A stretch of DNA of 50,187 nucleotides from Desulfosporosinus sp. BRH_c37 (GTDB lineage Bacteria; Bacillota; Desulfitobacteriia; Desulfitobacteriales; Desulfitobacteriaceae), in NCBI GenBank assembly GCA_001516045.1, contig LOEW01000204.1:1-50187 (forward strand). Direction: 5' to 3'. The translations under genes were made by a program, and so were the position numbers. Positions 1 to 50,187 of the stretch are shown here, in pieces. Numbering within the stretch: the stretch's first letter is position 1; the number at the start of each line of letters is the position of its first letter. The notes below the pieces were generated by a model. The model saw nothing but the letters and a program-made list of their open reading frames with translations, was not told the origin of the DNA and searched no databases.

Positions 1-28
1 GTTCTTCTTTAGATAGTTGTTCCGTCAT
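1..28 (-). CDS. Start of a partial CDS running off the left edge
   Basis: An ATG on the minus strand at 28 is preceded by a strong GGAGGGGAAGAG ribosome site. It opens MTEQLSKEE and runs off the window. The ATG lies exactly in frame with the 42-codon ORF at 92-220. Only a TAG and 21 sense codons separate them. This could be an independent gene, a restart after the stop, or the second half of one protein of about 100 residues interrupted by TAG. Too little is visible to name a function. Confidence 0.4.
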
Positions 29-91
29 CTCTTCCCCTCCAAAAAATTGCTTCATAACAAATCTAAAATGACCTCCCCTATCCTGAGGCCC

Positions 92-220
92 CTACAACCG
101 GGCCAAATCCTCATACATTTCCCCCATAGTTTTTTCCTTCGCTGAACCACAGGCCCCACCGCAACTGCACGTACCGGTCGGAGTCTCTTCACGAATTCCG
201 AACACATCCACTTGAACCAT
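92..220 (-). CDS. Small Cys-rich thioredoxin-like protein, apparently cut at 42 aa by an in-frame TAG
   Basis: The ATG at 220 has an ideal ribosome site (GGAGGAAAGTGAT). The product begins MVQVDVFGI and carries a Cys cluster, GTCSCGGACG, around residues 16-25, then KTMGEMYEDLARL and a TAG at 92-94. The opening beta strand, Cys cluster and following helix resemble the N-terminal half of small thioredoxin-fold proteins of clostridia, which run to about 100 residues. Beyond the TAG the same frame stays open for 21 codons (including GGHFRFV) and enters the ATG at 28. The gene is therefore truncated, read through, or split. Family assignment is from memory of such proteins and is uncertain. Confidence 0.45.
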   Translation of the reverse strand: MVQVDVFGIREETPTGTCSCGGACGSAKEKTMGEMYEDLARL

Positions 221-445
221 ATCACTTTCCTCCCCAAGTTAAGAATTAACCTTTTATTCCCTCTAATTCAAGAACACCCTTGAAGAACTTAAGGGATCGA
301 CTGTTGCAGGGTAGTAAAGAATTACCCCTTCCTGCTTAACTTTAGGTTAAACTGCCCACCTGCAGCATCCACACAAAATCCCTTTTTAGATAAAAACCTT
401 TTTTTTCAATCGGGAAGGCGTCCACCCATTATTTGAGTAGCCGCC

Positions 446-772
446 ATGCGCGGCGCACCTAATCAAGGCGGGACATACTTAAGAGAAATTTATACCCAAT
501 TTGAGACCATTCGTTCATCTGTAGTAGAAAGTGCGATCTTAGCCCAGGGTATTGAATCCTCTGTGCATCAGATCCAGGAGGAGGGGCAAAACATGCGAAC
601 TAGTACAAAGAAAATCGTAAAAGAAGCTGAAAGCATCTCAATAGGCACACATACTGCAGCGGCTGCAGCTGAAGAACAAAATGCCACGGCTGCCTCTTTA
701 TTCAGTTCCGCAGAAACTCTTGATACACTAGCTAAGAATCTTCAACACAGTGTTTCTTCCTTTAGACTTTAG
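446..772 (+). pseudogene. C-terminal fragment of a methyl-accepting chemotaxis protein
   Basis: The 108-residue frame matches the distal part of a chemoreceptor signalling domain: a long helix rich in Ala, Ser and Gln, the stretch AAAAAEEQNATAAS, and an ending of the SAETLDTLAKNLQ/SVSSFRL type. The ligand-binding region, membrane segments, HAMP domain and the conserved hairpin tip (NLLALNAAIEAARAGE type) are all absent. No convincing ribosome site precedes the ATG and a TGA lies four codons upstream in frame. It is read as a decayed remnant. It faces the molybdoenzyme operon, with a shared hairpin between. Confidence 0.7.
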
Positions 773-828
773 ACTTTTAGTCTTTAGGTACGCCAGCACC
801 TTGGTCTCCGTTAATTATAAATGAAATA

Positions 829-858
829 AAGAACAGGCTGTTTTGGCAGCCTGTTCTT
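829..858. terminator. Bidirectional hairpin terminator
   Basis: A perfect 12-bp inverted repeat (AAGAACAGGCTG / CAGCCTGTTCTT) around a 6-base loop, with T-rich flanks on both strands. It lies between the converging chemoreceptor remnant and the molybdoenzyme operon and probably ends transcription of the latter. Confidence 0.8.
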
Positions 859-865
859 ATTTCGC

Positions 866-3310
866 TTAAATTCTAGTGACTTTAACAACTGTTTCCATAA
901 AAGGTTGCCCTCCTCCGATCGGATCAACCATGACCGGAACTAGGGAATTCAAATGAGAGCCAAAGGTATGCCACCATTGATCCTGATCATCCGGTGTTGG
1001 TACAACCTTTTTCCCCGAAGCATAACGTCCGTATTCTGTGTGACCGACCCCCATGGCGAACGCCACCACTATAGGATGGATTCCTTCCGTAACCCGAACT
1101 TTCGTTTTTTGTTTCCCTATCTTGGATTGCACGATGACTTCGTCCCCATTTTTGAGATTCCGCGTAGCTGCAGTCTGGGGATGAATCCAAAGCGGATTTT
1201 CATGAAATATCTCACTAAGCCATTTGCAATTGGCTGTTCGGGACTGAGTCTGGACGTTCACTTTAAAGGTCGTCAAAATCAAGTCGTCCTGGGCAAGATT
1301 CTCCAGATGCTCAATCGGCACATAGGTGGGTAATGGCGGAAATCCTTTCTCCTCCAAGATTTTTGAATAGATCTCAAATTTCCCGCTTAACGGAAAAGCG
1401 GTCGGTATAAAGCCTTGCAGAGCCTGACCATTGATCATGATCCCTACGTACTGCTTTTTATCTCCTTGGACCTTGTAAATTGTTCCGTTTTCGACGGTTG
1501 TGCCATTTAATGCTTCCGGTTCTAAGGGCTTTTTATAACGGTAGTACTCCAGCTTCTTATTGGGATCAAACCACACGCCATGTTTTTTTAAATAATCCAA
1601 CCCACCGGCAGCCTGCAATCCGTCAATTCCAGCAATTCTCCCCGCGACGTATTCATCCATATTCTTGAATGCAAAATAGTTCTCTAAGCCACCCCCGATC
1701 CGTTGAGCTAAGTCGATAAGCACATCTTGAAATGGACGCGATTCCCCTAGTGGGGGAATCACCGGTTGGCGCAGGGCCACGTAGGGATTACGGGAAAAAC
1801 AATCTTCCTGCTCTAGGTTCTGACGTTCCAAATAGGTGGCATCCGGTAAAATTAAATCGGCGAAAGATGTTGCTTCCCCCATATACCCATCGATTGCCAC
1901 AAAATACGGGATCAAGGATTCATCGGAGAGGATTCTTTTCATGTGTTCCGTGTCCGGATAAGAGTAGACGTCGTTATTAACATAGGTGAGATAGATACTG
2001 CACTTGGCTCGTCCCGCTTCAATCATCGGCAAACCCATCTGTGCGACTCCATGGACAGCGAGAGGGTATTCGTGTGGTTTGACCAACTCACTTTGCTGAG
2101 CAACCGCGGGTGGCTTCGGTGCTTTTTCTTTGAATTTGATCGCCTCAGCTATACCGTAGCCACCGGGTGCATCTACACTACCGATAAGGGCATTGAGTAA
2201 GGAAATACAGCGTTCCGACATCATACCGTTGGAATGGCTTGCCACCCCGCGATAGGAAATTGTCGTCGCGTGAGGACGAGCCGAAGCAAATTCAATTGCC
2301 AAACGCCGGATATCTGCAGCACCTACTCCGCTAATTTTCTCCGCCCACTCCGGTGTGTAGGGCGCAAGATGCGTTTTGAGCTGATCCACACTACTCGTCG
2401 TCCACGTATTGATAAAGTCCACATCATATTCCCCGGCATCCATGATCGCCTTGGCCATAGCTAAGGCGACTGCACCATCTGTCCCTGGCTTGATGGGAAA
2501 CCACTCATCACTACGCCCTGCCGTATTGCTGAGACGTACATCAAAGGTAACAAGTTTCGTCCGTTGATTCACACGGGATTCCGAAATCCGCTGCGCCAAA
2601 GAAACGTGGATGGTATGCGCTTCAAAGGGATTTGAACCAAAATTAAGGATATATTTTGTATGATCCACATCCGGCAGTTCGCGGTAATATCCCCAAGTTA
2701 ATTCGTTGGCAACAAATTTACTCCCCTCGCAGATTGTGGTGTGATTCAGCAGATGAGGCGTTCCCAAAGCGGTGAAAAATGTCCTAGTGAGGTCCGAGAT
2801 GCGGTTCCGCCCACTGCGGAAAACGACTTCGTTAGCCCTTCCGCCCTCTCGTAGGGCTTTCATTTTCCCGACCAATTCACCTAGGGCCGCATCCCAGGTG
2901 ATCCGTTGCCATTTTCCTTCTCCTCTTTTCCCAGCTCGTTTTAGAGGATAAAGAATTCGATCCGGATCATATACCTGGTTCACGCCAGCCTGCCCTTTAG
3001 CACATAATCGTCCCCTGCTATTTGGGTGTTCCGGATTCCCTTCAATCTTAACCAAGCGACCGTCTTCCACATAACCGATAATTCCACACCCACTGACACA
3101 TTGCAGACAAACACTCGGAATCCCTAAGCGTTCTGCTTTATTTTTCGGAGAAAAGTCTTTGCCGCTTTCTAACAGTTCCATCGCTTTCAGGGAAGATGGA
3201 ACAAGCAAAGGACTGCTGAAAAGCCCCATTAATGCTCCACTTTTAAGAAATTCTCTCCTGTTCACAGTGCTCACTCCTTGCTCAATTCTACAGGTATTTG
3301 AGATGTTCAT
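866..3310 (-). CDS. Psr/Phs-type molybdopterin oxidoreductase, catalytic subunit (Tat-exported)
   Basis: This is a DMSO-reductase-family catalytic subunit that probably reduces an inorganic sulfur compound (thiosulfate, polysulfide) or a similar oxyanion outside the membrane. A twin-arginine signal (NRREFLKSGALMG, RR at residues 18-19) is followed by a [4Fe-4S] motif CX2CX3CX27C at Cys68, 71, 75 and 103. Cys194 in NHTTICEGSK is the likely molybdenum ligand, as in PsrA/PhsA/ArrA relatives; formate dehydrogenases often have Sec here. At 814 residues it fits the family. The ATG at 3310 has GGAGG, but a GTG at 3265 with AAGGAG would start right at the Tat motif and is equally plausible. It is the last gene of a three-gene operon with an NrfD anchor and a four-cluster FeS subunit. 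Arsenate, tetrathionate or selenate as substrate cannot be excluded. Confidence 0.88.
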   Translation of the reverse strand: MNISNTCRIEQGVSTVNRREFLKSGALMGLFSSPLLVPSSLKAMELLESGKDFSPKNKAERLGIPSVCLQCVSGCGIIGYVEDGRLVKIEGNPEHPNSRGRLCAKGQAGVNQVYDPDRILYPLKRAGKRGEGKWQRITWDAALGELVGKMKALREGGRANEVVFRSGRNRISDLTRTFFTALGTPHLLNHTTICEGSKFVANELTWGYYRELPDVDHTKYILNFGSNPFEAHTIHVSLAQRISESRVNQRTKLVTFDVRLSNTAGRSDEWFPIKPGTDGAVALAMAKAIMDAGEYDVDFINTWTTSSVDQLKTHLAPYTPEWAEKISGVGAADIRRLAIEFASARPHATTISYRGVASHSNGMMSERCISLLNALIGSVDAPGGYGIAEAIKFKEKAPKPPAVAQQSELVKPHEYPLAVHGVAQMGLPMIEAGRAKCSIYLTYVNNDVYSYPDTEHMKRILSDESLIPYFVAIDGYMGEATSFADLILPDATYLERQNLEQEDCFSRNPYVALRQPVIPPLGESRPFQDVLIDLAQRIGGGLENYFAFKNMDEYVAGRIAGIDGLQAAGGLDYLKKHGVWFDPNKKLEYYRYKKPLEPEALNGTTVENGTIYKVQGDKKQYVGIMINGQALQGFIPTAFPLSGKFEIYSKILEEKGFPPLPTYVPIEHLENLAQDDLILTTFKVNVQTQSRTANCKWLSEIFHENPLWIHPQTAATRNLKNGDEVIVQSKIGKQKTKVRVTEGIHPIVVAFAMGVGHTEYGRYASGKKVVPTPDDQDQWWHTFGSHLNSLVPVMVDPIGGGQPFMETVVKVTRI

Positions 3311-3336
3311 GAATCATCCTCCGACGCAAATTGCAA

Positions 3337-4257
3337 TCAAGTCAAAGGTTGCAACTGTCCGACATAAAGAATCAGAAAACGGGAGGCGTATCCTCCGATC
3401 AATACTGCCAAAAGCAAAATTCGTACCCATTGCAAACTGACGTTTTCCCGTCGTCGCAGCCACCAGAATCCGATTCCTGGGAGCAGCAGTCCCAAGGCTA
3501 GGGCGACTCCCCAAAACAGCCATCCAAAATCGATCATGAGTAAACTAGCCGCTTCTCGAGTGTCGCGTGTGCCATGCCCATAAACGGCGATCCACAACAA
3601 CCAGTTTCCCAGTGTGATCCAAACAATTACACATAACGGGGTGAGCAAATCTCGAGTCCTCATCCACCTACCCTTTTTTTGACCTACAAACGTACAGAGC
3701 AAACTCAGTGCAGCCAGCCCAGTGATCAGAAATAACAATACGGAAGTGATTGTTGTTTCCGGAGTCTGCCATAAGGACCGCCCATAATTAACACTGAGCA
3801 AAAAACCATGATAGACTCCAATGGCTAAGCCCAGTAACGCAGCGATCCAACCGAACCAGAGACGAGAGCCGGACAACATATTGGTTTTTGTGCTTTCGTT
3901 TCCCTCTTTATCCCGCCACCATTGCCATGCGTAGATTAAAGAGAAAACCAGGAATAATCCCTGCAACCAGGATCCCCAAGCCAAGACGGAGGAAGCCTGC
4001 GGGTGAATGAGCAGCTCATAAATACGAATGGGCTGCCCTAATTCACTAAGCAGAAAAATCAGTCCTAGCATTACCAGAAACGGAGCGGCAATGCTTCCAA
4101 CCCGAATGAGTGTGCGATGTTTACTCTGGTTATGCCAAGTCAGCCAAAATGCAATCAGGAAAAGCCCCACACCCATGCCACCGAAAAAGAGATCGAGTGC
4201 CACCTTATTTTCCCAATAAATATGATGAACGACATCATAGGTGATCGTTACTGGCAT
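3337..4257 (-). CDS. NrfD/PsrC-like integral membrane subunit
   Basis: A hydrophobic protein of about 306 residues with roughly eight predicted membrane spans, of the NrfD/PsrC family that anchors molybdoenzymes and exchanges electrons with menaquinone. The glycine-rich first helix (LDLFFGGMGVGLFL), a LSELGQPIR segment and VLAWGSWLQG are typical. I start at the ATG at 4257 because GGAGGG sits six bases upstream; another ATG at 4281 would add eight residues. It overlaps the upstream FeS gene by 23 bases and ends 26 bases before the catalytic subunit, so the three are co-transcribed and probably translationally coupled. Confidence 0.88.
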   Translation of the reverse strand: MPVTITYDVVHHIYWENKVALDLFFGGMGVGLFLIAFWLTWHNQSKHRTLIRVGSIAAPFLVMLGLIFLLSELGQPIRIYELLIHPQASSVLAWGSWLQGLFLVFSLIYAWQWWRDKEGNESTKTNMLSGSRLWFGWIAALLGLAIGVYHGFLLSVNYGRSLWQTPETTITSVLLFLITGLAALSLLCTFVGQKKGRWMRTRDLLTPLCVIVWITLGNWLLWIAVYGHGTRDTREAASLLMIDFGWLFWGVALALGLLLPGIGFWWLRRRENVSLQWVRILLLAVLIGGYASRFLILYVGQLQPLT

Positions 4258-4861
4258 TAAGGGCCCTCCGTTCAATGTCATTTTGATACTTATACGTCGG
4301 AATCAGCGTGTCTTTATCCGGGATAATGTAATAGACTTGAGGACTTGTTCCCATTTCTGGTTTCAAGACTTGTACTTCGTGAGTATCCAACAATTGTCGC
4401 ACTTCACTGTTAGGATCATTGAGATCTCCGAAAATACGGTTACGCCCCACACAGGTATTCACACAGCTCGGAACCATGCCTTTGTCAACCCGGTGATAAC
4501 AGAAGTCACACTTGTTGGCCACTTGTTTGCCAGGATGCGAAAACCGGGCTTCATATGGACAGGCCATTATGCACGCTTTACACCCGATACACAGGGATTC
4601 ATCAACAACCACAACCCCATCTGGACGCTTATACGTGGCTTTCACCGGACACACGGCTGTACAGGGTGGATTATCGCAATGATTGCAGAGGCGGGGTAAA
4701 AAACTCACGCGAACATGCGGATAACGTCCCTTTTCCTCAGTCTTCACCCACGCCCGCCAATAACCGAGTGGCACATCAAACTCAGATTTACAAGCGACAG
4801 AACAAGCATGACAGCCGATACACTTGCGCAGATCAACCACCATGGCGTAACGTTTATTCAT
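4235..4861 (-). CDS. Four-cluster [4Fe-4S] electron-transfer subunit (PsrB/PhsB/DmsB-like)
   Basis: The 208-residue protein holds sixteen cysteines in four ferredoxin motifs: Cys14/17/20/24, 59/62/67/71, 91/94/97/101 and 118/121/133/137, the last with the wider spacing typical of this family. It should carry electrons between the NrfD anchor and the molybdenum subunit. Without a signal peptide of its own it would be exported with the Tat-bearing catalytic subunit. The ATG at 4861 is taken as start; a TTG at 4873 is possible but abuts the GAGGGGG purine tract. This is the first gene of the operon; about 210 bases of AT-rich leader precede it. Confidence 0.88.
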   Translation of the reverse strand: MNKRYAMVVDLRKCIGCHACSVACKSEFDVPLGYWRAWVKTEEKGRYPHVRVSFLPRLCNHCDNPPCTAVCPVKATYKRPDGVVVVDESLCIGCKACIMACPYEARFSHPGKQVANKCDFCYHRVDKGMVPSCVNTCVGRNRIFGDLNDPNSEVRQLLDTHEVQVLKPEMGTSPQVYYIIPDKDTLIPTYKYQNDIERRALNASNDHL

Positions 4862-5074
4862 TATGGAGTGCAACCCCCTCTCTTATTCGTTTTCTTATTG
4901 TGTTTAATTAGCCCATGCATTATGTATCGATGAAGAGAAACCTTCGATTTGGTACGCCCGATAAAGATTGCAAACAAACGATCACAAAATCGATATACTT
5001 GGTGTTGCCGAGCCAACTTCTATCTTGATAAAAATCTTCTACGATAGATTTATGATAAGAGGTTTACATAAAAT

Positions 5075-5106
5075 ATAACAAACCGCATTCTCATGCGGTT
5101 TGTTAT
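5075..5106 (-). terminator. Hairpin terminator after the AhpD-like gene
   Basis: A perfect 14-bp stem (ATAACAAACCGCAT and its complement) with a TCTC loop lies just downstream of the gene ending at 5122. It separates that gene from the molybdoenzyme operon promoter region. Confidence 0.75.
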
Positions 5107-5121
5107 AAAGGAGAAATTATC

Positions 5122-5475
5122 TTATTTATTGTTGACAAGCCATTCAAGGGCAGGAAGTGAGCTTGACAGGGTTGTTCCAGCCTTAGAGAACTTAGCAATT
5201 GCAAAGGCTTCCATGATTTCCTGGACGGATGCCCCAGCCATCTTAGCACGCATTGTATACATCATTATACAGGGTTGTGAACCGAGAGCCATGGCTGCCG
5301 ATAAGGCGATCAACACCTTATACTTCTGAGGTATAGCTTCCTTAGAATAAGTGAACTGCATGTCGGTCATATGGTTTACAACCAGGCTTTCATCAAGCTG
5401 TCCGAGCACCTCCAGTGCTTTTGGAATTTCCCCGTTTTCCTTTTTGAAGTTTTCCATCATTTCTTTAAAATCCAT
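5122..5475 (-). CDS. Carboxymuconolactone decarboxylase/AhpD-family protein
   Basis: A 117-residue all-alpha protein of the CMD/AhpD fold. The conserved block runs from YKVLIALSAAMALG through PCIMMYTMRAKMAGAS to IMEAFAIAKFS. In the peroxidase-type members the motif is CxxC. Here the first Cys is Ser66 and only Cys69 remains (SQPC), so a disulfide-based peroxidase role is doubtful. The ATG at 5475 follows a GGGGGG-containing site. It is a single gene with its own terminator, between a rhodanese gene and the molybdoenzyme operon. Its substrate cannot be told from sequence. Confidence 0.8.
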   Translation of the reverse strand: MDFKEMMENFKKENGEIPKALEVLGQLDESLVVNHMTDMQFTYSKEAIPQKYKVLIALSAAMALGSQPCIMMYTMRAKMAGASVQEIMEAFAIAKFSKAGTTLSSSLPALEWLVNNK

Positions 5476-5553
5476 GGTAAGACCCCCCTCAAATTTTTGA
5501 AACTTTCCTTGACGGACGTTTTTTCTACTGCTGTGAGATAGATAGTCATTTAA

Positions 5554-6519
5554 TTAATCTTTTACAAGTGGAAGATTTAATTTGTTTACCCATTCTGAAG
5601 CAGAGCCGTCATAGCTTGAAACATTTTGCATGCCGGCAATCTTTTTCAAGCCAAACCATGCGGTTGTTGCAAATTGCCCTGAATTACAATAGGTTATAAT
5701 AGATTTGTCCTTGGTTATGCCAAGCAGAGCCATTTCATAAGTTATTTGCTTTGGGGTCTTAAACGTAAGATCTGGATTTAAAAATAAAGGTGCGAAATAA
5801 TTGATCGAGCCACTTATATGTCCTGCTTCAGGAATAAAGGATTGTTTCGTTGACCCAACATAATCCGAACTCATCCTAGCATCCAATAAAACATGATCCT
5901 TGGTATTAACCGCCAATATAACATCCAATAGATTAGCCAAATCTTCACTTTTTACAGTACTAACTCTAAAATTACCTAAATCGGGCACTTTTATTTGATT
6001 ACTTAGCGGTCTGCCTTCTCTTTTCCATTTTCCGAATCCACCGTCCAGAATAGAAATATTGCTCATGCCGAAATAATCAAATGTCCAGTAAGTACGCGTT
6101 GCACACATAATATCTTTTGGAATCAACCCTGGATATACGATGACAACTTTTGAATCGTTACTTATGCCAAGCTTACTTACCAAGCTTTCAAATTCCTCGT
6201 AAGATGGAAGATCATAAGGTATGTTGGTCTTGTCGGGATAATTTGTTTGGAAATAGATACTTGAGGCAAATACTGAATTTGGTATGTGTTCATCCTGGAA
6301 TTTAATCGAGGTTTCTCCGGAACGCACTTCCAAAATAACAAGATTTTTGTCTTCTGCATGTTCTGCCAACCACTCCGTGCTAACCAATGGAGTGGTTTCA
6401 ATTTGTGAATCCGCTGCATTGATATCCGCTGCATATGCAAAAGAAGAATTGCCAAAACTAAAGAACATTACACAAGAAATTACAAAGTAGACGATTACTT
6501 TTTTAAACTTGTTTTCCAA
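5554..6519 (-). CDS. Exported two-domain rhodanese (thiosulfate/mercaptopyruvate sulfurtransferase-like)
   Basis: Starts at a TTG at 6519 with AGGAGG seven bases upstream. A signal peptide covers about residues 1-31 (FVISCVMFFSFGNSSFAYA, then AADI). Two rhodanese domains follow, at about 42-175 and 185-320. The first keeps the fold (LDGGFGKWKREGRP) but has no catalytic Cys loop; the second has the active-site loop YCNSGQFAT with Cys278. It would move sulfane sulfur from thiosulfate or a similar donor outside the cytoplasm. Its closest functional partners in the window are the molybdoenzyme and the rhodaneses at 27-29 kb. CNSGQF differs from the CGSGVTA loop of mercaptopyruvate enzymes. Confidence 0.87.
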   Translation of the reverse strand: MENKFKKVIVYFVISCVMFFSFGNSSFAYAADINAADSQIETTPLVSTEWLAEHAEDKNLVILEVRSGETSIKFQDEHIPNSVFASSIYFQTNYPDKTNIPYDLPSYEEFESLVSKLGISNDSKVVIVYPGLIPKDIMCATRTYWTFDYFGMSNISILDGGFGKWKREGRPLSNQIKVPDLGNFRVSTVKSEDLANLLDVILAVNTKDHVLLDARMSSDYVGSTKQSFIPEAGHISGSINYFAPLFLNPDLTFKTPKQITYEMALLGITKDKSIITYCNSGQFATTAWFGLKKIAGMQNVSSYDGSASEWVNKLNLPLVKD

Positions 6520-6645
6520 GGTAAGACCTCCTGAATTTTATTCATATACTTGCATGACATCTTTTTACGACATCGAATGTTATTTATTATCCAATGCAAA
6601 ATTCAATCAGATTTATTGCCTAGAGGCGAAACCACTCTATTTTTA

Positions 6646-7383
6646 CTAACTATCGCATTGTGCCGGAAACGTTGATTTAAAAACCCCTTTGCCACGAACC
6701 CGGGGAATGGCTTTCTGGAGCAACATTTCTAAGTTCTCCACAATTTCCTGTAGTTTTGTGGAAGGAAAGCCAATCAGGCACTCTCCGTCTTCTAAATCAG
6801 TTGCCTCTCTGCAGCCATAACAACCGAGACTGCTATTTACTTTATTTTGTACATATGGCGTTAAAGTTGAATCAATACAAGTAGCCTGGAAAATACCGGA
6901 ATCAAACTGGAGACGGTCTCCTGTTTTAAAAATTGAAGCTAATGCTACCCACATAAGATGTTCGGGCTGCGACTCGATAATAACAACCTGTGGCTCAAAA
7001 TCACACTCCGCCAGCGGGGAAACTAGGACTCCCTTATACTCTCCCATAGGAAGTCTGGGCATCTGGCTCATAACCCTAGCCGCCGCTTCTTTGTTATAAA
7101 ACAACCCCAGACTTGACATCATCTCTCCCGAGGCTAGTTTCTCCGGCAGTGGTTTCAGACCGAAAGCGGCCGCTGATGCCGGACAGACAATATTTTCGGC
7201 ATTAACGTAAACCTTTTCACCCCGCCTTGCTCGATAAAGAGCTTGACAATATCTGAGTTTAATTTGGCCATCATAGTCTTTAGGCACGGCATCTTCTTGT
7301 TTCACAAATCTGGCAGCAATAGGTTGGGACTCAATCGTCAAAATATTTTGTAGTCTTTTAGCATAATCTTGATATGAATTCAT
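6646..7383 (-). CDS. DUF169 family protein (COG2043)
   Basis: A 245-residue soluble protein of the DUF169 family, widespread in anaerobes and of unknown function. It shows the typical opening (YAKRLQNILTIESQPIAARFV) and the Cys-bearing segments LRYCQALYRARRGE, NIVCPASAAAFGL and LGCYGCREATDLEDGECLIG, which could bind a metal or cluster. Start at ATG 7383 with GGAGGAG nearby. It begins two bases after the DGC protein's stop, so the pair is an operon downstream of an ArsR-type operator. A redox or metal-responsive role is inferred only from context. Confidence 0.82.
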   Translation of the reverse strand: MNSYQDYAKRLQNILTIESQPIAARFVKQEDAVPKDYDGQIKLRYCQALYRARRGEKVYVNAENIVCPASAAAFGLKPLPEKLASGEMMSSLGLFYNKEAAARVMSQMPRLPMGEYKGVLVSPLAECDFEPQVVIIESQPEHLMWVALASIFKTGDRLQFDSGIFQATCIDSTLTPYVQNKVNSSLGCYGCREATDLEDGECLIGFPSTKLQEIVENLEMLLQKAIPRVRGKGVFKSTFPAQCDS

Positions 7384-7385
7384 CC

Positions 7386-7748
7386 CTACTCCTCCTTTAA
7401 GCTACGAGCTGCGTCCAAAACAAATTCTACGACTTCTTCTAAGTGTGTTTCTTCATCATAATTCTTGTTTTTAGCAATGTTCAAATCTTTAGTTAAAACC
7501 ACATTTTGGTCTGGTTTTAATTCAATAGTAGCTAAAGCCTTTGTCGCACACTGGAGTTCACAACCATTGAGGGCGATAAATTTATCATGTTTCTTGGCAT
7601 TAGTGACAATGTTCTCTAGTCCGAGGGGTATACCCATAGCGCAGACAATACCTAAATTCTCATCTTTGGAAAGTGCTTTGAGTGAAGCTTTCGTCGTAAG
7701 TATTCCAGTGTTAGACGCACCCGAACAGGCTACAATTCCGATTTTCAT
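7386..7748 (-). CDS. DGC-domain (putative zinc-binding) protein
   Basis: A 120-residue protein with the N-terminal strand MKIGIVACSG (Cys8), Cys36 in GIVCAMG, and the signature N-G-C63-x3-C67 followed by ATKAL. The D of the D-G-C signature is replaced by N. The family is annotated as putative zinc-binding; its biochemistry is not known to me. It is first in an operon with DUF169 and its promoter carries a palindrome that an ArsR repressor could bind. Three further DGC proteins lie at 36.3-38.1 kb, so the family is clearly expanded here. Confidence 0.78.
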   Translation of the reverse strand: MKIGIVACSGASNTGILTTKASLKALSKDENLGIVCAMGIPLGLENIVTNAKKHDKFIALNGCELQCATKALATIELKPDQNVVLTKDLNIAKNKNYDEETHLEEVVEFVLDAARSLKEE

Positions 7749-7767
7749 AGTCCCACCTCCCTTTATT

Positions 7768-7797
7768 ACATCAACACATGTATGTCTATTGATATGT
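7768..7797 (-). promoter_or_regulatory. ArsR-type operator overlapping the DGC/DUF169 promoter
   Basis: An imperfect dyad, ACATCAACACATG followed by TATGTCTATTGATATGT, contains the ATCAA...TTGAT arms seen in ArsR operators. On the minus strand a TTTACA/TAACAT promoter with 17-bp spacing sits just upstream, so the dyad would block it. A related sequence (CAAACACATATATGTATGT) lies in front of the ArsR gene at 8258-8282. Confidence 0.55.
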
Positions 7798-7839
7798 TAC
7801 ACCTAAAGGAATCCCTTGTAAAGAACATTTTGTTAATTT

Positions 7840-8196
7840 TCAAAATTCATGTTTCGGGTCTATTGGCTGATTTTGTTGTAATTGCTCACATTCATAAGGA
7901 TCATGTTTTTTAATGTGTTTTATATCCTCTTTATTAACTAATTTAGTACACAGTGATACTAAATATGCCTCTGTATTTTCGATGTTTATTGTGTAATAAG
8001 TCCATTTACCATTACGCCTTTCATCAATGATACCGGCTTGTTTTAAAGTTCTTATATGATGCGAGACCAAAGATTGGGATATATTAAGCCTTTCCATGAT
8101 CTGACAATTGCATAATTCTTCCTCAGCTATAATTTCTAACATTTTCAACCGTGTCTCTTCACTTAATGCTTTGAAAAAATCTGCTCTATTTTTCAT
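7840..8196 (-). CDS. ArsR-family transcriptional repressor
   Basis: A 118-residue winged-helix protein: FFKALSEETRLKMLEII, then ELCNCQIMERL with Cys29 and Cys31 in the alpha-3 metal- or thiol-sensing position, the recognition helix ISQSLVSHHIRTLKQAG, and the wing RRNGKWTYYTI. It probably senses a soft metal(loid) or a reactive sulfur species and represses itself and the DGC/DUF169 operon 90 bases downstream. The gene has an extended -10 (TGTTATAAT). The C-terminal tail HIKKHDPYECEQLQQ adds a third Cys near the end. Confidence 0.85.
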   Translation of the reverse strand: MKNRADFFKALSEETRLKMLEIIAEEELCNCQIMERLNISQSLVSHHIRTLKQAGIIDERRNGKWTYYTINIENTEAYLVSLCTKLVNKEDIKHIKKHDPYECEQLQQNQPIDPKHEF

Positions 8197-8257
8197 GATT
8201 ACTCATCATCCTTGTTTAATGTATTTTAGTTTTTATTATAACACCCTTTCCTAAATA

Positions 8258-8282
8258 CAAACACATATATGTATGTATGTAG
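8258..8282 (-). promoter_or_regulatory. Second copy of the ArsR-type operator, upstream of the arsR gene
   Basis: ACAAACACATATATG followed by TATGTATGTA shares the CAA(A)CACAT..ATGTATGT core with the element at 7768-7797. It lies just upstream of the extended -10 of the ArsR gene at 7840-8196, as expected for autoregulation. Confidence 0.5.
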
Positions 8283-8287
8283 ATATC

Positions 8288-8608
8288 TCAACAGTCATAT
8301 CTCAGCTTTCTCTCGTTGCTATGATTATGCCTTATCATTGTTATTTCATTAAGCAAGTTTTTTGCTGCGTCACAGCCCTCTTTGCTTAAGGAATAGTAAA
8401 TCCATTTTCTATGACGGTGGCTACCAACTAGTCCCGAATCACACAACATCTTCATGTGGTGGGATAAGGTGGGTTGCGAAATATTCAGTTCTTCTAGGAT
8501 TTCGCAGGCGCACAGCTCTCTGATTTGTAACTTTTCAAGGATCATCAATCGATTAGGATCGCCAAGTGCTTTAAATATCTTTGCGTTGGCTTCATAGTTA
8601 ATCTCCAT
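8288..8608 (-). CDS. ArsR-family repressor with C-A-C sensor motif
   Basis: A 106-residue ArsR protein: IFKALGDPNRLMILEKL, RELCACEILEEL (Cys33, Cys35), recognition helix ISQPTLSHHMKMLCDSG and wing RHRKWIYYSL. I use the ATG at 8608 because TTGAGGTGATAAAT precedes it and residues homologous to other ArsR proteins begin there; an upstream ATG at 8683 would start inside the promoter. The CxC in alpha-3 is typical of arsenite/antimonite or cadmium sensors. No arsenic genes adjoin it, so its target is unknown. Confidence 0.85.
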   Translation of the reverse strand: MEINYEANAKIFKALGDPNRLMILEKLQIRELCACEILEELNISQPTLSHHMKMLCDSGLVGSHRHRKWIYYSLSKEGCDAAKNLLNEITMIRHNHSNERKLRYDC

Positions 8609-8644
8609 ATTTATCACCTCAAATCGATTATCGTTGATATGTTT

Positions 8645-8673
8645 ATAATATATTTCATATCGAGTATTGTCAA
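8645..8673 (-). promoter_or_regulatory. Sigma-70 type promoter of the arsR gene at 8288-8608
   Basis: TTGACA (8668-8673) and TATTAT (8645-8650) are spaced by exactly 17 bases. Two related arms, CATATTGAC...CGATATG and CATATCAAC...CGATTTG, flank and overlap it and may be the repressor's own operator. Confidence 0.7.
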
Positions 8674-8686
8674 TATGATTCACTAA

Positions 8687-8719
8687 AGAACCCCCGAAAC
8701 AAGCTGTTTCGGGGGTTCT
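8687..8719 (-). terminator. Strong hairpin terminator of the DUF2680 gene
   Basis: A 15-bp perfect stem (AGAACCCCCGAAACA and complement) with an AGC loop, followed on the minus strand by TTCTTTAG. It lies between the secreted protein gene and the arsR promoter. Confidence 0.85.
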
Positions 8720-8800
8720 CAGATACTAAAAGGGTTCATGGATGAAGAACTAATGTACCGGTATCTGCAAACGTTTTGTAAGTTAGGGTTTACGTTGAAA

Positions 8801-9415
8801 TTAGTTTGTTGTTGCGCTTGAGCTGCTAGGAGTAGTCACATTTGGCACCCCAAAGTAACCCCTATTGCCGCCATGCATACCTCTGCCACCGCCCATACCG
8901 CCGCCGTACATTCCCATGCCTCCGGAAACGAAGGTACCCTTCTTCAGCGCCTCTCCTTGAACTTTAATTTGAGCTTGCATGGCATCGCTCCAAGCCTTAA
9001 TCTGCTCATCCGTCAAGCCGTTCGCTTTCATAGCCTGAGCCTGTACTTGCAGACGAGCTTGAGCTGCGCTGTCCCAGGCTTTAATCTGATCATCCGTCAT
9101 GGGTTGACCGTTATTATACATCATGCCACCACGCATCCCCCCCATACCTGGACCGAAAACCTGACCATTCGCTATAGCCTGTTCACTGTATTGTTGGTGC
9201 AAGTCAATAGAGCTCTTCATAGCGTCAGCCTGTGCTTGAGTAATGATACCAGCCTCAACTTCTTTGTCTGCTATTTGCTTTTGAATTCCAAAAATCTGCT
9301 GGGTCAAGCTCTTGATCTCAGCAAGCTTTGTGGAATCTGTGGCTGCGAACGCTGCCGTGGCTCCTCCTACTAGTAACACGACACTTAGCACCCCTGCAGC
9401 AAGTTTCTTTTTCAT
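8801..9415 (-). CDS. Secreted DUF2680-type protein, Met/Gly-rich
   Basis: A signal peptide (MKKKLAAGVLSVVLLVGG, cleavage near AFA-ATD) precedes a Gln/Lys-rich helical core with YckD/DUF2680-like segments (TDDQIKAWDSAAQARLQVQAQAMKAN is followed by a second near copy of the unit LTDEQIKAW). Two low-complexity Met/Gly blocks, FGPGMGGMRGGMM and SGGMGMYGGGMGGG, and a Ser/Thr tail follow. At 204 residues it is a larger paralogue of the protein at 26229-26720. Function is unknown; Met/His/Gly motifs suggest soft-metal binding or an envelope-stress role. It has its own terminator and a possible response-regulator site upstream. Confidence 0.8.
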   Translation of the reverse strand: MKKKLAAGVLSVVLLVGGATAAFAATDSTKLAEIKSLTQQIFGIQKQIADKEVEAGIITQAQADAMKSSIDLHQQYSEQAIANGQVFGPGMGGMRGGMMYNNGQPMTDDQIKAWDSAAQARLQVQAQAMKANGLTDEQIKAWSDAMQAQIKVQGEALKKGTFVSGGMGMYGGGMGGGRGMHGGNRGYFGVPNVTTPSSSSATTN

Positions 9416-9480
9416 ACATTAATAACCTCCTTTAATCTCAATGTAATTTAACCAGTACAAAAGTATCTTAACCAACAATC

Positions 9481-9497
9481 GTGTCAAAACTGTGACA
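9481..9497 (-). promoter_or_regulatory. Possible weak response-regulator site upstream of the DUF2680 gene
   Basis: On the minus strand GTCACA and GACACG repeat at 11-bp spacing, like the better TTCAYA-N5 arrays at five other places in this window. Only two imperfect units are present, so this is the weakest member of the set. Confidence 0.35.
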
Positions 9498-9554
9498 ATT
9501 TTAAACAAAGCAAAATAATTATAGGAACCCTGAACCCTGTTTAGGCATTGGCCT

Positions 9555-10247
9555 TTAAAAACCTAAATAGAACATATAAAATGCTAAGAGCAGAATTACA
9601 CCGCCCATTACAATTCTTAAAACCTTGCTGAAGGTACCATATCTATTGCTTGAAGTCATATTTCTTACAAAACCAATTGATGTTCCTGCAACAAGCACTA
9701 GGCCACTATGACCGACTGAATAGAGCAATAACAGAACAACGCCCCACATCAAACTGCCTTTTTCTGCTACAACAGCAAGCAGTGTAATCAGTACTGGCGT
9801 TGCACAAGGGGATGAAAACACCCCCCCTAATATTCCAGCTATAAATGCTCCAATGTACCCCCTTCTGGTGTTCCTTGCCATCAGATAGGTTGACGGAATG
9901 AAATTGTAAATTTCCCATGTTTGCATAGCCATTAACACCATCAGCACACCCAGTAAAAGATACCACCAGGAAGAGGATGTTCCCATTAGTTTACCGACTA
10001 GTGAGGATACTGTTCCTAGTATAGTAAAAGTGACGGCTGAGCCTGCCGCAAAGGTAAGTGAAAGCCGAAAGGCCTTTTTAGTGTCATTGTTTCCAGTGCC
10101 ACCCACATATCCTATGACCAGGGGAACACTTGATATAGAGCAAGGGGTTAATGAAGTTAACAATCCCGCTAGCAAAGCAAGCAATGGAGCTACCCACATA
10201 CTATGAGTGATAAGGGTTGAAAGAAGATCAAGCCATTGATTGATCAT
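9555..10247 (-). CDS. CcdA/DsbD-like transmembrane electron-transfer protein
   Basis: A 230-residue membrane protein with about six spans and the two hallmark cysteines of the CcdA family: LTPCSISSVPL (Cys36) and FSSPCATPVL (Cys148), each next to Pro in the first and fourth helices. It moves reducing equivalents from cytoplasmic thioredoxin to extracytoplasmic thiol proteins. It overlaps the upstream thioredoxin-like gene by four bases, so the two form an exporter of reductant and its acceptor. The pair may serve cytochrome c maturation or repair of exported cysteine proteins. Confidence 0.88.
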   Translation of the reverse strand: MINQWLDLLSTLITHSMWVAPLLALLAGLLTSLTPCSISSVPLVIGYVGGTGNNDTKKAFRLSLTFAAGSAVTFTILGTVSSLVGKLMGTSSSWWYLLLGVLMVLMAMQTWEIYNFIPSTYLMARNTRRGYIGAFIAGILGGVFSSPCATPVLITLLAVVAEKGSLMWGVVLLLLYSVGHSGLVLVAGTSIGFVRNMTSSNRYGTFSKVLRIVMGGVILLLAFYMFYLGF

Positions 10248-10768
10248 TCAACACCCATCTCCTTTAGTACAGCTCTAAGTTGTTCTTCTGTCATACCTCC
10301 TTGATGGGCAGTATAAACGTGTTTATTGGTATCCTTAGTGGAATACAACATCATTTGCATAGCGTCGGCATCTTTAGGCACAAAGGGATTGCCCTCTTTA
10401 TCAAAGTAAAACTGGGTTGGGATCACCTGGACAGGAAAATCATCCGCTGCAGTTTTATTTTTCCAAACATCTACAAACTTCACAATGGCCTTGCCCTGCA
10501 TCTCCTGATTAAGTTTCTTAAGTACCGGGGCCATTTCTTTACAGGGAACACAGGAATCTGCACCAAAATCAATCACAATCGGTAAACCATAGGACTTTAG
10601 CTGTTTTAGGTCGATCGCTGTTGCTTCAAGATCGAAGTCGCCAGTGTTAGCTGCCATGGGCTTTTCCTGACTACCTTTTAGGATAAAAATCCCTACTATT
10701 ACTGTAATGATTAGAATAGGAATAATAATTTTAGGAACAGATCGAAGTTTTTTCTCATTTTTCTGCAT
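10244..10768 (-). CDS. Membrane-anchored thioredoxin-like protein (TlpA/ResA-like)
   Basis: An N-terminal anchor (residues about 13-31, PKIIIPILIITVIVGIFIL) is followed by a thioredoxin fold facing outside. The redox motif is C73-V-P-C76 in GADSCVPCKEMAPVL and the cis-proline region is VQVIPTQFYF. It is 174 residues long. Translation is coupled to the CcdA-like gene by a four-base overlap, and CcdA is the expected electron donor. The promoter at 10883-10912 is well formed. Confidence 0.88.
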   Translation of the reverse strand: MQKNEKKLRSVPKIIIPILIITVIVGIFILKGSQEKPMAANTGDFDLEATAIDLKQLKSYGLPIVIDFGADSCVPCKEMAPVLKKLNQEMQGKAIVKFVDVWKNKTAADDFPVQVIPTQFYFDKEGNPFVPKDADAMQMMLYSTKDTNKHVYTAHQGGMTEEQLRAVLKEMGVE

Positions 10769-10882
10769 TAAGCTTTCCTTACCTCCATTTCATTTCCAAG
10801 TGTTTACATAAGAATACTTGGCTCGTTCCAAACTTACAGGTGCCAGCTTAAATTTGATCACCCATTAATACTCATTGATCTT

Positions 10883-10912
10883 ATAATATATTAATATATA
10901 AATACTTGTCAA
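10883..10912 (-). promoter_or_regulatory. Promoter of the thioredoxin/CcdA operon
   Basis: TTGACA (10907-10912) and TATTAT (10883-10888) are 18 bases apart on the minus strand, in a run of AT-rich alternating sequence. The first gene begins about 115 bases downstream. Confidence 0.6.
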
Positions 10913-10949
10913 TAAATTCAAGGACTATTCCCCTACGAAGTAGGAAACT

Positions 10950-11078
10950 ATACTTGATGTTTGCCAGGAAATCCGCAGAAGTTCGAATGTCTAATTATTA
11001 TGATTACTGCCAAGGGGGATGATGGCAAACGTATCATGGGGCTGGACATTGGAGCAGATGACTACATAGTTTATCCGT
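10950..11078 (+). pseudogene. Response-regulator receiver fragment
   Basis: Two frames joined by a shift near 10990 encode DVCQEIRRSSNV and then LIIMITAKGDDGKRIMGLDIGADDYIVYP. This is the centre of a receiver domain, from helix alpha-3 to the K-P loop, with K replaced by Y. Nothing precedes or follows it, and its end overlaps the stop of the TPR gene. It is a remnant. Confidence 0.7.
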
Positions 11079-11907
11079 TGATAAGCTCATTAAGGTGGTT
11101 TAGAGCAAAGGGACTCTCAGGGTTTAGCTGGACTGCCTTTTCAAAAGCCTCTCTGGCTTTCGCTCTATCTCCCATCTCCTGATAGGCTAACCCTATTATA
11201 TTATAGGCTTCCCCTCTGCCCTCATCGTCCTGGGAATTTGTTAGATAAGCTTCTTCCTCTACAATAGCCTGTTCCCACTCTCTGTTCGCCAAATAAGCCG
11301 CTCCTAGTGAATAATGGGCTTCGATGAGTGTTGGGTCGATCTCTAACGCTTTGTGGAAATGCTCAATTCCTTTGGTTAAATCCTTATCTTTTCCCAAACC
11401 ATCTATGTACATTGCTCCAATGATGATATAATTTTTCGCCATGGAACTTAAAACTCGTCTTTGATCAAAATAAATGCGGTATTCACCTTGAACATTCCGT
11501 AAAAGAAGATATTGAATCTCGCTGGATAAAATTTCCGAAGTATAAAGATCACGATTAGTTTCTAAGACCTGAACGCTTATTGCGTCAACAACAGAATTTT
11601 CACCCATTCTAAGGGTATCCTTTAACTGTATATCTTTAATCTCAAAGCTTTCGAGTTCTATCGTTTCTCTAAGCTGCTCCATCCAGGCCATAATGTTTTC
11701 TTTTCTTAGCTTTTCACGGCTCTCTGGATGTAAAAGTTCATAAATTGATTCATCGTCTCCAGATTGAAAATCTTCGTAATAACGTAGAACCACTTGCCTC
11801 GCCGCCAACCTCGCTTCATATTCTTTATAGATCGCAAACCCACTAACCAGTATGACAATGACCAAACCTCCAATGATTGAGATGAAAACCCCTTTCGCAA
11901 TCGGCAA
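11071..11907 (-). CDS. Membrane-anchored TPR protein with NTF2-like region
   Basis: Residues 8-27 (FISIIGGLVIVILVSGFAIY) form an N-terminal anchor. An alpha/beta region to about residue 155 has the look of an NTF2-like or DUF4878-type fold (VVLRYYEDFQSGDDESIYELL). At least three tetratricopeptide units follow, for example IEAHYSLGAAYLANREWEQA and YNIIGLAYQEMGDRAKAREA. Such proteins usually act as outer-face scaffolds. It is divergent from the ZIP transporter gene and shares the intergenic region that holds response-regulator repeats. Partners are unknown. Confidence 0.75.
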   Translation of the reverse strand: MPIAKGVFISIIGGLVIVILVSGFAIYKEYEARLAARQVVLRYYEDFQSGDDESIYELLHPESREKLRKENIMAWMEQLRETIELESFEIKDIQLKDTLRMGENSVVDAISVQVLETNRDLYTSEILSSEIQYLLLRNVQGEYRIYFDQRRVLSSMAKNYIIIGAMYIDGLGKDKDLTKGIEHFHKALEIDPTLIEAHYSLGAAYLANREWEQAIVEEEAYLTNSQDDEGRGEAYNIIGLAYQEMGDRAKAREAFEKAVQLNPESPFALNHLNELING

Positions 11908-11994
11908 AATGTCCCCTCCATTCTATGATGCTACCATGATCTATAATTCCATCATATGCCAAATAAGGGTCTCTTCTTCTCAACTCATTTAAAG

Positions 11995-12060
11995 TTCACA
12001 CATTTATCACATCTTCTATTTAGCTATAAAACTTGATAAAAGGTTCACACTTTGTTCACA
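11995..12060 (+). promoter_or_regulatory. Direct-repeat array upstream of the ZIP transporter gene
   Basis: TTGATA-N5-TTCACA-N5-TTCACA spans 12033-12060, and a further pair TTCACA-N5-ATCACA is at 11995-12011. The 11-bp period is that of OmpR/PhoP-family response regulators. The same unit occurs at 22454-22481, 22644-22682, 26001-26028 and 26135-26162. It could also act on the divergent TPR gene. Confidence 0.6.
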
Positions 12061-12144
12061 AACTTCTCTGTGTTACAGACATATCCAAAGAATCCCCCCA
12101 TATCCTTAAAGAGTTAGTTTTTGAAAGAGCGGGGGAATCTAACC

Positions 12145-12885
12145 ATGAATAAGCTACTTTTCTCAACACTCATTGGGTTGGGAGTTGGAGGCGTGGGTAT
12201 TGGATTGGGAGGATTTGCGGCCTATGCAATTGGTCGACGTGCCGATAAAATCATCGGATTATTATTTGCTGGATGCTCGGGTATGATAATAACCGTCTTG
12301 GGATTAGAACTTTTACCTGAAAGCATTGCCACAGGAGGTATTATTCCAACCCTAATCGGTATTCTCATTGGTATATTGGTCATTGCACGCATAGAGCATT
12401 TCTTTCATCGAATTGTAATCATTACAGACAATCCTCGTCGTTCCCAGTTCATCCGGTCGGGTATTCTTCTTGCACTCGGTGTGGCAATTCACAATTTCCC
12501 TGTAGGGTTTGCCATGGGTGCCGGTTTGACGAATGACAGTGAGATTGGATTGGATCTCGCAACGATAATGCTCTTTCATAATCTTCCCGAGGGATTTGCA
12601 ATTTCACTTCCTTTAATTTTTGGAGGTCTTGGCGGAAGTATTATCCCCATCATAGCAGCAATAGTGTCCCTCCCTGCGGGCTTAGGAGCACTGTTCGGTT
12701 CAAGTTTCCAACGAGTCAATCCTGCACTTCTATCCAGTATGTTCGGTATAGCCATCGGAACAATATTTTACGTCAGTTGGCATGAGCTTCTGATACAATC
12801 ACTTAAAATGACGCGAAAACCAGGATTTATTATAAGTCTTTGTGTTGGAGCCTTTAGTGGAATAGTCTTCACAATCTTTTTATAA
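12145..12885 (+). CDS. ZIP-family divalent metal transporter
   Basis: A 246-residue membrane protein with about eight spans. It has both ZIP signatures: HNFPVG (His116) in helix IV and HNLPEG (His145, Glu149) in helix V, which line the metal path. ZIP proteins import Zn, Fe, Mn or similar ions. The ATG at 12145 lies 10 bases after a GGGGG tract; a TTG at 12121 would add eight residues with no better site. The upstream repeat array suggests control by a two-component system, perhaps the one at 23.5 kb. Confidence 0.87.
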   Translation: MNKLLFSTLIGLGVGGVGIGLGGFAAYAIGRRADKIIGLLFAGCSGMIITVLGLELLPESIATGGIIPTLIGILIGILVIARIEHFFHRIVIITDNPRRSQFIRSGILLALGVAIHNFPVGFAMGAGLTNDSEIGLDLATIMLFHNLPEGFAISLPLIFGGLGGSIIPIIAAIVSLPAGLGALFGSSFQRVNPALLSSMFGIAIGTIFYVSWHELLIQSLKMTRKPGFIISLCVGAFSGIVFTIFL

Positions 12886-13134
12886 GCGAATAACTCTTTG
12901 CAAACATTCAAACAGGTATTGAAATGATATCTTAGCAACTTTCCAACCTACATAAAAGCCACCCTGGTCTAACCAAAGTGTTGATAATTTCCCTAGTTTC
13001 TTTGATCGGAAATTTGTCCAGGGCTTGTTTTTCTTCTTACTCATTTGTAATGGTTATATTTCATCTTTATTCTGACCTTTTTATTTGTTTAAAAAGAAGA
13101 ATGATAAATGCCCCCAGCCAGTGAGAAAATGCTT

Positions 13135-14190
13135 CTAGTTTTGGTGCACATGCCTGTGGTGAATATCCGGAGTATGCGGATGTTCATGAGCTGTTGGTTC
13201 TTGTCCATGTTCATGGGAATGGTATCCCCCTTTAGGCAATTCCTCTTTAGGATGAGGGTGTGTATGGTGGCTATCATGAGAATGTCTATGCTCATGTACA
13301 AGGAATTTATGTTCATGCAAATGACCATGCTTTTCCTTTAACAACAGCACCGTACCAATAATCATGATTGGAATGGAGAGAAAAAATAACGTGTTTAGGC
13401 TTTCCTTAAATATAATCACGGATAATATGGTTCCCACAAAAGGAGCCGTTCCGAATAGCGCACTTGTCCTTGCAGACCCCAGTTCTCTCATTGCTCGGAT
13501 AAATAGAACAATGCTTAATCCATAACTGAAGCAACCAAGTAACATAGCTCTAAGAGCGAAGCCAATCGAAGGAAACGAATAACCCAAAACAAGAGACAAA
13601 ATAAGTGAAAAAGTGCCAGCACTTAATCCTTTTATCATTACAATCGAAAGTGGGTCCTTTGCTGATACATGGCGTATAAAATTATTATCTATTCCCCAAA
13701 GTACACAAGCACTCATAACCCCAACTGCACCGATTGACAGACCCCACTGTCCAGATGAATCCCATGAAAGCAAGATACTGGCCATTGTGATCAGTATTAC
13801 AGCACCCCATATACGCTCTCCAACTGCCTCTTTGAATGCAACAACGGCAATTACGGTAGTTGCCACTCCCTCAAAATTCAGCAGCAGCGAAGCCGTGGAT
13901 GCAGGTGCATTCTTCAGACTGAACATCAAAACAATAGGAGCAAGAATACCCCCAGCCAAAATAGCTCCAATAATCCAAGGGACATCGCTTTTTGTAACCT
14001 TTGCCTCATTACAATAATGCTTTTTCCCTTGAAAAAATCTAAAGAAAAACAGCCCTATCCCACTACCTAGATACAGGAAGAATGCCATAGGAATCGGGTC
14101 TATTTCACCTAGAAGCAATTTAGAAATTGGAACACTAGCTCCAAATAAAGCGGCAGCAAGCATAGTCTGTAGGATTGGAATTAAATTCAT
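13135..14190 (-). CDS. EamA/DMT-family transporter with a His-rich C-terminal tail
   Basis: Residues 1-284 form about ten membrane spans in two EamA repeats (FGASVPISKLLLGEIDPIPM near the start; LGSARTSALFGTAPFVGTIL in the second). The last 67 residues carry about 22 histidines in runs such as HEHRHSHDSHHTHPHP and HEHPHTPDIHHRH. Tails like this normally occur on metal transporters such as CDF and ZIP proteins, not on DMT exporters. It probably buffers or gates a metal ion. The neighbouring ZIP gene supports a metal link. Start at ATG 14190. Confidence 0.85.
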   Translation of the reverse strand: MNLIPILQTMLAAALFGASVPISKLLLGEIDPIPMAFFLYLGSGIGLFFFRFFQGKKHYCNEAKVTKSDVPWIIGAILAGGILAPIVLMFSLKNAPASTASLLLNFEGVATTVIAVVAFKEAVGERIWGAVILITMASILLSWDSSGQWGLSIGAVGVMSACVLWGIDNNFIRHVSAKDPLSIVMIKGLSAGTFSLILSLVLGYSFPSIGFALRAMLLGCFSYGLSIVLFIRAMRELGSARTSALFGTAPFVGTILSVIIFKESLNTLFFLSIPIMIIGTVLLLKEKHGHLHEHKFLVHEHRHSHDSHHTHPHPKEELPKGGYHSHEHGQEPTAHEHPHTPDIHHRHVHQN

Positions 14191-14217
14191 CGTTGTCAGC
14201 TCCTAACTTACAACACC

Positions 14218-15513
14218 TCAACGTAAATAATTTAACGGATTCGCAAAGTCGCCATTTATAATTACTTCGAAGTGAAGGTGTGGTCCGGTAGAACGCCCCG
14301 TTGAACCAACTAATCCAATCGTCTGGCCTTTAGACACCTTCTGCCCTTCTGAAACAAGCAACATCGAGGAATGAGCATAGCGGGTGAAAATTCCATTTCC
14401 GTGATCAATGAGAATACTGTTTCCGTAGTTGCCATCCCAACCTGCACTGACTACTGTGCCGGTGGCAGCAGCCACATACGGATCGCCCTGGTATCCATTG
14501 ATATCTAGGCCCGTGTGGAATTCTCCCTCACGGTAACCATAATACGAATTAATTCGTCCTGCAAGAGGCCAAATCATACTTGAAGCTAGCTGTCCACTCC
14601 CCCGGGAAGATGCTATCACAATAGGCATACGTTGTGGTCCTTTCATTACAACTTGGGAAACGACATCTTTTAGGACTTGCTCGTCTAAAATATTCTTGGT
14701 CATAATTTTGTCGTTTTTTTGTGTATAAGCATATTTTACTTCTTTCTCTCCATCGCTTCCCTGCTGTGTAATTTTTGTTTCCCCACTTGCTAAACTGGGA
14801 TCCAATTTGGTCACAACATCAAAGGGAATAGTTTTTGTTTCCGTTCGAATCCCTTCCGCAATGACCGTTAAGTAGGGTAAAACCTTTACTAAATTGATTG
14901 TTTGCCCGATCTGAAGAACAGTATCCTCGTTCACCCCCGGATTACTGGCAAGCACTTCGCTCGTTCTCATTTCGTTCTTGCGCGCAATCAACCACCAAGA
15001 ATCATCCGGTTGAACGACATATTCTTCTTGACGTACATCTCCCTGTTTCAGTTTTTCCAGTGCCTCCTCCATCGTGAGTACCTCTTCAGGCGCAACCTCA
15101 ACTGAGCGAGTCTCAACCTTTTCTTCAAAAGATACGGTATCAACTTGGTTCGCATCTGTCTTCTGCACATAAATCTGTTGGAAAGCTTGCAATAATTTTT
15201 GTACATCCTCCTGATTAGGAAGAATGAAAATAGGCTTGTTGTCAATAGCTAACTTTACGCCATCAATAGATGCGGACAGTTCCTCTTCTAATTTTACATC
15301 AGCGACTAGACCGACCTCTGTTCCATTTACACTGACAGAAACCGCATTATCAGTTGAGTTCACATAGTATACTCCACTCCCGACAAGCACCAGTCCTAGG
15401 ATAAACAATGCCATGATTTTTGAAGATTTCCAGGGTGTATGATGGAGAAAGGCATATATGTTCAACGTTTCCTTAAGATTCTTTCTTATGTTATTCCTAT
15501 TAAATACCTTCAT
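14218..15513 (-). CDS. Membrane-anchored M23 peptidase with LysM and G5 domains
   Basis: A cell-wall endopeptidase of 431 residues. An N-terminal anchor lies at about 33-51, LysM at 165-209, a G5-like domain at 212-292 and an M23 domain at about 326-425. The zinc and catalytic residues are visible: His333 and Asp337 in HTGLD, His381 in YAHSS, and His412/His414 in PHLHFE. I start at the ATG at 15513, with AAGGAGG upstream; the longer frame to 15549 overlaps the preceding gene. It probably trims peptidoglycan in the envelope or during sporulation. A lipoprotein gene precedes it. Confidence 0.88.
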   Translation of the reverse strand: MKVFNRNNIRKNLKETLNIYAFLHHTPWKSSKIMALFILGLVLVGSGVYYVNSTDNAVSVSVNGTEVGLVADVKLEEELSASIDGVKLAIDNKPIFILPNQEDVQKLLQAFQQIYVQKTDANQVDTVSFEEKVETRSVEVAPEEVLTMEEALEKLKQGDVRQEEYVVQPDDSWWLIARKNEMRTSEVLASNPGVNEDTVLQIGQTINLVKVLPYLTVIAEGIRTETKTIPFDVVTKLDPSLASGETKITQQGSDGEKEVKYAYTQKNDKIMTKNILDEQVLKDVVSQVVMKGPQRMPIVIASSRGSGQLASSMIWPLAGRINSYYGYREGEFHTGLDINGYQGDPYVAAATGTVVSAGWDGNYGNSILIDHGNGIFTRYAHSSMLLVSEGQKVSKGQTIGLVGSTGRSTGPHLHFEVIINGDFANPLNYLR

Positions 15514-15535
15514 CAAGCCTCCTTGAATTTGCTTA

Positions 15536-16069
15536 CTATCGACTGGCAATACTCATATACTCCGCAGCGGCTGAATCTGATTCCTCGGTCCAAATATTGA
15601 CCACACTGCCAACTTTGATACTGGCTATCGTTCCGTCTTGAACCGTAGGGCCATCGCTGCCGGTGCCTCTGATCTTAATCGGGATACCAACAGGCACGGT
15701 CATAGTAATATTCTTACCGGTCATCACTTCTTGAGAGGCTTGCAATTTCAGCCGTTCTTCTGTGCTTAAAGCCTGCATCTCTGCTTGCCTTTTTGCCTTA
15801 TCCGCAGCGGACAATTCTGCCGCCGTTTGTTGTCTTTGCATTTCTGAGATTAATACAACATTTCCCTGAATCGACTTGACTTTGCCATATACTTCCGCTA
15901 TCCGATCCGGTTGTTCAGGATCAATATTCGTACCGTACGAGGCACCCGAACCTGAAGCACTTGCTGAGGGTGTCGTTCCTGACGACTTGGCCCCTGAGGA
16001 GCATCCTGTAAGCCCGATGACCAAAGAACCCATGACAATGAGAGCCGCAAATCGTTTCCACTTATACAT
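15536..16069 (-). CDS. Lipoprotein of unknown function
   Basis: A lipoprotein signal peptide ends in the lipobox LTGC with Cys23, followed by a Ser/Gly/Ala-rich linker. A small domain with VYGKVKSIQGNVVLIS, a charged helical stretch (about 80-112) and GTIASIKVGSVVNIWTEE follow, resembling the short beta domains of metal-exporter-linked lipoproteins. It sits between the MacB-like permease and the M23 peptidase on the same strand and may belong to the exporter operon. I do not recognise a specific family. Confidence 0.65.
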   Translation of the reverse strand: MYKWKRFAALIVMGSLVIGLTGCSSGAKSSGTTPSASASGSGASYGTNIDPEQPDRIAEVYGKVKSIQGNVVLISEMQRQQTAAELSAADKAKRQAEMQALSTEERLKLQASQEVMTGKNITMTVPVGIPIKIRGTGSDGPTVQDGTIASIKVGSVVNIWTEESDSAAAEYMSIASR

Positions 16070-16125
16070 TTGAACTCATCCCCTCTAATCTATTTTCACT
16101 TACTTTGATAAACTAGGTTGTATGT

Positions 16126-17325
16126 TCACTCATATCTTAGTGCTTCGATTGGATTAGAATCAGCTGCTTTCGTGGCTGGGTAGAATCCAAAAAATATCCC
16201 CACAATGCCGGAAAAGGCAAAAGCTATTAAAAGACCTTGCATGGAGCGAATCGCCTCTATCTCCAGGTATTTTAGCAACGGAATCACTATTTCGCCTAAC
16301 CCTACCCCCAATAGTCCCCCGAAAACACTGATGCCGATGGCTTCAAAGAGAAATTGCCTTAAGACATCTTTTTTCCGCGCCCCAAGTGCACGGCGGGTAC
16401 CAATCTCTTTCGTCCGCTCACGTACAGAAACAAGCATGACATTCATAATCCCTATCCCACCGACCACCAAGACAATTGTGGCAATCGCGATCAGAAGTAC
16501 CGACATCGTACGCGCCGTTTCTTGAGCTGCGCCTACCTTGCTTCCGGCATCCATAGCCCTAAAATCATCCGCCATATCAGGACGGAGTTTATGGGCTTCG
16601 CGCAGAGCAGCTGTAATTTCGCTCAGAGCCGGTTTTACACTGGGCAGATCCTTCGCTTGAACAGTGAGTCTCGGGGTAATCGTTGTTCCTAAGACATAGC
16701 TCTGAGCCGTGGTATACGGTATAAAAACCCCTTCGTCAATATTTGTACTTCCCAGAGTCTCTCCCTTTCTCTCGATCACCCCTCCAACAATAAATTTCTT
16801 CTTGTTGATGTTTATCATTTGACCCACAATCTCCCCTGGCGCATCCCCAAAAAGGGTATCCGCGATATCTGCACCGAGCACCGCAATTTTCTCTTTGGTC
16901 GTGACGCTCTCCGGTGTCAAGAAACTGCCGGAACTTAACTTAAGGTTGGTCAAACTTTGGTAGTCTTCAGTAACCCCCAAAACCGTCACTGATTCTGTAT
17001 CGACACCAGCACTTGCCGCAGCTTTTCCTGATATTTGGGGAGCAACAGCCGCCACGGAAGGGCAATTCTCCTTAATCACAGCAACATCCTTAATACCTAG
17101 CTTCGACGGAAGCGGAGACCCAGTGCTACTGGCCATGACGTAAATAGTGGTTACGCTCATCTGGGAAAACTGATTATCTACGCTTTTCTTACTCCCCAAT
17201 CCCACCGCCACCACGAGAATGATGGTCGCTGTACCGATAATGATACCAAGCATCGTCAGGAAGGATCGAACTTTATTGAGCCATATTCCATCGAGGGCTA
17301 AGTGAATGGTTTCCAGTATCCCCAT
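16126..17325 (-). CDS. MacB-type ABC transporter permease
   Basis: A 399-residue FtsX/MacB-like permease: one N-terminal helix (FLTMLGIIIGTATIILVVAVG), a large extracytoplasmic MacB core (about 45-270) and three C-terminal helices, with the signature RERTKEIGTRRALGARKKDVLRQF split across the second loop. It works with the ATPase and MacA-like protein upstream. I start at the ATG at 17325, preceded by GGGAGG; it overlaps the ATPase gene by 53 bases. The substrate (peptide, lipid or drug) is unknown. Confidence 0.88.
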   Translation of the reverse strand: MGILETIHLALDGIWLNKVRSFLTMLGIIIGTATIILVVAVGLGSKKSVDNQFSQMSVTTIYVMASSTGSPLPSKLGIKDVAVIKENCPSVAAVAPQISGKAAASAGVDTESVTVLGVTEDYQSLTNLKLSSGSFLTPESVTTKEKIAVLGADIADTLFGDAPGEIVGQMININKKKFIVGGVIERKGETLGSTNIDEGVFIPYTTAQSYVLGTTITPRLTVQAKDLPSVKPALSEITAALREAHKLRPDMADDFRAMDAGSKVGAAQETARTMSVLLIAIATIVLVVGGIGIMNVMLVSVRERTKEIGTRRALGARKKDVLRQFLFEAIGISVFGGLLGVGLGEIVIPLLKYLEIEAIRSMQGLLIAFAFSGIVGIFFGFYPATKAADSNPIEALRYE

Positions 17326-17989
17326 TTTCAATCCTCCCGTCTTTGAACATGATGATACGTTCAGCCTGCTCCCCAATTTCCCGGTCATGGGTCACCATGA
17401 TGATTGTTTTTCCCTCCCTGTGCAGTTCCTTGAAGAGCCCCATCACTTGAATACCGGATTGGCTATCTAGGGCACCCGTTGGCTCATCGGCCAGGAGCAG
17501 GTCGGGATTTGTGCTGAGAGCCCGAGCGATGGCGATTCGTTGTTTCTCTCCCCCCGACATTTCCATTGGTTTATGGTTCAGCCGGTGCCCTAGTCCTACC
17601 CGTTCCAAAAGTTCCTTGGCAATCATGCTTCGGTCTTTTCGATTCTGGTAAGACAAGGGCACTTCGACATTTCTTTGCGCGGTGTAGTAGGGCAAGAGGT
17701 TAAAATTTTGAAATACAAACCCCAGTTTTAAGTTCCTAAATCGGGCTAGTTCATCATCATTTAAGTCATTGATGAGTTGCCCATCAAGAAGATACGACCC
17801 AGCGGTCGGTTGATCTAAGCAGCCAATAATATTGAGTAACGTCGACTTCCCGGAGCCGGAAGCGCCCATGATAGCCACAAATTCTCCCCGTCGGATGGTT
17901 GTGTTGACGTCTTTCAAAATTTGCACCGTATTTTTACCCAAAGAAAACTCTTTGTGAATATGCTCTAACTGGATAATGTTTTCGGTCAC
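17273..17989 (-). CDS. MacB/LolD-type ABC transporter ATPase
   Basis: A 238-residue ATPase with Walker [11 protein letters not shown]-loop [12 protein letters not shown], signature [15 protein letters not shown] and Walker [13 protein letters not shown], then the switch His in MVTHD. This set is typical of the LolCDE/MacAB/FtsEX class. It lies between the MacA-like adaptor and the permease with a 53-base overlap on the permease. The C-terminal 20 residues vary from the family and are encoded in the overlap. Confidence 0.9.
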
Positions 17990-18008
17990 ATTCCCACCTC
18001 CTTTCCGA

Positions 18009-19250
18009 TTATTTATTAATGGTCTTGCGTATGAGGACTTTATCTCCGGCTTTTAACCCTTCTTTAATCTCCACGATTTTCCCATCAGTCAGGCCCGTTT
18101 TAACCTTCACCCAGGCCGTGCTTCCATCGGGGGACTGTACTTCAACACTAGGGGCGCCATTCGCCCGGACCACAGCTTCTACCGGAATGGTAACCACTCC
18201 TTTAACTTGCTGGGCGATAAAGGCCACACTTGCTGTCATCCCGATTTTAAGGTTTTCATCAGGAGCATTCAAGGTAACGGACACTTTATAGGTAACTATT
18301 CCGCTCTGATCGACGAAAGGATTGGGGGAGATTGAACTCACTTTGCCCTCATAGGTTTTATCCGGTAGGGCCGTAAATACAACTTCTGCCGCCTGTCCGA
18401 CCGATATTTTTCCAATGTCATCTTCAATAACGTAAGAGTCGACCGTGACCTCATTGCCATTAGCAAGCACAATAAAGGGTGTATTAGTGGAAGACACTAA
18501 TTCTCCAGCTTTTCCATTGCTGGAGAGAACCATACCGTCCGTGGGAGAAGTCAAAGTTGCCTCTTGCAGACTGTTTCTGGCAATAGCCAGGACAGCCTCC
18601 AGCTGTTTGACGGTTTCGCTCGCTGTCGTCAAATCATAGGGATCTGCCTCGAGTAAAGCGAGTTGAGCCTTGGCGTTTGCGAGCTGAGCTATAGCTCCTT
18701 CCAGTTTGAGTTCTTCCGCTAAGACATCTCCCACGGCGGTATACCCGTGGTTCATTAAAGTTACTTGATTATCATACGAGTCCTGCTGAACTCTCAAGCT
18801 TTTCTCTGCATTATCTACCGCGATCTGCTTAGCCTGGCGCTCAACATCAGTGGGACCCGCTACGAGTTTCTGGTATTTGGCAACAGCTGAGTTATAATTG
18901 GCCTCGGCTTGTTTGACCTGATTTTCCAAGTTTTTGACATCAAGCCGGGCTAAAACATCTCCTTTCTTAACCCGCTGCCCCTCTTGAACCATAATTTCTT
19001 CCACAATCCCATTTCCACTGAACTTAAGATTGGTTACCGGGTAATCCGCTTTTCCATCAGCTGAAAGGGAAATTTTCACATCTTTCATTTGTGCAGCAAT
19101 CACAGTACTTGCAGTATCGACAGGAGTCTGGGCCTTTTGTTCACGAAGATAATACCAACTACCACCACCCGCTAAGGCTAGCACCACGAGGAAGACAGTT
19201 GGCTTTTTAGCAGAAAGCTTACCTTTCCCTAACTGTTTGAGAGATAACAT
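18009..19250 (-). CDS. MacA/HlyD-like periplasmic adaptor protein
   Basis: About 413 residues: a short N-terminal anchor (VFLVVLALAGGGSWYYL), a lipoyl/barrel-sandwich half (VQEGQRVKKGDVLARLD), a long coiled-coil hairpin (about 85-215), the second half (LTSPTDGMVLSSNGKAGELV) and beta-barrel domains to the end (LKIGMTASVAFIA). It supports the MacB pair in export through the thick wall. The start is the ATG at 19250 with AAAGGA upstream; longer frames run into decayed sequence of the pseudogene at 19262-20360. First gene of the exporter operon. Confidence 0.87.
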   Translation of the reverse strand: MLSLKQLGKGKLSAKKPTVFLVVLALAGGGSWYYLREQKAQTPVDTASTVIAAQMKDVKISLSADGKADYPVTNLKFSGNGIVEEIMVQEGQRVKKGDVLARLDVKNLENQVKQAEANYNSAVAKYQKLVAGPTDVERQAKQIAVDNAEKSLRVQQDSYDNQVTLMNHGYTAVGDVLAEELKLEGAIAQLANAKAQLALLEADPYDLTTASETVKQLEAVLAIARNSLQEATLTSPTDGMVLSSNGKAGELVSSTNTPFIVLANGNEVTVDSYVIEDDIGKISVGQAAEVVFTALPDKTYEGKVSSISPNPFVDQSGIVTYKVSVTLNAPDENLKIGMTASVAFIAQQVKGVVTIPVEAVVRANGAPSVEVQSPDGSTAWVKVKTGLTDGKIVEIKEGLKAGDKVLIRKTINK

Positions 19251-19261
19251 ATACACCATTC

Positions 19262-20360
19262 CTTTCTGCCAAAATTTCATTTTCCACTGAAGTGCCAATC
19301 ACCGCTGTCCCTCCAAGCATGACGACATTACTCACCTTGAGATCGGCCAAGGCTTGAAGCGTCGAAGGCGCAATGAATCTCTATCCGTGAGCAATATTGG
19401 GTTTCCTTGCTCTGCTGCAAACGCACTGATCGCAATCGCATCTGGAATGGCCTGGCCTGCCCATTGGTAAGATATACGGTATGGATGGCCTCAAATTCCC
19501 ACCTTGGAGGAGATCAGAGCTGCCGTATCAGATCCTTGTTGTCTGGCAATTCGAGTAATCGTCAACCCATTATTAGTTAAACTATCCTAGATGTCTTGAG
19601 AAATGGCGGCTGTTCCGCCCACTATGTATATGTTCTGAGCGTGCAGATCACGAATCTCTGCTAATGTCTGATCGTCTAATTTGGCAGAATCCGTCATTAA
19701 TATAGGGGCATCGAGCTTTTTATAGAGCGGAGCCGCAGCGAGAACATCGGAAAATTGATCATCTCGTGTCAAGATCACATTAGGGGTTCCTTGTGCCCAA
19801 CCTCTTTTAGCAATATCAACCGCTAGGGTAATGTTATCCTTAGCCATTCCTCCGAGGCGAGGATTTTGGGTGTAGGCCGAAATAACAGGAATCGAACCGA
19901 CCATATGCCCAGCATAGATCATGTTGACTGTTCCTAAGGAGGTGGGTGTCATCGTGAAGGTAAACGTTCCATCACTAAGGGTTGTATAGCTTACGTTTGT
20001 TGCCCCTACAGTTGTTCCGTCGACTGTTCCAGATTTACGGATCAATGGATTCCCCGCATCATCCGTAACCTTAACCCTTATGGTTTTAGTCGTGTTAGTA
20101 ACGAGAGAATCTGTAATGATTGTTTTAGCATTCAGTACTGTTATTTTCCCTGCGGCTAAGGCTGTGCCCAAAGCTCCTTAACGGATGACTAACTGATAAT
20201 CTCCGGCAGTATCTAACGTCACTTTGGCAAAATCGTATAAGTCCCACCTGACCCTGAAATGGGGAAGACCTCTTTAATCCCCTTAGAGTCTGTAATGGTG
20301 GCGCTAGCAACTGATCCTGTAAAAGGATCGATTTTTAAAAGTTGTTTATCTTGTAACACG
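19262..20360 (-). pseudogene. Decayed cell-wall-binding repeat protein
   Basis: Separate frames on the minus strand encode an Ig-like region (VKVTDDAGNPLIRKSGTVDG) and cell-wall-binding repeat 2 motifs (RLGGMAKDNITLAVDIAKRG, NIYIVGGTAAISQDI), then a terminal VVMLGGTAVIGTSVENEIL near 19300. They are interrupted by stops and shifts at about 19587, 20178 and elsewhere. The remnant's end reaches into the upstream sequence of the MacA-like gene. Intact relatives are surface proteins of sporulating Firmicutes. No intact start is convincing. Confidence 0.7.
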
Positions 20361-20435
20361 TAACACCACTCCTAATAAACATACTTTTCCCCTTTGAAGA
20401 GATTGAGCTGATCGTTCTAAAGTCCATTGAATAAA

Positions 20436-21755
20436 TCATCGATTCACTCTCAATCCTTTCCCAAAGAGTACGTTAGATAAATTAGCTTGGCGACGCACGA
20501 GTCTTGGACTATGATCAAGTTTTGGGCAATAAATGTGAACCTTGGTTGAGGATTGCCATATCAAATACCAGTGACAGAGAGGATAAAGGATTAATAAACC
20601 CAATAGCCAGATTACAACTCCAAACAACAGAGAATGCCCATTGAAATTGGACCGCAGTGCTGGTATAGCGGTATAAAGCCAAAGATGAGTATTGTAGAAG
20701 AGAAGTGGAACCTGACCAAAGTTCTCTAGGCTTCCCCCTATTCTTGAGGTTTGTGGCAGTTTGTAAAATAGGAAAAGCAATACAAAAACAAGACCTAAAT
20801 AAAGCAGAAAATAGTCGGGGCTCGGAGGGTATTTAGAAAGACCTATAAAGCCTTGAAACGTGCCATTGGGAAGAAGATAATCCCCTATTCCAGCGGAGCG
20901 GAAGATAAAGAAAAGGGCTAAACAACTAAAACCTGAGATAGCAAAACGTTTGGCCTCGTAGGCAACTCCACGCTGTTTCGCATAGGTGTGTCCATATAGC
21001 CACCCAAGGGTCATCGGTAAAAGCCAAGGGATGACGGGAAAATTATTATTCACTAAAAAGCTCGGCGAAAAAGGGACAGGTAAAACCAGAATCGTCTGCC
21101 AAGCCTGTTCTATAGCCTGATGGAAAGTGAAGTTTCTGGGGAAACTGGGTAGAAACAATTGGCTCAATAAATAGAGGAGCCCAGATATTCCGAAAAGTTT
21201 CCAGGGAGAAATATGGCGTCCCACTGAAAGAAAAAAGAACCCAATACCAATGGTAGATAAAACGCTCAAGGAAAAAAAAGTTCCCCAAGTAACGACGGAA
21301 AGTGATTTGGCTTGAATGAGCATGGGAAGATTAAAGGCGGGAGAAGCAATAAACACTTGCAACGCTATAAGGAGCATTCCTCTGAGCCATAAATGATTGT
21401 TGATACTGGAACTCGAAAGGCCCTTTGTTTGGCGCTTTTTAATGGACAAGGCTAATACATACCCAGCGATAAAGAGAAAACCCGGTGCACAGAGACTCGA
21501 CAAAAACATAACAATTAAAGCCAAGGCACCTGAGACACCTAGTGGATTAAAGGTTACAGCACCATTAACCAAAAGTGGTAATCCTTCATTATTGATACGT
21601 CCACTACTCCAAAAGAACAAAGCATGGTCTAAGGCCATAAAGATCATAATTAAACCACGGGTGCGGTCTAAAAAGGGAAGTCTACTGCTAGAATTACTTT
21701 CAGTCGCTTCTAGACTTTTAGCTTTAATATTCTTAGCAACAAAGCTTAAACTCAA
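20436..21755 (-). CDS. DUF1624-type membrane protein (heparan-alpha-glucosaminide N-acetyltransferase-like)
   Basis: A 439-residue protein with about ten membrane spans. The opening RLPFLDRTRGLIMIFMALDHA and LCAPGFLFIAGYVLAL are hallmarks of the DUF1624/COG3503 acyltransferase-like family; the His in ALDHA is the presumed active residue. Members acetylate sugars or lipids at the membrane in eukaryotes; bacterial substrates are not established. The ORF seems single, with no close partner on the same strand. Start ATG 21755. Confidence 0.78.
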   Translation of the reverse strand: MSLSFVAKNIKAKSLEATESNSSSRLPFLDRTRGLIMIFMALDHALFFWSSGRINNEGLPLLVNGAVTFNPLGVSGALALIVMFLSSLCAPGFLFIAGYVLALSIKKRQTKGLSSSSINNHLWLRGMLLIALQVFIASPAFNLPMLIQAKSLSVVTWGTFFSLSVLSTIGIGFFFLSVGRHISPWKLFGISGLLYLLSQLFLPSFPRNFTFHQAIEQAWQTILVLPVPFSPSFLVNNNFPVIPWLLPMTLGWLYGHTYAKQRGVAYEAKRFAISGFSCLALFFIFRSAGIGDYLLPNGTFQGFIGLSKYPPSPDYFLLYLGLVFVLLFLFYKLPQTSRIGGSLENFGQVPLLFYNTHLWLYTAIPALRSNFNGHSLLFGVVIWLLGLLILYPLCHWYLIWQSSTKVHIYCPKLDHSPRLVRRQANLSNVLFGKGLRVNR

Positions 21756-21909
21756 TTCAAACTATCCTTTCACCCGAACTCGTTTTACAGTTATTTAAGA
21801 TACTAACCGCTAAGTTCCTTAACAGTTCCTTCGCATAATTGGCACACCCAACGTAATTCTATTGAAGTGCTAATTTCCTTTCTCAAGAAGGTATTGCTAA
21901 GAGCGCAAA

Positions 21910-22293
21910 TCAGTACCTAATTGACTCTTTCGGGAAACGTCTAAGTACGCTTCGGATGCGCGCGCCAAGCTCAAGCAAATTAAAGGGTTTGACGAGATAA
22001 TCATCTACTCCAGCATCTAATGCCATGATCCGGTCGGCTTCTCCCGACCTTCCTGTAAGCATGATAATCGGAATTGAACTCGATTTCCGAACATATTTGC
22101 ATATTTCTAAACCACTAACGTCCGGCAGCATCCAATCTAGCAAGATGAGTTTAGGTGCTTGGTTTTTGATTAACTTTAGACCATCCATTCCAATTGAAGC
22201 CGTAAGAACGTCAAATCCCTCTTGCACAAGGTAATCACGTACTAATTCCAGTATTGCAGGCTCATCATCAACCAACACGATTTTTCCTTCCAT
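21910..22293 (-). CDS. Response regulator, receiver domain only
   Basis: The 127-residue product is a complete receiver: acidic pocket DDE at 9-11, phospho-acceptor Asp53 in LLDWMLP, Thr80 in IMLTGR and Lys102 in YLVKPF. It stops at FPKESIRY, where OmpR-family proteins continue to a DNA-binding domain, so the output domain is lost or the gene is truncated. Start is the ATG at 22293 with AAAGGAG. The promoter upstream carries three TTCAYA-type repeats at 11-bp spacing and TAGAAT as -10. It could act as a phosphate sink or be dying. Confidence 0.8.
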   Translation of the reverse strand: MEGKIVLVDDEPAILELVRDYLVQEGFDVLTASIGMDGLKLIKNQAPKLILLDWMLPDVSGLEICKYVRKSSSIPIIMLTGRSGEADRIMALDAGVDDYLVKPFNLLELGARIRSVLRRFPKESIRY

Positions 22294-22401
22294 GGTTCTA
22301 ACTCCTTTCTTTCCTTCTTTTGTTGGATGTTTAATTTCTATATAAAAGCCAGAACTGACTGTTACTCTGTTGGTGCTGCTGGCCAAAGTTTTGATGATCT
22401 A

Positions 22402-22425
22402 CTTACAATATTATAATATCGTAAG
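22402..22425. promoter_or_regulatory. AT-rich palindrome near the response-regulator promoter
   Basis: CTTAC and GTAAG arms enclose ATATTATAATAT, a near-perfect 24-bp dyad just downstream of the -10 (22434-22439) of the minus-strand receiver gene. Similar ATATTATAATAT cores lie just after the promoters at 22720 and 26200. It could be an operator or a leader stem. Confidence 0.4.
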
Positions 22426-22453
22426 GAAAAACAATTCTAGCATACACAAGGGT

Positions 22454-22481
22454 TATGAATCTCAAATGAATTAATTGTGAA
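22454..22481 (-). promoter_or_regulatory. Three-unit direct-repeat operator of the receiver gene
   Basis: On the minus strand TTCACA-N5-TTCATT-N5-TTCATA, then 14 bases to a TAGAAT -10 at 22434-22439. Spacing and sequence match the array in front of the DUF2680 gene at 26229, down to TTCATAACC..TTGT.TAT.CTA.AAT. Confidence 0.7.
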
Positions 22482-22501
22482 AAGACTGTTAAGATCAGGT
22501 T

Positions 22502-22640
22502 TTTCAAGAGACTGAATTTATCGTCAAACTTCCTGAAGATATAAAAGATAAAAGCTATGTTTGAAGATAAAATCCTCAGCCATAGCTTTTTACTTTCTTC
22601 TTATTTACCATCTAAAACCTGTTTTCGGCTTCTCCACAGT
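22502..22640 (+). pseudogene. Remnant of a duplicated histidine kinase/SHOCT gene junction
   Basis: The plus strand encodes QETEFIVKLPEDIKDKSYV and a stop, nearly the same as the last residues of the kinase at 24222-25607. After a hairpin, CCATCTAAAACCTGTTTTCGGC matches the end of the SHOCT gene at 25634 in register. A former copy of the kinase-terminator-SHOCT junction was therefore here and has been almost wholly deleted. Confidence 0.7.
22550..22590 (+). terminator. Hairpin within the kinase remnant
   Basis: AAAAGCTATG and CATAGCTTTT pair around a 21-base loop, in the same place relative to the kinase stop as the hairpin at 25583-25629. It may still terminate transcription. Confidence 0.5.
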
Positions 22641-22643
22641 CTC

Positions 22644-22702
22644 TTCACAATTTTTCCACATTTCATTCATATAACATTCATAACTTATGATTATACTAGA
22701 CA
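22644..22702 (+). promoter_or_regulatory. Four-unit direct-repeat operator and promoter of the two-component operon
   Basis: TTCACA-N5-TCCACA-N5-TTCATA-N5-TTCATA at 22644-22682 is followed after 14 bases by TAGACA, the likely -10. A neighbouring copy at 26135-26182 aligns base for base over most of its length. Placement beside the -35 suggests activation by an OmpR-family regulator, presumably the product of this operon. Confidence 0.65.
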
Positions 22703-22806
22703 GACATGATACAATTAGGATATTATAATATATTAAGAATATGATATCTGAAAAAATGTTTTTAATCAGGGGCCTCTATTTATTCATGAGAAAGGAGAAA
22801 CTTTAT

Positions 22807-22896
22807 TTGAAAATCTTAATTACAGTTATCATGGTCGTTTTAGGTCTTATCGCGTATCAATCACTACAGCCCGTTAATGGGGAGGACATAAAGTGA
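22807..22896 (+). CDS. 29-residue single-span membrane peptide
   Basis: Starts at a TTG at 22807 with AAAGGAG nine bases upstream and encodes a hydrophobic helix (ILITVIMVVLGLIAY) with a short polar tail ending GEDIK. Its stop overlaps the GTG start of the TPR gene (GTGA), and the ribosome site for that gene lies inside it. The coupling and good site argue that it is real. It may modulate the kinase or the TPR protein in the membrane. Confidence 0.6.
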   Translation: MKILITVIMVVLGLIAYQSLQPVNGEDIK

Positions 22897-23507
22897 TTAA
22901 CAAAAATAAAAAAAAACCAATTAAAGCCATAGTTCTTACAATTTTGCTAACCATTTGTTTAGTTGGTGCAGGGGCCGAATATTTCTTCGGTGGTACTTCT
23001 TCAATCCCTTCCTCGTCTTCTAGTAACAGTGATTATAATAGCTTTAAAAATCAGGTAAATGCTCTAAACAAACAGGTAAAATCAAACCCTAATGATATTT
23101 CACTCCAACAGGATTTAGGGAATGCCTATTATGATTTGGCTGCTGTAGCTCAGACAGTTGCACCGACTGAAGCGAGAGAAGATTATATGCTAGCGATTAA
23201 ATACTATCAAAATGTTCTCAATACTAAGCAGGATATCAATGTATTAACGGATATGGCTACTGCGGCCTTCTTTAGTGGGCAAAATGATTTGGCCGAAAAA
23301 AGCTTTAAAGAAGCCTTGACCCAAAAACCGGATTTTCAACAGGCAATGTTTAATTATGGTGTTTTTCTTTCGGAAGTCAAACAAGATTACTCAACAGCTA
23401 TTCGTGTCTGGCAGACTGCATTGGACAAAGAACCAAATGGTGCTAATGCTGATCGTCTAAGACAACTTATCCCTCAGGCTAAAGAAATGCAGGCTACCCA
23501 ACAATAA
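22893..23507 (+). CDS. Membrane-anchored TPR protein
   Basis: A GTG start at 22893 with GGGGAGG. An anchor at about 10-32 (AIVLTILLTICLVGAGAEYFF) and a Ser-rich linker lead to TPR-like helices (DISLQQDLGNAYYDLAAVAQ, LAEKSFKEALTQKPDFQQAM, STAIRVWQTALDKEP). It shares its operon with a small membrane peptide and a response regulator/kinase pair, so it may be a sensor accessory or an envelope scaffold. It is unlike the TPR protein at 11071 except in general design. Confidence 0.78.
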   Translation: MINKNKKKPIKAIVLTILLTICLVGAGAEYFFGGTSSIPSSSSSNSDYNSFKNQVNALNKQVKSNPNDISLQQDLGNAYYDLAAVAQTVAPTEAREDYMLAIKYYQNVLNTKQDINVLTDMATAAFFSGQNDLAEKSFKEALTQKPDFQQAMFNYGVFLSEVKQDYSTAIRVWQTALDKEPNGANADRLRQLIPQAKEMQATQQ

Positions 23508-23527
23508 ACAAAGGAGTTTCGAAATCT

Positions 23528-24220
23528 ATGAAGATTTTAGTAGTTGATGATGAGAAAAAGATCACAACTGTGCTCAAAGCCTATCTCCAACAAGAGGGGT
23601 TTCGGGTCAGCACTGCCCTTAACGGCAATGTCGCTCTAACCATGTTTAAAGAAAACCCCTTCGACTTACTCCTCCTTGATTTAATGCTCCCTGGCATGTC
23701 GGGAATAGAGATTTGCCATGAAATCCGCAAAATATCCTCCGTCCCCATTATCATGCTCACCGCTCGAATCGAAGAAGAGGACCGCATCCGAGGATTAAAT
23801 ATCGGTGCAGATGATTACATAACAAAACCCTTTAGCCCTCGTGAAGTGGTCGCCCGTGTCCGGGCCGTTCTACGACGCATTAATAACGAAACCTCACCGC
23901 TTGCGAACGTGATCTCCTATGATAATGGCCTCACTATTGATAACCTACAATATAAAATTCTGCTTCACGATCAGGAGGTCCATTTAACTCCCTCCGAGCA
24001 AAAGATCCTTGGTGCCTTGGCGAAGCACCCCGGGCGAGTGTTATCTCGAAGTCAGTTGGTGAAAATTGTTCAAGGACACGACTTTGATGGAGATGATCGC
24101 GTGATTGATGTCCATATTAAGAAGATCCGCCAAAAAATCGAAACCACCCCTAGCGATCCTCAAATCATCCTGACCGTTTTCGGTATCGGCTACAAGTTTA
24201 ATCCGAGTATGGGGGGTTAA
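23528..24220 (+). CDS. OmpR/PhoB-family response regulator
   Basis: A 230-residue regulator with receiver domain (acidic DDE at 7-9, Asp51 in LLLDLMLPG, Lys100 in YITKPF) and a winged-helix output domain (about 135-228: LTPSEQKILGALAKHPGRVLSRSQL, then RVIDVHIKKIRQKI). It is 20 bases after the TPR gene and one base before the kinase. It is the best candidate to bind the TTCAYA-N5 arrays found upstream of its own operon and of four other transcription units. Confidence 0.92.
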   Translation: MKILVVDDEKKITTVLKAYLQQEGFRVSTALNGNVALTMFKENPFDLLLLDLMLPGMSGIEICHEIRKISSVPIIMLTARIEEEDRIRGLNIGADDYITKPFSPREVVARVRAVLRRINNETSPLANVISYDNGLTIDNLQYKILLHDQEVHLTPSEQKILGALAKHPGRVLSRSQLVKIVQGHDFDGDDRVIDVHIKKIRQKIETTPSDPQIILTVFGIGYKFNPSMGG

Positions 24221-24221
24221 G

Positions 24222-25607
24222 ATGCGCAAAAAACTATTTCTCTCCACGCTAATCATCGTGCTAATCACCCTAACCTTCAGCATGCTTTCCGTCCATCTCG
24301 TCTTCCAACAACAATTTACTGATTATCTAACCAAAACAAACGAAACGATCTTGGAAGAGTTACCTTCTCGTCTAAGCGCCCTTTATCTAAGTAAGGGCAC
24401 TTGGGATCCCGCCGCTCTAGATCAAGTAAGCCAATCCCTCCCGGTCGGTACAATTGTCACGCTGACCGATCCGAACGGTAAGTTCATTGCCACGTTAAAC
24501 AGCTCTAGGGGAAGCATGATGCACGGTCGAGCCGGTATGGGAATGGGGATGCCCTCCTCTCCCATCACTAAATTGAAAACGAAGACCATAACGGTGTCAG
24601 GACCTCTCGGGACTTTAGCAACTGCACTGGTCCGTTACCCAGCAACCGCCCAAATTTTCAATCCCCAGGATGTCCTCTTCCAATCCTCAGTCTTTCGTTT
24701 TCTTCTCTTAGCTGGAGGGTTGGCTCTTCTATTTGGGATTATCCTCAGTTACTTCACAAGCCGCCGACTAGTCGCGCCGTTGAAGCGATTAATGCAAGCC
24801 GCCGAACGTATTGGTCAGGGACACCTTGATGAACGTGTATCCCTTCGCTCCAAAGATGAGGTAGGTCAATTGGCGAACGCCTTTAACGCGATGGCTGACA
24901 ATTTAGACCGTCAAGAGAACCTCCGCAAACAATTCACCGCTGATATCGCCCACGAACTTCGCACACCTTTAACCTCGATCAAAAGCTATATTGAAGCTTT
25001 CCAAGACGGCGTCCTTCCTGCCGATCAAGAAAACCTTTCCTCCATTCATGAGGAAATTGACCGCTTAGTAGACCTGTCCAGCGACCTTAAAGACCTAAAC
25101 GTGGCTGAAATGGGCGCTTTAAAGCTAAGCTTAGAACCTGTGAACTTAAACCATCTGCTTGAAAAAGTCATCCATAGCCTCCATCCGCTTATCCAAGAAA
25201 AGGAATTGACTCTGAATTTGAACGCTCAAGAGGAACCCATGACTACGTCCGGAGATGAGCGCCTTCTCACCCGCCTCTTTTACAATCTAGTTCACAATGC
25301 CTATCAGTACACGGAAAACGGCGGTCTGGTATCCGTCACACTTACACAAACATCAAATGTTACAGAAGTCCGAATCCTAAACACAGGTATCGGCATCTCT
25401 GAAGAAGATCTCCCTTTTATATTCGAGCGCTTTTATCGTACTGACAAATCTCGAACACGCGAGACCGGGGGAACCGGAATTGGTCTGGCCCTGGTTCATC
25501 AGATCACGGCTCTCCATCAAGGCACCATTACCGTACAGAGTAAATTCGGGCAAGAGACTGAATTTATTGTCAAACTTCCTAAAGAGATAAAAGTGAGTGA
25601 GGATTAA
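24222..25607 (+). CDS. Membrane sensor histidine kinase with a Met/His-rich sensor loop
   Basis: A 461-residue kinase: helix 1 (about 6-29), an outside domain to about 150, helix 2 (about 156-179), HAMP (about 180-233), HisKA with phospho-acceptor His244 in DIAHELRTPLTS, and an ATPase domain with NLVHNAYQYTENGG and GTGIGLALVHQ. The outside domain contains RGSMMHGRAGMGMGM at 96-110, unusual for a kinase and like the Met/Gly blocks of the DUF2680 and SHOCT proteins next door. A soft-metal such as Cu or Ag is a plausible signal. The start overlaps the regulator stop region. Confidence 0.92.
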   Translation: MRKKLFLSTLIIVLITLTFSMLSVHLVFQQQFTDYLTKTNETILEELPSRLSALYLSKGTWDPAALDQVSQSLPVGTIVTLTDPNGKFIATLNSSRGSMMHGRAGMGMGMPSSPITKLKTKTITVSGPLGTLATALVRYPATAQIFNPQDVLFQSSVFRFLLLAGGLALLFGIILSYFTSRRLVAPLKRLMQAAERIGQGHLDERVSLRSKDEVGQLANAFNAMADNLDRQENLRKQFTADIAHELRTPLTSIKSYIEAFQDGVLPADQENLSSIHEEIDRLVDLSSDLKDLNVAEMGALKLSLEPVNLNHLLEKVIHSLHPLIQEKELTLNLNAQEEPMTTSGDERLLTRLFYNLVHNAYQYTENGGLVSVTLTQTSNVTEVRILNTGIGISEEDLPFIFERFYRTDKSRTRETGGTGIGLALVHQITALHQGTITVQSKFGQETEFIVKLPKEIKVSED

Positions 25608-25629
25608 ATCCTCACCCACTTTTATCTCT
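25583..25629. terminator. Convergent bidirectional terminator
   Basis: A long inverted repeat (AGAGATAAAAGTG ... CACTTTTATCTCT, with GTGAGGAT/ATCCTCAC inside) spans the kinase stop and lies just before the end of the convergent SHOCT gene. Confidence 0.85.
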
Positions 25630-25633
25630 CTAC

Positions 25634-25912
25634 TCATTTACCCTCTAAATCCTGTTTCCGACTTTGATATTCGGCGGAATCTATCTCACCACGTGCATAG
25701 CGTTCACGGAGGATATCCATACCACTCTGATTACTAAGTGCTTCTGTCCGAACCTGCGAGGTAGAACGACGAAATACATAGACACCTAGCAAAACAATAG
25801 CAAACCCCATGATCAGAGGCATTAACATACCCATCCAACCATAAATACCATTTCCATATCCACCATATCCCCAGCCGCCCATCATGTAATGGTTACCCCA
25901 ATGACCCATCAA
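25634..25912 (-). CDS. Small membrane protein with SHOCT domain and Gly/Met/His-rich N-terminus
   Basis: A 92-residue protein. Residues 1-27 are rich in Gly, Tyr, Met, His and Trp (MMGHWGNHYMMGGWGYGGYG). One helix follows (MLMPLIMGFAIVLLGVYVF). The C-terminal SHOCT motif reads MDILRERYARGEIDSAEYQSRKQDL. SHOCT proteins are short and often accompany stress regulons. The gene converges on the kinase and its promoter has three direct repeats of the same type as the kinase operon. Confidence 0.83.
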   Translation of the reverse strand: MMGHWGNHYMMGGWGYGGYGNGIYGWMGMLMPLIMGFAIVLLGVYVFRRSTSQVRTEALSNQSGMDILRERYARGEIDSAEYQSRKQDLEGK

Positions 25913-26000
25913 ACAAATTCCCCCTTTGAACTACAGCTTCATTTCGTTTGGTTTTGCTGTTTTTCTATGGCCTTAGTGTATATCTCGGATAAGAAAAACT

Positions 26001-26028
26001 CATGAATAATTTGTGAATTTCTTATGAA
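26001..26028 (-). promoter_or_regulatory. Three-unit direct-repeat operator of the SHOCT gene
   Basis: On the minus strand TTCATA-N5-TTCACA-N5-TTCATG, 11-bp period, about 90 bases before the SHOCT start. It has the same unit as the arrays at 22454, 22644 and 26135. Confidence 0.65.
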
Positions 26029-26134
26029 GAAGGAGCCCTGATTTATTAATCAGAGTACCTTCTTCATCAAATAACCAGAGCAATCTTATGTACAACTCAT
26101 TATAGCTCTGTGAATTTCTGATCTTCACTGTCTT

Positions 26135-26182
26135 TTCACACTTCATTCATCTGAAATTCATAACCTTTGTTTATACTATAAT
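26135..26182 (+). promoter_or_regulatory. Three-unit direct-repeat operator and promoter of the DUF2680 gene
   Basis: TTCACA-N5-TTCATC-N5-TTCATA at 26135-26162, a 14-base spacer, and TATAAT at 26177-26182. This is the cleanest member of the set. An ATTATAATAT core follows at about 26199, just before the AAGGAGG ribosome site. Confidence 0.72.
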
Positions 26183-26228
26183 TGCCCCGGTTTAGAGTAT
26201 TATAATATTTTAAGGAGGTCATATCTTA

Positions 26229-26720
26229 ATGAAAAAGAAACTTGCCGCTGGAATTCTCACTGTATCCCTCTTGGTCGGTGGGGCCACAACAGCCTTCGCG
26301 GCTACCGATTCAACAGCCCTCACTGACATCAAAGCCCTCTACCAACAAACCTTCGGAATCCAGAAACAAATCCTGCAGAAAGAAGTCGAGGCTGGCGCAG
26401 TAACTCAAGACCAGGCTAATACTATCCAGGGCATGATGGATCTTCGTCAAAAATACCAAGAGCAAGCCCTAGACAGCGGGCAGATTATGGGGCCAGGCAT
26501 GGGTGGAATGGGTCGTCATGGCTACATGGGCACTACCGGTCAGCCACTTACGGCGGACCAGCAAAAGGCCTTGAATGATTTCATGGCGCAACGCCTAAAA
26601 CTGCAACAAGATGCCCTTGCCAACGGCACCCTTGCTCCTGGCATGGGAATGGGCGGCTACGGACGCTGGGGCGGATATGTACCTAGCACAGTTCCCGCGC
26701 CTGCCACGAGCACCAACTAA
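26229..26720 (+). CDS. Secreted DUF2680-type protein, Met/Gly-rich
   Basis: A 163-residue paralogue of the 8801-9415 product. The signal peptide MKKKLAAGILTVSLLVGG, the core FGIQKQILQKEVEAGAVTQ and the block MGPGMGGMGRHGYMG are shared. A second Met/Gly block (APGMGMGGYGRWGG) and a Pro/Ala/Thr tail end the protein. It has a strong ribosome site and the best regulated promoter in the window, so it is probably abundant when induced. Function is not known; soft-metal binding or a chaperone-like envelope role is inferred. Confidence 0.82.
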   Translation: MKKKLAAGILTVSLLVGGATTAFAATDSTALTDIKALYQQTFGIQKQILQKEVEAGAVTQDQANTIQGMMDLRQKYQEQALDSGQIMGPGMGGMGRHGYMGTTGQPLTADQQKALNDFMAQRLKLQQDALANGTLAPGMGMGGYGRWGGYVPSTVPAPATSTN

Positions 26721-26778
26721 CCCACACTTCAAACCGGGGCCAACCTTTTTACTTAATTTCTGAATCTCACTTATTTTA

Positions 26779-26801
26779 TCCCTTGAGTCTTTCTCAAGGG
26801 A
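26779..26801 (+). terminator. Hairpin after the DUF2680 gene
   Basis: TCCCTTGAG and CTCAAGGGA pair around TCTTT; a weak T-rich tail follows. It is the likely terminator of the gene ending at 26720. Confidence 0.55.
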
Positions 26802-26906
26802 TACTTATTATTCGCCATCACTTCGTCTCCATTTTATGTGGGAAAAGGATAAAAACCAATGTTGAAAACATTTACAAATTTATCCTAAAAGGTCTTGCTT
26901 TTTAAA

Positions 26907-26955
26907 AAGGGACACCTCTCCTTAAAAATTACTTTTTTAGGGAGAGGTACCCCTT
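26907..26955. terminator. Long imperfect hairpin before the selenoprotein gene
   Basis: AAGGG-ACACCTCTCC and GGAGAGGT-ACCCCTT pair with few mismatches around an A/T-rich loop. It sits 67 bases past the rhodanese stop on the minus strand and probably ends that operon. Confidence 0.6.
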
Positions 26956-27021
26956 AAATTTTTCTTCTCTGACTCAAATAACATAACCAGGCTTGGCCCT
27001 TCATTAGTCAATGGGATATGC

Positions 27022-27993
27022 CTATTTTTCCATAGGCATGTTTGGATCAGCTGCCCATTCATAAATAGATGCTTCGTAGTTTCTAACTTTATCAAAGCCA
27101 ACGGCTCTGAGGATCGTGCTAAGATAGCCCGATCTCATACCCATCGTTCAGTAAACTACGAAATCGTCTGCAGGAGTTACTCCCAAATCTGCCATCATCT
27201 TGATGATTTCTTCAGGAGATTTTGGAGTTCCATTTTCATTGAGTACGGATGACCATACTAGGTTCTTTGCCCCCTGAATATGTCCTCCTCTTGCTTCTCC
27301 TGCATCTTGGCTTCCTTTATATTCCTTTTCCGTCCTAGCATCTATGATGACCGTTTTGCCAAGGTTTGCATAGACATAATCCTTTTCTGCTGAGTAGCTT
27401 TTATCAAATTCTTTAAGGGTAAGCCCGGTAACCGGAGTAGGCTTTGGAGCCGACTCTTTGGTCATATCATAGCCTAGTTCTTTCCAATAAGGATTCCCTC
27501 CGTATAGAAGCTTAACATTGTCCAGCCCAGCCATTCTAAGTTGCCAGACGCTTCTTCCATCCGAACCCGGCCCAGGAAGTACATTAGACGTAAATACCAC
27601 AAGTGTGCTGTTCGTCACTCCATATGACTCAAGCTTTTTAGTAAGCTCCTCTTTGTCCAAAGTAGTTCCCCATAGAGGATCCCCTGGTTTACCGACGATA
27701 TTTGAAAGTCCGTGCCAGCCGATTCCGATGGCTCCTGGGATATGTCCCTTTTCATAAACATCTGGCTTACTTGTATCAACCAAAACTACAGACTTATCTC
27801 CCAGCTTCTCTTTAAGGTCCTGAGGAGTAATAAATATATCTCCTTTTTTGTAGATAGAAAGATCAGCTGCTTGTTTAGCTTGGCCTGAGTCTGCGGAATT
27901 CGAAGGTTTCTGTGGCCAAGCTGCACAGGCGCTTATTAATAACATTAAACCCAATAAAAGTGCCCCGAGGCTAAAAAATTTCGTCTTATGCAC
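27022..27993 (-). CDS. Lipoprotein rhodanese with in-frame UGA at the catalytic site (putative selenoprotein)
   Basis: The frame begins at a GTG at 27993 behind AAGGAGG, has a lipobox LISAC (Cys23) and two rhodanese domains. The first (about 45-150) lacks a catalytic Cys (VVFTSNVLPGPGSDG). The second reads DDFVVY, then UGA (27148-27150, codon 282), then TMGMRSGYLSTILRAVGF and 41 codons in all to a TAG at 27022. In rhodaneses this position is the active Cys of the YC...RS loop, so UGA replaces Cys exactly. The reading frame past it keeps family features (GFDKVRNYEASIYEW). A hairpin lies 12-39 bases after UGA. A Cys-to-UGA nonsense mutation is the alternative. It is the last gene of a three-gene operon. 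Confidence 0.8.
27109..27136 (-). promoter_or_regulatory. SECIS-like hairpin downstream of the UGA
   Basis: On the minus strand GAG-ATCG pairs with CGAT-(C)-CTC, a G/A mismatch follows, then GCTA pairs with TAGC around a UCU loop. The apical part is about 23 bases after the UGA, within the range of bacterial SECIS elements. The loop lacks the G expected in the classical consensus unless the inner four pairs open, so it is only SECIS-like. Confidence 0.5.
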
Positions 27994-28696
27994 TCTTTCC
28001 TTCCTCCTTCTTCTTATCTTTAAATACTTGCTTAATGAGCACCATAAAGGCACTAACTGCAAACAACATTAATAACCCAAAGACAAACGTCTTGGTTGTA
28101 CCGGTTAGCATCCCTCCAATATAGGAATAGACAATGGTTGCCGGTAGCTGGCCAAGGCCTGTGGCAATAAAGAACGACCAAAATCCCATCGAGGTTAAAC
28201 CTGCTGCATAACTCACAATGTCAAAAGAAATGAAGGGAAGTAATCGGGCAATTACGATCGCATATTTCCCATATTGTTTGAAAAAATGATCAACTTTCTC
28301 TAAAGCTGTCCGTGAGGTTAGTTTTTCTACCGCTGCTCTTCCTAAAAACCTAGCAATATAAAAACACAAGGCTGCCCCTACCATAGCACTCGACCACGAA
28401 AGAATCGCGCCGTATACCCAACCAAACAAACTAGCGTTAGCAAAGGTGATGATAAAGGCGGGAAGGGGTGCTACTACAGACTGGAAAATCATCAGGAGAA
28501 AAGAGACAATCGGGGCCCAAATGCCAAATCCTAAAATATAACCCCTAACTAAATCGACATCCATATTGCTAAGAATAAAAAAAACTTGCTTAATATTCAT
28601 GTTTATGACTGGAACAAAATTGTATAACGCTAGTACTGCCAACAATACCAATAGTTTCCCTTTGTACCCACTTAATAAGCTTTTTACCGCGCTCAC
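27986..28696 (-). CDS. TVP38/TMEM64-family membrane protein
   Basis: A 236-residue membrane protein of the DedA-like superfamily (SNARE-associated Golgi fold). Family motifs include PLPAFIITFANASLFGWVYG, a GAALCFYIARFLGR helix and RLLPFISFDIVSYAAGLTSM. Five to six spans are predicted. Its GTG start at 28696 is close to the GGAAGG site. It overlaps the selenoprotein start by eight bases and follows the small rhodanese by 12, so the three are coupled. Such proteins are often found beside rhodaneses and mercuric-reductase-like enzymes; their transport role is not settled. Confidence 0.85.
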   Translation of the reverse strand: MSAVKSLLSGYKGKLLVLLAVLALYNFVPVINMNIKQVFFILSNMDVDLVRGYILGFGIWAPIVSFLLMIFQSVVAPLPAFIITFANASLFGWVYGAILSWSSAMVGAALCFYIARFLGRAAVEKLTSRTALEKVDHFFKQYGKYAIVIARLLPFISFDIVSYAAGLTSMGFWSFFIATGLGQLPATIVYSYIGGMLTGTTKTFVFGLLMLFAVSAFMVLIKQVFKDKKKEEGKSA

Positions 28697-28708
28697 CCTT
28701 CCAATTAT

Positions 28709-29230
28709 TTATTTCGCTAATAGCTCGGCATAAGGCCAGCCAGCCTGGCCATTCTCCAGAATAAAGAGTCTGGATTCTGCAATTCCTTGATCTGCTAAAT
28801 ATTGATATGTATTTTTAGCTCCTCCGGCTCCTTTTGGGCAAATGACCACAATCTGATCCTGTGAAGTCTTCAGTTCTGGTAAAACCTTAGCGACCTTAGC
28901 TTTTTCCTCATCAGTTTTAACCGGATAAGCGTAGGTTGGGATAACCCCTTGAATGTGATGGGCCTTATATTCGGTTTCAACCTGAATATCCACGATTTTC
29001 AGAGGAGTTTTCTTCTCGATAGCTTGCTTAAGCTGATCGGCAGTATAATATTTAAAGTCTGTGATCACCTTACTAGGCGAGGTCACGTTATTGCTTGCGG
29101 GTGTACTGCTCGCCGTAGTTGGTGTGGTTTGCCCGGTAGTGCTATTGGAACCGCAACCAGACAATACCAACGTAAACGTTACAGTTAAAGCTAAAACCAA
29201 AGTTTTTCCAACAGTTATATTCTTTTTCAC
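28709..29230 (-). CDS. Single-domain rhodanese lipoprotein
   Basis: Lipobox LSGC (Cys26) and a Thr/Ser-rich linker precede one rhodanese domain of about 115 residues (DFKYYTADQLKQAIEKK; VDIQVETEYKAHHIQGV). The active loop is VICPKGAGGAKN with Cys131, a longer loop than usual. The product is tethered outside the membrane. It is the first gene in the operon with TVP38 and the UGA-containing rhodanese, and may pass sulfane sulfur or selenium between them. Confidence 0.87.
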   Translation of the reverse strand: MKKNITVGKTLVLALTVTFTLVLSGCGSNSTTGQTTPTTASSTPASNNVTSPSKVITDFKYYTADQLKQAIEKKTPLKIVDIQVETEYKAHHIQGVIPTYAYPVKTDEEKAKVAKVLPELKTSQDQIVVICPKGAGGAKNTYQYLADQGIAESRLFILENGQAGWPYAELLAK

Positions 29231-29336
29231 AATTATTTCCCCCTTTAAATTTTGACATTCAGACCGCTAGCGCGGCACCATCAGAAGTTAAATAGCGTAC
29301 CAAGTTTAATCAGGCTTACGCACAGTATCGGAACTA

Positions 29337-30338
29337 TTACCTCTTTCTCAGTGCTGCCGGAGAAGGTCCCTCGGCAACCTTCCAATGAGCTTCCCTCAGG
29401 ATTGTTTGACAGCCCTCCACAGAACAACCCCGGCTGGTTTGTTTCTGGACATCCCTTGGGTTTGAACCTTCCTCCGCCCACAAAATACTAGCCCCCGCCA
29501 GAACCCCCATGCCGTTTGGTTCATGCGTACAATTTAAGGGAACGTCATGCCCTATTCCCAGGCGAACCACTGCCAGGGTCAGCGCCATTTCAGCTTCTGA
29601 CACGATTCCCTCACAGGCAAGCACTGTGCCCGGGATGGGGATACGTCGGGCGGCACCGCTAAAGATGGGAGCCATATCCCGGGTGAGCAACGTCATTTCC
29701 GTTAACTCCTCCACGCTGTGTTCCGGACCTACTGGTTCCACACACGTCGCTATTACCAAGCCCGCCTCCTGGGCTGCACGGATTGTACGCAAACGGATTT
29801 CTGGCTTAATGAGCGTAACCTTGCCTTCCCTCAAGCGAACCGCATGATAGATTCCCTGAAAGCCTGCTTGGCGCAACTCCTCCGCACCCTCTCGTCCGAA
29901 ATCCCCGGTATTAGCAAGCAAGACTACTTCTGGACCTAAAGCAGTCCGCACCTCGCGCCCAATCTTCAGAAACTCGTCAAAATCAAAATTGGCCGTCGTC
30001 ATCAGGTAAATTGCGTTGGCTCCTGCCCGTTGAAAATGATCACACCGTTCAATAATTTCCTCCAACCCCAGCACCGTAGCCGTCTTGAAAATCCCGTGAC
30101 AGGAGGCAAAGGAGCAAAAGGCACAATTTCGGGGACAGGGCCCAGCATTAATGCCCACCTGAGCATGCACCTCAGCCAATCCCTGAGCTGCTTCCGTACT
30201 CATAGATCGAGCTGCAGATAGAATCATAAAGTACTCTTCAGAGAGCACTGAAACACTAAATAACGCTTGGATTTCAGGCTTACTAAGTTCACCACCAGCT
30301 ACCGCCTTACTTAAGCACTCTTTAATCCGCGAATTCAA
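29337..30338 (-). CDS. Radical SAM protein, biotin synthase-like
   Basis: A 333-residue radical SAM enzyme. The cluster motif is CPRNCAFC, that is CX3CX2C at Cys68, 72 and 75, with Cys80 nearby (SFASC). The barrel has NAIYLMTTANFDF and ATCVEPVGPEH, and the C-terminal RGCSVEGCQTILREA holds extra cysteines. It resembles biotin synthase-type enzymes, but the Cys-rich tail is distinct. It starts with a TTG at 30338 without a strong ribosome site. It sits next to transferase-like genes that are named for co-occurrence with radical SAM/selenodomain proteins. Substrate unknown. Confidence 0.82.
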   Translation of the reverse strand: MNSRIKECLSKAVAGGELSKPEIQALFSVSVLSEEYFMILSAARSMSTEAAQGLAEVHAQVGINAGPCPRNCAFCSFASCHGIFKTATVLGLEEIIERCDHFQRAGANAIYLMTTANFDFDEFLKIGREVRTALGPEVVLLANTGDFGREGAEELRQAGFQGIYHAVRLREGKVTLIKPEIRLRTIRAAQEAGLVIATCVEPVGPEHSVEELTEMTLLTRDMAPIFSGAARRIPIPGTVLACEGIVSEAEMALTLAVVRLGIGHDVPLNCTHEPNGMGVLAGASILWAEEGSNPRDVQKQTSRGCSVEGCQTILREAHWKVAEGPSPAALRKR

Positions 30339-30377
30339 GACACCATCTCGCTTTCTCTACTATTTTCAATTAGTCAC

Positions 30378-31085
30378 CTAACCTCTTGCTCGCTTCAATA
30401 AATAATCAGCATAACGCCAAGTCATCGTCGGCTTTCCTCTACTGCCCTCGGCCCGACCTGCCCATGCCGTGAGATCCTCCCAACGGTCAATATCTTGCAG
30501 CTCCGGCAATAACGCCGTCCGCAGCTGATGTCGACGGGCAGCTTGCAAGGTTTGCTCCAGCACCTGTCCACTCCCCCATTCGATTTCGTGAAAAAGAAAT
30601 GGGTCAACGCTCTTCAAACCGATTAAATAATACCCACCATCCAGGGCGGGCCCTAATACAAGATCATGCTGCCGCAGTTCCGTACAGGCCTGTTCCAAAA
30701 GGTTCTGGTCAATGCCAGGGATATCCGAACCGATTAGAATCACTTGCCGAAATTTCGTCAGACTCTCCTGCACAGCGCAAAGCATCCGTTCTCCTAAATT
30801 CCTGCCATGTTGCTGAAATAAAGAGAAATCCAACCAGTCCAGTTCTACCAAACAGGAAAATTTCTCTGGCAGCGGATGAGGGAATGAGGAGCAAAACTCC
30901 TTGTTGGAGCCGCCCGCAATATAAATTCTAGAGGGCATTCCGCAAGTCCGTAGGACTGCCTGCAAGTCATAAAGACAGGCCCGGTGAAACAAAGCTGCTT
31001 CCTGGGCACCAACTTTTTCTTGTAAACGGCTCTTAGTTCTGCCCGGTAGGGGAACTTTGCTCATGACTATGACACCCGTTGACAT
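30378..31085 (-). CDS. CofC-like transferase (TIGR04282, rSAM/selenodomain-associated type 1)
   Basis: A 235-residue nucleotidyl/glycosyl-transferase-like protein (DUF2064/CofC-like): VIVMSKVPLPGRTKSRL at the start, VILIGSDIPGIDQNLLEQA with the DIP motif, LGPALDGGYYLIGLK and GSGQVLEQTL. The start ATG at 31085 is preceded by AGGAG and overlaps the next upstream gene by 19 bases. The family name records its habitual co-occurrence with radical SAM/selenodomain genes, as here. What it transfers is unknown. Confidence 0.83.
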   Translation of the reverse strand: MSTGVIVMSKVPLPGRTKSRLQEKVGAQEAALFHRACLYDLQAVLRTCGMPSRIYIAGGSNKEFCSSFPHPLPEKFSCLVELDWLDFSLFQQHGRNLGERMLCAVQESLTKFRQVILIGSDIPGIDQNLLEQACTELRQHDLVLGPALDGGYYLIGLKSVDPFLFHEIEWGSGQVLEQTLQAARRHQLRTALLPELQDIDRWEDLTAWAGRAEGSRGKPTMTWRYADYLLKRARG

Positions 31086-31786
31086 TCTTTTTCTCTCCTA
31101 CCCGCTTGGTAAAAGCGTTCAATATAAGACAAGGAAAATCCAAGTGCGAAAAGTACTTTTACCCCTTGCATTTTCCAGAAGGTACGCCAAAGGCCAAACG
31201 TCCTGAAGCGTCTAGTACTGGTGATAATCTGATTCTTTAAAACACAGGCTTTGACTATCCGCCGCGCGCGTCGTGAAAACTCTAAATCCTCTAAAAAACT
31301 CCAGTCTTGGAATCCTTCTACACTGTCAAAAAAATTTCGCGTACAGTATATCCCCTGATCACCATAGCACATCGATAAATAACGGGCGCGCCAGTCCGAT
31401 GCTTTGGCCAAAATCCGAAAAAACCAGGAGTCTTCATCAAACCTCAGCCTGCAACAGCCCCACTGAGTTCCCTTGCATACGGACTGTCTGATCTGAGCTA
31501 CGGCCGATTCTTGCAGCCTGGAATCAGCATGCAAAAACAATAAAATATTTCCTGAGGCGACCTGCACACCCGCATTCAGCTGCACACCACGCCCCGGCTT
31601 ACTTTTCACAACCCTGACTTCGCTTTGCCTGATCTGTTGGATCGTATCGTCCGTGCTTCCTCCATCGCTAACAATGATCTCCAGTTCAGGAATCCCTTGC
31701 AGGGATTTAATTAATCGGTCGATCGTTTCTGCTTCATTGAGCGTGGGTATAATCACGGAGATTTTGGTCGGCGGGATTCTGGACAT
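31067..31786 (-). CDS. Family 2 glycosyltransferase (TIGR04283, rSAM/selenodomain-associated type 2)
   Basis: A 239-residue GT2-fold protein: KISVIIPTLNEAETIDRLIKSL, IIVSDGGSTDDTIQ (the DxD-type region), SKPGRGVQLNAGVQVASG and FLHADSRLQE. The C-terminal segment TRRFRTFGLWRTFWKMQGVK is conserved in this subfamily. It overlaps the C_GCAxxG gene by 53 bases and the CofC-like gene by 19, so the block is translationally coupled. It may attach a sugar to a small thiol/selenol product or lipid. Confidence 0.85.
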   Translation of the reverse strand: MSRIPPTKISVIIPTLNEAETIDRLIKSLQGIPELEIIVSDGGSTDDTIQQIRQSEVRVVKSKPGRGVQLNAGVQVASGNILLFLHADSRLQESAVAQIRQSVCKGTQWGCCRLRFDEDSWFFRILAKASDWRARYLSMCYGDQGIYCTRNFFDSVEGFQDWSFLEDLEFSRRARRIVKACVLKNQIITSTRRFRTFGLWRTFWKMQGVKVLFALGFSLSYIERFYQAGRREKECQRVS

Positions 31787-32189
31787 CTGCCCATACCTCC
31801 TCCAGTATCCCAGCGGTTTTGGCGGTCAGTACAATACACCCTTTCCGGCCAATTTTCTCCCACAAAGACCTTTGCTTACAGATCACACGGCAACAGGTAG
31901 AGCCAAATTTCGTTCGAAACCGAGAGGTTAAATCCGCCGCCAGCTTGTCATTCAAGGGATGCCCATAACGGTTCTTTAAAATACCGGAGATCATGACCAT
32001 ACCCACTAAAGCTCCGCAGGTACAACCGCTGTCCATGCCTTCCTTAAACAACGAGGTAACCGCTATGGCCTCAGGAGCTAGTTCCAAATCCCAAACTTTA
32101 TTGGCAGCTCGCACGACCGCCTCACAGCAATTATTTCCCTGCACCATGAATTCTGCAGCACGATCGGATATTTCACTGCCATAGGCCAT
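31734..32189 (-). CDS. C_GCAxxG_C_C-family redox/metal protein
   Basis: About 151 residues with the family signature: CCEAVV, CTCGALVGM (the C-GCAxxG element), STCCRVICK and RKGC. Four to six conserved cysteines suggest an FeS cluster or redox-active thiols. Start is the ATG at 32189 with GGAGG; an ATG at 32207 would add six residues. It is the second protein of this cluster with conserved cysteines. Role unknown; the family is often found near electron-transfer genes. Confidence 0.82.
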   Translation of the reverse strand: MAYGSEISDRAAEFMVQGNNCCEAVVRAANKVWDLELAPEAIAVTSLFKEGMDSGCTCGALVGMVMISGILKNRYGHPLNDKLAADLTSRFRTKFGSTCCRVICKQRSLWEKIGRKGCIVLTAKTAGILEEVWADVQNPADQNLRDYTHAQ

Positions 32190-32219
32190 ACTCTCTTCCT
32201 CCCTCATTTTTTTACCGAC

Positions 32220-33167
32220 CTAGTGATCTCGCAAGTAAAAAAACCCACCCAGCAAACTAACAAACGCCACCACCAGAAAAAAAGTCAAAGAAATAGCCAA
32301 CGCCTCTGGAGCCTCCACTCCCCACGGAGTAAAAAGAACGACATAACTCCATTCTCTTAACCCCAAGCCGTTAATACTGATGGGAACCATGGCCAGAGCG
32401 GAGATCAGAGGAATCAGACTCAAACACAACGACCAACTAATGTCTACACCCATGCCCAGGAAAAGCAAATAATTCATAACCACGATGATCCCCTGAAAAA
32501 CAACAGACCAGACAAAAACCTGGGTCAATATTCCTGGCCGAGACCTGTAACGCTCTAAAACATCGAGAAAACTGGTCAATCCCCCTGCCACCTTGGGATG
32601 CCGAGTTAAGTAACGAAGTAGAAACCGCCCCCAACCAGGGAATAACAGAAGCACAGTCAAGCTCAGGACCACGACCGCCAAGACCGGAATAACCACGGCA
32701 ACCCGGCCCATGGCCTGTTGAAAACTAAAAAATCCGATCAAGCATAAAACGATTAGACCCAAAGACGCCCAAATCCGCTCCGTGACAACCGAGGCCGCCG
32801 CTACCGCTGTTCCGGTCTTACGAGCCGTCAAGGCGATTCGCACGACATCTCCTCCCATACCGGAAGGAAGAAAATTATTGAAAAACAAACCAATAAAATA
32901 AATGCGCAGCAAAAAACCCAACTTGGGCGTTTCCATCCCGGGTTCCGTAAGAATCAATTGCCATTTATAAGCACTAACCACCATGGCCAAGACCGTAAGT
33001 AGAACCGCCGCTAGCCAAGCTCCCGGGGAAAGTTGCTGCCAAACTGGCCAGACTCTCTCCCAAGGAACTTTGACAAAGAGCCAACCTAACAAAAGCACGG
33101 TTCCGCCAAAACGAATTCCCTGCCGCAGCATGCCACGGCTTGATCTTATCTCTCCCGCTTTCAACAT
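32220..33167 (-). CDS. Lysylphosphatidylglycerol synthase/flippase-like membrane protein (UPF0104)
   Basis: About 315 residues with eight or more membrane spans, of the UPF0104/AglD-MprF membrane-domain family: YFIGLFFNNFLPSGMGGDVVR is the strongest motif, then RIWASLGLIVLCLIGF and ISINGLGLREWSYVVLF. It lacks the transferase domain of MprF. It probably flips or exports a lipid-linked product. Start ATG 33167 with AAGGTG; a GTG at 33182 is possible. It lies 30 bases upstream of the C_GCAxxG gene and belongs to the same run of minus-strand genes. Confidence 0.82.
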   Translation of the reverse strand: MLKAGEIRSSRGMLRQGIRFGGTVLLLGWLFVKVPWERVWPVWQQLSPGAWLAAVLLTVLAMVVSAYKWQLILTEPGMETPKLGFLLRIYFIGLFFNNFLPSGMGGDVVRIALTARKTGTAVAAASVVTERIWASLGLIVLCLIGFFSFQQAMGRVAVVIPVLAVVVLSLTVLLLFPGWGRFLLRYLTRHPKVAGGLTSFLDVLERYRSRPGILTQVFVWSVVFQGIIVVMNYLLFLGMGVDISWSLCLSLIPLISALAMVPISINGLGLREWSYVVLFTPWGVEAPEALAISLTFFLVVAFVSLLGGFFYLRDH

Positions 33168-33264
33168 ATTCGACACCTTCACAACTATTTAAAGCATTTC
33201 TAAGGAAGATCTTCCTACCCATTCATAAAACGAGGCAGCGTAATTGCGAGCCTTAGGGTGTGAT

Positions 33265-34209
33265 TTATTTCTGTTCACGGAACCATGGAATTTCCGCGAA
33301 GACCCGCTCCAAGGCACACTTTCCTTCATCACCCAGGATAAAATCAGAAAAGGCCTGAGCAGGTCGGCGCGTATTTTGAGTCGAACGGATAACATACAGC
33401 CGACGTTTCATACTTAGATCTTTTAATCGCCTAACCGCCAGTGTTTTCCAAGCTAAGGGACGGACAACAGCCCAAATTGAGACAATGGACAGACCCAAAC
33501 CCGCTTCGACCGCTGCCACTACCGCTCCCGTGCTGCCTAGTTCTATACTCCCCTTTTTCTCCCCCAGCTTAACTCCGACTTGAGCCAACCAGCCCTCGAC
33601 CGTCTTCCGGGTCCCTGAGCCAATCTCTCGCCACACCATTTTTTCCCCACAGAGATCTTCAGCCCGGATTTCCTCTACTTGCGCTAGGGGATGGTCCAAA
33701 GGCAGGATCAGGACTAATTCATCCTCCGCGCAAGGATAACATTCCAACTGCCGCTCCTTCACCGGATTCCCAACCAACCCGAGATCTACTTTGTTCTCTA
33801 ATACCAGGCGAGTAATCTGCTCAGTGTCTCCCATCTCCACGACTATGTCTACTTCCGGATAATTTCGGCTGAATTCTCCTAGGGCAAGCGGCAGTATATA
33901 CTGCCCGGGAATCGAACTCGCTCCTATACGCAAGGATCCTTGAACGGTTTTGCTCATTTTAGCCAGCGCAGTTTCCGCTTCATTCATCAAACGGAGCACT
34001 TCTAGCACATAACGATACAGAAGGCGTCCTTCTTCCGTAAGCACGGCCTCCCTAGCTGAACGATCAATCAGGGATTTCCCATAGTACTCCTCCAAGCTTT
34101 GGATGTGCTTAGTTACCGCTGGCTGAGTGAGGTGAAGATCAAGCGCAGCCTTACTAATACTTCCGCTTTGAGCCACCATGACCAAGGTACGCAAACGTGT
34201 CAGATTCAC
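33265..34209 (-). CDS. LysR-family transcriptional regulator
   Basis: A 314-residue LysR protein: N-terminal helix-turn-helix (VAQSGSISKAALDLHLTQPAVTKHIQSLE), then a periplasmic-binding-like effector domain (GSLRIGASSIPGQYILP, VVAAVEAGLGLSIVS). It resembles CysB/CbbR/YtlI-type regulators of sulfur or carbon metabolism. The GTG start follows AAGGGTG. It may control the flanking radical SAM cluster, which starts about 100 bases downstream, or the divergent side; no clear T-N11-A box could be pinned down. Confidence 0.88.
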   Translation of the reverse strand: MNLTRLRTLVMVAQSGSISKAALDLHLTQPAVTKHIQSLEEYYGKSLIDRSAREAVLTEEGRLLYRYVLEVLRLMNEAETALAKMSKTVQGSLRIGASSIPGQYILPLALGEFSRNYPEVDIVVEMGDTEQITRLVLENKVDLGLVGNPVKERQLECYPCAEDELVLILPLDHPLAQVEEIRAEDLCGEKMVWREIGSGTRKTVEGWLAQVGVKLGEKKGSIELGSTGAVVAAVEAGLGLSIVSIWAVVRPLAWKTLAVRRLKDLSMKRRLYVIRSTQNTRRPAQAFSDFILGDEGKCALERVFAEIPWFREQK

Positions 34210-34338
34210 ATGATCAACACCCTTCGATTAAAATATGTTATTCTCCGTATAATATAATATTCCTTCATATATGATATTCCATTTTGGAATACTATCAGCT
34301 ATAAAGCCCCCTGTCTACAGTTTGTTCTAGGAACATAT

Positions 34339-34388
34339 GAAAAAGTGGGTTATATTTTCTGAGTTTAAGAAAATATAACCCACTTTTC
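34339..34388 (-). terminator. Long hairpin terminator of the MFS gene
   Basis: AAAAGTGGGTTATATTTTCT and its complement form a perfect 20-bp stem around a 7-base loop, between the MFS stop and the LysR start. Confidence 0.85.
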
Positions 34389-34425
34389 GGCATCTAACTT
34401 GTACTATCACTAGGTCCCGTCTTTA

Positions 34426-35625
34426 TTACAGATTTCCGATCTCTTCCAATGATTCATTGGGTTCCACGACATGATCCCTTATCATGACAAAGCTCAAGAG
34501 CAACGTGACGATGAGAGCAATACCATTAATCAGGAAAAGGTTACTAAGTCCAACGGCTGCAATCACTCTTCCGCCAATTGCCGTACCGATACCGCCTCCA
34601 CCCATAAAAAAGAATGCTACCAGGGACATGGCGGCTCCTCTAGCCTTCTGAGCAAACTCTGTAGCTCTTGTAAGCAGCGTAGAATGAGTAAAGATGAAAC
34701 CAAGTCCTAACAAGGCAATCCCTAGGATCAACATCCCCAATACATCTCCATACAGATAGATAATGATATCTCCAACAGCGGCTGACACAAGTCCCAAGCT
34801 CAATACTTTGCGCGCACCCATTTTAGCCGCTAACTTACCACTCATTCTTCCGCCAATAACTGACATGATTCCGAAGGCCGTCATAATTAAACCAATATAG
34901 AGGTAGTTAAATCCATAGGTTTTGGCAATGTAAGCACCTGCGTAAGAAAAGCTTCCGATGATGAATATACCCTCCAGTAAAACAATGATATACGTATACA
35001 AACTCCTGCTCGTTCCCAGCAGCTTAGCATACGGCGCAAACAGTTTGCTGTCAGGATGCTTTTCTGAGGGGAGTAGCTTGTAATTTTTTAGGATCATTAA
35101 CGTTGGAATTATGGCAAGTATCGCATAGACGCCAAAAACTCCTCTCCAATTAAGGAAGTAAGCAATCGTGCCTCCTATGGCCATACTGAGTCCTTGACCC
35201 AGAAACGATATCCCCATAAACGTTCCTATCGCACCCTGTCTTTCCTGGACCGGGAACATATCTCCAATTAAGGCTAAGGATATTGGCATGACCGATGCGG
35301 CAAACACTCCCGTGAGCGCTCTGAATATTGCCAAACTGGTTAAGCTCGAACCTAACGCACAAAGCCCAGTCGCTATCGTAAACATGATCATAGCAAAGGT
35401 GATGACTTGCTTTTTCCCATATCGATCTGCCAAGGGCCCAAAGATGATTTGAAAAATTCCAAAGGGAATCATATAGGCCGAGATTAAGAGCCCCGCTCTT
35501 GAAATATCAATCGTCAAATTCTGAGCAATGGCCGGTAGTATGGGAGACACCACCCAGTTGTCTGCCATGACGATAAAACCCGCTAAACCGAGCAACATAA
35601 TGATCCTATTTCCATCCTTGTTCAT
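34426..35625 (-). CDS. Major facilitator superfamily transporter
   Basis: A 399-residue, twelve-span MFS protein with the loop 2-3 motif GPLADRYGKKQVI (motif A) and the N-terminal LLGLAGFIVMADNWVVSPILPAIA. It resembles Bcr/CflA- and AraJ-like drug or metabolite exporters. Start ATG 35625. Upstream lies an unusually long leader with short tandem repeats and a strong AT-rich promoter. Substrate unknown; metabolite or toxic-oxyanion efflux are both possible. Confidence 0.85.
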   Translation of the reverse strand: MNKDGNRIIMLLGLAGFIVMADNWVVSPILPAIAQNLTIDISRAGLLISAYMIPFGIFQIIFGPLADRYGKKQVITFAMIMFTIATGLCALGSSLTSLAIFRALTGVFAASVMPISLALIGDMFPVQERQGAIGTFMGISFLGQGLSMAIGGTIAYFLNWRGVFGVYAILAIIPTLMILKNYKLLPSEKHPDSKLFAPYAKLLGTSRSLYTYIIVLLEGIFIIGSFSYAGAYIAKTYGFNYLYIGLIMTAFGIMSVIGGRMSGKLAAKMGARKVLSLGLVSAAVGDIIIYLYGDVLGMLILGIALLGLGFIFTHSTLLTRATEFAQKARGAAMSLVAFFFMGGGGIGTAIGGRVIAAVGLSNLFLINGIALIVTLLLSFVMIRDHVVEPNESLEEIGNL

Positions 35626-36031
35626 ACAACATTCACCCCTTGATCCTTAAAAATATTCTCGTTCATTCATTCGTTTATTCGTCCGTTCGTTCTTGATTTG
35701 AGATAATTTGTCCTATTGCAAATCTTGACATCATTCATGCATCCTCCACATCTACTCCTTTTACACTGAATAATATGTTTATAATATTTTAATATTATTA
35801 TACTACAATTTTATAATTCTTCAATAGCTATTTTGAAGAGAACAACTCAAACACCTTCATTTTACTCATTGGATTAGAAATTATTAAGGGTTCTCCACTA
35901 TGTGTGAAAGGCTCTTATGTTTCAAGATAGCGCGCCATCTTAAAAATGTCCGAAGTTATTATTCCCCAGAAATGTCCAGCTCATGGACAGACGCTCACCT
36001 TGCCGTTTGCCTTCTGAACGTATAGTGCAAA
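35626..36031. other. Non-coding leader and promoter region of the MFS gene
   Basis: No gene is visible. Short degenerate 4-base repeats (GAAC/GAAT/GGAC on the minus strand) occur at about 35661-35693. A TATAAT-like, AT-rich region lies at about 35776-35812. The rest has no supported ORF. Confidence 0.65.
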
Positions 36032-36057
36032 GAGACGTGCCACCTTAGACACGTCTC
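36032..36057 (-). terminator. Hairpin terminator of the HdrA/DGC/GcvH operon
   Basis: GAGACGTG and CACGTCTC pair around a 10-base loop, then CTCTTTGC on the minus strand. It follows the last gene (36077-36310) by 20 bases. Confidence 0.65.
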
Positions 36058-36076
36058 CAAAGGATTTATTTTATTA

Positions 36077-36310
36077 TCAACAACCGCAACTGCATGTTGT
36101 CTTGGTTCCACCGGTATCTCCAAAATAGCTGATCGCTTCTGCCGGACACAACGCCTGACAACCAGTGCAACGATCAATGCATCCCTCTGGATATATGACA
36201 ATAGGTTTTTCGCTGTCTTTGTCGTAAACACCGTGAGTGCATTTATTGATACAAGCCCCACATTCAATACAATTATCGTTATTAATCACTGGATACCAAC
36301 TCTTCGTCAT
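36077..36310 (-). CDS. Two-cluster ferredoxin with a Cys-rich tail
   Basis: A 77-residue ferredoxin. The first motif is C-IE-C-GA-C-INK-C with spacing CX2CX2CX3C; the second is CIDRC-TG-C-QALCP with one longer spacing (CX3CX2CX3CP). It ends TTCSCGC, giving three extra cysteines. It would carry electrons for the operon's HdrA-like and DGC proteins. It is the last gene, 31 bases after the DGC protein. A tail of this kind is not standard in ferredoxins. Confidence 0.83.
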   Translation of the reverse strand: MTKSWYPVINNDNCIECGACINKCTHGVYDKDSEKPIVIYPEGCIDRCTGCQALCPAEAISYFGDTGGTKTTCSCGC

Positions 36311-36341
36311 CTTAATTTCTCCCTTATCACTTCAATTTTAT

Positions 36342-36836
36342 TCACTTAGGCCCGCATCCGCAACCACAACCCCCTGAAGGCCCAGTTCCTACCATGGCTA
36401 GTCCTTTAGCCACCTGATCTCTTTGAGCAGCTCTCAATACCTCGTCAAACTTGGTCGTTATCTCGCTGGCAAGCTTTTCCACCATGGCTTTGTGTTCATC
36501 CGTCAGGTTTCTGGTGGACAATGCTCCTGCTTCGGCAACTTCTTTCCCAATAAAATCCGTAACATCGATTGCGGCACTCACTTTACCACTATATTTCTCA
36601 GTAGCTCTTTTAGCGCAAGCTTTAGAACAACCATCCACAGAAATGGTCGGGAACTTTTCGGCAAATCCTCGTTCTTCCACTCCGCCTGCTAGAAAAAGTG
36701 GCAGACATATCGTAACAGTTGCATCCGGACGAACTTCGTCCAGCATTTTTCGGGTTGCCAGTCTTGAGATCGTCCCTCCCAGACAGTCCTCGCCACTACA
36801 GGATACAACTCCGATTTTCACCATATTTATGGACAT
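36342..36836 (-). CDS. DGC-domain protein with a C-terminal Gly/Cys tail
   Basis: A 164-residue DGC protein: VKIGVVSCSGEDCLGG, VTICLPLFLAGG, SVDGCSKACAKRAT (the D-G-C-x3-C signature). The C-terminal region is helical, then ends GGCGCGCGPK, an extra Cys cluster. The family is putatively zinc-binding. It begins two bases after the previous DGC gene. Two further members of the family lie upstream in the same operon. Confidence 0.82.
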   Translation of the reverse strand: MSINMVKIGVVSCSGEDCLGGTISRLATRKMLDEVRPDATVTICLPLFLAGGVEERGFAEKFPTISVDGCSKACAKRATEKYSGKVSAAIDVTDFIGKEVAEAGALSTRNLTDEHKAMVEKLASEITTKFDEVLRAAQRDQVAKGLAMVGTGPSGGCGCGCGPK

Positions 36837-36838
36837 TT

Positions 36839-37249
36839 TTAGCCCTCCTTCCTTAATAATTTAACCTTTTCGGCGATTTCGCCCGCTATTTCATCTGCAA
36901 TTAACCAGCCTTCTTCAGTGAGTTCCGTGGCTGTTCCTGGCTTGGCTCCTTTGTGTTTCCGAAAGGAATCGATGACCCTTACCTTTTCTGTTACAATGCC
37001 ACCGGCCAGCTCCGCATTTTTAGCTGCACACATAGCAGGGCATCCATCAAGGGTAATACACTTTTGTCCTTCAATTAATTCCTTGGCCTCTTGATCCCCT
37101 GTCACGATATACGCGAGACAGAGCGTACTGGATTCGTTCGGGCACAACTCCTGAACAACCTTCAAGGCACTTTCCCTCGCTACTAGGCCGTAGACCTTGC
37201 CCATCCCACTGCAGGGAATTACTTTGATCCTCTCAGACATGGAACTCAT
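36839..37249 (-). CDS. DGC-domain protein
   Basis: A 136-residue member of the family: IKVIPCSGMGKVYGLVARESA, LCLAYIVTGD, ITLDGCPAMCAAKNAELA. The signature residues D-G-C-x3-C are intact. It overlaps the DGC/GcvH fusion by 17 bases, so translation is coupled. The N-terminal P-C-(S/N)-G motif is shared with the fusion protein and may be part of the same metal or thiol site. Confidence 0.82.
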   Translation of the reverse strand: MSSMSERIKVIPCSGMGKVYGLVARESALKVVQELCPNESSTLCLAYIVTGDQEAKELIEGQKCITLDGCPAMCAAKNAELAGGIVTEKVRVIDSFRKHKGAKPGTATELTEEGWLIADEIAGEIAEKVKLLRKEG

Positions 37250-38105
37250 CTACCTTTCTTTTCAAAATCGTGAAATATCCCTCAAAATCAAGCAAAAGTT
37301 CTTTATCGTTTTCCAAATCGGATAGCTCCACTTCAGCGATCCAGCCTTTTTCATACGGATTCTGATTAATAAGTTCTGGGGCAACGGAAAGTTCTTCATT
37401 GACAGCGGTAATCTTACCTGACACAGGGGATACCACTTCGAAGACTGCTTTCCCCGATTCAATCTCGCCTAGCTCACCAAACTGTTCCACTTCGTTGCCG
37501 ACGACGGGTGGGGTAAAAAACATGATATCCGATAAGCTTTGCTGGACATAATCCGTCACGCCTATGCGTGCTTTGTTGCCCGATATATACACCCAACTGT
37601 CGTTTTCATTGAATAACAGGCCTTCTTTGGGCACACGGAAAATAAATTTGTCCTTTTTGTAAACTTCATAATCATACGTTTCAGGGTAGACTGTTTCGTT
37701 TTCTGCTGCCGTTTTACTTTCTGTAGCCTTTTCCGCTTCCTTCTCCAGAAGTAATTCATCGGCAACCATCTCAGCCAGTTTCACTTCATTTTCTCCAAGC
37801 CTTAAGGAGTCTCCCAGCTCAAACCCTCTAGTTTTTGCTTCTTCTGTTACCGTTATTTTGGCGGTAACTTTTAAGCCCTTTTCCGAAGCAAGCTTGCTAG
37901 CGCACCGCGTTTGGCAGCCATCAATCACAAGGAGCAGCTTTTCTTGGGCCAGTTTAGTATATCTGGCATCTGCCACTCGATATAACACAGGGCAAATTAT
38001 GTTACTGTCTGATTTTTCGATAAGGTTTATTGCGATTTCCCTGGCGATACAGCCTGCGCCTTTGTCCAGCCCATTACAAGGTAAGATAGCAAAGCTATTA
38101 CTCAT
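37233..38105 (-). CDS. DGC domain fused to a GcvH-like lipoyl-carrier domain
   Basis: A 290-residue fusion. Residues 1-85 are a DGC domain (ILPCNGLDKGAGC, IDGCQTRCAS with Cys64 and Cys68). A charged linker of about 50 residues leads to a glycine-cleavage H-protein-like domain (about 155-290). It keeps the lipoyl hairpin IESGKAVFEVVSPVSGKI with Lys219 as the lipoylation site (canonical H proteins have ESVKA). GWIAEVELSD and a C-terminal helix match H protein. No GcvP or GcvT is near, so it is probably not part of glycine cleavage. It is third in an operon with an HdrA-like protein, ferredoxins and two more DGC proteins. Confidence 0.85.
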   Translation of the reverse strand: MSNSFAILPCNGLDKGAGCIAREIAINLIEKSDSNIICPVLYRVADARYTKLAQEKLLLVIDGCQTRCASKLASEKGLKVTAKITVTEEAKTRGFELGDSLRLGENEVKLAEMVADELLLEKEAEKATESKTAAENETVYPETYDYEVYKKDKFIFRVPKEGLLFNENDSWVYISGNKARIGVTDYVQQSLSDIMFFTPPVVGNEVEQFGELGEIESGKAVFEVVSPVSGKITAVNEELSVAPELINQNPYEKGWIAEVELSDLENDKELLLDFEGYFTILKRKVDEFHV

Positions 38106-38391
38106 TGCCTGCCATCCCCTTTCTGGTTACCTTGATCTTCTTAGTTGTCTCTCCCTTATCCGGGAAGGTTATGGCATCCACTCCACAGGTTTTGCCGCAC
38201 GCTCGGCAGAAGACGACGCAGTTATCTGGATTTTTTACAATTAGCTTTTTCTCCTCAGTCTCCCGAACTTCATACACTTGGTGCGGGCAAAATTTGACAC
38301 ATTCCATGCAGTAGTTGCATTTGTCATAATCAAGAATTGGACTCCAGTCGATGGTATTTCTTGGAACTCCCATAAACGTGTCTTCACTCAT
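38098..38391 (-). CDS. Ferredoxin-like [4Fe-4S] protein
   Basis: A 97-residue protein with two cluster motifs: CNYCMECVKFCP (CX2CX2CX3CP) and CVVFCRACGKTCG. The second is CX3CX2CX3C. The flanking regions are longer than in simple ferredoxins. It overlaps the fusion gene by eight bases and starts two bases after the HdrA-like gene. It could pass electrons to the HdrA-like protein. Confidence 0.85.
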   Translation of the reverse strand: MSEDTFMGVPRNTIDWSPILDYDKCNYCMECVKFCPHQVYEVRETEEKKLIVKNPDNCVVFCRACGKTCGVDAITFPDKGETTKKIKVTRKGMAGNE

Positions 38392-38393
38392 GC

Positions 38394-38768
38394 TTATCCC
38401 TCCGCTTCGATTTGTTCAACCAAATCCTCCACCTTTTTGAACGCCGCTTCATTGGTCATATCTCGAATATCTAGCATATAGGCATCCTTTTCAATGTCCA
38501 ACCCTGCATCTTTGAAGGCCTGCTTGAACATCTTCCTATGCATATTCGGGGCACAGGCGCCAATGATGACCTTCCTGTGGGCTTTCAAATAATCTGCCAG
38601 AAACCGGTCTCCATCTTCTTCACATAACTGCGGGTGAATAAATCCGTATTCCACCGACAGCTCGACCCTGACCTGATTGATGAAATCCCAAATATCCATA
38701 CTTTGAAAACCTGGGCATTTCCCGGTACAGACGCACATAATAAACCCTGGTAACTGCTTTTCCGACAT
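38394..38768 (-). CDS. HdrA-like N-terminal-domain protein
   Basis: A 124-residue stand-alone relative of the HdrA N-terminal region. It has CVCTGKCPGF (Cys12, 14, 18), HPQLCEEDGDRFL (Cys49) and VIIGACAPNMHRKMF (Cys72), the order of cysteines found in heterodisulfide-reductase subunit A. The FAD domain and C-terminal ferredoxins of full HdrA are absent and could be supplied by the operon's ferredoxins. It is first in the operon. The Hdr name refers only to sequence type; CoM/CoB chemistry is not implied. Confidence 0.7.
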   Translation of the reverse strand: MSEKQLPGFIMCVCTGKCPGFQSMDIWDFINQVRVELSVEYGFIHPQLCEEDGDRFLADYLKAHRKVIIGACAPNMHRKMFKQAFKDAGLDIEKDAYMLDIRDMTNEAAFKKVEDLVEQIEAEG

Positions 38769-38817
38769 TTTGATTCCTCCAACTTCATATTTAATAAGAT
38801 TACTTCTAAGGAACCCC

Positions 38818-38934
38818 TATTTGAGGTTCAAACACAATTGGATTAGAGCTTTATCACTCGCAATAACGCTCCGACATCCGCCAACCAGGTCATCCCCAAG
38901 GACACCAATGCTTAGGGATAGTTCCTTGCTGTTG
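38818..38934 (-). pseudogene. Internally deleted remnant of dihydrolipoamide dehydrogenase
   Basis: On the minus strand INSKELSLSIGVLG matches the first residues of the Lpd at 45218-46621 (INSKELSIGIGILG). It then jumps to VIASDKAL, which matches VITSDEAL of the same enzyme's middle. The GTG start is ACG here. It ends at a TAG before the HdrA-like gene. So an lpd copy once headed this operon. Confidence 0.75.
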
Positions 38935-38960
38935 ATCGTCGAAACACCTCCTCGCTATTA

Positions 38961-39009
38961 TATAATTATCATATACTAATATTATACTAACGTTCTATTT
39001 TCTTTGCAC
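38961..39009 (-). promoter_or_regulatory. Promoter and AT-rich dyad of the HdrA/DGC/GcvH operon
   Basis: On the minus strand GTGCAA (39004-39009) and TATAAT (38981-38986) are 17 bases apart. TATAAT and ATTATA arms 14 bases apart form a dyad (38961-38986). The same arrangement, nearly identical, is found at 46642-46690 before lpd, so both units probably answer to the same repressor. Confidence 0.6.
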
Positions 39010-39092
39010 TATTATTTTTTATAAAGTTGTCTCGAAGACAGTTAAATATGCCATATTAAAATTAGTTAAAGCAAGTTGTTCATTAAATGGAA

Positions 39093-39138
39093 AAGCAAGA
39101 GAGGCAACTTACTTTCTGTACAAATGCCTCGCTTGCTT
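39093..39138 (-). terminator. Hairpin terminator of the ArsR gene
   Basis: AAGCAAG-A-GAGGCA pairs with TGCCTC-G-CTTGCTT around a loop. It follows the stop at 39155 on the minus strand. A decayed copy lies near 46766-46815. Confidence 0.65.
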
Positions 39139-39154
39139 CTTAAGCCTTATCGAA

Positions 39155-39484
39155 TCATTCCTTTGTCTTGATCTCTTGCATTAGCCGATGTTTAAAGTTT
39201 AACGCATTGCTTATTAGCTCCTGACCTTTCTGCAATACTGCCAAAATCTCCAGGTGTTTAATTCGATACATAACTTGCAGCCCCTGTTTTCTCGACTCGA
39301 TAAGATTTTCCCGACGTAGCACCGCCAAATGCTGGGATACATTCGACTGCCCAAGCCCAAGCTCGGAAATTATTTCGCAGACACACCGTTCACCGGAACT
39401 CAAATACTCCAGAATTTGCACCCTCGACGGATGAGCAATTGCTTTGAAAAGATTACTCGTCTTGTTTAACATTACAATTTTCAT
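39155..39484 (-). CDS. ArsR-family repressor (CVC sensor motif)
   Basis: A 109-residue ArsR protein: LFKAIAHPSRVQILEYLSSG, RCVCEIISELG with Cys34 and Cys36, recognition helix LGQSNVSQHLAVLRRENL, wing RKQGLQVMYRI. It is the close paralogue of the protein at 43372-43704. It lies about 150 bases upstream of the promoter of the HdrA/DGC operon on the same strand and is the probable repressor of that unit. The effector is unknown but the two-Cys site favours a soft metal or persulfide. Confidence 0.87.
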   Translation of the reverse strand: MKIVMLNKTSNLFKAIAHPSRVQILEYLSSGERCVCEIISELGLGQSNVSQHLAVLRRENLIESRKQGLQVMYRIKHLEILAVLQKGQELISNALNFKHRLMQEIKTKE

Positions 39485-39511
39485 CGTAAGCTCCTTCGAA
39501 ATTTCCTCTAT

Positions 39512-40663
39512 TCAAAGATTGATATTGTCCTCAGCTACCTCTCTTACCGCCTGCAGAGCCGTCTCAATCTCGTCCTCACTCGTGAAATGGGAAGGACTAA
39601 AGCGAACGACCCCCTGTTCCAAAGTTCCTAGCATCCTGTGAGCATGGGCAGCGCAGTGTAACCCAGCCCGGGCGATGACTCCTGCCTTCTCTTCTAATAT
39701 ATAGCTGGCTTCTACAGAATCGAGTTCCCCAATATTAAAGGCCACAATCGGAGACCGCCTCTCTACTAGCTCACTTCCGTAAAGCTTAACCCCTGGGATC
39801 TCCAGTAAACCGTTCCATAATTTCCGGCAATGCGCCTGTTCTCTTATCCTTATTTTATCCACACCTTCCCTGAGTATGTAGCGCACTCCCGCTCCTAATC
39901 CGGCAATTCCTGCGCCGTTCAACGTGCCGCTTTCCAAGGCATCCGGCAGAAAGTCCGGTTGACGATCCTCTTCAGAGAGACTCCCCGTCCCACCGTAGAT
40001 CAACGGCTCCAAGCGGATCCCCGGCTTGACAATGAGTCCTCCCGTTCCCTGAGGACCCATCAGACCTTTATGTCCTGGAAAGGCAAGCAAATCTACGGCT
40101 AAACTTCCAAGATCGATAGGGAAAACACCCGCAGTTTGTGCGGCATCCAGCAAATAGTAAGCACCGTGTTCATGGGCAATTTGCCCTATTGCTTTCACTG
40201 GTAACAGGGTGCCTGTTACATTCGAGGCATGTAAGGTCACCACTAACTTAGTGTTAGGGCGAAAAGCCTTGTCATAAGCTTCTAAATCAAACTCTCCCCC
40301 GAGTATCCCCGGAACTTCGCTTACCTCCACCCCTCGCTGTTTCAAAGCCCAGAGCGGTCGTGCCACCGCATTATGCTCAATCGAGGAAGTGATGACATGA
40401 TCTCCCTGCTGCAAAAGCCCAAATAACGCCTGATTCAAAGCATGGGTAGCATTCTGAGTAAAGATAACCCGATTCGGATTATCTGTGCCAAATAAAACAC
40501 ACAAGTCTTCCCTTGCCTGATGAATTAGTCTAGCCATTTGCATCGCTGCACCATGTCCCCCCCGGCCGGCATTTCCACCTTTGTGCACAAGAGCCTCTTC
40601 AATAGCAGCTAGAACTTGTTGTGGCTTTGGCCAAGTTGTGGCTGCATTATCTAAATAAATCAT
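39512..40663 (-). CDS. Cysteine desulfurase-like class V aminotransferase
   Basis: A PLP enzyme of 383 residues. It opens IYLDNAATTWPKP, with PLP-binding Lys199 in FPGHKGLMGPQG and the persulfide Cys337 in LHCAAHAHRM. It belongs to the subset of desulfurases and selenocysteine-lyase-like proteins of anaerobes that lack an IscU partner. Start ATG 40663, nine bases after GGAAG. It follows DUF3343 (40726-40992) on the same strand; a DUF3343 is annotated as a putative Se/S carrier, so the pair may mobilise sulfur or selenium. Confidence 0.86.
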   Translation of the reverse strand: MIYLDNAATTWPKPQQVLAAIEEALVHKGGNAGRGGHGAAMQMARLIHQAREDLCVLFGTDNPNRVIFTQNATHALNQALFGLLQQGDHVITSSIEHNAVARPLWALKQRGVEVSEVPGILGGEFDLEAYDKAFRPNTKLVVTLHASNVTGTLLPVKAIGQIAHEHGAYYLLDAAQTAGVFPIDLGSLAVDLLAFPGHKGLMGPQGTGGLIVKPGIRLEPLIYGGTGSLSEEDRQPDFLPDALESGTLNGAGIAGLGAGVRYILREGVDKIRIREQAHCRKLWNGLLEIPGVKLYGSELVERRSPIVAFNIGELDSVEASYILEEKAGVIARAGLHCAAHAHRMLGTLEQGVVRFSPSHFTSEDEIETALQAVREVAEDNINL

Positions 40664-40725
40664 CTCACGACTTCCTTTCATCGAGCCTAAGTGGAGTCAC
40701 AATCGATCATCGAATTCAGGTATGA

Positions 40726-40992
40726 TCACCAGACTATTGAGAAGAATCCCTCTTCCCGTGCTTCGTACATCCCTGTCAGTACTACTCCGTCATCAATAAG
40801 ATCCTCAATGATCTCTTTACGTTCCAGTGGAAAGCACAAGGCAGTGTTACAACCGGATCTCAAACGAATTGGGGTAGGAATAGTGGCAAAGGGACACTCA
40901 TAACGGGAAAAAACCCTCTCTGCGCCCAAAGCCTCCGTTAACGATGGGAACGTGAGTATAGCTCGATATTCTTTCAATTTTCCATATAACAT
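40726..40992 (-). CDS. DUF3343 protein, putative Se/S carrier
   Basis: An 88-residue DUF3343 protein: AILTFPSLTEALGAERVF, ATIPTPIRLRSGCNTALCF with Cys48 and Cys53. The family is annotated as a putative Se/S carrier-like protein. It is upstream of the desulfurase-like gene with a 62-base gap. The promoter region is AT-rich (about 41080-41120). It supports selenium or sulfur delivery as a theme of the window. Confidence 0.82.
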   Translation of the reverse strand: MLYGKLKEYRAILTFPSLTEALGAERVFSRYECPFATIPTPIRLRSGCNTALCFPLERKEIIEDLIDDGVVLTGMYEAREEGFFSIVW

Positions 40993-41153
40993 TATTATCC
41001 CCCTCGCCCTTTAACGCCTTAGGAAGACCCAATCAGTCTTAAATTCAACTTTATATTTCAAGCTAGCCTGATAGTTAATAATAATATTACTATTTTATAA
41101 TATACTTAACATAATACTTTTAAGGACTCTTTGTCAATATCTATGCAAAAAAT

Positions 41154-41192
41154 AATCAAGGTCCGAAGTCGCAATGACCTTGGACCTTGATT
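41154..41192. other. Orphan hairpin between divergent genes
   Basis: AATCAAGGTCC and GGACCTTGATT pair around a 17-base loop. It lies between the divergent DUF3343 and CadC-like genes, where no terminator is needed. It may be an attenuator or a leftover terminator. Confidence 0.5.
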
Positions 41193-41292
41193 TACCCTTC
41201 AATCTTATTTCGCATTAAATCCAGCACGACTATTTACAAACATTCAAGCAATCGTTATAATGTGTCAAGATTACTTATAAGGAGGAATTCGA

Positions 41293-41658
41293 TTGAATCG
41301 TCCAGGTCATCATCACCTCTGCGCTACAGATTGCCATACTCCCCAACGTTTAAGTGAGTTAGCACACTCTGTAGCAGAAATCGAAGGGGTTACCCCTATC
41401 TTTAAAGCACTCGCTGATGAAACACGGGTGAAGATTATTTATGCCTTGCTCCTGGAACCCGATCTTTGCGTCTGTGATATTGCTCAGATTACGAATTTAA
41501 CCATTTCGGGAGCCTCCCACCATTTGCGTCTCCTTAAAGCCATGGGTCTTGCCCGTTCCCGCAAAGAAGGAAAGCTCGTTCGCTATAGCATTCACGACGA
41601 ACACGTTAAGATTATCTTAGAAAAAGCACTTGACCATAGCAACCACCTTATGAAATAA
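41293..41658 (+). CDS. CadC/SmtB-type ArsR-family metal repressor
   Basis: A 121-residue ArsR protein with an N-terminal extension carrying Cys10 and Cys14 and the alpha-3 pair Cys59-V-Cys61 (DLCVCDIA). These four Cys correspond closely to the CadC Cd/Pb/Zn site. HTH: ISGASHHLRLLKAMGLARS. Starts with a TTG after AAGGAGG. The CDF exporter starts 100 bases downstream on the same strand and is the obvious target. The C-terminal HDEHVKIILEKALDHSNH could form the alpha-5 zinc site as well. Confidence 0.87.
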   Translation: MNRPGHHHLCATDCHTPQRLSELAHSVAEIEGVTPIFKALADETRVKIIYALLLEPDLCVCDIAQITNLTISGASHHLRLLKAMGLARSRKEGKLVRYSIHDEHVKIILEKALDHSNHLMK

Positions 41659-41759
41659 TCTGTCAGGGACTCAAAAATTTTTAGCCTTACATTCAAGTGT
41701 ATGTTTTAATGTCAATATTATAAAATTAATTTATGATCATAATGAGGAGGAGATTACCC

Positions 41760-42827
41760 ATGTCAAAACCTAATGAATCATCCGTTAAATCCCTAAATCA
41801 TGAGCATGAGCACAAACACGATCATAATCACCAACACAAGGCAACACATGTTCACAATCAACCAGGTGCAGGTCACGAAGACGATCATCATGGACACAAC
41901 CACGGTGCACTCGGGGGACACGTGCATGCTACTGGAACCAAGTTAAAATGGGCCTTTTTGGCTACCTTCTTCATCTTGGCTGTAGAAGTAGTTGGCGGAA
42001 GCTTAGCAAATAGCTTAGCCCTTCTCAGTGATGCCGGACACGTACTGACAGATGTTGCTGCCTTAGGCCTTGCTTGGTTTGCAGCCGTTCAGGCGCAGAA
42101 ATCTCCCACCCTTGATAAAACGTTTGGTTATCATCGCACAGGAATCTTAGCCGCTTTAGCCAATTCTCTTACGTTAATTATTATTGCTTTCGTGATTTTT
42201 TATGAAGCCTTCCACCGGTTTCAAGATCCCCAACCCGTAGAAAGCACAATTATGTATTTAAGTGCTGGTGTTGGCGTGATTGTTAATCTGGCGATTGCCT
42301 TTGGCTTCCGAGGCGGGGAAGATAACCTCAACATCCGTTCCGCCCTTCTGCATGTCTTGGGGGATGCAGCAGCCTCAGCAGGGGTTATCATCGGTGCGGT
42401 GATTATGCAATTTACTCACTGGTATGTGATTGACCCGATCATCTCCGTTTTGATTGCTCTTCTGATCGCATGGAACGCCTGGAAGATTGTCAAAGAAACC
42501 CTTCATATTTTAATGGAAGGGGCCCCAGACGATTTCGAGTATGATCGCTTATTAGCGTTTGTTCGGACATTACCAGGCGCCAAGGATATCCACGATCTTC
42601 ATGTTTGGAGTGTGACACCGGAACGTGTTGCTCTCAGTTGCCATCTAATCGTTGATCCCGAGGGTTCACTTGAGCGAAGCACAGAAGTCATCAAACAGTT
42701 TAAGCAATATATTCTGAAGGAATTTGGTATATCCCACTCGACAATTGAACTAGAAATAGACCAGTGCGGATGTCCTGGGCTTCTTTGCCCCGAGACTCTC
42801 TGGGAAAGTGAAAAAGGCGTGCATTAA
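41760..42827 (+). CDS. CDF-family (CzcD-like) metal efflux protein
   Basis: About 355 residues. A His-rich N-terminus (HEHEHKHDHNHQHK and GHEDDHHGHNHG) precedes six spans and a cytoplasmic domain. The metal-site motifs are SDAGHVLTD in helix II and HVLGDAAAS in helix V. It exports Zn, Cd or Co as a dimer. Start ATG 41760 with GAGGAGGAG; the longer frame starts inside the ribosome site. With the CadC-like gene it forms a cadmium/zinc resistance unit. Confidence 0.9.
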   Translation: MSKPNESSVKSLNHEHEHKHDHNHQHKATHVHNQPGAGHEDDHHGHNHGALGGHVHATGTKLKWAFLATFFILAVEVVGGSLANSLALLSDAGHVLTDVAALGLAWFAAVQAQKSPTLDKTFGYHRTGILAALANSLTLIIIAFVIFYEAFHRFQDPQPVESTIMYLSAGVGVIVNLAIAFGFRGGEDNLNIRSALLHVLGDAAASAGVIIGAVIMQFTHWYVIDPIISVLIALLIAWNAWKIVKETLHILMEGAPDDFEYDRLLAFVRTLPGAKDIHDLHVWSVTPERVALSCHLIVDPEGSLERSTEVIKQFKQYILKEFGISHSTIELEIDQCGCPGLLCPETLWESEKGVH

Positions 42828-42843
42828 GCCAGTGGAGGAGAAA

Positions 42844-43004
42844 ATGAGTAACATTTTAAATATTGGACTCGATGTTGGTTCCACAACGGTCAAACTTGTT
42901 GTGTTAGATCCCTCCTAACCGGCGAGGCACTTCACCCTGAGACCATTCATGCCAACATGGATCTCCTCCGAACTCCTCAGATGACCTTTTTGGAAGCACG
43001 ATAA
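42844..43004 (+). pseudogene. Remnant of a BcrAD/BadF-type ATPase (2-hydroxyacyl-CoA dehydratase activator)
   Basis: GGAGGAG and an ATG at 42844 open MSNILNIGLDVGSTTVKLVVLDPS, the nucleotide-binding start of activase proteins, and then a TAA. Beyond it another frame reads GEALHPETIHANMDLLRTPQ. Most of the gene is gone. A terminator hairpin follows at 43001. Confidence 0.65.
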
Positions 43005-43040
43005 ACCCGAGAAACTAATGCAACAGTTTCTCGGGTTTAT
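43001..43040. terminator. Bidirectional hairpin terminator
   Basis: ATAAACCCGAGAAACT and its complement form a perfect 16-bp stem with an 8-base loop. It separates the plus-strand CDF unit from the minus-strand gene ending at 43060. Confidence 0.85.
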
Positions 43041-43059
43041 TAGCTTTACTTGCCTAATA

Positions 43060-43308
43060 CTATCTAGATTTATCTAGGTAGTTTTTATATGCCGCAAGCA
43101 GGGCTATCTTGTATTCTCTTTCAGCACCTTCTACGATATAATTTCTTCGCGCCACTATTTTAAACAGTTTTTCAGCAGCTTCTTCATTCACTAAGTCGAG
43201 GCTCCTTAAATCTAGAAAAGCCTGTTCAACTCCAATTAACCCCACTAGTACGCCACCAACGATTAGCGTATATACTTTAGGGGCTCTAGGATCACAACAT
43301 TTGCTCAT
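43060..43308 (-). CDS. Conserved small protein of unknown function
   Basis: An 82-residue protein with CCD near the start (MSKCCDPRAPKVYTLIVGG), a beta hairpin VGGVLVGLIGVEQAF and a charged helical C-terminus ending YKIALLAAYKNYL. I do not recognise the family. It is the last of a minus-strand run (lplA, ArsR, this gene). It has a purine-rich ribosome site (AGAGGTG-like region at about 43340) further upstream than usual. The Cys pair may bind metal. Confidence 0.6.
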   Translation of the reverse strand: MSKCCDPRAPKVYTLIVGGVLVGLIGVEQAFLDLRSLDLVNEEAAEKLFKIVARRNYIVEGAEREYKIALLAAYKNYLDKSR

Positions 43309-43371
43309 ATATTCATCTTTCCCACTTCCATTTTATAATATAGAGGTGAAAGAATTGACATTTCTACCCTC

Positions 43372-43704
43372 CTAGCGGTCGGCAAGATGCCTCATCAAAG
43401 CTTCCCCTTCTCGAAATTGTTGGGCAAGAATTTTCTGGACCTTCTCCAGAATAGTTAATACTTCAGGATATTTGATACGGTACATGATTTTTAGGCCCAC
43501 TTTAGTCGATGTAATAATTTGTTGTTTGCGCAAAATACTCAAGTGTTGTGATAAATTTGATTGTTCAACTCCCAGATCCTCAATCAGCTCACAAACACAT
43601 ACTTCCTTGTCGTTCTCCACCAGTCGTTCGAGGATACGTACCCGGGTAGGGTGCGCTAAGGCCTTAAACAAATCACTCTTCATGGATACGATCCGCTCTT
43701 CCAT
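43372..43704 (-). CDS. ArsR-family repressor (CVC sensor motif)
   Basis: A 110-residue ArsR protein: LFKALAHPTRVRILERLVEN, EVCVCELIEDLG with Cys36 and Cys38, HTH VEQSNLSQHLSILRKQQI, wing TKVGLKIMYRI. The ATG at 43704 has GGAGGATTTTT ahead of it; the frame to 43743 is longer but lacks a site. It is similar to the ArsR at 39155. It lies just after the lipoate ligase gene and before the CDS at 43060. Confidence 0.86.
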   Translation of the reverse strand: MEERIVSMKSDLFKALAHPTRVRILERLVENDKEVCVCELIEDLGVEQSNLSQHLSILRKQQIITSTKVGLKIMYRIKYPEVLTILEKVQKILAQQFREGEALMRHLADR

Positions 43705-43772
43705 AAAAATCCTCCAAATCCATATTGTAATATTACTGCCCATGAAGCAACTATTTAGAGGTTTTTATCGGT

Positions 43773-44774
43773 TTATAACTCTGTTTCGCTAAGCCATAGG
43801 ACTACATCTTTGATAATAATCGCTTGATTTTCAGATTGACCCTCGACCTTTATTAAATGCTCAATCATCCTGTCTGATCTAAAAGAGCATCCTTCAAGAC
43901 CCTTCCCTATCTCTCTGATTAGGCCCTCTTCAAGGGCATCCGAAAATACTTGCACAGAATCTATACGACCATTTTTTAAACAAAACCCTAATTCCAGTTC
44001 TCCCCAGCCAAATCGGCGGCTAATGGAAAGGTCAAATTTCGGAGTATTGCCAAACCGCCAATCCCAAGAGGAATACTTTTGAACCAATGATTTGATCTTG
44101 AAGTCATTGCGATCTACTGATATCTCTTGGGCATCTCCCCCGTAAACATCATTAAAACTCTCTTCCATCCCTTCGATCACAGCGGCCAAGGTAACAGTTT
44201 TACAAACTTCCGATAGATTAACCACTCTGGAGCGAACCGAATCAACACCCTTGGAGCTTATTTTTTCACGAGATACCTGCAAGTAACGACTAAGCTTTGT
44301 CAGGTCGCTATCAATCAGGATAGTGCCATGATGCAAAGCACCAGCTTGATTGAAAAAGTAAGCGTTACCTGAAAACTTCTTTTCCCCAATCACCAAGTCG
44401 TTACGCCCCGAAAACTCGGCCTTTATCCCAATTTTTGTTACCGCCTGCAAAATTACGGTCAGTTGTTTCGATAGATCATAATGCTTTTTATTCATAATGA
44501 AGGTAAAATTCAAATTACCTAAATCATGATAAACTGCACCACCTCCGGATAAACGCCGGGCAAGTTTCCCGCCCTCACGTTCCAAATCAAGATGCCGGCA
44601 CTCTTTCCAGGCATTCTGATTTCTGCCGATGACCACCGTGTTGTCATTCTGCCATAAATAAAGTATAACTTCATCTTCGGTTACTTGGTCCAGCAAATGT
44701 TCTTCTATGGCCAAATTCACCCATGGATCATACACTAATGACTTGATGATACGAGTTTGAATTTGTGCAATCAT
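43773..44774 (-). CDS. lplA: Lipoate-protein ligase A
   Basis: A 333-residue ligase that activates lipoate with ATP and attaches it to lysine. The motifs are RRLSGGGAVYHDLGN (73-87) and EKKFSGNAYFF with catalytic Lys133, then HHGTIL. The C-terminal domain (about 250-330) is present. Start is the ATG at 44774, although the ribosome site is weak; ATG 44783 or TTG 44801 are alternatives. It lies between an ArsR gene and small Cys protein near Lpd. Its target here may be the GcvH-like domain at 37.2-38.1 kb. Confidence 0.88.
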   Translation of the reverse strand: MIAQIQTRIIKSLVYDPWVNLAIEEHLLDQVTEDEVILYLWQNDNTVVIGRNQNAWKECRHLDLEREGGKLARRLSGGGAVYHDLGNLNFTFIMNKKHYDLSKQLTVILQAVTKIGIKAEFSGRNDLVIGEKKFSGNAYFFNQAGALHHGTILIDSDLTKLSRYLQVSREKISSKGVDSVRSRVVNLSEVCKTVTLAAVIEGMEESFNDVYGGDAQEISVDRNDFKIKSLVQKYSSWDWRFGNTPKFDLSISRRFGWGELELGFCLKNGRIDSVQVFSDALEEGLIREIGKGLEGCSFRSDRMIEHLIKVEGQSENQAIIIKDVVLWLSETEL

Positions 44775-44908
44775 ACTACACATTCTCTTTTCTTTCTTCA
44801 ATTTTTATAAATTTACGAACATAACCTTTGATTCATTAATTGATAACAACAATGTTTCTGTAGGCTGTTCCTGCGGCACGGGTTGCTGTGATGTTCCGAA
44901 TGGACAAT

Positions 44909-45145
44909 TTACATCCGTAGACCATTATTGATACTAATTTTCATTTTTCGCTTTCCTAATTCTTGTTCTACCAAAAGAAGGTGTTGTATAGGGGGCAGGG
45001 GGTCACCATCCTCTACGATTCTTTCAATGAAATATAGGCAGTCGCATTTCTCCTCTTGTGAATTGCTCAGGGTTTTGTACTTAAAACAGCTTATGTGGTC
45101 GTTGCTGTCTTCAATACCCAAACCGCAGTTACGACATGTTTTCAT
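44909..45145 (-). CDS. Small Cys-rich protein, possible zinc ribbon
   Basis: A 78-residue protein: MKTCRNCGLG (a CX2C pair) and later EEKCDCLYFIERI, with another Cys in HISCFKYK. Four to five Cys suggest a zinc or iron site. The C-terminal half is helical. Start ATG 45145 with AGGAGG 10 bases upstream. It lies between lplA and lpd on the same strand. I do not recognise the family. Confidence 0.6.
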   Translation of the reverse strand: MKTCRNCGLGIEDSNDHISCFKYKTLSNSQEEKCDCLYFIERIVEDGDPLPPIQHLLLVEQELGKRKMKISINNGLRM

Positions 45146-45217
45146 GTTCACACACCCTCCTAGTATTTTCCTACCTCAGTCATCATCTCTCTTTTACCTC
45201 TCCCTATCATAAATATG

Positions 45218-46621
45218 CTATTTATGAATCGCCCTGCCAATCGCATCCCCACACGCTTCCATCACAGCTTCGGCTAAGGCTGGATGAGGATGGATCATAT
45301 CCGCCAAGATTTCTGCTTTGACCCCCAGACTGACTGCCAACGTGATTTCTGAAAGCAACTCTGAGGCATGAGGTCCCAGGATCCGAGCTCCTAAAATAAC
45401 CCCAGTACTCTCCTCCGTTATAACCTTAACAAAGCCTTCCCGCTCTCAATGGCATAAGGCCCTGCCGTTGTTTCGAAAATCAAAGCGTCCGACTTTGACA
45501 GCAATGCCTTTTTCCTTCGCTTGATCTTCACTCAAACCCACTGAAGCCACTTCAGGATTGGTGTAAACGCAAGAGGGTACAACCCTATAGTTTAGCCTGC
45601 TTTGGATGCCCATGGCATTTTCGGCCGCTACACGCCCTTCGGCAAAAGCCAGATGCGCCAGAAGACTGCCACCGATCACGTCTCCGGCAGCATAAACTCC
45701 GGCTACGTTGGTTTCCATACGGTTATTGACCACGATGGAACCTTTCGTCACCTCAATGCCCAGAGCACGGATGTCAGGAGATAGCCCCGCTAATTTTCTT
45801 CCCACTGCGACTAATACCTTTTCTGTGTGCAGGACCATTTCTTTTCCTTCTTCATTAACCACTAAGGTTTCCAGTCCATTTTCGGACTTAGAAATCTCTC
45901 GAACCTTTGAACTGAGCGCGAATTTGATTCCTTGCCTCTTCATGATTTTTAAGAGTTCCAACGTTATTTCCTGGTCCTCATTGGGAATGATCCTCTCTTG
46001 AACTTCCACCACAGTAACCTTGGAACCCAGTGAATTATAGAGAGTAGCAAATTCCATACCTATGGCCCCAGCTCCTATGATAGTGATACTTTCAGGGATC
46101 TCCGTTAGTTCCAGCGCCTCATCACTCGTGATAACGCCTTCTAACATAACACCTGGTATCTCTGGAATTAAGGGCTCCGAACCCGTAGTAATAATCAAAC
46201 GATTGCAGTTGACCACAAGGTCTCTGTCTGCGGTTTTAACGATCACCCTTTGCGAGGATTCAATCCACCCCTTTCCCCGCAAGACTTCAACCCCATTTTT
46301 TGCCAGCAGATGCTCTACACCCATCCTGAGACTTTTTACCACTCGGTCCTTTCTGGCCTTGCCAACGCTAGCATCGACGGATGAAACCATTGCTGTTATG
46401 CCCAATTCTTTAGACTTATTAAGCATGGATAAGACTTCCGATGTTTTAAGTAATGCTTTAGTTGGAATACATCCCCTATTGAGACAGGTTCCTCCCACAT
46501 CTCTATCCTCAATGAGTGTCACTTTTGCACCAAGCTGAGCAGCACGTATAGCTGCTACATATCCAGATGGGCCACCGCCAAGGATACCGATTCCTATGGA
46601 GAGTTCCTTGCTGTTGATCAC
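45218..46621 (-). CDS. lpd: Dihydrolipoamide dehydrogenase with an internal TGA
   Basis: A 467-residue E3-type flavoprotein that reoxidises dihydrolipoyl groups with NAD+. The FAD motif GGGPSGYVAA, redox pair C46-LNRG-C51, NAD motif IGAGAIGMEFA and the C-terminal HPHPALAE (His446, Glu451) are all present. The frame is interrupted by one TGA at codon 392 (45446-45448) inside FRNNGRALCH/EREGFVKV, where relatives usually have Gly. All else is open to the TAG at 45218. Either the gene is inactivated or the codon is read through. GTG start at 46621 with GAGGGGG. Its promoter duplicates that of the HdrA/DGC operon. Confidence 0.82.
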
Positions 46622-46641
46622 CGAAACGCCCCCTCTTATTA

Positions 46642-46690
46642 TATAATTATCATATAGTAATATTATACTACGGCTCTGTTTTCTTTGCAC
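46642..46690 (-). promoter_or_regulatory. Promoter and AT-rich dyad of lpd
   Basis: GTGCAA (46685-46690), 17 bases, TATAAT (46662-46667), and TATAAT/ATTATA arms 14 bases apart (46642-46667). It is nearly identical to 38961-39009. Confidence 0.6.
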
Positions 46691-46765
46691 TAATATTATT
46701 TCATAGTTGTCTCGACGACATTGATATCCTCTATTCTATTAAGTAAGAACACGCATACCTTAAAA

Positions 46766-46890
46766 AGAAAATAAGAGAGACATCTGTACCTTTTGTACAA
46801 ATGCCTCTTGTTTCTTCCTGATCGAATCAGACCACTGTCTCGCTCTCCTGCATTAGCCGATGATTGTCGTTCAACTCATAGAGTGTGAAA
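46766..46890 (-). pseudogene. Remnant of an arsR gene end and its terminator
   Basis: CTCCTGCATTAGCCGATG and the preceding TTTTGTACAAATGCCTC match the end of the ArsR gene at 39155 and its terminator. Only the distal end is left. It sits at the same distance from the lpd promoter as the ArsR gene does from the HdrA/DGC promoter. Confidence 0.65.
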
Positions 46891-46984
46891 CAGGTACTGG
46901 TCTACATGATACCAGACGTGTATGACTTGGCGCGGCAGTTGAGGAATTATACTTGGGTGTAACTAAAGAAGAGTAGGGACTTGT

Positions 46985-47311
46985 CTAATGACGTGGTGCC
47001 CACAGCATTATTGACACACCAACTAAACAAATAGCCGTTCCTATCCAATCGTACACATCAGGTGCCTTCTTATCAATTCCCCAACCCCATAAGACTGCCA
47101 GAAAAATGAAAACTCCTCCATATGCTGCATAAACTCTGCCAAAGTTCGGGAACTTTTGCAAGGTGGGTATGACGCCGTAAAGAATGAGGATTAGTCCTCC
47201 TATAATCCCATACCAAAATGGCTTTGCTTCCCTGAGCCATAGCCATACTAAGTAACCTCCCCCTATTTCGGCTAAACCAGCTAGAATGAAAAGTGTAATT
47301 GCATTAAACAT
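46985..47311 (-). CDS. YnfA/UPF0060-family membrane protein
   Basis: A 108-residue protein with four predicted spans: [43 protein letters not shown] and [19 protein letters not shown]0060/YnfA proteins resemble small multidrug-resistance exporters but their role is unresolved. It starts two bases after the metallochaperone gene's stop, so the pair may act together. Confidence 0.85.
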
Positions 47312-47313
47312 GA

Positions 47314-47784
47314 TTAGCTCTCCTTAGCAATTGACTCCAAGAGGTGTTTTAGGTTACCGATACAACAAGAACCTTCTGGATTATTGACCTCACAACCACA
47401 ACGACCAGCTTTTGTATGTGCGGTTATCTCCTCTAAAGCGGTAGTTCTACCCGTTTCCTCTAATTCTTGTACCACTCTTTTCTTAGTCCATCCGAAACAG
47501 TAACAGACGGGGCAGTCTTCGTCTTCGCTTTTTGTGTACACTTCCACTTTTATGTCCTTCGTTTCAAATACGTCTTGATTATCGCTAAAATAAACTACGG
47601 AACAGGCTTTGTTGTTACACATTTTGTAAGAAGCTGAAGGTTCCAGTTTAGCTAATGCACTTGGCAATAACAGGCTTTTCAAAGTAATTATTTTCATCGC
47701 TCTGCCCTTATCGCCGCACTCCGGGCAACTAAACCCTAAGTCAAATTTTATTGGTTCGATTTGAATAGCACAACAGTCCTCCAC
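47314..47784 (-). CDS. CopZ-like iron-sulfur/zinc metallochaperone
   Basis: A 156-residue Cys-rich protein: [10 protein letters not shown] (zinc ribbon), [26 protein letters not shown] and [18 protein letters not shown]. This arrangement matches the putative FeS-binding metallochaperones related to the N-terminal half of Archaeoglobus CopZ, which binds Cu together with a [2Fe-2S] cluster and zinc. It is probably a cytoplasmic metal carrier. It is upstream of YnfA in a two-gene unit. Confidence 0.82.
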
Positions 47785-47914
47785 TTTTTCACCATCTTTC
47801 CAATGATTGTGTTTATTATATCACACCTTCAGGCTTTAAAATCCTTGCTGAACACCAAAGAAAATTAGTCTAATTCCGAACATAGCAAAAGCTACAACTA
47901 ATTCTCAACCAAAC

Positions 47915-48931
47915 TTATATATTTATAATGAACCTCTTTACCATCGGCAGATAGATATATCCGTTAATATTGTTTTCAAACAGGTCATGGGAGGATTCTG
48001 CTATCATAATATCCTTGTTTAACGATTCCCTGCAAAATTCCTGTAAAGGCTTTGGCACACACAAACCCAATTTATGGATGTCCATATCCTTGCAAGCCTT
48101 TAACACTTGCAGATAGTCTTTTGCCTCATGGGGCAGGATGCTTCCGCAGAGCAGACGGATGTCCGCCTCCCTAAATATCGTGGGTGGTTCTTTGATTTCC
48201 CCGCAGTCGTAGATAATAAAATTGTAGTCCTTATCCAGCTCATTGGTAAAGTAGCAGTCGATACCGCCGACAGGATAGGCTTCTCCGTCTTTTTCCGCAT
48301 CATAGATATTTACGATCCAGTTCAAATGCCGGTTGGTGTTGGTCTCCACATAGCAGGCGGAGGCCCCACGCGCAATGAGCCAGGCCGCCAGGTTAAAGGC
48401 GGTGACGGTAACGCCGCTGCGCCTCTGTGTGCCGGCAATGGCTATCTTTACATTTCGGCTGTTCCACTTGTATTTGACTATCTCTTTCGGACTCGGGGCT
48501 TCTTCAAAGGCAGTATCCTGCTTAAAGTTTTCCGGTGGCCGCTTATACCTTTGCATACCGTCCTCCAAGAGACAATCGGCAAGCTCATCCCTAATACCGT
48601 CCATGCTGTCGGCGGTCACAATATCCGTTACGCCGATATCCACCAGCCTGCCGATATAGGCGTCTGCATTTGCTTTATCCGACAGGATGGAGATGATTCT
48701 CACATTGAGCATCATCTGCATGGATTGGAGGGCAACGATGAAATCGTCAAGCTGTTCCTCTATACAGGAAACATCCACAAGGAAATACTTGCAGCCTATA
48801 TAATTCCTGATGTCCTTTGCGGCAAAAAGCTTCAGGGAAAACCTGCCGATGAGCTTCTTTATTACAAGCTCCTGCCCTTCCATAAAGTCGGTCAGTCCGC
48901 TTTTTCCATTACTCGAAAGATACAGCAGCAA
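47915..48931 (-). CDS. ParA/CpaE-like ATPase of a conjugative element
   Basis: A 338-residue protein: an N-terminal receiver-like domain (about 1-130) and a P-loop-type ATPase (IAIAGTQRRSGVTVTAFNLA). The usual lysines of a deviant Walker A box are missing (GTQRRSGVT instead of KGGxGKT), so ATP binding may be altered. It starts with a TTG after GGAGGTG and overlaps the small membrane gene by 23 bases. Base composition is richer in G+C than its neighbours. Proteins of this shape are frequent in clostridial integrative elements. Confidence 0.7.
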   Translation of the reverse strand: MLLYLSSNGKSGLTDFMEGQELVIKKLIGRFSLKLFAAKDIRNYIGCKYFLVDVSCIEEQLDDFIVALQSMQMMLNVRIISILSDKANADAYIGRLVDIGVTDIVTADSMDGIRDELADCLLEDGMQRYKRPPENFKQDTAFEEAPSPKEIVKYKWNSRNVKIAIAGTQRRSGVTVTAFNLAAWLIARGASACYVETNTNRHLNWIVNIYDAEKDGEAYPVGGIDCYFTNELDKDYNFIIYDCGEIKEPPTIFREADIRLLCGSILPHEAKDYLQVLKACKDMDIHKLGLCVPKPLQEFCRESLNKDIMIAESSHDLFENNINGYIYLPMVKRFIINI

Positions 48932-49058
48932 CGCTCACACCTCCGTCATAGGGCTTGTTATCCTGCTTTTTGAGATTGGTGGTAAAAAGCAGGATAATCC
49001 CGATCACCACAATCAGCACATAGATAAACAGTTCAATCAGTTTTTTGCGGTTATTCAT
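48909..49058 (-). CDS. 49-residue single-span membrane protein
   Basis: ATG 49058 with GGAGGTAGAAC; a basic start (MNNRKKL) and one helix (IELFIYVLIVVIGIILLF). The end overlaps the TTG start of the ATPase, so the two are coupled. It may anchor the ATPase or be part of the transfer apparatus. Confidence 0.65.
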   Translation of the reverse strand: MNNRKKLIELFIYVLIVVIGIILLFTTNLKKQDNKPYDGGVSVAAVSFE

Positions 49059-49102
49059 GTTCTACCTCCGCTATATAATGCTCACTCAAAATAAAGGACT
49101 TT

Positions 49103-49921
49103 TTATTGTGATATAATCCAGAATGGACCGCCCGCTTCGGCGCTTTTATGGGCTTCGTTCAGTATGATAGATAAGTCCCACTCCTGTTCGCTGCGCTTTT
49201 TGCTGGCCGGGTCCGCCACCAGGATTTTTCCCCCGGCGGTCACGCCCCTGAGTACGATGAAATGCCCGCTGGACGTAAAATGCCCCTTTCCCATCAGTGC
49301 GACCACCAGCTTGCCGGAAGACAGCGCGTCAACAATTTTTTGCGGTTCCTTCGCTAGGCAGCCTTCTACCTGCAAGCCAAAGGCTTTCGCTGCGCCCGGA
49401 ATAAGGGAATGATAGGAACCGCCGCCGGGAGCCCAATACCCGTTATCATAAGACCATTCTGCCATTTCCACCGGGTCAACCGTTTTATCCGTCAGGCTGG
49501 ATACTACCATAGCCATTGCGGTGGGACCGCAGCCATACCCGCCGATGTTGTCTGTCCCGTAAGGCATGTCTTTATATCGTTCATCTCCTTGGTTGTAGTA
49601 GACCACCGGCGTGGCTCCATCGGTGAAGATCACGCCCTCATAGGATGTTATGCCGCTTTCATAATTCGTTGCCGCAAGGTACTGGTACATCCCGTAGTCG
49701 TTTTGCAGCCGCTCTACCTCAGTAATGGCCCGGCTATCGAAAAACTCACCCAAAGATTCCAGCGGGTGGGTAAGGATATAAACGAAGGCCGTCAGGATGA
49801 GAACGACACACAGCAAGGGTGTAAGAATAATCATCAGCAACCTTTTTCTTGCTTCCTCATCGGAGGCAAGCTTTAAGGCCGCCTGGGCAAGAAGCTTTGC
49901 CGTTGCCGGATCAATTGCCAT
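49103..49921 (-). CDS. C39-like peptidase, membrane-anchored
   Basis: A 272-residue protein: an Ala-rich start, one helix (about 28-50), and a C39-type cysteine peptidase domain. The catalytic Cys131 is in GGYGCGPTAMAMV and the His in SSGHFIVLRGV; DPASKK supplies the third residue. Such proteins sit in the transfer region of Tn1549-like elements and cut peptidoglycan or process peptides. Start ATG 49921. It is upstream of the small membrane gene. Confidence 0.78.
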   Translation of the reverse strand: MAIDPATAKLLAQAALKLASDEEARKRLLMIILTPLLCVVLILTAFVYILTHPLESLGEFFDSRAITEVERLQNDYGMYQYLAATNYESGITSYEGVIFTDGATPVVYYNQGDERYKDMPYGTDNIGGYGCGPTAMAMVVSSLTDKTVDPVEMAEWSYDNGYWAPGGGSYHSLIPGAAKAFGLQVEGCLAKEPQKIVDALSSGKLVVALMGKGHFTSSGHFIVLRGVTAGGKILVADPASKKRSEQEWDLSIILNEAHKSAEAGGPFWIISQ

Positions 49922-49943
49922 AAAATCAAATCACCTCCATTTA

Positions 49944-49971
49944 AAAGGCGCTCCTACTGAGGAGCGCCTTT
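49944..49971 (-). terminator. Hairpin between the SLOG gene and the peptidase gene
   Basis: A perfect 12-bp stem (AAAGGCGCTCCT and complement) with an ACTG loop, about 20 bases past the SLOG stop. Confidence 0.7.
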
Positions 49972-49992
49972 ACGGTTCATTGGGCTGTGTCG

Positions 49993-50187
49993 CTAGTGTT
50001 TATTAGAATCAGTTCGCACTTCAAAGGTATTGGGGTCAATCAGAATCACAGTCTTTCCCAGAGTGCGGGCAAAAGCAAGAATGTTGCCCGCGCCGCCGGG
50101 CTTGCCGTTCCATACCGCAAGCACATAATTACTTTGCTTGACCATGTATTCCTTTTTCTTTTTGATGCAATCCTTAGTGTAATGACG
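49993..50187 (-). CDS. SLOG/DUF1273-like protein, C-terminal part (runs off the edge)
   Basis: The last 64 residues of a protein whose start lies beyond the window. KKKKEYMVKQSNYVLAVWNG and GGAGNILAFARTLGKTVILID match YpsA-like SLOG proteins (nucleotide- or NAD-binding Rossmann-like fold). In clostridia copies of this fold often sit in mobile elements. It ends at a TAG at 49993 just ahead of the terminator hairpin. Confidence 0.7.
   Translation of the reverse strand, partial: RHYTKDCIKKKKEYMVKQSNYVLAVWNGKPGGAGNILAFARTLGKTVILIDPNTFEVRTDSNKH

Follow-up and report, generated by a model that had tools for sequence, protein, structure and literature searches.

The locus raises the question of what an H-protein-like lipoyl carrier does when it is fused to a DGC domain and encoded among ferredoxins and a short HdrA-like protein. 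It lies in the genome of Desulfosporosinus sp. BRH_c37, in a stretch of 50,187 nucleotides (contig LOEW01000204.1) that was analysed as a whole and is referred to here as the window. The original prediction described a tight six-gene operon and read it as a ferredoxin-linked lipoate carrier system handling sulfur, selenium or a metal(loid). The distinct carrier module was borne out in our analysis, whereas the surrounding genes favour arsenic-type metalloids over sulfur or selenium, and two lipoate-related partners, Lpd and LplA, had been overlooked.

Composition and conservation of the array

All six open reading frames were found on the minus strand between 38768 and 36077, with successive genes spaced by 2, -8, -17, 2 and 31 bases, and their Pfam domains agree with the predicted arrangement. 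The first gene, HdrN (38394..38768), encodes a stand-alone HdrA N-terminal domain of 124 residues that has no Pfam match and was identified through NCBIfam and PDB. Its match to the NCBIfam HdrA model (1.8e-6) covers the N-terminus only and falls far below the cut-off of that full-length model, while the PDB matches are to the HdrA chains 7bkb_A (3.6e-5) and 5odc_A (3.4e-4). The CxC motif, C49 and C71 of HdrN align with HdrA, and 1200 homologues were found, C. ljungdahlii and C. autoethanogenum being among the species that have one. HdrN is followed by FdA (38098..38391, minus strand), a dicluster 4Fe-4S ferredoxin of 97 residues above the Pfam Fer4_7 and Fer4_10 cut-offs.

The third gene encodes the DGC-GcvH fusion (37233..38105, minus strand; 290 residues), in which both Pfam domains were detected (DGC, 3.4e-17; GCV_H, 9.9e-32). 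The predicted lipoyl-lysine, K219, lies within the motif IESGKA and is invariant in the 17 fusions aligned, as are the cysteines C10, C38, C64 and C68 in the alignment. The model of the H domain agrees with crystal structures of H proteins (3klr; TM 0.92 by target length, rmsd 1.0). The two remaining DGC proteins, also on the minus strand, are DGC2 (36839..37249, 136 residues; Pfam DGC, 4.2e-13), with invariant cysteines C13, C44, C70 and C74 in an alignment of 37 rows and a predicted structure of pLDDT 92, and DGC3 (36342..36836, 164 residues; 1.6e-16), which ends in a GGCGCGCG tail. The gathering cut-off of the DGC family (PF08859, 27 bits) is exceeded by the fusion, DGC2 and DGC3 alike, with 62.9, 49.7 and 60.7 bits respectively. 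The last gene, FdB (36077..36310, minus strand), is a further dicluster 4Fe-4S ferredoxin by Pfam, with 77 residues and a C-terminal CSCGC tail.

The order HdrN, ferredoxin, fusion, DGC2 and DGC3 is kept in all 23 loci compared, which span about ten genera, with FdA in position in every one; FdB is not universal, being near eight of the 23 by blastp label, one of these a 550-residue protein. These loci were selected because the fusion is present and several are close relatives (seven from Desulfosporosinus, four from genus g33, three from Clostridium, and two each from Caloramator and g10). The count leaves out four duplicates (L013, L015, L031 and L041) as well as two sets of short stretches (L001-L012 and L032-L039), of which L009-L012 are plain GcvH matches. 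Neighbour families were assigned by blastp clusters except for those scanned with profiles. Since all 23 loci, albeit chosen for the fusion, share this five-gene order, the array is not a chance arrangement, and the claim of a distinct, conserved, ferredoxin-linked lipoyl-carrier module holds. Nor is the fusion a rare singleton: 1378 database proteins were found, with both domains present in 120 of 120 among the matches listed, and the same partners accompany it in all 23 loci. A second DGC2-DGC3 set occurs in one locus (L028) beside small lipoyl-carrier-like proteins and LplA. Our literature search, which covered open-licence papers, found no publication on this module among those listed.

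Lipoate partners, promoter elements and regulators

The array belongs to a larger cluster with ArsR, cysteine desulfurase, Se/S carrier, LplA and Lpd genes. In 15 of the 23 loci, the gene immediately upstream of HdrN is Lpd (dihydrolipoamide dehydrogenase), and no Lpd was detected close to HdrN in L030, L042 and L043-L046; Lpd is an ancestral neighbour of the module. In the window, the gap upstream of HdrN has 77% DNA identity to the promoter and start of an Lpd gene at 46826-46570, and this comparison places a 5'-end remnant of about 17 codons at 38888..38939 (minus strand), although a tblastn search of the gap with Lpd gave no match. Judged from the DNA alignment, Lpd has been deleted from the window's array, leaving its promoter and about 17 codons upstream of HdrN. 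The other Lpd gene (45218..46621, minus strand; Pfam, tblastn) contains an in-frame stop at 45446-45448, beyond which the tblastn alignment continues to the end of the homologue. This interrupted Lpd and the lipoate-protein ligase LplA (43773..44801, minus strand; Pfam LplA-B_cat, 4.6e-65) are located 5-8 kb upstream of the array.

A promoter/operator-like element was found by DNA pattern search upstream of HdrN (38956..38990, minus strand), and a second copy upstream of the interrupted Lpd (46637..46671, minus strand), from which the start of that gene is probably 46621. No match is expected in shuffled sequences, and genome-wide searches gave seven matches in five genomes and none for the reversed pattern. 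Two ArsR-family regulators with a CVC motif are encoded on the minus strand of the window, ArsR A at 39155..39484 (Pfam HTH_5, 7.9e-18) and ArsR B at 43372..43743 (5.6e-14). In a second genome this element is followed by a homologue of ArsR B, and ArsR B is a candidate repressor of the element. The CxC motif was present in 31 of 33 ArsR-family open reading frames; in regulators of this type it also fits Cd/Pb sensors.

Linkage to arsenic genes

Seven closed genomes carry the fusion on one large contig, and in all seven an acr3 gene occurs within 25 kb of it. Seven of their nine acr3 copies lie within this distance (0.13 expected), as do 16 of their 20 ArsP_1 sites (0.30 expected), these sites having been merged by hand before counting so that halves count as one. 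The gcvP gene, present in five of the seven, is at least about 265 kb from all fusion, acr3 and ArsP_1 sites. Among the 23 loci, ArsP_1-type permeases were found in 12, ArsM together with Acr3 in L030, and an ArsA fragment in L027. In L042, ArsM and two ArsR genes are directly upstream of HdrN, with ArsM positioned between ArsR and HdrN. An MFS transporter gene is located downstream of the array in the window (34426..35625, minus strand; Pfam MFS_1, 1.2e-58), and related genes occur in 11 of the 23 loci by blastp clusters.

The linkage is not uniform. No ArsP_1, acr3, ArsM or ArsA gene was found in the stretch examined for nine of the 23 loci, including the window, whose 50-kb contig yielded neither ArsP_1 nor acr3. 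Neither gene was found anywhere in one genome that is 81% complete (G167), and two others (G101 and G364) have no acr3. Across 299 genomes, the presence of acr3 with the fusion (6 of 8) was not significantly different from that without it (138 of 291; p 0.12). The module shares with ars islands (ArsR, Acr3, ArsP, ArsM, ArsA) its genomic setting, CxC-type ArsR regulators and exporters. Pfam and NCBIfam give no ars name to any of the five core genes, and to our knowledge none of them is a known ars gene.

Because of these surrounding genes, we favour arsenic-type metalloids over sulfur or selenium, and our tentative reading, to which we give a little less than an even chance, is that the module works as a lipoate-based relay, with a dihydrolipoyl arm that passes on As(III) or a thiophile of similar chemistry. 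Metalloid entering the cell would cause the CxC-type ArsR proteins to derepress the operon, and LplA would lipoylate Lys219, the predicted site of the arm that would chelate trivalent arsenic or a similar thiophile. Lpd would use NADH, and HdrN ferredoxin, to keep the arm and the DGC thiols reduced; As(III) or organo-As(III) held on the dithiol may then pass to DGC2 and DGC3 and leave through ArsP, MFS or Acr3 exporters. In one variant the dithiol would reduce As(V) or methyl-As(V), and in another the arsenical would be thiolated with sulfur from the cysteine desulfurase. Reduced lipoate has been described as a target of arsenic (PMC6453569).

A broader proposal, which we regard as possible though doubtful, is that this is a new class of lipoate-dependent machine, in which a dihydrolipoyl arm reduced by Lpd with NADH and by HdrN with ferredoxin captures arsenicals and moves them from one DGC site to another, so that they can be reduced, thiolated or exported. 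Anaerobes would then have turned lipoate, the target of arsenic poisoning, into the handler of arsenic, an unusual task for a cofactor described from five characterised complexes of carbon metabolism and from sHdr sulfur oxidation (PMC6067878). If so, lipoate would gain a further role and the DGC proteins a testable function, and the metalloid chemistry of anaerobic soils and mine sites would be opened to experiment.

Alternative functions

We also counted against an arsenic relay the neighbouring genes for CDF proteins, cysteine desulfurase, the Se/S carrier and, in L024, a P-type ATPase, together with the loci in which no Lpd was found near HdrN. Two of these neighbours lead to an alternative that we consider unlikely, in which the lipoyl arm would bear sulfane sulfur or selenide from the cysteine desulfurase and Se/S carrier, and the DGC proteins and HdrN would move the chalcogen or its electrons. 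In the window, the cysteine desulfurase family protein (39512..40681, minus strand; TIGR01977, 430.8 bits against a cut-off of 377) is encoded next to a putative Se/S carrier protein-like gene (40726..40992, minus strand; PF11823, 2.7e-13), and such genes are present in 11 and five of the 23 loci respectively. A LysR gene downstream of the array also scores 271.7 with the model of the selenium-metabolism LysR family, for which the cut-off is 250.

A similar role in sHdr sulfur oxidation has been proposed for the lipoyl carrier LbpA (PMC6067878), and in that system a GcvH-like carrier, an LplA-type ligase and an Hdr-type protein are encoded together, as they are here, with ArsR-type regulators nearby in both systems; repressors of ArsR type that respond to sulfane sulfur are reported to control the sHdr genes (PMC12423496). 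The likeness is partial for the ligase, since eight of the 23 loci, including the window, have an LplA gene in the same orientation no more than 9 kb from the module. As had been predicted, the module differs from sHdr: the array has no full-length HdrA, its 124-residue N-domain standing in place of a full Hdr-like complex. The DGC proteins, the Lpd neighbour, the arsenic-gene surroundings and the occurrence in anaerobic Bacillota are further differences from sHdr-LbpA. Among the HdrB-type CCG-domain matches listed for the seven closed genomes, none is closer than 25 kb to the fusion. Besides these Hdr results, the clustering of ArsP_1 and acr3 with the fusion and the ArsM gene adjoining HdrN in L042 speak against a chalcogen relay.

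Quite unlikely, in our view, is a general module for thiophilic metals (Cd, Zn, Hg, Sb or organometals) in mixed resistance islands, with the arsenic genes as fellow travellers. CDF-family genes occur in five of the 23 loci and a P-type ATPase gene in L024, and in L026 a putative P-type ATPase follows a DGC gene that has the same promoter element. Two scanned permeases match the SO_0444 Cu/Zn and SaoE efflux models below their cut-offs. SaoE (NCBIfam NF040736) belongs to SAO, the selenocysteine-assisted organometal system, which the module recalls in its SaoE-like neighbour permeases and, for the window copy, in the selenium-type LysR, yet the scores of these permeases, 129.7 and 92.7, fall short of the SaoE cut-off of 325. 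Against a general metal function stand the proximity in all seven closed genomes of acr3, which is arsenite-specific by family, and the position of ArsM in L042.

Finally, it is most improbable that the fusion is an H protein for glycine cleavage or lipoate storage that bears an additional domain and works with GcvP and GcvT encoded elsewhere. The H-protein fold, the lipoyl lysine and the Lpd partner are indeed shared with the glycine cleavage system (GcvH, GcvP, GcvT, Lpd), whereas the fused DGC domain, the ferredoxins and HdrN are not. GcvP is near the fusion in none of the 19 fusion genomes; it was not found in six, and in the other 13 it is on another contig or at least about 270 kb away. 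The original prediction that no glycine-cleavage partner is encoded nearby stands for GcvP and needs amending for the L-protein, Lpd. In genome G000 a separate GcvH is encoded beside GcvP on C225, and the fusion scores just under both NCBIfam GcvH cut-offs (115.6 against 117 for NF002270; 105.7 against 115.85 for TIGR00527). In a tree of 39 of 41 rows, two duplicates having been dropped, the H domains of the fusions group together in a single clade (100/99), separate from canonical-type H domains, a label that is mostly motif-based, with four such rows known to adjoin GcvP. Several database records label the fusion simply as "glycine cleavage H protein", which hides the protein.

The six-gene array and its proteins

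The position given for the six genes in the original prediction, 38768-36077 on the minus strand, was confirmed; successive genes are 2, -8, -17, 2 and 31 bases apart. The first gene product, HdrN, has no Pfam match and can be aligned to the HdrA N-terminal domain, including a Cys-x-Cys pair and two further cysteines. Domain searches identified the 97-aa (FdA) and 77-aa (FdB) proteins as dicluster 4Fe-4S ferredoxins and the 290-aa protein as a fusion of DGC and GCV_H, whereas the two genes after the fusion (DGC2 and DGC3) carry a DGC domain each. The modelled H domain of the fusion agrees with H-protein crystal structures to about 1 A (whole model: mean pLDDT 84, pTM 0.54), and Lys219, C10, C38, C64 and C68 are invariant in an alignment of 17 fusions. 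The DGC2 model is good (pLDDT 92), with the four cysteines invariant in its alignment (C13, C44, C70 and C74) located in loops or at helix starts after strands, a modelled placement as would be needed for one shared site. A cysteine-rich C-terminal tail is present on DGC3 in nine of the 23 loci compared and absent in the others; FdB has a cysteine-rich tail in seven of the eight loci where it is labelled, the remaining one being without it.

The window belongs to a Desulfosporosinus genome, and its fusion is 98% identical to one from D. metallidurans; this genome also has another copy (G000:C239), with 89% identity to the window fusion. Full-length fusions occur in 8/60 near genomes (own genome counted), 8/299 genomes of the phylum, 4/22 genomes of one order and at 11 loci in genome_contigs, with a patchy occurrence in Desulfosporosinus (5/29 genomes). 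In the protein database, 1378 of 3106 candidates matched the fusion, both domains being present in 120 of 120 among the matches listed, while the DGC2 and HdrN searches gave 343/380 and 1200/1200 candidates respectively. Searches of an open-licence library listed no publication on this module.

Gene order, neighbours and promoter element

The 23 loci represent Desulfosporosinus (seven), Caloramator (two), Clostridium (three), one Clostridiales MAG, one Symbiobacteriaceae MAG and genera g10 (two), g4, g63 and g50 (one each) and g33 (four). The neighbour survey that the original prediction called for shows constant partners, as the order HdrN-FdA-fusion-DGC2-DGC3 is kept in all 23 loci. In 15/23 loci the next gene upstream of HdrN, at a distance of 11 to 266 bases, encodes dihydrolipoamide dehydrogenase (Lpd), and in 8/23 a lipoate-protein ligase (LplA) is encoded on the same strand within 9 kb. 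Other neighbours include ArsR-family regulators (20/23), cysteine desulfurase (11/23), MFS proteins (11/23) and a Se/S carrier (5/23). One locus contains a second DGC2-DGC3 pair without a GcvH fusion (L028:16420-18880), preceded by an ArsR gene and followed by a pair of small proteins from a single cluster (the one scanned is Biotin_lipoyl) and by LplA; at L029, a member of the same cluster and LplA come after DGC3. DGC proteins and lipoyl carriers therefore appear to have been joined on more than one occasion.

The window Lpd does not adjoin HdrN. The 386-base gap upstream of HdrN has 77% identity to the Lpd promoter and start at 46826-46570, with the ribosome-binding site retained and the match ending after about 17 codons, and a protein-level search of this gap gave no Lpd match. 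The simplest reading is that an adjoining Lpd was lost through deletion. The more distant upstream Lpd gene contains a single in-frame TGA (45446-45448) at a point where its relatives read through, with homology continuing past the stop to the end, which is either a nonsense change or an assembly error; an unbroken Lpd adjoins the second module copy (L024).

A 34-base element precedes both HdrN and Lpd in the window, with none expected in shuffles. Its pattern occurs seven times at up to three mismatches in five Desulfosporosinus genomes (reversed pattern, zero) and has no match in G008. Five occurrences are ahead of module or Lpd starts (twice in the window, and in L014, L016 and L025), one is ahead of a DGC gene and a putative split P-type ATPase (L026:10284-10639), and one is ahead of a gene that by its appearance may be FmdE, followed by a homologue of the window regulator ArsR_B (L054:6491-7147). 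Since this homologue follows the element, we infer that ArsR_B is a candidate repressor of it.

Linkage to arsenic-resistance genes

Positions of the families acr3 (TIGR00832) and ArsP_1 (PF03773) were determined in 19 genomes that carry the fusion, with the linkage count limited to seven genomes having the fusion on one large contig and ArsP_1 sites merged. Within 25 kb of the fusion lie seven of nine acr3 copies (0.13 expected) and 16 of 20 ArsP_1 sites (0.30 expected); within 10 kb the counts are 5/9 and 9/20. The chance probabilities for acr3, multiplied with one genome per genus, give 7e-6. The gcvP gene, present in five of the seven genomes, is separated from all these acr3 and ArsP_1 sites by about 265 kb or more. 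Across 299 genomes, having the fusion and having acr3 were not significantly associated (6/8 vs 138/291, p 0.12); G101 and G364 have no acr3, and G167 (81% complete) has neither family. The claim made here is one of clustering with arsenic genes, as opposed to co-occurrence with them.

Individual loci show ArsM with an ArsR gene on either side immediately ahead of HdrN (L042), ArsM with Acr3 (L030), Acr3 with an ArsC-like protein scoring below ArsC cut-offs (L029) and an ArsA fragment (L027). A CxC motif is present in 31/33 ArsR-family ORFs, that counted in L026 being in an unusual place. Also against the arsenic link, nine of the 23 loci, including the window, have no ArsP_1, acr3, ArsM or ArsA gene within the region inspected, and neither ArsP_1 nor acr3 was matched on the window's contig; the contig of the second copy (C239) has both. 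In 8/23 loci, the gene for an ArsP_1-type permease is split into halves encoding about 160 and 178 aa, e.g. L022:6845-7860 and L043:5289-6310.

Possible role and related systems

Reduced lipoate is described as a recognised arsenic target (PMC6453569), and lipoyl carriers as acting with Hdr-like proteins in sulfur oxidation (PMC6067878). In the most economical reading, where we infer everything from lipoylation onward, the lipoyl arm of the fusion would take As(III) or a related thiophile and be kept reduced by Lpd and ferredoxin/HdrN, and the DGC proteins would receive the bound thiophile for expulsion by exporters encoded nearby. Its strongest competitor would be a relay for sulfur or selenium, favoured by three genes near the window copy: cysteine desulfurase, the Se/S carrier and a selenium-type LysR. 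A general thiophilic-metal module ranks second among the rivals.

The module differs from the glycine cleavage system, which has GcvP: consistent with the absence of a visible partner noted from the window, GcvP is encoded away from the fusion in 13/19 fusion genomes and was not found in 6/19. The 17 fusion H domains form one clade (100/99) in the tree, separate from canonical-type GcvH and closest to three Hdr-linked H-like proteins; support for the latter position is modest (92/94), and the long branches are possibly misleading. No complete HdrA is encoded in the array. Matches to the HdrB-type CCG domain are many; among those listed, none in the seven closed genomes is as near as 25 kb to the fusion.

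A further lipoyl locus of non-canonical type, distinct from the module, was seen in Desulfosporosinus (L075:4999-12252, G019:C8), where, with names assigned by eye, two GcvH-like proteins flank FAD-linked-oxidase-looking and HdrB-type (CCG)-looking proteins; a LipB-like gene and genes for two radical-SAM-like proteins, which may be LipS1/LipS2, also belong to the locus. Elsewhere in the window, a further DGC protein (PF08859, 1.7e-21) adjoins a DUF169 protein and two ArsR-like ORFs at 6646-8683, and three genes at 866-4873 encode a molybdopterin oxidoreductase (PhsA/Psr type, below cut-off), a four-cluster ferredoxin and NrfD.
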